Assembly (NCBI GenBank): GCA_947628955.1
Contig: CANRBX010000029.1
Span: 1-34,992 of the forward strand
Length of the DNA: 34,992 bases
Direction of reading: 5' to 3'
From: an uncultured Lachnospiraceae bacterium
GTDB taxonomy: Bacteria; Bacillota; Clostridia; Lachnospirales; Lachnospiraceae
Shown in pieces: positions 1-34,992 of the stretch. The translations under genes were made by a program, and so were the position numbers. Under the pieces are notes generated by a model. It was given only the letters and a program-made list of their open reading frames with translations. It made no database searches and was not told the origin of the DNA. Position 1 is the stretch's first letter, and every line of letters starts with the position of its first letter.

Positions 1-1
1 T

Positions 2-127
2 CTGGCGGGTTATCAAAATCCTATAGGTGTGGCAGATTGGAAAAATCAGATTGCACGCGCTTTGCCAGAAGAATTGAGAAGTAGTTTACCGACGGTTGAA
101 GAGATAGAAAGGGAATTAGAACAGTAA
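2..127 (+). CDS. C-terminal end of a YhcG/DUF1016-like PDDEXK nuclease (partial)
   Basis: Only the last 41 codons are inside the window; the frame is open from the left edge and ends in TAA-TAA. The visible tail contains PIGVADW, ALPEEL and LPTVEEIE, which match how proteins of the DUF1016 (YhcG, PDDEXK nuclease-like) family end: a PIGV segment, then LPEEL, then an LP..EE(I/L) acidic tail. Members of that family are accessory nucleases often found near defence or mobile genes, which fits the defence remnants 1 kb downstream. The catalytic domain is not visible, so the family call rests on this tail alone and could be wrong; a Rpn/PDDEXK transposase-type nuclease is the main alternative. Confidence 0.5.
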   Translation: MAGYQNPIGVADWKNQIARALPEELRSSLPTVEEIERELEQ

Positions 128-132
128 TAAAA

Positions 133-150
133 GTGCCACGCCCGTGGCAC
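133..150. terminator. Perfect 8-bp hairpin after the partial nuclease gene
   Basis: GTGCCACG (133-140) pairs with CGTGGCAC (143-150) across a 2-nt loop, six bases after the stop codons. No T-run follows on the plus strand, but an A-run precedes it, so the canonical U-tail is on the minus strand. It probably ends transcription or protects the 3' end of the upstream gene; its function is inferred from position only. Confidence 0.4.
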
Positions 151-245
151 AAACAAAAGAAAATACTATAAAGAAGAATGAAAAAGTTTAGCTTAAAATA
201 ATAAACTGAGAATTTAAATAAACCAGAGTTAGAGGAAATAATACT

Positions 246-317
246 ATGCAAACTGATAATGCAAATAAAAAAGAAATGACTGAAATTAAGGAAGTATTTT
301 TATCTGGCGAAATCTGA
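246..317 (+). CDS. Possible 23-aa small ORF, unrecognised
   Basis: ATG at 246 follows an AGAGGAAA ribosome-binding-like stretch (about 232-239) and the frame runs 23 codons to TGA at 315. The product starts MQTDNANKKEMTEIKEV and is hydrophilic and lysine/glutamate rich. It may be a genuine small peptide, or the N-terminal scrap of a truncated gene, since the surrounding DNA is rearranged. No family is recognised. An inverted repeat begins eight bases after its stop. Confidence 0.22.
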   Translation: MQTDNANKKEMTEIKEVFLSGEI

Positions 318-324
318 CGTAAAA

Positions 325-363
325 CTGTACAATTCTGAAGACCTTTGGGGAGTAATTGTACAG
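325..363. repeat. 10-bp perfect inverted repeat upstream of the response regulator
   Basis: CTGTACAATT (325-334) is repeated inverted as AATTGTACAG (354-363) around a 19-base spacer. The second arm ends about 30 bases before the regulator start region. There is no T-run after it, so it is not a typical terminator. It could be an operator for a dimeric regulator, an mRNA hairpin, or the scar of a small mobile element. Confidence 0.45.
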
Positions 364-394
364 CTGCGGCAGGGATCAGTGAGACAGAGGTGGA

Positions 395-1064
395 ATGACT
401 TATTTTTACAATTCTTGTACTTGAAGATGATTTAGAATTAAACCGCACGATTTGTACCGCTTTGCAAAAGGAAAATTATCGCGTTTACCATGCGTATACC
501 TGCAAAGACGGACAGCTTCTTGCAGCCGGTCATACATTTGACATGGTGATATTGGATGTAAATCTGCCCGACGGCGACGGATTTCAGTTTTGCAGATGGA
601 TCAAAGCACGGAGCAACAGCTCGGTCCTGTTTCTTTCCGCACGGGATTTAGAAGAAGATGTCCTGAGCGGTTATGAAACAGGGGCAGATGATTATGTGAC
701 AAAGCCTTTTTCCATGAAAGTTCTGTTAAAGAAAATTCCTGCCATTCTGTCAAGGGAAAGAAAGAAATCAGATATCTATGACGATGGATTTTTAAAAATA
801 GATTTTGAATTGGGCGCTGCACAGACCGGGGGAAATATCTGCCCTGTCACACCTACGGAATACCATATCCTGAAAAAACTGATCGAACATAAGGGACAGT
901 TATTAACCTATTCTGTTCTGCTGGATTCCCTGTGGGAAGACGGGATTCAGTTTATGGATAAGCACGTTCTTGCCGTTCATATCAACCGCCTGCGCAAAAA
1001 AATAGAAACAGAAGGGCATCATTATATTTCAAACGTATATGGAATGGGGTATGTATGGAAATAG
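395..1064 (+). CDS. OmpR/VanR-type response regulator with an apparent 1-nt frameshift at its start
   Basis: DNA-binding response regulator of a two-component system: an N-terminal receiver domain, with phospho-acceptor Asp in ILDVNLP and the conserved Lys in VTKPF, followed by a winged-helix DNA-binding domain (TPTEYHILKKL to GMGYVWK). The expected ATG at 395 follows AGAGGTGG, but it is one base out of frame with the rest: the in-frame segment reading ILVLEDDLELNR starts around 408 and has no ATG or GTG before a TGA at 396. Removing one T from the T5 run at 403-407 joins them into a normal N-terminus. Starting instead at TTG 462 would lose the acidic pair (EDD) needed for phosphorylation. 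Its partner kinase now lies 3.6 kb away at 4660. Either the gene is broken, or the T-run is a sequencing error or a slippery site. Confidence 0.72.
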
Positions 1065-1075
1065 TCTGTATCTTG
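1020..1075 (+). repeat. 56-bp direct repeat, left copy bounding the BREX/Septu insert
   Basis: Identical to 4625-4680. It spans the last 15 codons of the response regulator and the first seven codons of the histidine kinase, including the kinase ATG (1055 here, 4660 in the other copy). Beyond it, positions 1076-1096 still resemble 4681-4701 (13 of 21 bases match by eye), after which similarity stops. It marks the left junction of the inserted segment. Confidence 0.9.
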
Positions 1076-1195
1076 GCCATCCTGCCCGTGACCCGGAGCC
1101 TTTTAACGTCGTGCCCGGGACAGATTTATATACATGCCCGAAGTGGACTTGTACACTATACCGGAAGGCCTGCAAATAACGCAGTAGTTCTGTAA
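1055..1195 (+). pseudogene. Histidine-kinase start fused to an unrecognised 3' gene tail
   Basis: The duplicated kinase ATG at 1055 opens a 46-codon frame. It begins like the true kinase at 4660 (MEIVCIL), diverges after about 14 residues, and ends with IYIHARSGLVHYTGRP and a hydrophobic tail before TAA at 1193. The join shows that the left junction is not just the kinase cut in two: the kinase start is attached to the tail of some other gene. That tail is not recognised. It overlaps the regulator stop by 10 bases exactly as the original kinase start did, so it may still be translated, but probably has no function. Confidence 0.45.
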
Positions 1196-1213
1196 TGAAT
1201 TTGGTGGTAAACT

Positions 1214-1680
1214 ATAGTCAGCGGCAGCATTCTCCAGATTAATGATCCAATCTTGCTTGTCTATGCCGGCGGGGATTGGGATGCGTCAAAGTATACGACC
1301 TTCCAGCCGGACAAGGATGCCATCATTCCAATCTACTGGCTCTTTGACAGCGGCAAGAAGAACGGCTTCCAATGCCTGATCTATATGCACCGCTACCAGC
1401 CGGACACGATTGCCCGTATCCGCACAGACTACGTCCACGAGCAGCAGTCCCGGTATCGCACGGCCATTGCCGATCTGGAACAGCGCATCCATGGCGCGTC
1501 CGCTTCTGAACGGGTCAAACTGAACAAACAGCTCCAGAAGCTGCAGGCACAGGCTGAAGAAATCCGGGTTTATGAAGAAAAATCCATCATCTTGCTGATC
1601 AGATGATTAGCATTGATCTTGATGATGGGATAAAAGTGAATTATGCAAAATTTTAGGATGTGCTGGCAAAAATAAAGTAA
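1214..1680 (+). pseudogene. pglX: BREX type 1 adenine methyltransferase PglX, C-terminal remnant
   Basis: PglX is the BREX DNA methyltransferase that marks host DNA. Only pieces of its C-terminal part remain. The first frame (from about 1214) reads through GGDWDASKYTTFQPDKDAIIPI and then jumps directly into YWLFDSGKKNGF, a join that in intact PglX is separated by tens of residues, so an internal deletion has occurred. YMHRYQPDTIARIRTDYVHE and a coiled-coil-like stretch follow. At about 1575 an A-run one base too short shifts the frame; the shifted frame continues HHLADQMISIDLDDG, then hits TAG at 1654 and the natural-looking end LAKIK at 1680. The methyltransferase domain is absent, so the gene is dead. 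Confidence 0.82.
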
Positions 1681-1685
1681 GGTAC

Positions 1686-1760
1686 TTGTATACAAAAACA
1701 AGATTTTTTAGAATATTACCGATTGAAAAAGTATTTATTGGACCAGATATAGTATATAAT
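1686..1760 (+). promoter_or_regulatory. Candidate promoter(s) of ptuAB
   Basis: TTGTAT (1686-1691) and TAGAAT (1709-1714) are 17 bases apart, a good sigma-A-like match. The -35 lies within the palindrome TTGTATACAA (1686-1695), which could be an operator. A second TATAAT-like box sits at 1755-1760 without a clear -35. This 100-base AT-rich gap between the pglX remnant and ptuA would give the Septu pair its own transcription despite loss of the BREX operon. Confidence 0.4.
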
Positions 1761-1815
1761 CAAACCTATAGCAGAGCGAAATCTATTTCATTTGCAGATA
1801 AGGCGGTGTACAGGT

Positions 1816-3090
1816 ATGAATTTAGAGCATGTTTCAATTAAGAATTTCAAAGGCGTAGAGAATATGGAACTTGAATTTACGCCGGGGGTAAATTTGCTGA
1901 TTGGAGATAACGGAGTCGGGAAAACTTCTGTATTGGAAGCAATTGCAGTGGTTTTAGCAGGAATGTTAAAAGGGCTCAAAGGAGTGCCGACAAAAAACAT
2001 TCTGCAAAATGATATACGATTTACTCTGGATGAAACAGGAGACGCTTCAACCGGAGTACGTTACTGGTGCCCATCGGAGATTTCATGTACCATAAGAGAT
2101 AATGGTATGGAATATAATTTGCGGAAGTGGCGCGAGGACGAGGCCGGGAATACGAGGACAAAGACAGAGGATACCGGAATTGTGAAATGGATGCAAAAGC
2201 AATCCAATGATTTGAGTGCTGTACTGCCCTTGCTCTGTTTTCAAAGTGATGCGAGAGTATGGCAGATGCATCGCGGAGATTATGGAAAAGAATTGAGGAA
2301 AAAGTTAGATGATCGGCGTTGCGGCTATATTGGTTGTCTGGATTATTCGCTGGATATGAAAGGAATTCTGGCATGGTGCCTGAAAATGGAGTTCAGCGCC
2401 TTCCAGAAAAACCAAAAGATAAAAGAATATGAGGCATTTAAAATAATAGTGGCAGAATTTATGAGGAATATTGACGATTTGGATGCCGTGCCGGAAATCT
2501 ATTATTCCAGACAGTTAGATCAGATGGTCTATCGCGAAGGAAATCTGACGATGCCGATATCCGATCTGAGCGCCGGTTATCAGTCTCTGTTGTGGATCAT
2601 TATGAATCTGGCATACAGATTGGCATTACTGAATTCCGAAAAAGCCGGGGATTGGAAAAGGATGCCCGGGATTGTGTTGATCGATGAAATAGATATGCAT
2701 TTACATCCGAAGTGGCAATGGAATATTGTGAAGGCATTAGAAAAGACATTTCCGAGTATGCAGTTTATTTTAGCGACGCATTCTCCGATTGTGATTTCTT
2801 CCTGTAAGAACGAGCATCTTCTGAGAATCGATGAAGACCAGGAAGTGCTTTATCTGGAGGATGCTTATGGCTATTCGGTTCAGGATGTCCTTACTTTACG
2901 GCAGGGGACAACGGAAAAACCCAGAGAAGTGAAAGAACTGGATAGTTTATTTGAAAAAGCAATCAATCAAAACGATTGGAAGAAGGCAGATAGTGTTATC
3001 AGGGAAATGGAAAAGGTGTTAGGAGATAAGCATACGGATGTCCGTAGTGCAAAAGAAGAATTGGAGTTGAATCGTTGGATGGAGGATTAA
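1816..3090 (+). CDS. ptuA: Septu defence ATPase PtuA
   Basis: A 424-residue AAA/ABC-type ATPase with RecF/SMC-like architecture. Visible motifs are Walker A GDNGVGKTS (residues 30-38), an ABC-signature-like LSAGYQS, Walker B with the catalytic acid in VLIDEID followed by HLHPKWQW, and the switch histidine in LATHSP. The C-terminal 60 residues are charged and helical. ATG 1816 is preferred because AAGGCGG lies nine bases upstream; the TTG eight codons earlier has no such site. The stop abuts the ATG of the HNH nuclease gene. An ATPase followed directly by a TIGR02646-type HNH protein is the Septu arrangement, in which PtuA and PtuB form one complex and ATP binding or hydrolysis controls the nuclease. 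No reverse transcriptase is present, so this is stand-alone Septu, not a retron. All key residues are intact. Confidence 0.86.
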   Translation: MNLEHVSIKNFKGVENMELEFTPGVNLLIGDNGVGKTSVLEAIAVVLAGMLKGLKGVPTKNILQNDIRFTLDETGDASTGVRYWCPSEISCTIRDNGMEYNLRKWREDEAGNTRTKTEDTGIVKWMQKQSNDLSAVLPLLCFQSDARVWQMHRGDYGKELRKKLDDRRCGYIGCLDYSLDMKGILAWCLKMEFSAFQKNQKIKEYEAFKIIVAEFMRNIDDLDAVPEIYYSRQLDQMVYREGNLTMPISDLSAGYQSLLWIIMNLAYRLALLNSEKAGDWKRMPGIVLIDEIDMHLHPKWQWNIVKALEKTFPSMQFILATHSPIVISSCKNEHLLRIDEDQEVLYLEDAYGYSVQDVLTLRQGTTEKPREVKELDSLFEKAINQNDWKKADSVIREMEKVLGDKHTDVRSAKEELELNRWMED

Positions 3091-3837
3091 ATGCTGTATA
3101 TTGAGAAGAAATCGCCTCCCAGAGAAATGGTGCGTAAGGTAAGTGAAATAAAAAGCAGTCCTGGATGGAAAGCGATAAAAGATGGGAATACCAGTGCTAT
3201 CCGGAGTGAATTTGATAATCTTCCGAAAGATACGATACGGGAAAGTCTGCTTGAGGAACAGCATTATTTATGCGCGTACTGTATGCGGAAAATTCAAAAT
3301 AGCGGTCAGTCTACGTCGATTGAACATTGGTTTCCTTTGAGTAAAAATAAAGACCAGGCGTTGGATTACAGAAATATGCTGGCTGTCTGCGATGGAGGGG
3401 AGAATTGGAAGGGGAGTGGCAAAAAAATTTTATGCTGTGATGCCTGCAAAGCAGATGAAGTAAAATTGAACATTTCACCGCTGAATAAACAACAAATGGA
3501 TAAAATAGCATATGGCAAAGACGGTTTTATACATACAAACCCATATGACAAAAAAATGGAGGAGGACCTTCGGGATATTTTGCGTTTAAATGGTCTATGG
3601 AAGAAAGGTGAATTTGTCGCGGACACTTCTACCGAACTTATAAAGGGAAGAAAAGATACTTATCAGCTATATGAAAACTTTGTCAAGAGATTGGGTGAAG
3701 AGGGAAAATGCACTTCTTCCAGCATAAAGAAGATAATAGATAAAATACAAAATGCTGAGCATAGACCAGAATATGCAGGAGTACTTCTCTACTTTTTCAA
3801 TAAAAAGTATCAGTCGCTAGTAAAACGTGGGTTATAA
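3091..3837 (+). CDS. ptuB: Septu HNH endonuclease PtuB
   Basis: A 248-residue protein of the TIGR02646/PtuB type. The HNH core is visible: CAYC (Cys61 and Cys64), IEHWFP with Glu78-His79, YRN at 93-95, and further cysteines at 100, 114, 115 and 118 that probably bind structural zinc. It starts immediately after the ptuA stop with no gap, so the two are translationally coupled. In Septu, PtuB is the effector that cuts nucleic acid when the PtuA complex is triggered by phage. Reading frame, length and catalytic residues look complete. The 3' end runs within a few bases of the pglZ remnant, the other side of the original BREX accessory slot. Confidence 0.86.
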   Translation: MLYIEKKSPPREMVRKVSEIKSSPGWKAIKDGNTSAIRSEFDNLPKDTIRESLLEEQHYLCAYCMRKIQNSGQSTSIEHWFPLSKNKDQALDYRNMLAVCDGGENWKGSGKKILCCDACKADEVKLNISPLNKQQMDKIAYGKDGFIHTNPYDKKMEEDLRDILRLNGLWKKGEFVADTSTELIKGRKDTYQLYENFVKRLGEEGKCTSSSIKKIIDKIQNAEHRPEYAGVLLYFFNKKYQSLVKRGL

Positions 3838-3844
3838 ATCGTAT

Positions 3845-4584
3845 ATGAACAATGCAAAGCTGGGTGCGCTCACCGGCGCCAACAACTTCTTTGTAAAGAA
3901 GCTGCTGGCGGTGGATGATCCCACCAGCAACTATCTGGTGTATCGGCCTTTCGCCTACGAGTCCGACGAGGACAACTGGCTGCTGGATGTGGAGCTATAT
4001 GCGGGAGAGCCATTCCGTGCTGATTTGGTTTCCATGTGATGGAAAAGGTCGAAGGGCTCTATACCATCTGGTTTCTCGGCCAGCTGGGCAGCAACTGGTC
4101 AGATGCCTGCGCGGACAACCTGCGCGAGTATGGCCGGGTGCTGGAAGTACCGCAGCAGACAGATTTTTACCGTCGGCGGGTGGCATCTTCTGACAGCAAG
4201 GTATATGTGATCATCTCCGACGCTTTGCGGTACGAGGTAGCGGCTGCCCTCGCGGAGCAGCTGCAGCGGGAGACGCAGGCCAGGGTGGATCTGAAATCCA
4301 TGCAGGCGGTGTTCCCGACCATTACGAAGTTTGGTATGGCCGCACTGCTGCCGCACAAAGCACTCTCAGTTGAACTGAGAACCGGTAAAACGGATCGACT
4401 GGCGGTACTGGCAGACGGACAATCCACGGAGGCCAACAATCGTGATAAGCTCCTGAAGGCAGCTGACAGGGCCAGCGCAGCTCTCAAGTATAAGGACATC
4501 ATTGACATGAAGCGTGCCGACCGGCAGGCACTCATCAAGGGCATGAATAAGGTTAGGTATACCGGCAAAAATAGAGCGGGGTGA
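3845..4584 (+). pseudogene. pglZ: BREX type 1 PglZ phosphatase-like protein, remnant
   Basis: PglZ is the alkaline-phosphatase-superfamily core protein of BREX. Two pieces are left. The first (3845-4039) contains VYRPFAYESDEDNWLLDVEL, typical of the N-terminal region, and stops at TGA 4037. The second, in another frame (4036-4584), begins VEGLYTIWFLGQLGSNWSD and includes YVIISDALRYEV, the metal-binding core, plus ELRTGKTDRLAVLADGQST. Several hundred residues between the pieces are missing, and the end is cut after ALIKGM, before the conserved histidine-rich phosphatase motif that should follow. It cannot encode a working PglZ. It has the same higher GC as the pglX remnant, unlike ptuAB. Confidence 0.84.
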
Positions 4585-4624
4585 TTGATGATGAGAATTC
4601 GAAAAGTACGAACATGATTTAAAC

Positions 4625-4680
4625 CATTATATTTCAAACGTATATGGAATGGGGTATGTATGGAAATAGTCTGTATCTTG
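4625..4680 (+). repeat. 56-bp direct repeat, right copy
   Basis: Identical to 1020-1075. It carries a useless copy of the regulator C-terminus (ending GYVWK) and the real histidine kinase start at 4660, so it is the right edge of the inserted block. See the left copy for the comparison of flanks. Confidence 0.9.
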
Positions 4681-5580
4681 ATGATCCTGCTGCTGACGGG
4701 TATCGTTTTCTGCCTTTTATGGAAAAATCATTGCCTGAAACGGGACATTTATGATTTCACAGGAAAATTAGAAGTTTGCCTGAAAGAATTATTAAATGGT
4801 GAAAAGCCGGACAGGGCAGAGTACGGGCAGGATGATTTATGGGGTAAGGTATACGACAGATTATGCCGTATTTCTGATCTGTATATGCACAGAAGTCAGG
4901 AACTATATGAGGAAAAGGAAAATTTAAAGGAGCTGGTATCCGATACATCCCATCAGGCTAAGACCCCTCTTGCAAATATTAAGCTGTATCAGGAATTGCT
5001 TTCGGATGAAACAAATGCAGCAGAAAGTGCGGAATATTTAACCAGGATGGGCAGGCAGGTGGATAAACTGGACTTCCTTCTTCAAAGCATGGTAAAAATT
5101 TCGAGGCTGGAAACCGGAACAATTAAAATTGCAAAATCAGAATATCCCATATCAGAAACCCTTGCGCTGGCAGTCGCGGCAGTCGTTCCAAAAGCAGACC
5201 AGAAAAACATTCAGATTCATGTCGCATATGATGAAGCGCTCCGATTGGAGCATGACAAAAAGTGGACAGCGGAAGCGGTTTTTAATGTCCTCGACAATGC
5301 AGTCAAATATACAGATGAAAACGGGAATATCGATATTTCTGTACAGCAGGAAGAGATTTTTACAAGGATCAGTATTACAGATACCGGAAAAGGGATTCCC
5401 CCGGAAAGGCAGGGAAGTATCTTTAAGCGGTTTTACCGCGAGCCGGAAGTTCACGATGCGGAGGGCGTCGGCATTGGCCTGTATCTGGCGCGAAAAATCA
5501 TATCCATGCAAAACGGCTACATAAAAGTGGAATCAGAAACAGGGAAAGGAAGCACCTTCCATATTTACCTGCCAAATTAA
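4660..5580 (+). CDS. Sensor histidine kinase (VanS/VncS-like)
   Basis: A 306-residue membrane kinase with a single N-terminal transmembrane segment (about residues 3-21) and no sizeable extracellular domain, typical of intramembrane-sensing kinases paired with ABC exporters. The H-box SHQAKTP has the phospho-accepting His98. The ATP-binding part shows the N-box NVLDNAVKY, G1 DTGKGIP and G2 GVGIGLYLARK. The start is the ATG inside the 56-bp repeat, which in the uninterrupted ancestor overlapped the regulator stop by 10 bases. The insertion has separated it from its regulator gene, so it now depends on a promoter in the insert or on read-through. The ABC exporter genes downstream are its likely output. 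Confidence 0.88.
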   Translation: MEIVCILMILLLTGIVFCLLWKNHCLKRDIYDFTGKLEVCLKELLNGEKPDRAEYGQDDLWGKVYDRLCRISDLYMHRSQELYEEKENLKELVSDTSHQAKTPLANIKLYQELLSDETNAAESAEYLTRMGRQVDKLDFLLQSMVKISRLETGTIKIAKSEYPISETLALAVAAVVPKADQKNIQIHVAYDEALRLEHDKKWTAEAVFNVLDNAVKYTDENGNIDISVQQEEIFTRISITDTGKGIPPERQGSIFKRFYREPEVHDAEGVGIGLYLARKIISMQNGYIKVESETGKGSTFHIYLPN

Positions 5581-5589
5581 AACGTGTGG

Positions 5590-5620
5590 AAAAATCACAA
5601 TTTTGTGATTTTTTCTTTTT
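5590..5620 (+). terminator. Rho-independent terminator after the histidine kinase
   Basis: An 11-bp perfect AT-rich stem (AAAAATCACAA 5590-5600 with its complement 5603-5613) ends in a T-rich tract to 5620. It lies ten bases after the kinase stop, separating kinase and ABC transporter transcription. Confidence 0.65.
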
Positions 5621-5657
5621 GTGAACGGTTTGTGATTTTCCTGTTTTATGGTAAATA
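5602..5657 (+). promoter_or_regulatory. Candidate regulator-binding repeats and promoter of the ABC exporter
   Basis: TTTGTGA occurs three times in the same direction, at 5602-5608, 5618-5624 and 5629-5635. The last two are 11 bases apart, the spacing at which OmpR-family regulators bind direct repeats. TTGTGA (5630-5635) and TAAATA (5652-5657), 16 bases apart, make a plausible weak promoter, so the regulator would sit right at the -35. The first copy lies inside the terminator stem. Binding is an inference. Confidence 0.4.
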
Positions 5658-5743
5658 TCGAGGAAAGCACCGATGACGCCGGTGTAAGGCGGTGTTTGAC
5701 GAGAAAACTCATCGAGATGATAACGGGGAAAGGATGGATTCTT

Positions 5744-6421
5744 ATGGAAAACACAATCGTGAAAACAAAAGCTTTATCAAAACATTATCATGTCGGCACG
5801 CATACGGTGATTGCTCTGGATGGAGTGGATTTTGAAGTAAAAGAGCGGGAATTTGTTTCGATTATCGGGAAGTCCGGCTGCGGAAAAAGCACTCTTTTGC
5901 ATATGATCGGCGGACTGGACCGGCCTACTTCCGGAACAGTGATCGTAGACGGCATGGACCTTTCAAAGATGAAGGAAGAACAGCTTGCTCTTTTCAGGAG
6001 AAGAAAAGCAGGATTCATTTTTCAGCAGTATAATCTGATCCCGGATCTGAATGTCTATGACAATATCACGTTTCCGCTGGAGCTTGACGGGACTGTCGTC
6101 GACAGAGAATTTATTCAGGAATTGGTGGATACGCTTCATATTGCGGATAAACTGGAAATGTTTCCATCCATGCTCTCAGGCGGAGAGCAGCAGCGGGCCG
6201 CCATTGCGAGGGCTCTGGCAATGAAACCGGCGATCATTCTTGCCGATGAGCCGACAGGGAATCTTGACACCTCCGCCAGCCATGATGTCATAGGACTTTT
6301 AAAAGTGGTCGCGGAAAAATATCAGCAGACGTTGATCGTGATCACCCATGATCTGGATATTGCACAGATGGCGGACAGGACAGTCCGGCTGCAGGACGGA
6401 AAAATACTGAGGGGAAAGTGA
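5744..6421 (+). CDS. ABC transporter ATP-binding protein (MacB/LolD/BceA type)
   Basis: A 225-residue ABC ATPase with Walker A GKSGCGKST, Q-loop FIFQQYNL, signature LSGGEQQR, Walker B ILADEPTGNLD and switch His in VITHD. This is the subfamily that pairs with FtsX-type permeases rather than import permeases. ATG 5744 is chosen because AAAGGA lies about nine bases upstream and the conserved N-terminus begins there; the longer open frame back to 5648 overlaps the promoter region. It precedes the permease by 48 bases and forms its energy-supplying partner. With the upstream kinase it matches peptide/bacitracin-type resistance modules. Confidence 0.92.
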   Translation: MENTIVKTKALSKHYHVGTHTVIALDGVDFEVKEREFVSIIGKSGCGKSTLLHMIGGLDRPTSGTVIVDGMDLSKMKEEQLALFRRRKAGFIFQQYNLIPDLNVYDNITFPLELDGTVVDREFIQELVDTLHIADKLEMFPSMLSGGEQQRAAIARALAMKPAIILADEPTGNLDTSASHDVIGLLKVVAEKYQQTLIVITHDLDIAQMADRTVRLQDGKILRGK

Positions 6422-6486
6422 TTCTTATGCTGGCAAACAACAAAAAATATGGAGAGGAAAGGGATTCTTATGCTGGCGAACAATAA
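6420..6486 (+). repeat. Tandem duplication of the permease start, creating a 19-aa upstream ORF
   Basis: GATTCTTATGCTGGCRAACAA occurs at 6420 and again at 6463, 43 bases apart. The first copy gives an ATG at 6427 whose frame runs 19 codons (MLANNKKYGEERDSYAGEQ) to TAA at 6484, ending 14 bases past the real permease ATG at 6470. The short frame is read through the permease ribosome binding site (GGAGAGGAAAGGG, 6451-6463). It could couple or dampen permease translation. Confidence 0.6.
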
Positions 6487-9067
6487 TCGTTCCGTGACAA
6501 ACAGACTTGCTGAAAATACCGTGCGGAAAAATAAGCGGCAGTTTTTGATCCTGTTCCTTACGATCCTGCTGTCCTCTTTTATGCTCTTTTCCATTTTTAC
6601 GATCGGACTGACCTACCTGGATCTGAGCAGGCTGCAGAATACCCGGTTGTATGGTTCAGAATATGACATTGCCGTTATGAATGGATTTACGGAGGATCAG
6701 AAGGAGATTCTTCTCCGCCATGCCGGGATAGAAAGTGTCGGTGAACTGGCGTACTGCGGGACTGTAAAAAGTTCTGATTCGGACCGCACCGTCAATGCCG
6801 GTTTCTTATGGGGAGATAATACGTACTGGGAGAGTCAGAAAGCGCCGGCAGTAACGGAAATGAAGGGGCGCTATCCGCAGGCCCGAAATGAATTATTGGC
6901 CACAGAAGAGGTTCTGGAAGCCTGCGGGAAACGTTCTTTGTCCGTTGGCGGCCGCCTTTCTCTGACTTATGAAGATCATGCAGGCATTCATGCGGCGGAT
7001 TTTGTGATCAGCGGGATCTGGAAAGGGTACGGCGGGGATAAGGCGAACTTCTATGTCTCAGAGGATTTTTATGAACAGACAGGTTATGACCTGAAATCCG
7101 GCGGGATCCTGCAGGTGAAGTTTAAAAGCAGCTGCGTGACCGGAAAAACGATTGAAAATTTAAGAGAAAGTCTGGGATTATCATCGGCACAGGTTTTTCA
7201 GGCTTCGGAATACATCGAAAGATCGCTGACCATATTATTGGCGGTACTGGGACTGTGCTTTATGATCTGCCTCAGCGCTTATCTGCTGATCTACAATATC
7301 CTTTACCTGTCGGTTTCCGGAAAGATCCGGTACTACGGCCTGCTGCAGACACTGGGCATGACCAAAAGACAATTAGTTCGGCTGATCCGCAAACAGATAT
7401 GGATGGTTGCTGTGACAGGAATCATGGCGGGCATTGTCCTGGGGATATCCGTTTCCCTGCTTCTTGTGCCGTATGCCGTGAAGGTTTTGGGAATTTCCCT
7501 GGGAAATACAGGCTTATGTTTCTATCCGGAAGTGCTGGCGTTAAGTATTTTTGTTACAGTACTTGCAGTCGTATGCGGGGTCCGGAAACCGGTTCATATT
7601 GCTGCAGGCGTAACGCCGGTAGAAGCTGTAAAATACCGGGGGAATATGGAATTTCCCCATGCAGAGAAAAACAGACAGAAACAAAAAAAGGAAAGGGGCA
7701 GTCTGTACTGGCGGATGGCAGAAGGCCAGCTGAAAAACAATAGAAAGAGAACGGCGGTTGTTTTTCTGTCCCTTGCAGCGAGTCTGATCGTATTTTTCTG
7801 TCTGACTACGCTGATTGACAGTCAGGGCAGGCGAACCGTATACCCGAATTATTGGGATGCAGATTTTATCGTACATAACGCTGCACAGACAACAGAGGAT
7901 ATTGCCTCCCTGCAGCCGGCAATCGATGATGCTTTCCTGTCAGACATACAGGAGACAGATGGCGTGGCGGAGGTTCATGCGGTAAAGGGGATTCCGGTTA
8001 TTTTTCCCTATGAGGAAAATGGTTTTTCGGATTTCTGGATAAAGGGCTGTACAGAAATGAAGCCGTATCTGACATACTCTGACACGGCTGCAGAGTATCA
8101 GCAAAATCCTGAGAAATACTATGGAATGATCAAAGGGATTGACGAGTCAGAATTTGACTATTTGAACGAAAGCCTCGGCGGCATCATAGACCGGCAGGAA
8201 TTTTTATGCGGCAAAACGGCGATATTGCAGTATGCCGGGTTTGAAATACCTTCAAAATGGATTGGAAACAGCATTTCATTTCGGTTGCCCGCAGGAGCGT
8301 CTTCACTCCGTTTCGGTCGGCGCTTAACGTGCGCCACTGGCGCACAGCGCCCCGTAATTCATGCCCCTGCGGGGCGGGGAAACAGCTTCGCTGTTTTGCA
8401 GGAAATTACGATCGGGGCGGTCAGCTATGAAGATTATTACGGGGCAACCGTAAATTGCGGGGCAAATCTGATCGTAAGTGAAAGCTATCTGGAATCATTG
8501 ACCTCCAGGCCATATGTTTTGAGCCTGAATATTAAATATAAGCGTTCCTGCGATGCCGGGACAGAAGAAGAGATCAAAAATATCATAAAATCGAACCCAT
8601 ACGATAATGACTTGCTTTTTATTTCAAAATACGACGATATGAAAACGATCCGGGATTCGCAGAGCGGTATGTTTGAAACAGGTACGGTCATTTCCCTTCT
8701 TCTGTTGCTGGTGGGGATGCTGAACTACATCAATACGATGGCAAACAGTATGCAGAACAGAAAGCTGACTTTTTCAATCATGGAAAGCGTCGGTATGTCC
8801 AGGAAACAGATAAAAAAATTATTGATCCATGAAGGGATGTTATATGCAGGCGGCTCTGTTTTTATTACTTTAACGATCGGGACGGGTATTACCTGGTTTA
8901 TTTTTCAGTCCATGAATTATATGAAGATTCCATTTAGCATACCTGTGCTTCCGCTGCTGTGTGCGATATTGCTTGTCGTGATAATCTGTGTTTTAACACC
9001 GATCGTTACTTACAAGAGGACAGTGCGAAACCGGCCGGTCACAGAACGCCTGCGGGAATATGAGTAG
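6470..9067 (+). CDS. FtsX-family ABC transporter permease carrying an in-frame inserted repeat
   Basis: An 865-residue permease built of two FtsX-type halves: an N-terminal membrane segment (FLILFLTILLSSFMLFSIF), an extracellular domain, three membrane segments, then a second set starting at NNRKRTAVVFLSLAASLIVF with another large outer domain and three C-terminal helices. It exports or senses hydrophobic or peptide substrates with the upstream ATPase, probably for antimicrobial resistance. ATG 6470 follows GGAGAGGAAAGGG; the ATG at 6449 lies within that site. In the second outer domain, residues encoded by about 8285-8405 are arginine/proline rich and unlike their surroundings (for example RFGRRLTCATGAQRPVIHA). 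They correspond exactly to a palindromic DNA repeat element, which keeps the frame open. Confidence 0.87.
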   Translation: MLANNNRSVTNRLAENTVRKNKRQFLILFLTILLSSFMLFSIFTIGLTYLDLSRLQNTRLYGSEYDIAVMNGFTEDQKEILLRHAGIESVGELAYCGTVKSSDSDRTVNAGFLWGDNTYWESQKAPAVTEMKGRYPQARNELLATEEVLEACGKRSLSVGGRLSLTYEDHAGIHAADFVISGIWKGYGGDKANFYVSEDFYEQTGYDLKSGGILQVKFKSSCVTGKTIENLRESLGLSSAQVFQASEYIERSLTILLAVLGLCFMICLSAYLLIYNILYLSVSGKIRYYGLLQTLGMTKRQLVRLIRKQIWMVAVTGIMAGIVLGISVSLLLVPYAVKVLGISLGNTGLCFYPEVLALSIFVTVLAVVCGVRKPVHIAAGVTPVEAVKYRGNMEFPHAEKNRQKQKKERGSLYWRMAEGQLKNNRKRTAVVFLSLAASLIVFFCLTTLIDSQGRRTVYPNYWDADFIVHNAAQTTEDIASLQPAIDDAFLSDIQETDGVAEVHAVKGIPVIFPYEENGFSDFWIKGCTEMKPYLTYSDTAAEYQQNPEKYYGMIKGIDESEFDYLNESLGGIIDRQEFLCGKTAILQYAGFEIPSKWIGNSISFRLPAGASSLRFGRRLTCATGAQRPVIHAPAGRGNSFAVLQEITIGAVSYEDYYGATVNCGANLIVSESYLESLTSRPYVLSLNIKYKRSCDAGTEEEIKNIIKSNPYDNDLLFISKYDDMKTIRDSQSGMFETGTVISLLLLLVGMLNYINTMANSMQNRKLTFSIMESVGMSRKQIKKLLIHEGMLYAGGSVFITLTIGTGITWFIFQSMNYMKIPFSIPVLPLLCAILLVVIICVLTPIVTYKRTVRNRPVTERLREYE
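8285..8410. repeat. Multi-hairpin palindromic repeat element inserted in frame
   Basis: A GC-rich block inside the permease gene contains consecutive hairpins: GTGCGCC/GGCGCAC with a 3-nt loop (8329-8345), GCCCC/GGGGC with a 3-nt loop (8363-8375), and AAACAGC/GCTGTTT with a 3-nt loop (8380-8396). The last two are enclosed by an inverted repeat CGTAATT (8353-8359) and AATTACG (8404-8410). Base composition and encoded residues differ sharply from the flanks. This is the look of a small non-autonomous palindromic element (REP/RPE-like). Exact ends are uncertain. Confidence 0.65.
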
Positions 9068-9234
9068 ATCATGGCCATGAGCCATGTCCGCCATATCCGG
9101 GAAAATCGGGGATGATTCCAGCCATCCGGTCTGATTAGCAGGGGGCACTTTTATAATCTGCCATTGGTTAAAAAAAGAATATTGCGAACTGTGACGGCAC
9201 GGCAGAATTTGTCGATTCTGTTTTTATCATGCTT

Positions 9235-10023
9235 TCATGCTGTATGATTTTTCTGATTCATTTCATCGACAAAGGAAGCACTCTTTGCCGTCATCTCAAC
9301 CCATGCGGGGCGAAAGCCGCTTCTGACGGCGTTCCGGACGGATCTGATATTTGACCACGCGGCGCAGTAGAAAGGCACTTTTTCCCGCTCCAGTATTTCA
9401 AGCGCCAGATGGCTGGTGAGCGCGGAGGCAATGCCCTGTCTGCGGCAGGCGGGAAGTACATCCACGCCGATCTGCCACATGGTTTCGCAATCGGCGGAAC
9501 ACGCAGCAAGGCCGACCAGAGTCCGGCCGTCGTATGCTCCGACGCCTAAAATGTCCAGTTCCCGCCGCTTTTCACACAGTGCGTTGCTCCACTGCGGCGT
9601 GTAGAGCGCCTGAAAATCTTCCGGGTGCAGCACTCTCAGTTCGTAAGGACAGTCCAGAACTTTAAGCTCGCTGAGGTCAGGCAGAAAGTATTCCGCCATG
9701 AAGCAGATCCGCAGGCCATCCTTTTGCAGCTCATCGTTCAGAACATGCAGATTCGGCGTCTCAAAGCAATGTTCGGCCGGAAAGCTGTTGATATATTCTG
9801 AGACGATGGGACGGTACTTTTCGTTTATGGAGGCGACGATATTGTTTCCATAAAAAATCAGATTGCAGTCCAGCGGGAGCGACAGATATTTTCTGGCGCC
9901 GGGATTTGCGGCTGACGTCACGATCACATTTTCCGACTGCAGAAAGTCTTCCGCAGCACAATTTGCATCCACTGCGGACTGTTCCAGTGCAGTGCGCAGG
10001 ATACTGTCATTTGTAAAATACAT
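9235..10023 (-). CDS. GNAT-family N-acetyltransferase
   Basis: A 262-residue protein with a C-terminal GNAT fold: the acetyl-CoA-binding motif A appears as IGVDVLPACRRQGIASAL, preceded by a beta strand LVGLAACSA and followed by the late strand region PFYCAAWSNIRSVRNAVRSGFRP. The first 120 residues form a separate N-terminal part typical of the two-domain GNAT proteins that act on small molecules or amines; the substrate is unknown. ATG at 10023 follows GGAGGGA. It runs opposite to its neighbours and lies downstream of a broken flavodoxin-like gene on the same strand, with which it may once have formed an operon. Confidence 0.85.
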   Translation of the reverse strand: MYFTNDSILRTALEQSAVDANCAAEDFLQSENVIVTSAANPGARKYLSLPLDCNLIFYGNNIVASINEKYRPIVSEYINSFPAEHCFETPNLHVLNDELQKDGLRICFMAEYFLPDLSELKVLDCPYELRVLHPEDFQALYTPQWSNALCEKRRELDILGVGAYDGRTLVGLAACSADCETMWQIGVDVLPACRRQGIASALTSHLALEILEREKVPFYCAAWSNIRSVRNAVRSGFRPAWVEMTAKSASFVDEMNQKNHTA

Positions 10024-10080
10024 GGTTCCCTCCGAAGGTTTTATCTGCCGCCCGGTTTCCCAGGCATTCCGTGCAGGATT

Positions 10081-10228
10081 TCATGGTTTTCTCTGTAAAA
10101 TCGGCGGCCAGGACGCTGTTTTGGCTTCTACGCCGGAAGCCCTTGCGGCAATCTTTGCAGCAGCTTATAGCCTCCGCGATCTTTTTTGTGCCGTCGCCTC
10201 TTGAATAGTATCGTACTGCGGGTTCCAT
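10081..10228 (-). pseudogene. Flavodoxin-like protein, frameshifted N-terminal remnant
   Basis: From ATG 10228 the frame reads VRYYSRGDGTKKIAEAI, the FMN phosphate-binding loop of flavodoxins (usual form YSR.GNTKK.A.AI). After about 22 codons the original frame is lost; a neighbouring frame continues AAKIAARASGVEAKTASWPP and ends at TGA (10081-10083). A flavodoxin is about 140-170 residues, so most of it is missing. The remnant sits immediately upstream of the acetyltransferase start, whose ribosome binding site lies just beyond it. Confidence 0.5.
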
Positions 10229-10244
10229 GTCAAGTTCACCTCAT

Positions 10245-10364
10245 TCACTGTGCCGTGATTTTGAAATCATAAATGCTCATACCATTGCTCCTGCTCATTT
10301 CCCGGCGGCTTTCCTGCAGTCTGACCGGCGAAATCACTTCTATATCTCCGTTTGCCGCGGTCAT
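10245..10364 (-). CDS. Short 39-aa ORF, unrecognised, probably a gene 3' remnant
   Basis: The frame from ATG 10364 to TGA 10245 reads MTAANGDIEVISPVRL and ends MSIYDFKITAQ. It looks like real protein sequence but is too short to be complete, has a stop just upstream of the ATG, and lies at the left edge of the conjugative-element relic, so it is most likely the tail of a truncated gene that belonged with the flavodoxin remnant. No family recognised. Confidence 0.25.
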   Translation of the reverse strand: MTAANGDIEVISPVRLQESRREMSRSNGMSIYDFKITAQ

Positions 10365-10395
10365 TGACAGATCGGCGGATTATCTTTTAATGTGA

Positions 10396-10473
10396 ATTGT
10401 ATTCAACCTGCTGATCTTAGTAGGAGCGGTAAAGGCATCCGACAGGATAGTGAAAGAGATTATGGGACTGTAG
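10396..10473 (+). pseudogene. VirB6/TrbL-like conjugation protein (CD1112 type), last 25 codons
   Basis: The frame reads IVFNLLILVGAVKASDRIVKEIMGL and stops at TAG 10471, with a stop (TGA 10393) just before it. Hydrophobic residues ending in a charged tail immediately upstream of prgI fit the C-terminus of the VirB6-like membrane protein that precedes prgI in Clostridia conjugative elements. The rest of the gene is absent, so the element's left break lies near 10393. Confidence 0.45.
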
Positions 10474-10485
10474 GAGGTGTTGGGA

Positions 10486-10853
10486 ATGGAAGTTAAAATG
10501 AATAAGGAAATCAGGGATTACCAGGAATCCATGTTTTTCGGCCTGAATTTCCGGCAGTGTGCTTTTTCTGTGCTGGTTATCCTGTGTGCGGTAGGAGTTT
10601 ATTTTGTGTCAAAAGGACGCGCTCTAGACAGCATCCGAGAAAGCTGTCTTTCCAGCCGGAGAGCCTGTACTATGCCTGCCTAGAGGAAAAAATACAGGAA
10701 GGCGGGAGGAAAGCATGGAAAGACAAGAAAAAAGTACGCACGAAGCAGCAGAAAAAGCGGAAAAACAGAAAGGCCGCACATAGCACAGGGGCGAGCCCGG
10801 CAGGACAGGCGGGCGACGTCCGGACAAAGGCAGAGAAGGAGGGATGCTATTGA
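10486..10853 (+). pseudogene. prgI: PrgI-type conjugation protein with internal deletion and frameshift
   Basis: PrgI-family proteins are small two-helix membrane proteins of Gram-positive conjugation machines, encoded just before virB4. ATG 10486 has AGGAGG eight bases upstream, overlapping the virB6 remnant stop. The first part, MNKEIRDYQESMFFGLNFRQCAFSVL..., is the conserved start and first membrane helix. Around 10610-10640 the frame breaks; the other frame continues KLSFQPESLYYACLEE, the conserved C-terminal region, and ends at TGA 10851 overlapping virB4. Roughly 50 residues in the middle, including the second membrane helix, are missing. The gene cannot make a normal PrgI. Confidence 0.72.
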
Positions 10854-13195
10854 TTAGGACACTACAGCAGGCTATGAAGATGGACAGGGAACGGTTCAAG
10901 GTTCCCAGATCTGTCCAGCAGGCTATCCCCATCCAGAAAATATGGCTGGATGGAATTTTCCAGGTGGGTAATAAATTCTCTAAATCGTTCTGGTTCTCGG
11001 ATATCAATTATTCCATAGCGAGCAAAGAGGATAAGACGGAAATGTTTCTTGATTATTCCGAGCTGCTTAATGCATTGGATTCTGGCACCTCTGCCAAGAT
11101 CACGCTTAATAACCGCAGGATTAATAAAGAAGAATTTGAACATTCCCTGCTTTTGCCGATGAAAAGAGATGGCTTAGACCACTACCGGGAGGAATATAAC
11201 AGGATGCTGCTATCCAAGATCAGCGGCACCAGCAACAGCATTTACAGGGAGCGTTACCTGACCATCAGTGTCCATAAGAAAGGCATTGATGATGCGCGGA
11301 CATATTTTGCGCGTGTTGGGACGGACATTATTACCCATCTGGGAAAACTGTCTTCCAAAGCGGAGGAACTGGATGCAAAGGAGCGGCTGCAGGTGTTCCG
11401 GGACTTTTTCAAAACGGGACAGGCGACCGCTTTTCCGTTTGATATGAAGGAGTCTGCCCGCAAGGGACACAGCTTCAAAGACTGGATTTGTCCGCAGTCC
11501 ATGGAATTCTCAAATGACTGTTTTAAGATAGATGGGCGGTATGGCCGGGTACTGTACATGCAGGATTATGCCAGCTATGTGAAGGATGACATGGTATCGG
11601 AACTATGCGACCTGAGCCGGGATCTGATGCTGTCGATTGATATCCTGCCTGTTCCAACGGATGAGGCAGTGCGTGAGATCCAGAACAGGCTGCTCGGCGT
11701 TGAAACGAATGTGACCAATTGGCAGAGGCGCCAAAACGCGAACAATAATTTTTCTGCCACTGTCCCCTATGATATGGAGCTGCAGAGGCAGGAAACAAAG
11801 GAAATGCTGAACGACCTGACGACAAGAGATCAGAGGATGATGTTTGGACTCCTAACGGTCGTGCACGTCGCTGACAGCAGGAAACAGCTTGATTCGGATA
11901 CCGAGACGTTGTTAAGCATAGCACGGAAGCACCTGTGCCAGATGTCTGTGCTCAAATGGCAGCAGGCAGACGGGCTGGATACAGTATTGCCATATGGCCT
12001 GCGAAAAATCCAGGCGCTAAGGACACTGACAACAGAATCCACAGCGGTGCTGATCCCGTTTCACGCGCAGGAGATTATGCATCCGGGCGGTGTATATTAT
12101 GGACAGAATGCGGTCAGCAGGAACATGATCGTGGTAGACCGCAGGAAACTGCTGAATGGAAACTCGTTCCGGCTTGGCGTAAGCGGCTCTGGAAAAAGCT
12201 TCTCTGCGAAAGAAGAGATCGTTGCCATCGCGCTTTCTACGGATGACGATATCCTGATCCTTGATCTGGAGTCAGAATTCTCCTCACTGGTCGAGGCGCT
12301 GAACGGGGAAGTGATCTCCATATCCGCGACATCGGATACACATCTGAATGCGCTCGACATGGATGCAGCGTATGGGAATGAACGGAACCCATTGGTGGAA
12401 AAGTCTGAATTCATCCTGTCGCTTTTCGAACAGCTCGTGGGGGCAGGGAACCTCTCCGCGAAAGAAAAATCTATCCTGGATCGCTACACTGCTGATGTCT
12501 ATCGGGACTATATCCGGAGCGGATATACCAGGCAGGTGCCGACACTCAAGGATCTGTACCGTGAGCTGATGCTCCAGATGGAAGATGAAGCAAGGGGCCT
12601 CGCCCCGTCTTCGGAGCTGTTTATCAACGGTAGTCTCAATACATTCGCACAATACACAAATGTTAATACGAAGAGCCGGATCATTGGGTATGACATCCGG
12701 GAGCTCGGCGAACAGCTCATGCCGCTTGGGATGCTGGTTACTCTGGACTCGATCTTCAACCGCGTCATCCAGAACTGGAGACGTGGGAAAACAACATGGA
12801 TCTTTGCAGATGAGTTTTATTTGCTGTTCCGTTACCAGTACAGCGCAGACTTCTTCTACCGGCTCTACAAGCGGATCAGGAAATATTCGGGATTCGTAAC
12901 CGGGTTGACACAAAACGTGGTGGAATTGCTGCGGTCAGATACCGCGCGCCTGATGTTGGCGAACAGTGAGTTTTTGATCCTCTTGAACCAGGCGAGCACG
13001 GATCAGGAAGAACTGGCTGGACTTTTAAACATTTCAGACAACCAGCTGTCTTATATCACAAATGTGGGGGCCGGCCACGGGCTCATCCGCTGTTCCGGAA
13101 CGATAGCACCTTTTGAAAATACGTTCCCGAAAGATACGGCATTGTACCGTCTGATGACAGCCAAGCCGGGTGAGGTCAGGGTGCCAGGGGTATAG
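10844..13195 (+). CDS. VirB4-like conjugal transfer ATPase (CD1110 family)
   Basis: A 783-residue ATPase that powers type IV secretion in conjugation. Walker A GVSGSGKS lies at residues 445-452, followed by the family's FSAKEE segment; ILDLESEFSSL follows about 25 residues later, and the Walker B region WIFADEFYLLF is near residue 650. The N-terminal half (SVQQAIPIQKIWLDGIFQVG...) matches the VirB4 CD1110 subfamily start. Length and motifs are complete and no lesion was seen. It overlaps the broken prgI end by 10 bases. With prgI, virB6 and the relaxase genes gone, it has no transfer apparatus here, although it could serve a related element in trans. Confidence 0.88.
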   Translation: MLLIRTLQQAMKMDRERFKVPRSVQQAIPIQKIWLDGIFQVGNKFSKSFWFSDINYSIASKEDKTEMFLDYSELLNALDSGTSAKITLNNRRINKEEFEHSLLLPMKRDGLDHYREEYNRMLLSKISGTSNSIYRERYLTISVHKKGIDDARTYFARVGTDIITHLGKLSSKAEELDAKERLQVFRDFFKTGQATAFPFDMKESARKGHSFKDWICPQSMEFSNDCFKIDGRYGRVLYMQDYASYVKDDMVSELCDLSRDLMLSIDILPVPTDEAVREIQNRLLGVETNVTNWQRRQNANNNFSATVPYDMELQRQETKEMLNDLTTRDQRMMFGLLTVVHVADSRKQLDSDTETLLSIARKHLCQMSVLKWQQADGLDTVLPYGLRKIQALRTLTTESTAVLIPFHAQEIMHPGGVYYGQNAVSRNMIVVDRRKLLNGNSFRLGVSGSGKSFSAKEEIVAIALSTDDDILILDLESEFSSLVEALNGEVISISATSDTHLNALDMDAAYGNERNPLVEKSEFILSLFEQLVGAGNLSAKEKSILDRYTADVYRDYIRSGYTRQVPTLKDLYRELMLQMEDEARGLAPSSELFINGSLNTFAQYTNVNTKSRIIGYDIRELGEQLMPLGMLVTLDSIFNRVIQNWRRGKTTWIFADEFYLLFRYQYSADFFYRLYKRIRKYSGFVTGLTQNVVELLRSDTARLMLANSEFLILLNQASTDQEELAGLLNISDNQLSYITNVGAGHGLIRCSGTIAPFENTFPKDTALYRLMTAKPGEVRVPGV

Positions 13196-13223
13196 TCCTT
13201 TAAGTAAGGGCGGCTGGAAAGAA

Positions 13224-13245
13224 TGGGAGGGTGCGTACCCTCCCA
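13224..13245 (+). promoter_or_regulatory. 9-bp hairpin upstream of the cell-wall hydrolase gene
   Basis: TGGGAGGGT (13224-13232) pairs with ACCCTCCCA (13237-13245) over a 4-nt loop. No T-run follows. The CCTCC in its right arm is also complementary to the AGGAGG ribosome binding site at 13255-13260, so two alternative foldings are possible, one hiding that site. Regulation is a conjecture; it may simply stabilise or process the transcript. Confidence 0.35.
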
Positions 13246-13266
13246 GGCACAGGCAGGAGGTGAGCA

Positions 13267-13753
13267 ATGAAAGATATCAAAGTGAAAGAACGCAATAGCT
13301 CCCCCCAGAATCCGGAGCGCTGCAGTGCGGATGCCGAAGGAACTGGTGAAATCTGCTGTGCTTACGCAGAAAGAAAAACCGCATCAGATCTCGCGTGAAA
13401 CAGATATTTATGAGACGCAAAGTTCCCCGACGGAATATGCGTCTAAAAAACTGAAAACTGGAGAGCGACGTATATTTGCCGGGGCAGGCTCTGCGGGAAA
13501 AAGCGGGGTGAGGGTAGGCAGGGCGGCTGTCAATCGCATCCGTGAGAGAAAGATGGAGCAGGAACCGGAAAAACGGCAGGCATGAGAGAAACCGGCCCAG
13601 AAACAGGGGACAGAAAAACAACCAGTAAGCAGCCGGGAAAAAGAAACAAAACCGGGAAAGGCTAATGCCCGCCAGGAAGCAGCGAAAAAATCGTATATAA
13701 AAACAAAAGAACAGGAGCGCATTAGAAAGACGGAAGAATCTGCCAGAGAAGAA
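13267..13753 (+). pseudogene. 5' part of the CD1108-type hydrolase gene: frameshifted and interrupted by a stop
   Basis: ATG 13267 with AGGAGG upstream opens MKDIKVKERNSS, the usual start of CD1108-family mobile-element proteins. A C6 run at 13301-13306 puts the next conserved piece, MPKELVKSAVLTQKEK, one frame away; five Cs would make them continuous. The second frame then meets TGA at 13583 (after KRQA), yet continues beyond it in the same frame with KPAQKQGTEKQPVSS straight into the downstream ORF. So two separate lesions interrupt an otherwise readable charged N-terminal region of about 160 residues. Confidence 0.65.
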
Positions 13754-15307
13754 ATGGAGCGGAACCGGGAGGCAGGCGGCATCCCTGACCATCCATCCCG
13801 AACATCGGTGGAGGGAACGGGGCCAGCTGATAGGCCAAAACAGATACATAAAGATACGCGGGGGATAAAGGATCAGAGCAGGGGAAATGGACAGGCTGGA
13901 GGACGGCAGAGGGCTGTGCCCGGCCGGGCGCAGCACCGGCAGATCAAGATGAAGCCGGAGAATGGACGCAATGTACGGGTTTCGGGACAAACAGGGCAGG
14001 TAAAGGATGCCCGCGCATTAAGGGTTCCATTGGAATTTGGAGAAAAAATCAAAGGGATAAATACAGGGAAAGACCCAGTGCGCAGTGTGGCTATGAAACA
14101 TGGGCGGGCAGTCCGCGCGGCGAAAAGAGTGGGAGTCAGGAAGCAGGTCCGGATGGCTGAACAGGTGGTTGCGGGTTATGCACAGAAAGCGGCGCAGACT
14201 GCGAAGAGGACGGCAGGAACCGCCCGCAGATTTATAGTTGCAGCAGAAAAATCTCTCACAGCGGCAAAAGCGGTTGGTATGATGGTTGGTGCAGTCGGCG
14301 GCATAGGAATGCTGATGCTGATTGTTACGGTTGGCGTTATCGGCGGCGTGTTTTCTACAAGCACGTCACAGAACACTGCGCCATTGAGCACAGAAGTATT
14401 GTCTTACACGGCAGCGATTGAAAAGTATGCTGCGGAATATGGAATACCAGAATATGTCCCGGTGATCCAGGCGATCATGATGCAGGAATCCGCAGGGAGA
14501 GGGACAGACCCAATGCAGTGCAGCGAGTGCCCGTATAACACCAGGTATCCCAATGTGCCGGGGGCAATTACGGATCCGGAGTATTCAATCCAAGTCGGTA
14601 TCCGGTACTACGTGGATTGTATCCGGGAGGCCGGCTGTACAGGTCCGCAGGATCTCGACCGGTTGAAATTGTCCCTGCAGGGATATAATTATGGGAATGG
14701 ATATATTACATGGGCGATTAGGAACTTTGGGGGTTACAGTGAAGCGAATGCATTGCAATTTTCCCAGGAGCAGGCGGCCGCACACGGCTGGGCGGCATAC
14801 GGTGACCCGCAGTATGTCCAGCATGTCCTGCAGTATTATTCCGGTGGAAACTTCTTTGCAGGGCTATTTGGGAATGGGCAGATCGTATCCGTTGCCCTGT
14901 CACAGCTTGGGAATGTCGGTGGGCAGAAATTCTGGTCGTGGTATGGTTTTGGAAGCAAGGTATCATGGTGTGCCTGTTTTGCATCCTGGTGCGCAGACCA
15001 GTGCGGACTGATTGAAAGGGGAGCAGTACCAAGATTTTCACTTTGCGATGATGGCATTGCTTGGTTCAAGGCCCAGGGACGCTGGCAAGGCGGCAACTTT
15101 ACGCCATCCGCAGGAACGCTTATCTTTTTTGACTGGCCGGGTGAGACTGGAGCAAGGGATGGCAGCAGTGATCACGTAGGGATCGTAGAAAAGTGTGAAA
15201 ATGGAGTGGTCTATACCGTGGAAGGAAATTCGAGCGATGCTGTAAGGCAGAACAGCTATCCGGTAGGCTATGCGTCCATTATGGGATATGGACTGATAGC
15301 ATATTAG
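13754..15307 (+). CDS. CD1108-family conjugation cell-wall hydrolase (lysozyme-like plus CHAP-type peptidase), 3' part
   Basis: Two-domain muralytic protein used by conjugative elements to open peptidoglycan for the transfer channel. From ATG 13754: a basic, glutamine-rich region, a membrane segment at about residues 174-200, a lysozyme/SLT-like domain (about 215-365; catalytic Glu245 in QESAGRG), and a C-terminal amidase or endopeptidase domain with nucleophile Cys406 in SWCACF and His474 in DHVGIV. The domains are intact. The natural start was at 13267 and the 5' part is damaged, so any product would have to begin internally, for example at 13754, though no good ribosome binding site is visible there. 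Confidence 0.78.
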   Translation: MERNREAGGIPDHPSRTSVEGTGPADRPKQIHKDTRGIKDQSRGNGQAGGRQRAVPGRAQHRQIKMKPENGRNVRVSGQTGQVKDARALRVPLEFGEKIKGINTGKDPVRSVAMKHGRAVRAAKRVGVRKQVRMAEQVVAGYAQKAAQTAKRTAGTARRFIVAAEKSLTAAKAVGMMVGAVGGIGMLMLIVTVGVIGGVFSTSTSQNTAPLSTEVLSYTAAIEKYAAEYGIPEYVPVIQAIMMQESAGRGTDPMQCSECPYNTRYPNVPGAITDPEYSIQVGIRYYVDCIREAGCTGPQDLDRLKLSLQGYNYGNGYITWAIRNFGGYSEANALQFSQEQAAAHGWAAYGDPQYVQHVLQYYSGGNFFAGLFGNGQIVSVALSQLGNVGGQKFWSWYGFGSKVSWCACFASWCADQCGLIERGAVPRFSLCDDGIAWFKAQGRWQGGNFTPSAGTLIFFDWPGETGARDGSSDHVGIVEKCENGVVYTVEGNSSDAVRQNSYPVGYASIMGYGLIAY

Positions 15308-15772
15308 ATTGGATTAAATGCGTTGAGAAACCTGTATTAGGGTAACTCGCAGCGGATGATACCATTTAAAATTGGATTAAACACTGGAAGTTTTATTTAG
15401 GAAACCCTTATGTCGGGCGTTCTGGTGTTACCAGATATGTCAAAGAGAGTTTCCTGTAAAACTTCCGGTGAATGTACAGGAGATGCATGTGGAGGTGCCA
15501 TCTGCGGCGATGTTTTCACATCATAACGTCAGAGCTACCGGGCTCTCAGAGTAAAGCCATTCTTAACTATCCGGAAAGAAATGCAGAGGGATAATATTCA
15601 GTAACAAAAAATCTAAAAACATTAGGAAAACTACTTATTTCCAGTGCTAACATGCTTTAATACGTAAACATTCCTATGGAATATTCATCCAGAAATGGAA
15701 TGAAAATGGATATGCCGCAATATTCCGTTTCCCCTAAACTATAAATACGAATTATAGAGAGGGGGAAACTGC
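15308..15772. other. Non-coding stretch with repeats between the conjugation relic and the recombinase
   Basis: No convincing gene. ATTGGATTAAA occurs at 15308-15318 and again at 15371-15381. An imperfect long inverted repeat pairs about 15383-15403 (ACTGGAAGTTTTATTTAGGAA) with about 15450-15469, and a small hairpin CTGGT/ACCAG (15422-15434) sits in the loop. A 23-codon frame from ATG 15483 (MHVEVPSAAMFSHHN...) follows an AGGAG but is unrecognised. AT-rich DNA from 15590 leads to the recombinase start. The repeats could be recombination sites for that enzyme. Confidence 0.45.
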
Positions 15773-16399
15773 ATGGGAGGTTTACCATATGGCTATATCC
15801 GCGTGTCGAGCAAAGAGCAGAACCTGGACCGCCAGATCGTAGCTATGAGGGCGTTTGGCATTCCGGATGAGCGCGTCTACATGGACAGGCAGTCCGGCAA
15901 GGATTTTGACCGTCCAAGTTACAAGAAGCTGATCCGAAAAATGAGGCCTGGGGATATGCTTGTAGTAAAAAGCATTGACCGGCTTGGAAGGAACTATGAA
16001 GAGATACTCAGCCAATGGAGGATTCTCACAAAAGAGAAGCAAATTGCAGTTGTAGTCATGGATATGCCGCTGCTTGATACACGGCAGAACAGGGATTTGA
16101 CGGGAACACTTATCGCGGACATCGTGCTACAACTGCTTTCCTATGTAGCACAGGCAGAAAGGGAATTCATCCACCAGAGACAGGCAGAGGGGATAGCCGC
16201 AGCGAAGAGGCGCGGGGTCAAATTTGGCCGTAAGCCTATGGAACGCCCGCCGGAATTTGAAAAAATCCGCAACGAATGGGCGGCTGGACGCATATCCGCA
16301 AGGGGAGCAGCCTCCTTATTGGGAATCACACATAAGACGTTCGTTAAATGGGCCAGAAAGGATTGCTTTGGAGAAAATGGAGAAAAAAGTACAAATTAA
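15773..16399 (+). CDS. Small serine recombinase (resolvase/invertase family)
   Basis: A 208-residue enzyme of the Tn3 resolvase / DNA invertase type. The N-terminal catalytic domain shows YIRVSSKEQNLDRQ with the nucleophilic serine, DRQSGKDFDRP, and SIDRLGRNYEEI. A long helix (AQAEREFIHQRQAEGI) and a C-terminal helix-turn-helix (AAGRISARGAASLLGITHKTF) follow. Such short recombinases resolve cointegrates or invert segments at nearby sites; they do not integrate elements with long C-terminal domains. ATG 15773 follows GAGAGGGGGA. The flanks hold repeats at 15308-15469 and 16389-16561 that are candidate sites. It is not a normal member of the conjugation operon upstream, so it may belong to a separate transposon relic. 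Confidence 0.9.
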   Translation: MGGLPYGYIRVSSKEQNLDRQIVAMRAFGIPDERVYMDRQSGKDFDRPSYKKLIRKMRPGDMLVVKSIDRLGRNYEEILSQWRILTKEKQIAVVVMDMPLLDTRQNRDLTGTLIADIVLQLLSYVAQAEREFIHQRQAEGIAAAKRRGVKFGRKPMERPPEFEKIRNEWAAGRISARGAASLLGITHKTFVKWARKDCFGENGEKSTN

Positions 16400-16561
16400 T
16401 ACCCATCCATGAAAAACCGCAAGAATACATAGCCATCACTGCTTATAAATCTTTTTCATCTTATCACATCTAATTTTTTTATGCAATGGTAAATGGGGAT
16501 TAAATTGTACATTAATATCCACCTTTTGTGGGCCGGGTATTAACCTGTACTTTAGTATCCA
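16389..16561 (+). repeat. Three related ~20-bp direct repeats after the recombinase gene
   Basis: GTACAAATTAATACCCATCC (16389-16408, overlapping the recombinase stop), TAAATTGTACATTAATATCCA (16501-16521) and TAACCTGTACTTTAGTATCCA (16541-16561) share a TGTAC..TTA.TA(C/T)CCA core. The last two match at 16 of 21 positions and are exactly 40 bases apart. Possible readings are recombinase binding sites, the multiple terminal repeats of an IS21-type element whose body is gone, or an operator array upstream of the surface-protein gene. Confidence 0.5.
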
Positions 16562-16642
16562 GAATATCCAGTCCTACACAACCAGAAGGGTATCCGTAGT
16601 CAGAACGAATATAAAAATGAATGTGTATAGGAGGTTATCACT

Positions 16643-17746
16643 ATGAGTATCAATCGAAAAGGAATTTGTTCACTTGCAGTCCTGCTGGCATCTGCGCTGT
16701 ACGTATCCAGCGCTTCTGCGGCAATGCCCACATTTGAAAGCGTTGATGACGGACCGCTTACTGCAAAAGGCTTGTCCCAGATCTGCAGTGAGATTCTGGG
16801 CGCTGAGGAAGAGGCACTGCCCAATGCCAGTCAACAGCTCTCCGGGGCAGACGGACTGACTTACATCGCTGAGGCGTTTCATGTAGAACCTGCCGAAGAG
16901 GTGGACTCTGCAGAACCTATTGACTATGTAGATGCAATGAAGAAAGCTGGATATATCGACGACAGCTTCGATGCCAGTGAGGCGTTTACAAAGGACGATG
17001 CCCTGAATATTATCGGAACGATGATCGAGGATGTCACTGATAAGAGTGCCAGCGGCATTGAGACCGATAAGAGTTATGTCATCCGCAGCGAGGATGTTGA
17101 GCTGAAGGATGCGAAGATCGGCGGCGATCTGATCATCGGTCAGGGGGTTGGCGACGGCGAAGTCACGCTGGACAATGTTTCTGTTAAGGGGAGCCTGGTC
17201 GTTCTGGGCGGTGGTTCCAATTCTGTGGTCGTGCGCGGCAACTCCGAAGTTGGCAAGGTGATCGTCAGTAAGACGGAGGGTGAGCCTGTCCGTGTGAAGG
17301 TCGAGGGCGAGGCCGTTGTTGGGACAGTTTCCGTTGATGAAAACAGCAAGGTTATCGTCAATGGCGCGATTACCACGCTGGTTGCCGGGGAAAAGGCATC
17401 TGTTGAGCTGCAGAGCGCCCGTGTTGTCAATGTGGAAATCAACGGTGCGGATGCCGCTTTGAAGGTAGATGCAGGCTCGACTGTTACCTCTGCCACGATC
17501 AACGCCAGCGGCGTACAGCTTGCTGGCACAGGAAAAGTCGAGACTGCTGTTGTTACCGAAAACGCAAAAAGCGGTGTTGTTATCGATACAGCCGGTACGC
17601 AGGTGAGCGTTGCAGCTGGAGCTGGAGATGTTACTAATTCGAGCGGCACAGTGGTAGCGCCGAGCGGTGACACTAGCACGGCGCAGGGTGCACCGACGGG
17701 AACCGGCAGCACAACTACGTCCAGCGGCAGCGGAAGAAACGGATGA
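16643..17746 (+). CDS. Secreted beta-rich surface protein with low-complexity C-terminus
   Basis: A 367-residue protein with a clear signal peptide (INRKGICSLAVLLASALYVSSASA, cleavage near residue 26). Residues 40-135 have helical stretches loosely like S-layer-homology repeats (GADGLTYIAEAF, FTKDDALNIIGTMI). Residues 140-320 are short alternating hydrophobic strands (GGDLIIGQG, GSLVVLGGG, GKVIVS, GTVSVDE, TVTSATIN), as in a right-handed beta-helix or bactofilin-like repeat fold. The last 40 residues are Ser/Thr/Gly rich, like a wall spacer, without an LPXTG motif. ATG 16643 follows AGGAGG by eight bases. It precedes the surface-glycan genes and could be a structural component or a glycosylation target; its function is unknown. 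Confidence 0.75.
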   Translation: MSINRKGICSLAVLLASALYVSSASAAMPTFESVDDGPLTAKGLSQICSEILGAEEEALPNASQQLSGADGLTYIAEAFHVEPAEEVDSAEPIDYVDAMKKAGYIDDSFDASEAFTKDDALNIIGTMIEDVTDKSASGIETDKSYVIRSEDVELKDAKIGGDLIIGQGVGDGEVTLDNVSVKGSLVVLGGGSNSVVVRGNSEVGKVIVSKTEGEPVRVKVEGEAVVGTVSVDENSKVIVNGAITTLVAGEKASVELQSARVVNVEINGADAALKVDAGSTVTSATINASGVQLAGTGKVETAVVTENAKSGVVIDTAGTQVSVAAGAGDVTNSSGTVVAPSGDTSTAQGAPTGTGSTTTSSGSGRNG

Positions 17747-17785
17747 TCGCGTGTTGCTGAACCCAATTTGTAACCTTTAATATGG

Positions 17786-17822
17786 AAGAACGTCATTTGA
17801 AATTCCTTAAAATGACGTTCTT
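17786..17822 (+). terminator. 13-bp stem after the surface-protein gene
   Basis: AAGAACGTCATTT (17786-17798) pairs perfectly with AAATGACGTTCTT (17810-17822) over an 11-base loop, 40 bases after the stop. The stem ends in TT but lacks a long T-run. It very likely ends the upstream transcript and separates it from the glycan genes. Confidence 0.6.
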
Positions 17823-17857
17823 CTCATGAAGCGAATATGTAATGTGGGTCGGATAAA

Positions 17858-20644
17858 ATGCAGCGTATGAGAAACCATGCGGGGAGCCGGCGCGAGGCCG
17901 TGTACGCATACGCAATCACTTTCATGTGTGTGTTGTTCACATTCTGGCTGACGGGGATCTATCCATTTGGCTCGTACACCTTGCTCAAAATGGACATGCT
18001 TCACGCATATGCGCCGGACTTTCTGGAAATACGCCGTGCGCTGGCGGAAGACGGATGGGCGCTGTACTCCTGGGGCGGGATGCTAGGCAGAAATCTGTTG
18101 AACTGTGCCATGACGATTATGTCCAGTCCGTTCAATTTGCTGACGGCGCTCTTTCCCGATTGGTATCAGGCTGATTTTTTCTCGATCCTGACGCTTCTGA
18201 AAATTCCGTGCGCGGCGGCAGGTTTTTGCGTATATGCAAAAAAGCGTTTGCACTGCGGGGGCACCGGCGTTGTTTGTCTTTCTGTTTCCTATGCGCTGTG
18301 TTCCTATGTAACGGTATTCCATTTCAATATCATGTGGTTGGATACCGTGATTGTCCTCCCTCTTGTCTTTCTCGGTATTGACAGATTGTTGGATGAGGAC
18401 GATGCCCGGCTCTATTTGGCGGCGTTGGCCTACGCTATTTTTACGAGCTACGGGACAGCGTTTCAGCTGTGTTTTTTCTGCGGACTGTATCTGCTGTGCG
18501 GGTGCGTTTTGCGCAGGAGGTACTGTGTGCGCTTTTTCCTGCGGTTTGCTGCGTCCTCGCTGCTGGCAGCGGGCCTCTGTGCGGTCACGCTGTTCGTGGT
18601 AGCGGACAGTTTTGATAACACGCAGTATTTCCACGAGAAGATGCCGGAGCTTGCGCTGAATTTTTCTCCGCTCCGATTCTTCGCGGCGCATTTTTTTGGA
18701 AGCTTTCCTTCCGTCAGATTTTACAGCGACAGTGCGCCGAATGTTTACTGCGGTGTTTTGGCGCTTGTGCTGACGCTGTTGTTTTTGGGTTCCAGGCAAA
18801 TTTCATTTCGGGAAAAACTAGCATGGTTCGTGTTCACCGGGGCAGCTGCGCTTTGCTTCCTTATCAGCACGGCGACATATGTCCTGCACGGACTGCATTT
18901 TCCCGTGATGTTCCCGCATCGGTACTCCTATGTGTATTCTTTTGCGCTGCTGGCCGCTGCGGCGCGGGCTTACAGTGACAGACAGCGTATTTCACGGAAA
19001 ACGGCGTTTCTGCTGGCGGCGGGACTTTGCCTGCTGGTCATTTCCCTGTTTCTGCTTATGCCCCAGCACGATGCGGCCAGTGTCTCTCTCTGCGAAAAAT
19101 TGTTTCCGGGCGGTGAAAACGCAGTCGGGCCGCCGGTGCCGGGCCGGGTTTCTCTTGCCTCGCTGGAGCGGAATATCGTGCTGATCTGTGTCTATACAGC
19201 GCTGCTTTGGGCGGGAGGAGCCGTGACAAAGCCTCCGGCGAGCAAAGTCATGGGCGGATTGCTGTTGATATGTGTGTGCGCGGAGGCGGTGTCCGGAGGC
19301 GCAAATGGCATTGGCTATCTTCGTGAAGTCGAGCGGTCATGGTTTAATCAGGAATTGTATGATGATATGCATGCCGTTACCGCACGTCTGAATGAAGAGC
19401 CGGAGCTGTACAGGGCGGAGTTTTATCGGAACCGCTCACAGAGCGATGGCCGCGTGTACGGTTACAACGGTTTTTCCGGCCTCAACGCAACGAGCGGCGG
19501 ATACTCTGACGGCCTGGAGAGATTGTTGCAGTGCCTGGGCATGAGTTCCAGTTTTAATAATCTGGTCTGGCAGGATCCTTCACCTGTGGTGTCGAGCCTG
19601 TTTGCACAGAAATATCTTCTGGATGCGGGAACAATCGCCAGCGGGAGCACGACGGCCTTTTGTTATCGGGAAAGTATTGGCGGCATTGATGTATATGAAA
19701 ATCCTCATGTTCTGCCAGTTGGTTTTGCGGTCCCGTCGGACATCGGCACGTGGATGCCGGACGAGAATGCCGATCCGTTTGATATGCAAAATGCGCTGTT
19801 CGGCAGCATGTCGGGACAGCCGGATGTGTGGGACGGTGTGGAGCCGATTCTGATTCAGGCGGAGAACCTGGATCTTTCATATGGGGAGAAAACTGGCGAA
19901 TACATCTTTGAACTGCCGGATTATCTCTCCTATGAGGATCTTGTTTCCGGCATCCTCCCGCGGGCGGTGATTCGTTATGCGCCCGATGAGGACGGGTTTC
20001 TGTCGTTTTGTGTTCGCGGCGTGAGTGTCTCAAGAGCGGTGGCGCGTATCAACGGAAAGACAGTCTCTTCGCTTTCCGTCCCTTGGGGGAACACTAGCCT
20101 GAACGCGGGTTTTGTGGAGGCTGGCGATGCGGTGGAGATCGTGCTGGATCTTGATTCCATACCTGACGGCGAGGAGCGCGAAATGGTGAGGCAGGGTGTG
20201 CTTACCGTCTATGCTGCCCGGCTGGATATGGATTTGTATGAACAGGGAGTCGCGCGGTTGCGCAAACAAGATTTTGAGGTCGGGAAATACGACCGCACAC
20301 ATATTGAGGGAACGATCACATGCGATGAAGAGTGTCTGCTGTGGACATCCATTCCATATGATCACAACTGGCATGTCGTCGTGGACGGGGAAGCGGTTCA
20401 GATGGATCGCTGGGGCGATGCGCTGATGTCTGTAACACTGTCTCCAGGAGATCACAGCATTGAGTTTGAGTACAGGATGGACAATCTGCCCATAGCCGCC
20501 TGCGTTAGCGCCGTGAGCGCTATATTTGCGATGATGCTATATTGGCGGGAAGCAAAAAGACACGGTATTGGCAGTGGAAAATGTGACAAAAAACAGGCAG
20601 CCCGTGGGAAAGGGCACATTTGGAGGGGTACATATGAGCTTTGA
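17858..20644 (+). CDS. YfhO-family membrane protein (GT-C-like)
   Basis: A 928-residue polytopic membrane protein. Its start matches YfhO proteins: a first membrane helix, then YPFGSYTLLKMDMLHAYAPDF, the conserved loop with acidic residues after helix 1, and WGGMLGRNLLNCAMTIMSSPFN. About a dozen hydrophobic segments fill the first 500 residues; the last 400 form an extracytoplasmic beta-rich domain, followed by one C-terminal helix (AACVSAVSAIFAMMLYW). YfhO proteins act in glycosylation of wall polymers such as lipoteichoic acid using lipid-linked sugars. Its end overlaps the family 2 glycosyltransferase by 11 bases, so it opens the glycan operon. The ATG at 17858 has no strong ribosome binding site. 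Confidence 0.85.
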   Translation: MQRMRNHAGSRREAVYAYAITFMCVLFTFWLTGIYPFGSYTLLKMDMLHAYAPDFLEIRRALAEDGWALYSWGGMLGRNLLNCAMTIMSSPFNLLTALFPDWYQADFFSILTLLKIPCAAAGFCVYAKKRLHCGGTGVVCLSVSYALCSYVTVFHFNIMWLDTVIVLPLVFLGIDRLLDEDDARLYLAALAYAIFTSYGTAFQLCFFCGLYLLCGCVLRRRYCVRFFLRFAASSLLAAGLCAVTLFVVADSFDNTQYFHEKMPELALNFSPLRFFAAHFFGSFPSVRFYSDSAPNVYCGVLALVLTLLFLGSRQISFREKLAWFVFTGAAALCFLISTATYVLHGLHFPVMFPHRYSYVYSFALLAAAARAYSDRQRISRKTAFLLAAGLCLLVISLFLLMPQHDAASVSLCEKLFPGGENAVGPPVPGRVSLASLERNIVLICVYTALLWAGGAVTKPPASKVMGGLLLICVCAEAVSGGANGIGYLREVERSWFNQELYDDMHAVTARLNEEPELYRAEFYRNRSQSDGRVYGYNGFSGLNATSGGYSDGLERLLQCLGMSSSFNNLVWQDPSPVVSSLFAQKYLLDAGTIASGSTTAFCYRESIGGIDVYENPHVLPVGFAVPSDIGTWMPDENADPFDMQNALFGSMSGQPDVWDGVEPILIQAENLDLSYGEKTGEYIFELPDYLSYEDLVSGILPRAVIRYAPDEDGFLSFCVRGVSVSRAVARINGKTVSSLSVPWGNTSLNAGFVEAGDAVEIVLDLDSIPDGEEREMVRQGVLTVYAARLDMDLYEQGVARLRKQDFEVGKYDRTHIEGTITCDEECLLWTSIPYDHNWHVVVDGEAVQMDRWGDALMSVTLSPGDHSIEFEYRMDNLPIAACVSAVSAIFAMMLYWREAKRHGIGSGKCDKKQAARGKGHIWRGTYEL

Positions 20645-21395
20645 ATCTGCCACGATCTTAATGGCGGCGATCAACGAAACATTCTCGTTGATCGAAACCG
20701 TAAAGATAATTCTTGATACATGTCGGCCGGAGGATATTGGCGAATTTATCGTGGTGGTATGCGAACGAAGTACGCCGGAATGCATCAGGGCTACGGAAGA
20801 AGCGAAGAAACTGGCCCAAAAAGCCGGACATCCGTTGACCATTCTGTGGCAAAAACGCCCTTTTGCGGGAGGTGCATACCGGGACGGAATTGATGCGGCG
20901 GCATGCAGCCATATCGTGCTGATGTCCTCCGATCTGGAAACAGACCCGCACAGCGTCAGCTGTCTCATCGAAATGGCAAAGCAATATCCCGACGATATGA
21001 CGACGGCTTCCCGCTGGCTGGAAAAAGCAGCTTTCAAGGGGTATAACCCGGTAAAACTGGTACTGAATAAGGTATTCCAGGGGATGTTCTCCCTGTTCTA
21101 CGGCAGCTCCACTACGGATATCACCTATGGGTTTCGTATCGTGCCCACGGCGCTGTATCAGTCCATCCGATGGGAAGAGGAGAAACATCCATTCTTTCTG
21201 GAGAGCGCGGTAAAGCCGATCCGTCTGGGCGTCACAGTCCATGAAATCCCGACGAGGTGGGTGGCCCGTCAGGAGGGCGAGTCCCAGAATTCATTTTTTG
21301 CCACGTTTAAATATCTGCGTCCGGCCGTCAGAACCCGGTTTATGCGCAGAGAAAGCATCCTGAAGCAAAAGAAAAAGGAGAATGTTACACCATGA
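20634..21395 (+). CDS. Family 2 glycosyltransferase
   Basis: A 253-residue GT-A-type glycosyltransferase. The N-terminal strand SATILMAAINE, the donor-site region around VLMSSDLETDP (in place of the usual DxD), and the acceptor side with TASRWLEK and a hydrophobic pair of helices near YNPVKLVLNKVFQGMFSLFYG fit family 2 enzymes that load a sugar onto a lipid carrier. ATG 20634 has GGAGGGG six bases upstream, and overlaps the YfhO end by 11 bases; its own stop overlaps the next gene as ATGA. Together with GtrA and GT-C proteins downstream, it is a candidate for making an undecaprenyl-phosphate sugar donor. The sugar is not predictable from sequence. Confidence 0.82.
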   Translation: MSFESATILMAAINETFSLIETVKIILDTCRPEDIGEFIVVVCERSTPECIRATEEAKKLAQKAGHPLTILWQKRPFAGGAYRDGIDAAACSHIVLMSSDLETDPHSVSCLIEMAKQYPDDMTTASRWLEKAAFKGYNPVKLVLNKVFQGMFSLFYGSSTTDITYGFRIVPTALYQSIRWEEEKHPFFLESAVKPIRLGVTVHEIPTRWVARQEGESQNSFFATFKYLRPAVRTRFMRRESILKQKKKENVTP

Positions 21396-22363
21396 AAACA
21401 GACGGAAAAATCTATGTGGCCGGACACGGCGGGATGGTGGGTTCCGCTATTGTGCGGAAACTGAAAGAAAAAGGGTACACTAATATTGTGGGCAGGCGCT
21501 CATCGGAACTGGATTTGACCCGGCAGGCAGATACCGAGGCATTTTTCGCGGAAGAAAAGCCGGATTATGTGTTCATGTGCGCGGCAAAGGTAGGCGGGAT
21601 CTATGCAAACAATACGTATCCAGCCGATTTTATTATCCGCAATCTTCAAATGGAGAGCAATGTGATCCATGCGGCTTTCAGGAACAACGTGAAAAAGCTG
21701 ATGTTTATGGCAAGCGACTGTATCTATCCGAGAGAGGCGCCTATGCCCCTGAAAGAAGAATATCTGTTAACGGGCCCGCTTGAACCCACCAACCGGCCGT
21801 ATGCTATGGCGAAACTGGCGGGTATTGAACTATGTGAGGCATATAACCGTCAGTACGGAACCAACTACATCTCCTGCCTGCCTGCTAATCTGTACGGACC
21901 AGGCGACAATTATGATCTGGAAAACGGCCATGTGATGCCTTCGCTTCTTCGCAAGTTTGTGGAGGCGGTGGAGAATGATTCTCCTGCCGTCACCGTGTGG
22001 GGCACGGGAACAGCTTACAGAGAGTTCCTCCATACGGACGATATGGCGGATGCCTGTGTATTTCTGATGGAGCATTACGATGCGAATACACTGGAAAAAG
22101 AGGATCCGTACGCGCGGGAGACTGTGAACGTGGGTTTTGGAAAAGATATCACCATCAAGGAACTGGTGGGGATTCTCGCAGAGATAACTGGCTTCCGCGG
22201 CGAAATCGTGTGGGACATCACCAAGCCGGATGGAACACCTCGCAAGATTGCGGACAGTTCCAAACTGTTCAATATGGGGTGGCGGCCCCAAATCGCTTTG
22301 AAGGATGGTATTCGACAGACCTATCTGGACTATCTGGAAAACCGGCACAAATACAGATCCTGA
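21392..22363 (+). CDS. GDP-L-fucose-synthase-like NAD(P)-dependent epimerase/reductase
   Basis: A 323-residue short-chain dehydrogenase of the GDP-fucose synthase (Fcl/WcaG) type. It has the GHGGMVG nucleotide loop (11-17) and the catalytic Ser108, Tyr137 and Lys141 (YAMAK). The two residues specific for 3,5-epimerisation, Cys110 in SDCIYP and His180 in NGHVMP, are also present, so it looks bifunctional. GPLEPTN and ANLYGPGDNY are family hallmarks. The gene directly precedes heptose genes and has no separate GDP-mannose supply genes nearby, so the substrate may be GDP-4-keto-6-deoxy-heptose rather than the mannose derivative; that is inference. It starts inside the previous stop (ATGA). Confidence 0.87.
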   Translation: MKTDGKIYVAGHGGMVGSAIVRKLKEKGYTNIVGRRSSELDLTRQADTEAFFAEEKPDYVFMCAAKVGGIYANNTYPADFIIRNLQMESNVIHAAFRNNVKKLMFMASDCIYPREAPMPLKEEYLLTGPLEPTNRPYAMAKLAGIELCEAYNRQYGTNYISCLPANLYGPGDNYDLENGHVMPSLLRKFVEAVENDSPAVTVWGTGTAYREFLHTDDMADACVFLMEHYDANTLEKEDPYARETVNVGFGKDITIKELVGILAEITGFRGEIVWDITKPDGTPRKIADSSKLFNMGWRPQIALKDGIRQTYLDYLENRHKYRS

Positions 22364-22417
22364 TAATATGCATATGCTGCCGGTGCAAAGAGATTTTGTT
22401 ATTAAGGCGGATAAAAG

Positions 22418-23443
22418 ATGATCTATACAAAGACACCGTTCCGAATGTCCTTCCTGGGCGGAGGAACAGATTATGAACCATTTTTCAGCAGACATGGAGG
22501 AAGCGTCATATCTACAACCTTCAATAAGTTTTGCTATGTGAGCGTCCGGCATTTGCCTCGTTTTTTCGAGTATCGGAATCAGCTGACGTATTCCCGTATA
22601 GAGAAAACAAGGACCGTTGAGGAGCTGGAGCATCCCATGGTGCGGAACGCTATGAAAATGCTGGATATGGATGAGCTGAGCATAAATTATGACGCCGATC
22701 TTCCTGCCCGGAGCGGATTGGGCAGCAGCAGCAGCTTCGCGGTAGGGCTGCTTCAGGCGTTTCATGCGCTGAAAGGGCATTTCGTCAGCAAGAAGGAACT
22801 GGCTCTGGAGGCGATCTCTCTGGAGAGGGAGATGTGCGCCGAGAGCGGCGGCTGGCAGGATCAGATTGCGGTTACTTACGGCGGTTTGAACCGCATCAAT
22901 TTCTTTCCGGGCGGCTTTGAGGTAAAGCCGATCATTATTGAGCCAGAGCGGAAAGAGACCCTGAATCGAAATCTGTTGCTTTTCTTTACCGGCTTTTCCA
23001 GAGTGTCCAGCGTGATTGCGAGGGAACAGGTGAGCGCGACACGGAGCAAAACAGAGGAACTGAAGGAGATGCTCCGTCTGGTGGATGCAGGGGAGGCAAT
23101 TTTGTCGGATCGACATGGAGAGCTGGATGATTTTGGACGTCTTCTGGATGAAGCCTGGCAGATAAAGCGTGGGATAACCGGCAAGGTAAGTACGGACATG
23201 CTGGACGGGATCTATCAGACTGCCCTGCAGAATGGCGCTCTTGGCGGGAAGCTGCTGGGAGCCGGAGGCGGGGGATTCTTTCTCTTTTACGTTCCCGAAG
23301 CGTACCAGGAAGATGTAAGGGCTGCGCTGGAGGGCCTGCTCTACGTCCCGTACAGATTTGAAGATACAGGATCGGAGATTCTTTACTACCGTCCGGAGGA
23401 GTACGATATCGAACACAGAGCGAAGGAGACAATACATATATGA
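22418..23443 (+). CDS. hddA: D-glycero-alpha-D-manno-heptose 7-phosphate kinase (HddA-like)
   Basis: A 341-residue GHMP-superfamily kinase. N-terminal TKTPFRMSFLGGGTDY is typical of HddA; the ATP-binding GHMP motif LPARSGLGSSSS is at residues 96-106 and the C-terminal glycine motif GGKLLGAGGGGF at 276-287. HddA phosphorylates heptose 7-phosphate at C1 to the alpha 1,7-bisphosphate, the branch point to GDP- rather than ADP-heptose. ATG 22418 follows AAGGCGG. It overlaps the next gene by ATGA. The presence of GmhA, GmhB and HddC homologues downstream completes the pathway, supporting this over fucokinase or other GHMP kinases. Confidence 0.88.
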   Translation: MIYTKTPFRMSFLGGGTDYEPFFSRHGGSVISTTFNKFCYVSVRHLPRFFEYRNQLTYSRIEKTRTVEELEHPMVRNAMKMLDMDELSINYDADLPARSGLGSSSSFAVGLLQAFHALKGHFVSKKELALEAISLEREMCAESGGWQDQIAVTYGGLNRINFFPGGFEVKPIIIEPERKETLNRNLLLFFTGFSRVSSVIAREQVSATRSKTEELKEMLRLVDAGEAILSDRHGELDDFGRLLDEAWQIKRGITGKVSTDMLDGIYQTALQNGALGGKLLGAGGGGFFLFYVPEAYQEDVRAALEGLLYVPYRFEDTGSEILYYRPEEYDIEHRAKETIHI

Positions 23444-24453
23444 GCAAAAGAGCTTTGATCACGGGTATGACCGGCATGGTGGGATCACACCTTGCGGACT
23501 ACATACTGGAGCATACGGACTGGGATGTCTATGGGATGCAGCGCTGGCGCAGCCCGCTGGACAATATCATGCATCTGATGGATCGCATCAACACCCATGA
23601 CCGGGTATTTGTGGAGTATGGCGATCTGAACGATATGGCCAGTCTGATGACGGTGCTGAACAAGGTGAAGCCGGACTATATTTTCCACTTGGCGGCCCAG
23701 AGCTATCCCCAGACCAGCTTCACCGCGCCCATCGACACGTTGGGAACCAATATCCTTGGCACCTGCCGTCTGCTGGAGTCTGTAAGGCAGTGCGGTCTGG
23801 ATCCGGTGATTCATGTATGCGCCTCCAGCGAGGTGTTTGGACGGGTCACGGCAGATAAGCTGCCCATTGACGAAGAGTGCTGCTTTCAGCCAGCGTCGCC
23901 CTATGCCATCTCGAAGGTGGGGACTGACCTTGTGGGTAGATTCTATGCAGAGGCATACGGCTTAAAGGTTATGACGACCCGCATGTTCACACACACAGGG
24001 CCGCGCCGCGGCGATGTGTTCCATGAGAGCACCTTTGCCAAGCAGGTGGCAATGATCGAGGCGGGACTGCAGGAGCCGGTCATTAAAGTCGGCAACCTGG
24101 ATTCCCTGCGGACTTATGCGGATGTGCGCGATGCGGTGCGGGCGTATTTCATGCTGGTGACGGTAGATCCCATCCCCGGCGAATACTATAACATCGGCGG
24201 CAGCTACACCTGCAAAGTGGGCGACACACTTCAGTTTTTTATTGACCACTCGCACATGAAGGGACAGATCCGGGTGGAGGTGGATCCGGCGCGGCTGCGG
24301 CCCATCGACGCAGACCTGCAGGTGCCGGATTGCAGCAAGTTCAAAAAACATAGCGGCTGGCAGCCGGAAATCCCCTATGAGAAGACGATGCTGGATCTTC
24401 TGAACTACTGGCGGGACAAGGTGAAAAGGACTGGAGCATACATAGACAGGTGA
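23440..24453 (+). CDS. GDP-mannose/GDP-heptose 4,6-dehydratase-like protein
   Basis: A 337-residue extended short-chain dehydrogenase of the GMD type. NAD-binding GMTGMVG is at 9-15; the catalytic set is Ser129-Ser130-Glu131 (CASSEVFG) with Tyr155 and Lys159 (YAISK). YGMQRWRSPLDNI after the second strand and TRMFTHTGPRR are like GDP-mannose 4,6-dehydratase and its heptose-specific relatives. The reaction would be the conversion of a GDP-sugar to the 4-keto-6-deoxy sugar. Because it lies between hddA and gmhA, GDP-D-glycero-D-manno-heptose is the likely substrate (DmhA-like role). ATG 23440 overlaps the hddA stop. Confidence 0.85.
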   Translation: MSKRALITGMTGMVGSHLADYILEHTDWDVYGMQRWRSPLDNIMHLMDRINTHDRVFVEYGDLNDMASLMTVLNKVKPDYIFHLAAQSYPQTSFTAPIDTLGTNILGTCRLLESVRQCGLDPVIHVCASSEVFGRVTADKLPIDEECCFQPASPYAISKVGTDLVGRFYAEAYGLKVMTTRMFTHTGPRRGDVFHESTFAKQVAMIEAGLQEPVIKVGNLDSLRTYADVRDAVRAYFMLVTVDPIPGEYYNIGGSYTCKVGDTLQFFIDHSHMKGQIRVEVDPARLRPIDADLQVPDCSKFKKHSGWQPEIPYEKTMLDLLNYWRDKVKRTGAYIDR

Positions 24454-24460
24454 TACAGGC

Positions 24461-24805
24461 ATGCTGAAGATTATTAAAACGGATTTTGAGTTTGCCGACG
24501 AGCGCGGCAAACTGGTTCAGCTCATTCACGGGGGATACCGGCAGATCAATGTGATTACCAGCAAAAAAGGAGTTGTCCGCGGCGGACATTACCACAAGCG
24601 CAATGAGGAGGCATTTTATATTGTTTCCGGCGAGCTGGAAGTGGACGTGAACGGAGAGACAAGCCACTTTGAAACAGGGGCCTTTTTTGGCATTGAAGCC
24701 AATGATATGCACAGCTTTCGATTTCTGGCGGATACGGTGCTGGTGAGTATGTACAGCGACGGCGTGGAGCTGACGGACGGGACAAAGGACATTTATTCGG
24801 AGTGA
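24461..24805 (+). CDS. Small cupin, putative sugar-nucleotide epimerase/isomerase
   Basis: A 114-residue single-domain cupin. The metal or catalytic site residues appear as GGHYHKRNEEAFYI (His43, His45, Glu50) and His84 in NDMHSF; the beta-barrel pattern GELEVDVNG fits. It resembles FdtA/WxcM and RmlC-like enzymes acting on 4-keto-6-deoxy sugar nucleotides. Placed eight bases after the dehydratase gene, it probably epimerises or isomerises the 4-keto intermediate at C3 and/or C5, giving a different final heptose together with the upstream epimerase/reductase. The exact position acted on cannot be told from sequence. Confidence 0.75.
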   Translation: MLKIIKTDFEFADERGKLVQLIHGGYRQINVITSKKGVVRGGHYHKRNEEAFYIVSGELEVDVNGETSHFETGAFFGIEANDMHSFRFLADTVLVSMYSDGVELTDGTKDIYSE

Positions 24806-24812
24806 GAATCCT

Positions 24813-25553
24813 ATGAAAGACGGTGCGAAAAGAGAGATTAATACGTTGCTGGAGCGTTACCCTGTTCTGAGCGGCATGCGGGCCAGGCTGAGCGAATGCG
24901 TGGAGCTCCTGACCGTGTGCTTCCGCGCGGGAGGCAAGATGCTTGTGTGCGGCAACGGGGGCAGCGCGGCGGACAGCCTGCATATCGTGGGGGAACTTAT
25001 GAAAGGATTTGTGCTGGACAGACCGCTCCCGGAGAAGCTACGGGATGCGCTGTGCGCCAGCTGCCCCGATGAAGCAGCGTATTACATAGCAAATCTGCAG
25101 AGGGCGTTGCCGGTCATATCGCTGACCAGTGAGATAAGTCTGATAACGGCGTACAGTAACGACAAAGCTGCGGATCTGGTCTTTGCCCAGCAGGTGCTGG
25201 GCTACGGAAGAGCGGGAGACGTACTGCTGGCCATATCCACATCCGGGAACTCGGCAAACATACTTCACGCGGCTCGTATAGCCAGGGTTGTTGGAATGGA
25301 TGTGATTTCGATGACAGGCCGGGGCGGCGGTATGCTGGCGAAGCTTTCCGACGTACTTCTGGACATACCTGCGGATGTGACGCACCATGTCCAGGAGCTG
25401 CATCTGCCGGTGTATCACGCGCTGTGTCTGGCACTGGAGCAGGAACTGTTCGGAGGTCAGGGTTCATCTGTGGAGAGTGAGGAAAATGGAAGCAATCATT
25501 CTGGCGGGAGGATTCGGGACAAGGCTGGCGCAGGTCGTGAAAGATGTGCCTAA
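24813..25553 (+). CDS. gmhA: Sedoheptulose-7-phosphate isomerase (GmhA-like), with 3' extension
   Basis: SIS-domain phosphoheptose isomerase, first step of heptose synthesis (sedoheptulose 7-phosphate to D-glycero-D-manno-heptose 7-phosphate). Seen: CGNGGSAADS (47-55), HxxxE at 57-61, STSGNS (142-147) and QELHLPVYH (194-202). An insert at about 65-105 makes it longer than the proteobacterial enzyme. The domain ends near LEQELFG (213), but the frame continues 33 residues of serine- and glycine-rich sequence to 25553, overlapping the next gene by 68 bases. That tail is the shifted reading of the hddC start, so the original stop was probably lost. Confidence 0.86.
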   Translation: MKDGAKREINTLLERYPVLSGMRARLSECVELLTVCFRAGGKMLVCGNGGSAADSLHIVGELMKGFVLDRPLPEKLRDALCASCPDEAAYYIANLQRALPVISLTSEISLITAYSNDKAADLVFAQQVLGYGRAGDVLLAISTSGNSANILHAARIARVVGMDVISMTGRGGGMLAKLSDVLLDIPADVTHHVQELHLPVYHALCLALEQELFGGQGSSVESEENGSNHSGGRIRDKAGAGRERCA

Positions 25554-26172
25554 ACCGATGGCTCCGGTATGCGGCAGGCCATTTCTGGAGTACCAGATGG
25601 ACTGGCTTGCGGAACAGAGCGTGGATCGTGTTGTACTGGCAGTGGGGTATAAAAAAGAATGCATCATGAAGCATTTCGGCACTGCCTATCGGAGCATGAC
25701 CATTGTTTATTCACAGGAGGATACGCCGCTGTATACCGGGGGAGCGGCGAGAAAAGCCATGGAGTTGTGTCGGGAGGAGCGTGTATTCATCGTCAATGGA
25801 GATACCTGCTTCCCGGTAGACCTGAAGAAGCTTCGGGCCTGCGCCTCTGGGAAGGCGGCGGCTGTCGCAGTGAAGAGAATGTTCAACTTCGACAGATATG
25901 GGACGGTAGTGTTCGATAGAACATACCATATTCATGCTTTTCTGGAGAAACACCCATGCGAAGACGGATACATCAACGGAGGTATATATGACTTTGCCGT
26001 GACTGCCCTGAAGAACTACCCGGAGGCGTTTAGCATGGAAAACGACTGTTTTCCCAGGCTGGCCGCGGCGGGAGAACTCATTGCCTGTCCTGACGAAGCG
26101 GACTTCATAGACATCGGCGTACCGGAGGACTATGCCCGTATCCAGGAATTGCAGCGGGGAGGAAAACTGTGA
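25486..26172 (+). CDS. hddC: D-glycero-alpha-D-manno-heptose 1-phosphate guanylyltransferase (HddC-like)
   Basis: A 228-residue nucleotidyltransferase. It begins EAIILAGGFGTRL with the pyrophosphorylase signature GG.GTRL, then KPMAPVCGRPFLEYQ (the conserved lysine-proline), FIVNGDT with the metal-binding aspartate, and VPEDYARIQE near the end, all typical of HddC. It would join GTP and heptose 1-phosphate to make GDP-heptose. ATG 25486 is chosen by the conserved start and the GAGTGAGGAAA before it, giving a 68-base overlap with gmhA; a start at 25387 would add residues that do not fit the fold. The stop overlaps the GTG of gmhB. Confidence 0.86.
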   Translation: MEAIILAGGFGTRLAQVVKDVPKPMAPVCGRPFLEYQMDWLAEQSVDRVVLAVGYKKECIMKHFGTAYRSMTIVYSQEDTPLYTGGAARKAMELCREERVFIVNGDTCFPVDLKKLRACASGKAAAVAVKRMFNFDRYGTVVFDRTYHIHAFLEKHPCEDGYINGGIYDFAVTALKNYPEAFSMENDCFPRLAAAGELIACPDEADFIDIGVPEDYARIQELQRGGKL

Positions 26173-26633
26173 GGAGAGCGGCGTTTTTCGACCGGGATGG
26201 GACGATAAATGTCAATTTCGGCTATGTGTATCGTCCGGAGGATCTGGCGTTCGTGCCAGGCGTACCAAAGATCATCAGGGAATACAACGATGCCGGGATG
26301 CCGGTAATTGTAGTGTCTAATCAGGCGGGAATCGCCAGAATGATATATTCGGAAGAAGCTATGCACCGGTTTAACCGGCATATGAACGTGCAGCTGGAGA
26401 AGCTGTACGGCGCTCATATTGACGCGTTTTATTACTGCCCTCATCACCCGGATTATACCGGCCCATGCCCATGCCGTAAGCCCGCTGCCGGCCTGTTCTT
26501 TCAGGCCGCAAGAGACTGGGGGATCGATCTTTCGGCATCTGTGATGTATGGAGACAAAGAAAGCGACAGGATCGCGGCGCGGAACGCCGGGATAAAAAGG
26601 TTTTATTGGGTACATTGTGACAGGAATATCTGA
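26169..26633 (+). CDS. gmhB: D-glycero-D-manno-heptose 1,7-bisphosphate 7-phosphatase (GmhB-like)
   Basis: A 154-residue HAD phosphatase. It has nucleophile and acid Asp8/Asp10 in FFDRDGTIN, VSNQAG, the zinc loop Cys90, His92, Cys100 and Cys102 in YCPHHPDY..PCPCRKP, and GDKESD with the metal aspartates. It removes the 7-phosphate, between the HddA and HddC steps. The start is a GTG overlapping the hddC stop by four bases (GTGA), so translation is coupled. It is slightly shorter than the E. coli enzyme. After its stop there are 117 bases before the next gene, the largest gap inside this part of the operon. Confidence 0.88.
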   Translation: MRRAAFFDRDGTINVNFGYVYRPEDLAFVPGVPKIIREYNDAGMPVIVVSNQAGIARMIYSEEAMHRFNRHMNVQLEKLYGAHIDAFYYCPHHPDYTGPCPCRKPAAGLFFQAARDWGIDLSASVMYGDKESDRIAARNAGIKRFYWVHCDRNI

Positions 26634-26750
26634 TTCGGACTCCGGCTTTTGCAGTTCTCGAATCTGACAGGATAAATATGTTTAGAAGCGGCTGTACGTG
26701 GGACAATCAATGGCTTTATGCTTTGCGCGGCTTCGGAAAGGTATATGATT

Positions 26751-28007
26751 ATGAAAGTTGCAGTTTTAGGCGCGGGTGTATCCGGCCTCACGATTTCAAG
26801 ACTTCTCCGGGACAGGGGGTATGAGGTTGTTGTTTATGAAAAAGAGGATCGCCCCGGCGGCCTGGCCAGATCAAGGTTTACCGAAGGGTATCTCTATGAT
26901 CCCTACGGAGGTCACATTTTCAATTCAAAGGATCATAACGTTGTGGATTGGGTCTTTTCGATTCTGCCGAAAGAGCATTGGCAGCATTCAGTCCGAAACG
27001 CCAGAATATGGTTTGACGACTGGGGATTCATTTCCTACCCATTTGAGCTCTCGCTGATGGAGCTGCCGCAGGATGTGGCCATCGACTGCGCACTGGATTA
27101 TGTGCTTGCACAGCAGGGCCCAGAGCCGGAGAATTTTCGGGATTGGCTGACGTGGAATTTTGGGGAACGTATCGCGGATACCTATATGCTCCCCTATAAC
27201 CGGAAAATATGGGCCTATCCATTGGAGCGTATGGAGACCGGATGGATGCGCGGGAAGATGCCGCTGCCGACCAAAAAGGAGATGCTCCGTTCCATCACCC
27301 CAGCCGGGTATCAGGAGCGTAAAATGCCGCATTCCACGTTTTATTATCCGCTTAAGGGTGGGATCCAGACAATGATGGACGCCATCGCTGCAGGACTAGA
27401 TCTGAAGCTGGACTGCCCGGTGGAAAGCGTGGAACGGTCCGGAAAGGGCTGGCGCGTCAACGGAGGAAGCACTTTTAATGCGGTTATATCTACGATCCAG
27501 CCACAGGCGCTGCGCGGGGTCATGGAGTTGCCGGAACAGGTAGACGCCGCCATTTCCGGACTAAAATACAACCATCTGAACACCGTGTTGTTTAATTGTC
27601 CGGCAACGGATATATCCTGGTGTTACATTCCGGAGAAGAAATATCGTGCCCACCGTATCGGTTTTCAAAGCACACTCACGCCATATGCCACGCCGGAAGG
27701 AAAGGGAGGCTGCGGTGCGCTGGAGATCATTGGCGACCGGGTAGAGGTGGACGATCATCTGCTGAAAAGCGGAACCATCATCCCAGAGGTGTTTGAGGCC
27801 GATCATGTGATCGACAGCGCGTTCGCTGAGTTCGCCTATGTGATCCACGACCTGGATTACCGGAAAAACACGCAGATAATGCGTTCCTATTTCTCTCAGC
27901 TGGACGGCTTTCATATCTTGGGCAGATGGGGCGAATGGAACTATAACAATATGGACGTGTGCATGGGCGATGCCTTCGCGCTGTTCCAAAAGGAGTTTGA
28001 GGCATGA
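26751..28007 (+). CDS. UDP-galactopyranose-mutase-like FAD-dependent oxidoreductase
   Basis: A 418-residue flavoprotein. The N-terminal FAD-binding GAGVSGL (7-13) and the acidic end of strand 2 with RPGGLARS are clear. GGHIFNSKD parallels the GPHIFHT motif of UDP-galactopyranose mutases, and YNRKIWAYPLERM parallels their KYTEKQWG helix; HILGRWGEWNYNNMD near the end is the C-terminal FAD motif. It may contract a pyranose to a furanose ring, possibly of the heptose or of galactose, or belong to the wider UGM-like oxidoreductase group with unknown substrate. ATG 26751 has AAAGG nine bases upstream. It overlaps the next gene by ATGA. Confidence 0.72.
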   Translation: MKVAVLGAGVSGLTISRLLRDRGYEVVVYEKEDRPGGLARSRFTEGYLYDPYGGHIFNSKDHNVVDWVFSILPKEHWQHSVRNARIWFDDWGFISYPFELSLMELPQDVAIDCALDYVLAQQGPEPENFRDWLTWNFGERIADTYMLPYNRKIWAYPLERMETGWMRGKMPLPTKKEMLRSITPAGYQERKMPHSTFYYPLKGGIQTMMDAIAAGLDLKLDCPVESVERSGKGWRVNGGSTFNAVISTIQPQALRGVMELPEQVDAAISGLKYNHLNTVLFNCPATDISWCYIPEKKYRAHRIGFQSTLTPYATPEGKGGCGALEIIGDRVEVDDHLLKSGTIIPEVFEADHVIDSAFAEFAYVIHDLDYRKNTQIMRSYFSQLDGFHILGRWGEWNYNNMDVCMGDAFALFQKEFEA

Positions 28008-29611
28008 AAAAAGTGGTGAACACATTTTTGCATGAGGGTGGCTGGCTGAGGGCATTGCCGTTCGTGATGCTGTTTGTGTATCTGCTCGTCATCTTTCAGA
28101 CCGTTCACATCTTGTGGGATGATTATAGCTTTGCCTCGCTTTCGCTCTTTAGTGATTCATATCCGAATGTTCATGGTACGGAATGGACAGTTTCTCAACT
28201 GTTGAAATATTGCGCTTATATTTATACAAACTGGATGGGGCGTGTACTGTTTCATATTTTTGTGAATGATCTTTTGCTTCGGCAATTATGGCTGTACCGC
28301 ATTCTTGCGGCAGCCTCTATTACTAGTGTATTCTATATGCTATACCGATTTTCTGGTGTTCCTCATAAGACGGTATATGCCTTTTTAACATGCTTGGGTT
28401 ATGGACTCTTCTCAAGAAGGCATTTAACTGATACTTTCTATTATTATTCAGGTGTTGCCGGGTATATCATGCCCCTGTTGTTTATGTTTAGCGGAATTTT
28501 CCTCTTTAGAAAGGTTCGTGCTGATGGTTGGAATTTAAAAAATGGGCTCTCTCTTTTTCTGGTTTCGTTTATTGCCAGCATGGCACAAGAGCAGGAATGC
28601 TTTACCTACTGTTTTACACTGGGCCTGCTGTGTCTATACGATTTAATCAAGCGTCGAAAACTTCATCTTTGGCAGTGGACGCTCCTTTTGGTATGTTTTA
28701 CAGGCGCTGCGCTGTTGTTTTTGGCTCCGGGCAATTTTTCCCGCATGGGACTGCAAGGGGAGCATCGACAGCCTACCTATCTGTTGCAGATATACAAGAA
28801 TGTTGCCATGTTCTGTGTCACTCTCTATCAGAGGGATAATCTGCCATTTCTCGTCACCTTCTTAGGGACGATCATCTATTTGGCATATAGCGATATATTT
28901 GTCCGAAATAGACAGCATAATGCTGCAAAAAAAGAAGGAGCAGCGATACTTTTCACCGTCTTGTGCGTCTGGACCGCGGCCGTACTTGTGCAATCCATAA
29001 GCTGTAGCGCGGACGCGACGGTATTCCTTTGGGATCCGGTCATAACATATCCGTGGGAGATATCCTCCGTATCCCCGCTGTATGTGGTCAATATGTGCTT
29101 GTACTCGGCACTAGCAGGGGTGTTGATCTATAGGCGGTTGAAGCAGTGGAACAACCACGTCCTGTCGGCATTTGTGCTTGCTGCTGTGCTGACTAACCTG
29201 TCCAGCTTTTTCTATTCCTATTATGTGGTGGCCAGAATGACGCTCACGCTTGTTCTGGCACTTTTGGTGGTCATGTTGCGTGTGTTTAGCGATGTAAAGT
29301 CCAACTGCCGTGCTCTTGCGGGGAGTGCAGTCGCTGCCGTCTCCTGCGTATGGCTGACGGTTTTTCTCTGTGGCTATTATGCGAATGACCCCATCTATAG
29401 AAGCAATGAGAGTATATTTGTCTCCACGGCGGCAAGGCTTCGTGCCGGCGAGCCGGTCGTGCTTGAGGGACTTCGGTGCGACTGGAATAGATACTTCACG
29501 CCGGAACGGGTATTTGCCCATGGCGGAAATCGGGATATACTTGAATACTATGATTTTCCGGATGATGTCCAATTTATACCGTATCCGCCGCAGCTTTACA
29601 TCGAAGAGTAA
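28004..29611 (+). CDS. Polytopic GT-C-like membrane protein (DUF6056-type), first paralogue
   Basis: A 535-residue protein with about 11-12 membrane segments. After the first helix comes ILWDDYSF (Trp38-Asp39-Asp40), the acidic pair in the first outer loop characteristic of GT-C transferases that use lipid-linked sugars. The C-terminal 70 residues are outside the membrane and contain RYFTPERVF and YYDFPDD. The neighbour at 29648 is a paralogue with the same start and the same WDD position. A role in adding a sugar or other group to the surface glycan is inferred. The middle of the gene (about 28140-28950) is visibly more AT-rich than its ends. It overlaps the previous gene by four bases. Confidence 0.75.
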   Translation: MKKVVNTFLHEGGWLRALPFVMLFVYLLVIFQTVHILWDDYSFASLSLFSDSYPNVHGTEWTVSQLLKYCAYIYTNWMGRVLFHIFVNDLLLRQLWLYRILAAASITSVFYMLYRFSGVPHKTVYAFLTCLGYGLFSRRHLTDTFYYYSGVAGYIMPLLFMFSGIFLFRKVRADGWNLKNGLSLFLVSFIASMAQEQECFTYCFTLGLLCLYDLIKRRKLHLWQWTLLLVCFTGAALLFLAPGNFSRMGLQGEHRQPTYLLQIYKNVAMFCVTLYQRDNLPFLVTFLGTIIYLAYSDIFVRNRQHNAAKKEGAAILFTVLCVWTAAVLVQSISCSADATVFLWDPVITYPWEISSVSPLYVVNMCLYSALAGVLIYRRLKQWNNHVLSAFVLAAVLTNLSSFFYSYYVVARMTLTLVLALLVVMLRVFSDVKSNCRALAGSAVAAVSCVWLTVFLCGYYANDPIYRSNESIFVSTAARLRAGEPVVLEGLRCDWNRYFTPERVFAHGGNRDILEYYDFPDDVQFIPYPPQLYIEE

Positions 29612-29647
29612 AGAGCTTCTTGGCAGGAATATCAGGAGGAACCAATT

Positions 29648-31762
29648 ATGAAAAAAGTGTGGAATACTTTCGTCCGCGAGGAAGGCTGGGTACGTGCTCT
29701 GCCGTTTGTACTTCTTTTTTGCTACTGTCTTGCGGTCTATCAATTCGTTCCCGAAATGTGGGACGATTTCTATCTGGGCAGTCTCTCCGCCTGGGGTGTA
29801 ACGGAACCAGATGTAGTGGGCACGAATTTCAACCTGTTTCAGCTTTTCCATTTCATGTATAAGCTCTACATGACGAGGCTGACGCGGGTGGCATCCCTAG
29901 TATTGATGGGCGCACCGCTGCTGCGGGTACAATGGCTGTACCGTATCGTCGATTCGCTGGGAATCACGGCTGTTTTCTATTGTGTCTATTGCTTTTCCGG
30001 TGTGAAGAAAACCACCATCAATGCTTTCGCGGCGGTATTCCTGTTTGGACTGCTTTCGCAACGCATGTATACAGAAGGAGCTTTTTGGTTCAACGGAGGT
30101 GTGACAGTATTCATTGCCAATGCGCTGATGTTTTTGTCGCTTTTCCTTTTTAGGAGGATCGGCAGGGGTAGGACAAACGTGTTGCTACTTTTTTTCTGCT
30201 GTGTGCTTTCGGCATTTACCTGCCTTATGCAGGAGCTTACCGCGTTTACGCTTTGCTGCACCTGTTTTTGTGTAATCGTATATAAAACTGTCAAATGGAA
30301 GAAGCTTCCTGTTTCCCAATGCATCGTCCTGCTGTTTTCCACTTTGGGGGCCGCCGCTGTGTGCTTCGGCCCCGGCAATTGGAATCGGCTTGAGACGGAG
30401 GCCATATCCAGTCTGAGTGAGCGGGTGGCAAGAAATCTGGACGGCTTTGTCACGACGGTATTCCACAAGAGTAATATGCCGTTTCTTGTGGTGTTTCTAC
30501 TGTTTGTGTGCTTCTTGAATGTCAGGTGGCGGGCAGAAACTAAAAGAGTGCTGCCATCTCTTCCCATCTGCATGTGGTCGGCTTCCTTCATACCTTTATC
30601 GTTGTACTATAGTTCCTCCTCGCTTTTAAACCTGATGAACTACAATTATTCGTTCAACTCAGTATTTATGGTGGTAAACTGTTTCCTTTATCTCTGCTAC
30701 GCTGGGTATCTGATTGTCTTGGAGCTGCGGGAATACGGCTGTGTGTACCTGAACGCGTTTGGGTTCGCGGGACTGATGAGTGTGGTCACGGCGTTGTTTT
30801 ATTCCAGCTATATCGTTCATCGCATGGAGATACTCTTATATATTTCCCTATTTTGCATCATGCTTCGAGTTTTTGCGATGGAGCAAGATGGCGTCTGGAA
30901 ATGGGCGGCATTTGCCGGGACAGCATGTATCTCATGCATATGGCTGGCAGTGTTCCTGCTTGGATATTGGAAGAACGCGCCGATCCTTATGGAGAACCGC
31001 GAGATACTGCTGGAGGCTGGAGAAAAAGCCGCCGCAGGCGAGAAAGTCGTGTCACCAGCTATCAACATAGATTATAACCGCTATTTTACGCCGGAGTTCG
31101 TGTATCCCGGTGAGCCTGGCTATCAGGGGATGCCGACGGATGTCCAATCTTTTAGAGAGTACTACAACATTCCCGATACGCTTGAAATAATATATGGCGT
31201 CGGCGGGAGAAACTACATACCGGGAACAGACTCCATGGAAAAATGGACGAAGCGCGGACCCATAAGTGTGATCACCGATGCGGATGGAGCGGCCGTCTTG
31301 GACTGGCAGGCAAATCCCGTGCTAGAGTGGAATGCCGCGAATACCACAGCCATCAGGTATTCAAAGCTGCGAGGCAGGGAAGTCACTGTCTCGCTCGACA
31401 TACGAAGCGACGATGCAGATCTCATCGACAATATGCTGTATGAAAATGGCGGCGGGTTCCTCATGGATATATGCATAGGCTCGGTGCCTGGTGCGCGCCA
31501 GCGCTGGATATTCCTCAATCAGATTTCCTATCCCAGGCTCAGTACTCAGTGGCAGCGTATCAGCACCACACTGACGTTGACGGATGAGGCTTTCACGCTT
31601 GTGGACGATCCGACGTTTGTGATTGACGACGATTCATGGGTGTACCTGTCTGTTACGAATCGCTCCACTCACCGGATGCAGATCAGGCATCTCAAGCTAG
31701 AGCTGGGCAGTGAGGCGACAGCTTGGACTCCCGCCCTGGAGGACGCGGAGGATGTGCCGTGA
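29648..31762 (+). CDS. GT-C-like membrane protein, second paralogue, fused to a beta-rich C-terminal module
   Basis: A 704-residue protein. Residues 1-520 are a paralogue of the preceding gene: the same N-terminus (MKKV.NTF..E.GW.RALPF), Trp38-Asp39-Asp40, many membrane helices, then RYFTPEFVY and YYNIPDT. Exactly where the first paralogue ends, this one continues with about 180 extra residues starting YIPGTDSMEKW: a beta-sandwich-like module (LDWQANPVLEW, VTVSLDIRSDDAD, ENGGGFLMD, SYPRLSTQWQRISTTLTL, SVTNRSTHRMQIRHLKLELG) that looks like a carbohydrate-binding fold. The same module ends the secreted protein at 31850. SD AGGAGGAACC precedes the ATG. It may tether or orient glycan during transfer (inference). 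Confidence 0.75.
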   Translation: MKKVWNTFVREEGWVRALPFVLLFCYCLAVYQFVPEMWDDFYLGSLSAWGVTEPDVVGTNFNLFQLFHFMYKLYMTRLTRVASLVLMGAPLLRVQWLYRIVDSLGITAVFYCVYCFSGVKKTTINAFAAVFLFGLLSQRMYTEGAFWFNGGVTVFIANALMFLSLFLFRRIGRGRTNVLLLFFCCVLSAFTCLMQELTAFTLCCTCFCVIVYKTVKWKKLPVSQCIVLLFSTLGAAAVCFGPGNWNRLETEAISSLSERVARNLDGFVTTVFHKSNMPFLVVFLLFVCFLNVRWRAETKRVLPSLPICMWSASFIPLSLYYSSSSLLNLMNYNYSFNSVFMVVNCFLYLCYAGYLIVLELREYGCVYLNAFGFAGLMSVVTALFYSSYIVHRMEILLYISLFCIMLRVFAMEQDGVWKWAAFAGTACISCIWLAVFLLGYWKNAPILMENREILLEAGEKAAAGEKVVSPAINIDYNRYFTPEFVYPGEPGYQGMPTDVQSFREYYNIPDTLEIIYGVGGRNYIPGTDSMEKWTKRGPISVITDADGAAVLDWQANPVLEWNAANTTAIRYSKLRGREVTVSLDIRSDDADLIDNMLYENGGGFLMDICIGSVPGARQRWIFLNQISYPRLSTQWQRISTTLTLTDEAFTLVDDPTFVIDDDSWVYLSVTNRSTHRMQIRHLKLELGSEATAWTPALEDAEDVP
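31216..31741 (+). repeat. Beta-rich module, copy 1 (in the GT-C protein)
   Basis: First of three homologous DNA segments. It encodes a ~175-residue module with SMEKW.KRGP, LDWQANPVLEWNAA, LDIRSDDAD and SYPRLST.W motifs, about 70 percent identical by eye to the protein product of copy 2 (32903-33412) and clearly similar in DNA, for example GACTGGCAGGCAAATCC at both. Confidence 0.75.
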
Positions 31763-31849
31763 GTTTGGCACTCTTCCGAATTGACAGTATATGGCGTGTT
31801 CATTTAAGGTCAGAGTTTATGAAACAAAATAATTGATTGGAGGCCAAAC

Positions 31850-33415
31850 ATGAAAAAGAGAGGAAAAATGAAAAGCACTATAAGTATATTGACGATGCTG
31901 ACTGCATTTCTATTCCTGTTTGCGATATGCGGGTATGCGGAAGAAGGAGGCTCTGTCCAGACGGAAGAAGCGGCAAGTGATCCGGGTGCGGAACTCTCAT
32001 TAGAGCTGGCGTCCCTGACCATTGCTCCAGAGCCGGTGACGATTGATTGCGATCAAAGCGTGTTGTTGACTGCGCTGGTTTCCAGCGGAGGAGAGGTAGC
32101 TTGGTCGAGCAGTGATGAAAAGGTGGCTTCGGTTAGCGACAATGGGGATGGGACCGTTACGGTGACAGGCGTCGGCGGCGGAAATGCGACCATCACCTGC
32201 TCCGCCGGTGAACAGACGCGTACATTTGAAGTCACGGTCAATACGCCTGAAACATTGCAGATCAGGGATGTGGAATATCCTTCAACCCTACAGATAGCAC
32301 AGGGGTGGCCGATTGGTGGAGGTACGATTACTTCGGTCAGCGATTTGAAAACACTTACCAGTCTCATAAGGGCGGAGAATGGAGAACTGGTCGGGGAACC
32401 GTATACTCAGGGGTTCGACAATGGAGTGACGTACTTTGAGGTCGCGGGGATCAACGAGCAGGTACCTTTCTCTCAAATTCAAACGGAAGGGACTTATACC
32501 TGGATACTGGTAGCGGATGACGTGAGCGGAAGATCGGTTACTTTGACATTGCCGATTCGAGTGGTATCGTCGGAGGAAACCGTCGTCTCGGTTGCCCCAA
32601 ACGTATCTGCTCCGATTATTACCATGCCGGATGATCCTGGTGCAAAAAGCGGGATTGAGGTGCATACAGGCGAAAAAAGGACCGTGGCGGCGACACTGCT
32701 GAAAGGCAGCGGTACAAGCAGCGATTTGATGTGGATCAGCTATGATCCGAATATTGTAACGGTGTCATCCAGCGGTGAGATAACGGGCGTTGGAATCGGC
32801 TCAACTACAATTATATGCAAAGCGAGGGACAATTCCATTTCTTCCGCAGGGTGGACCGTGACTGTTCGCGAGGGGGATGTCGCTTCATTGACAGATGGGA
32901 GTTACACGCCGGGAGCGGATTCCATGGAGAGGTGGGCCAAACGTGGGCCACTGAGCGTGACTACTGGCGAGGATGGCGTGGCCATCCTGGACTGGCAGGC
33001 AAATCCTGTGCTTGATTGGAACGCTGCGGACACATCTTCTGTCAGATTCTCAGAATTGCGCGGCAGGGAGGTCACTATTTCGCTCGACATACGCAGTGAT
33101 GATGCGGATCTGCTTGATAATACGATGCGAGAAAACGGCGGCGGGTTCCTAATAGACATCGGTATCGGCGCAGAACCAGGCATACGTCAGCGGTGGATAT
33201 TCCTTGATCAGATATCTTATCCAAGATTGAGCACGGAATGGCAGCACATCAGTACCACTCTGACGCTGACGGACGATGCTTTTACAGAAGTGGGCGATCC
33301 GGCTTTTGTTGCTGATGATAATTCGTGGGTATATATGACGATCACGAATCGCTCCGTTTTTCGGATGCAAGTCAGGAATCTCAAACTGGAAATCGGGAGT
33401 GGCGCGGCAGATTGA
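31850..33415 (+). CDS. Secreted protein with bacterial Ig-like domains and the shared beta-rich module
   Basis: A 521-residue exported protein. It has a signal peptide (basic start, then ISILTMLTAFLFLFAICGYA, cleavage near residue 30). A Big2-type Ig-like domain at about 48-128 shows WSSSDEKVASVSDNGDGTVTVTG and ATITC; a linker domain lies at 130-250; a second Big2 domain at about 268-345 shows IVTVSSSGEITGVGIGSTTI. From residue 352 to the end is the same module as the C-terminus of the upstream GT-C protein (YTPGADSMERW... to LKLEIGS). No LPXTG anchor or membrane segment follows. GGAGG lies 5-9 bases before the ATG. It probably binds the glycan or cell wall and may display or organise it. Confidence 0.78.
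   Translation: MKKRGKMKSTISILTMLTAFLFLFAICGYAEEGGSVQTEEAASDPGAELSLELASLTIAPEPVTIDCDQSVLLTALVSSGGEVAWSSSDEKVASVSDNGDGTVTVTGVGGGNATITCSAGEQTRTFEVTVNTPETLQIRDVEYPSTLQIAQGWPIGGGTITSVSDLKTLTSLIRAENGELVGEPYTQGFDNGVTYFEVAGINEQVPFSQIQTEGTYTWILVADDVSGRSVTLTLPIRVVSSEETVVSVAPNVSAPIITMPDDPGAKSGIEVHTGEKRTVAATLLKGSGTSSDLMWISYDPNIVTVSSSGEITGVGIGSTTIICKARDNSISSAGWTVTVREGDVASLTDGSYTPGADSMERWAKRGPLSVTTGEDGVAILDWQANPVLDWNAADTSSVRFSELRGREVTISLDIRSDDADLLDNTMRENGGGFLIDIGIGAEPGIRQRWIFLDQISYPRLSTEWQHISTTLTLTDDAFTEVGDPAFVADDNSWVYMTITNRSVFRMQVRNLKLEIGSGAAD
32903..33412 (+). repeat. Beta-rich module, copy 2 (in the secreted Ig-like protein)
   Basis: Second copy of the shared segment, in frame as the C-terminal 170 residues of the secreted protein. 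Complete from YTPGADSMERW to EIGSG. Similarity to copy 1 starts abruptly at the Y(I/T)PG motif and runs to the end of both genes, marking it as a moved unit. Confidence 0.75.
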
Positions 33416-33472
33416 TCCCATGCGCCGGAGGATGCTGCATGAATGCGATGCAGTTATACCGCTGGAAGCGAG

Positions 33473-33500
33473 ATGCCGCTTTACGCGCCAAAAGCGGCAT
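33473..33500 (+). terminator. 10-bp hairpin between the secreted protein and gtrA
   Basis: ATGCCGCTTT (33473-33482) pairs with AAAGCGGCAT (33491-33500) over an 8-base loop. Only TT follows before other bases, so it would be a weak terminator or a transcript-processing hairpin. It sits 57 bases after the secreted-protein stop and 29 before gtrA. Confidence 0.42.
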
Positions 33501-33528
33501 TCATAACAGATGAACAGGAGAACCGGAC

Positions 33529-33933
33529 ATGAATATTGCCGAGAAAATGAAAACTACCTTCTTCACAAAGAAATTCCTGACATTTGTGTTCTGTGGTGGT
33601 ATGGGAACGCTTGCCAATATGCTGGTCTCCACCTTGTGTTCCTTGAAGATCAACGCCACCGTCGCTTATGTCTGCGGCTATTTTGGCAGCTCATTTGTGA
33701 CGTATACGCTGAACAGCAGGCTGACGTTTCACGAAAGGCTGTCTCTGCAGCGTTATGTACGTTTTGTTATTTCGTACATTCCGAATTTCCTGATCCTGTT
33801 CAGTTTTGTGGCTGTTTTTATCAATATTCTACATTGGAACAATATCATTGTTTATGGATTGGCAGCACTGCTTGGTCTTCCGCTTACCTATGTCATTGTA
33901 CAGGTCGTTGCCTTCACAAAGCGGAAAAAGTAG
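33529..33933 (+). CDS. GtrA-family membrane protein (putative lipid-linked sugar flippase)
   Basis: A 134-residue protein with four membrane segments (about 15-37, 42-62, 80-102, 107-127). The GtrA signature is visible: FLTFVFCGGMGTLANMLV in helix 1 and NSRLTFHERLSLQRYVRFVISYI between helices 2 and 3. GtrA proteins are thought to move undecaprenyl-phosphate-linked sugars across the membrane for GT-C enzymes acting outside, which fits the family 2 transferase at 20634 and the GT-C-like proteins at 28004 and 29648. ATG 33529 is preceded by ACAGGAGAACCGG. The third module copy begins right after its stop. Confidence 0.9.
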   Translation: MNIAEKMKTTFFTKKFLTFVFCGGMGTLANMLVSTLCSLKINATVAYVCGYFGSSFVTYTLNSRLTFHERLSLQRYVRFVISYIPNFLILFSFVAVFINILHWNNIIVYGLAALLGLPLTYVIVQVVAFTKRKK

Positions 33934-33934
33934 G

Positions 33935-34239
33935 TGCGGCAGCGGGTTCCTGATGGATCTCTGCCTCGGCTCAGAACCAGGTGTACGTAAACGGTGGATT
34001 TCCATGAACCAATTTGCTATCCCCGACTTAGTGCAGACTGGCAGCGTATCAGTACCACGTTGACGTTGACAGACGACGCTTTCACTCTTGTAGACGATAC
34101 GGGATTTGCTATCAGTGATGATTCCTGGGTATACTTGACGATTACGAACCATTCCATTTTCCGAATGCAGATCCGGCATCTGAAACTGGAACTGGGGGGG
34201 AAAAACAGTGACGGACTGGATGTCGGCTCCGGAGGATGA
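33935..34239 (+). pseudogene. Beta-rich module, copy 3: 5'-truncated and frameshifted remnant
   Basis: Starting one base after the gtrA stop, the DNA encodes SGFLMDLCLGSEPGVRKRW, matching the middle of the module (GGGFLMD.CIGS.PGARQRW in copy 1). Near 34010-34020 the frame shifts by one base, and the module continues in another frame as YPRLSADWQRISTTLTLTDDAFTLVDD, DDSWVYLTITN and FRMQIRHLKLELG. The front half of the module is missing, as is any start. A gene carrying this module therefore once ended here, or a third copy was partly deposited by recombination. Confidence 0.78.
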
Positions 34240-34388
34240 GGATGAGACATGAGATGGTATTTTTTGCAGAAAAATCTGTTCTGTTAATTAATCGGGACAC
34301 TGTTTCTTTAAAATACTTCAGAGAGTTTATTTAAAATTTATGCTTTTATAGATTTATGTAATTTGAGAAAACAGAATTTTTTGCTTGG

Positions 34389-34436
34389 AAAGAGAGCGGC
34401 TTTATTATCCTAATTATATATAATGCCGTTCTCTTT
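34389..34436 (+). terminator. Hairpin in the AT-rich gap after the glycan locus
   Basis: AAAGAGAGCGG (34389-34399) pairs with CCGTTCTCTTT (34426-34436), one G-T pair, enclosing the palindrome ATTATATATAAT. It is a long-loop stem followed by a moderately T-rich stretch, in an AT-rich gap (34240-34503) with no gene. It may end the surface-glycan transcript. Confidence 0.38.
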
Positions 34437-34503
34437 GTATTATTAAAAAATGCCTTTTACAGTAAGAACGAACTATTGACTTTGCGATACAAAAGAAAGC
34501 AAA

Positions 34504-34899
34504 ATGAACATAAATGAAAAAATGGTGCTCTTGTATTTTAAAATATTGCCTCAGTGTGGGAAAGACAAAGCATTTTGGGAGAATACCTTGAAAAGTGTTG
34601 CGAAAATTTGTTTTGCTGAAATACTTGCAGACGTTTTACAATATATCAGGCTACAGATATTCCATTTAGTAATTATACAATATACAAATCCGCTGGATTG
34701 TATGTGGATTACTAGAATTAGGGAGCAAAGCGGGATTCCAATCATGGTTATGGCTGATACGATGCAGGTACAAGAGGCGTTAATTATGGCCGGAGCAGAT
34801 GCTGTGCTTCATATGGGAAGTGGAAAGACAGAGATTATATTACAGGCATATGCACTTATCCGTAGATATGATATGCGCTACAAGGGAATAAAAAAATAA
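34504..34899 (+). CDS. Stand-alone degenerate receiver-domain protein
   Basis: A 131-residue protein with the alternating pattern of a response-regulator receiver but no DNA-binding part: FHLVIIQYTNP (strand 3, where the phospho-acceptor Asp should be, is Gln/Tyr), IPIMVMAD (strand 4), ALIMAGADAVLHM (helix 4 and strand 5, with His-Met replacing Lys-Pro) and LQAYALIRRY (helix 5). The phosphorylation site and conserved Lys are missing, so if functional it would be a phosphorylation-independent partner. It may instead be a truncated regulator whose DNA-binding domain is lost: the frame ends in TAA with about 90 bases of window left. Start is uncertain (34504 or 34522; only a weak AAGAAAG upstream). 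DNA here is more AT-rich than the glycan genes. Confidence 0.6.
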   Translation: MNINEKMVLLYFKILPQCGKDKAFWENTLKSVAKICFAEILADVLQYIRLQIFHLVIIQYTNPLDCMWITRIREQSGIPIMVMADTMQVQEALIMAGADAVLHMGSGKTEIILQAYALIRRYDMRYKGIKK

Positions 34900-34992
34900 C
34901 AGATAAAAGCAGTACTGTTGCTGATCTCCCAAGAAGTCCTTAGATAGATCATCTGGTTTGTCCTTGAACTGCTAACTTTACTGTCTTTATTG

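Follow-up and report, generated by a model that had tools for sequence, protein, structure and literature searches.

Pairs of an OLD-ABC ATPase and an HNH nuclease embedded in BREX loci are described in one study as backup effectors (PMC12839542); the word Septu was counted 0 times in that paper. BREX-embedded ATPase and HNH pairs are already published, while passengers that persist past the loss of the BREX core were not found in the literature searched. For Septu itself, mutants of the Walker and HNH motifs of Septu EcB88 abolish defence, the HNH residues being H75 and N91 (PMC13096335), and PtuC is given as the defining component of Septu type II (PMC8565338). Here, a Lachnospiraceae contig of 34,992 bases was analyzed (the window; coordinates refer to its forward strand, on which the genes and gene pieces placed by coordinates below lie). 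The central observation of a preliminary description, an intact Septu pair between fragments of pglX and pglZ, is confirmed. The segment that holds them is probably part of a BREX type 1 locus, truncated and recently inserted, whose Septu passenger most likely works alone, a reading to which we assign a probability of roughly 0.8.

Remains of a BREX type 1 locus

Upstream of the pair lies a scar of the 3′ part of pglX (1253–1680), which is truncated at its 5′ end and carries an internal deletion of ∼200 bp, a frameshift, and a stop. Downstream lies a pglZ scar (3838–4548), in which residues ∼45–107 are joined to residues ∼412–583 and the 3′ end is missing. The two genes had been called unmistakable but wrecked, and failure of the flanks to align to PglX and PglZ had been named as an outcome that would speak against the reading. 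Both flanks align (PADLOC). The pglX piece matches the PglX profile with E=4.6e-35, retaining model positions 943–968 and 1036–1120, plus 1120–1144 in another frame, and the pglZ pieces match the PglZ profile with E=5e-56 and 1.6e-19, retaining positions 45–107 and 413–583. In contrast to BREX type 1, whose profiles these pieces match, pglX and pglZ are present in the window as broken fragments only, the set of brxA, brxB, brxC, and brxL is not present there, and positions 1–9500 show no similarity at the DNA level to the brxC, the brxL, or the brxB part of an intact relative (L040, below). In the genome as a whole, a search for PglZ, BrxC, and close PglX at E<=0.001 gave nothing beyond the pieces in the window. 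The BREX part of the segment is dead.

The intact counterpart, L040, comes from a Lachnospiraceae MAG and contains brxA, brxB, brxC, pglX (1177 aa), ptuA, ptuB, pglZ (866 aa), and brxL, so that all six BREX type 1 core genes are present near full length. Indeed, ptuAB lies between full-length pglX and pglZ, the arrangement that had been predicted to exist. The DNA of L040 is 92.8% identical to window positions 1327–3943 and 4032–4548, and 86% and 77.5% identical over two short stretches; the pglX-ptuA intergenic stretch (1681–1815) is conserved between them. Between its ptuB and its intact pglZ, L040 also holds the relic of another pglZ that has diverged. The 5′ end of the window pglZ scar is common to this older relic, and the junction between ptuB and the relic is identical in arrangement in the two loci. 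Separate insertion of Septu beside an unrelated pglX or pglZ fragment was rejected because the same junctions occur within the intact BREX locus of L040. The pair in L040 is of the same kind as the embedded dyads of PMC12839542; in the window, by contrast, the pair persists without a BREX core. A Septu type I pair was nested as a passenger between pglX and pglZ of a BREX type 1 locus, and a truncated piece of that locus would recently have been inserted where the window now holds it, at the junction of a regulator gene and a kinase gene.

An intact Septu pair

The ATPase gene ptuA (1816–3090; 424 aa) and the HNH nuclease gene ptuB (3091–3837; 248 aa) each contain a terminal stop only, with no internal stop in either frame. 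Over profile positions 1–420 of 423, the ptuA product matches PtuA (PDLC00298, E=9.2e-140), and the ptuB product matches PtuB over positions 1–212 of 215 (PDLC00322, E=7e-43); this PADLOC search, which the preliminary description had proposed for both proteins, revealed no truncation. The solved PtuA 8ee4 is similar to residues 1–416 of PtuA (E=1.6e-32), and the best that PtuB finds among known structures is a weak match (E=7.7e-4). The claims that every motif is kept and that the genes meet without a gap hold: the ATG of ptuB directly abuts the stop codon of ptuA, and a motif check of the translations showed K36 (Walker A) and D290 (Walker B) in PtuA, and H79 and N95 (HNH motif) in PtuB. The spacing between H and N is 16, the same as between H75 and N91 of Septu EcB88.

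The pair therefore resembles Septu type I in its near full-length PtuA and PtuB, its abutting genes, its Walker and HNH motifs, and the lack of any reverse transcriptase recognized in a family search of the sense strand. It differs from Septu type I in lying between BREX scars within a regulator/kinase operon, and its activity is predicted only. PtuAB is likewise the effector of retron I-A, and both window proteins match the ATPase_I-A and HNH_I-A profiles, more weakly than the Septu profiles (PADLOC). Unlike in retron I-A, neither a reverse transcriptase nor a retron RNA was recognized beside ptuAB in the segment, and retron identity was rejected as L009, L040, and L041 (a reduced locus described below) gave no match to the described families held in Rfam. 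As judged from the sequence, ptuAB is complete, and it most likely still functions as a Septu system of its own. By family, PtuA, an OLD/Rad50-like ABC ATPase, would restrain PtuB until a phage trigger, upon which the PtuB HNH nuclease would cut nucleic acid and stop phage growth; candidate substrates are tRNA, as in one studied Septu, and phage DNA, as reported for another.

The GC content of ptuA (0.418) and ptuB (0.384) differs from that of the pglX (0.537) and pglZ (0.557) pieces. The preliminary description took this step as support for a separate origin, and to that extent it stands; the same step is found at the edges of ptuAB in intact L040 and therefore tells of the origin of the passenger and not of decay. 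The candidate promoter described for ptuAB was not recovered. A scan of positions 900–4800 for the sigma-70 consensus gave no forward-strand site upstream of ptuA and 6 sites in total, fewer than in shuffled sequences (mean 8.5, sd 3.3). A non-consensus promoter may be present, since the stretch upstream of ptuA belongs to the region conserved at 93% in L040.

Insertion between a regulator and a kinase gene

The whole segment, an insertion into an unrelated operon of regulator and kinase genes, is bracketed by an exact 56-bp direct repeat that had been overlooked (1020–1075 and 4625–4680). The left copy comprises the end of the regulator gene and the start of the kinase gene, and comparison of the two copies shows 0 mismatches in 56 positions (95% bound 5.2%). 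The upstream host gene encodes a response regulator (462–1064, listed-ORF coordinates with a putative start; Pfam Response_reg and Trans_reg_C) and is 84%–88% identical in DNA to close relatives; the downstream gene encodes a histidine kinase (4660–5580; Pfam HisKA and HATPase_c). In close relatives, the junction is uninterrupted at no fewer than nine loci in eight genomes, judged by match coordinates (at least 8 loci in 7 of the 47 genus genomes, the source genome being one of the 47, plus one locus in G029), and regulator and kinase are also contiguous in a more distant genome. With a direct repeat at both ends and an uninterrupted site in relatives, the segment has features of a mobile element with site-specific integration. 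No integrase was recognized in 1076–4624 by family search of sense-strand genes and pieces. The end of the regulator gene carries a motif found in 7 of 397 genomes and doubled only in this one, which does not support a recurrent integration hotspot.

Just inside the repeats, stretches at the left (1076–1252) and right (4549–4624) ends have no BREX similarity, the similarity to pglZ stopping at 4548. When positions 1040–1260 were compared with 299 genomes, the repeat part alone was matched, and the short ORF of 1076–1252 was found, among 200 genomes, only in its own. Viral contigs contained neither the peptide pattern nor an exact 24-mer of this stretch, nor an exact 26-mer from 4549–4624, which was compared with genomes as part of longer queries only. 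Carriage of ptuAB by phages or plasmids was rejected: the 3 pattern matches to PtuA relatives in viral contigs yielded 0 confirmed, and all 8 matching plasmid records match at the pglX stretch only. In a phage collection, 3 records matched: 2 over the pglX stretch and 1, at 66%, over part of ptuA.

The preliminary description held that the passenger had outlived its host and that the locus had been reduced to its cargo. The former agrees with L040 and with the lack of another PglZ or BrxC in the genome: ptuAB was once nested in BREX type 1 and is now without it. For the latter, a repeat-flanked insertion in an unrelated operon leaves decay in place and capture of a BREX fragment indistinguishable. 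It is quite possible, at somewhat under even odds, that a whole BREX island entered the junction by site-specific recombination, with the 56-bp repeat as attachment core, and later underwent reduction in situ. The sequences without BREX similarity inside both repeats would be its old ends, and both edges of a further reduced BREX locus, L104, likewise bear an imperfect 19-nt direct repeat; six relatives have the flanks of L104 contiguous or almost contiguous. The lack of a recognized integrase argues against such an island, as do a left end that matches nothing in the genomes searched and the lack, among the matches listed, of a relative with a full island at the junction. Slightly less probable is that a fragment truncated beforehand elsewhere was captured there with duplication of 56 bp. 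Both genes are cut toward the insertion ends, pglX on its 5′ and pglZ on its 3′ side, and the repeat copies are identical although ptuA has reached a dS of 0.21 from L040, so that the insertion may postdate the divergence of the two loci. Against capture, gene conversion or constraint might equally have preserved this identity, and no transposition target duplication is known to be as long as 56 bp.

Relative to L040, dN/dS is 0.094 for ptuA and 0.141 for ptuB. The comparison of ptuAB with the remnants, proposed as a test, fails to separate passenger from scar. In the middle piece of pglZ, 3 amino acid changes are window-derived and 7 L040-derived, with 4 of unclear direction, and the scars show no excess of amino acid change. 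The decay of the BREX part is therefore recent, selective retention cannot be claimed from the window, and dN/dS was rejected as proof of selection after decay, since the scars look alike. So little elapsed time also fits the idea that ptuAB is itself dead or dying, only younger than the scars, as does the outcome of the promoter scan. This is unlikely, given 0 lesions in ∼2.0 kb of ptuAB and several in ∼1.1 kb of scars (a finding picked for that contrast) and an intact pair in L041, where almost no BREX remains. A join of contigs through a common 55/56-mer is more doubtful still: k=55 is among assembler defaults and would make the repeat k+1, and the window spans an entire contig of an assembly that is fragmented (93.8% complete, 6.2% contaminated), but a join would still need reads placing each segment end beside the repeat, and the ptuB-pglZ relic junction recurs in another assembly.

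Other reduced BREX loci

L041 and L104 lie on different contigs of one genome of the same genus. In L041, intact ptuAB adjoins only a short scar of the pglZ start, comprising residues 1–15 (0 of 5000 mononucleotide shuffles) and 67–76 (1 of 5000), and no direct repeat flanking the pair was found in this stretch. A profile search without position limits gives this scar only E=0.38, and the pglZ scar of L104 was not detected at E<=1; both are identified by a position-restricted shuffle test. L104 is a reduced BREX locus with two intact-looking passenger pairs, ietAS and HEC-02, which occur in relatives at the same positions beside full-length pglX. Its edge repeats (84%) correspond to the end of the upstream gene, and a third, partial copy lies within the locus; as the edge repeats are short and imperfect, a mechanism common to L104 and the window is only a suggestion. 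Among 25 ptuA loci from a genome scan, 23 had no BREX trace in their flanks, some of which were short.

The window and these two loci from one same-genus genome suggest that passengers are separable in function from BREX and can outlast its core. A pair without BREX is a natural experiment that asks if it depends on BREX in any way, and such loci show one possible route by which small defence systems spread, carried in a large one and freed by its decay. Far more tentatively, BREX in these gut Lachnospiraceae might serve as a carrier of self-sufficient defence pairs, its core being lost repeatedly and ptuAB, ietAS, or HEC-02 left as small cassettes, some repeat-flanked, able to move into new BREX; the second pglZ relic of L040 would then be a trace of an earlier round. 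The site of L041 was considered as a candidate defence hotspot: in one relative, G333, different genes lie there with comparable spacing, and by eye these resemble methyltransferase and acetyltransferase genes.

The Septu pair and the scars beside it

ptuA (1816–3090) and ptuB (3091–3837) match the PADLOC Septu profiles with E values of 9.2e-140 and 7e-43, respectively, and nearly the whole profile is covered in each case. Both genes are free of internal stops and adjoin with a gap of 0, and the conserved residues are retained (Walker A K36, Walker B D290, and the HNH pair H79/N95), which bears out the preliminary description of an intact pair with its motifs and a zero-gap junction. In the ptuB of another locus (L044, 11279–12019), aspartate replaces the HNH histidine, which is kept in 8 other aligned sequences. 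PtuA and PtuB reportedly form an oligomer, going by the title of a paper. According to the accessible parts of the cited papers, the Walker and HNH residues are required in Septu EcB88, which cleaves tRNA-Tyr (PMC13096335); tRNA-Tyr is also degraded by the PtuAB of retron-Eco7, and nicked DNA is cited as the target of another Septu (PMC11555353).

The flanking BREX genes are indeed wrecked, as had been described. What is left of pglX, upstream of ptuAB, is the 3′ part; it is truncated, has lost ∼200 bp internally, and carries a frameshift and a stop. Downstream, pglZ is reduced to two pieces corresponding to model positions 45–107 and 413–583. The window is a complete contig (C29) of a 3.5-Mb assembly (136 contigs, 93.8% complete, 6.2% contaminated), in which neither BrxC nor any PglZ beyond the scar was found at E ≤ 0.001. 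At the same threshold, PglX gave a single distant match (26%) besides the scar, on contig C89. The contig may begin within the end of a YhcG-type nuclease (2–124), for which the Pfam match (E = 0.022) did not pass the cut-off.

An intact BREX locus and the age of the scars

When genome contigs were scanned with PtuA, 39 pattern matches were obtained, and 25 loci were confirmed from these. A full BREX type 1 locus with ptuAB between pglX and pglZ, for which a search had been proposed, was found among them. In this locus (L040), from an uncultured Lachnospiraceae that presumably came from a rabbit, since the isolate is named Lapin-001, ptuAB lies in a gap of ∼2.4 kb between pglX (1177 aa) and pglZ (866 aa); brxC and brxL are present, as are brxA and brxB on an extended stretch. 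L040 is 92.8% identical to the window over 1327–3943 and 4032–4548, and has the composition step likewise (ptuA 0.41 and ptuB 0.38 versus pglX 0.49 and pglZ 0.53). In L040, the relic of a second, diverged pglZ (12034–12249, profile E = 1.5e-9) separates ptuB from the intact pglZ. The junction of ptuB with this relic is common to both loci, and beyond it the window sequence is nearer to the intact pglZ of L040. The window arrangement is as it would be after recombination between such a relic and the pglZ gene. The internal deletions of both pglX and pglZ in the window are placed at short similar stretches. The intact BREX of L040 carries further genes (4053–6304 and 16978–18777): one for an IS110-like transposase, recognized by eye, and two assigned by Pfam, namely a DUF1883-TIR gene ahead of pglX and a GmrSD-like gene that follows brxL.

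Between the window and L040, dN/dS is 0.094 for ptuA, 0.141 for ptuB, 0.171 for the pglZ mid-piece, and 0.03 for the pglX piece, the last with a far higher dS (0.685). With outgroups, amino-acid changes were assigned as window derived, L040 derived, or unclear: 7, 9, and 3 in PtuA; 3, 8, and 3 in PtuB; 3, 7, and 4 in the pglZ mid-piece; and 3, 4, and 1 in the pglZ N-piece. The pglX piece has 2 window-derived and 2 L040-derived changes. From these counts, we infer that the scars are too young for relaxed selection to be visible and that the low ptuAB values are mostly inherited. The reading of a Septu pair outliving its BREX is right in the main and the case real, and the selection argument, for which a dN/dS comparison of ptuAB with the remnants had been suggested, is withdrawn for the window locus.

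The insertion site

The insertion context is to be added to that reading. The segment (1076–4624) is bounded by an exact 56-bp direct repeat (1020–1075 and 4625–4680), which comprises the end of a response-regulator gene and the start of a histidine-kinase gene; the two copies are identical at all 56 positions (95% bound on the difference, 5.2%). Because 56 is k+1 for k = 55, the possibility of an assembly artifact has to be kept in mind. Judged by match coordinates in 47 genus genomes, the window's own included, regulator and kinase are uninterrupted at at least 8 loci in at least 7 genomes (among the matches listed, G335 twice, G338, G341, G329, G340, G331, and G334). The two genes are likewise consecutive in G029 and the more distant G028, and overlap in the ORF list of G329. 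Of seven loci checked at the sequence level, the junction was read in five (G029, G028, G335, G341, and G340), and the pattern used did not hit G329 and G334; the remaining genus genomes, with no such pair among the matches listed, are not informative on it. Just inside the repeats, BREX similarity is lacking in 177 bases at the left end and 76 at the right end. No relatives of the left piece were found in 299 genomes, in 200 genomes, or in viral contigs; for the right piece, an exact 26-mer was not found in viral contigs, and genomes were covered only within longer queries.

The response regulator lacks an in-frame ATG near the expected start (388–470), and its relative in G029 is similar there. 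Downstream of the regulator/kinase/ABC transporter operon, 10844–16399 encodes a TraG-like ATPase, a lysozyme-CHAP protein, and a serine resolvase (Pfam) and may be the remnant of a conjugative element.

Passengers at other BREX loci

The interest lies in an outcome that recurs across loci rather than in one case. The gap between pglX and pglZ is a variable passenger site, measuring 16, 24, 26, 360, 1094, 1249, 2428, and 2768 bp in eight chosen BREX loci. The accessible text of PMC12839542 describes BREX and BREX-related loci in which OLD-ABC ATPases are partnered by HNH and other nucleases, counts non-TOPRIM pairings in 594 taxa, and reads the paired nucleases in BREX as a backup effector layer. 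In the literature covered, which takes in few subscription papers, no report was found in which a Septu pair, or any other passenger, outlasts the BREX core; this is weak evidence of novelty.

A pglZ scar is present at one of the other 24 PtuA loci (L041); at the remaining 23, the flanks examined, some of them short, are free of BREX traces. L041 and a further reduced locus, L104, belong to the same single genome of the same genus (G345, with contigs identical to those of G337). The L041 pair (93% and 85% amino-acid identity) has a 23S rRNA methyltransferase-like tail and an α-galactosidase-like gene as neighbors, both by eye from ORFs. It is followed by pglZ residues 1–15 (0/5000 mononucleotide shuffles), a score reached by 1 of 140 windows of the locus, possibly that stretch itself, and then by residues 67–76 (1/5000).

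L104 (4900–12400) consists of a brxC tail with a stop, IetA and IetS, a pglX remnant in which model positions 5–40 are fused to 829–1152, a HEC-02A/B pair, and a pglZ-start scar (0/5000 shuffles, with a score below that of L041). Both passenger pairs look intact. The stretch has no other pglZ and no brxA, brxB, or brxL similarity, and PglZ was not found in the genome at E ≤ 0.001. The pglZ-start scars are weak in unrestricted profile searches (E = 0.38 for L041; none at E ≤ 1 for L104). In relatives, ietAS lies beside a full-length pglX in L111, with brxC cut by the limit of the stretch taken and no PglZ similarity from pglX to the contig end, and L112 has part of brxB, brxC, full-length pglX, HEC-02A/B, pglZ, and brxL. 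An imperfect 19-nt direct repeat (5064–5082 and 12149–12167) lies near the edges of L104, and its flanking genes, ∼7.1 kb apart there, are separated by −20 to 131 bp in six relatives.
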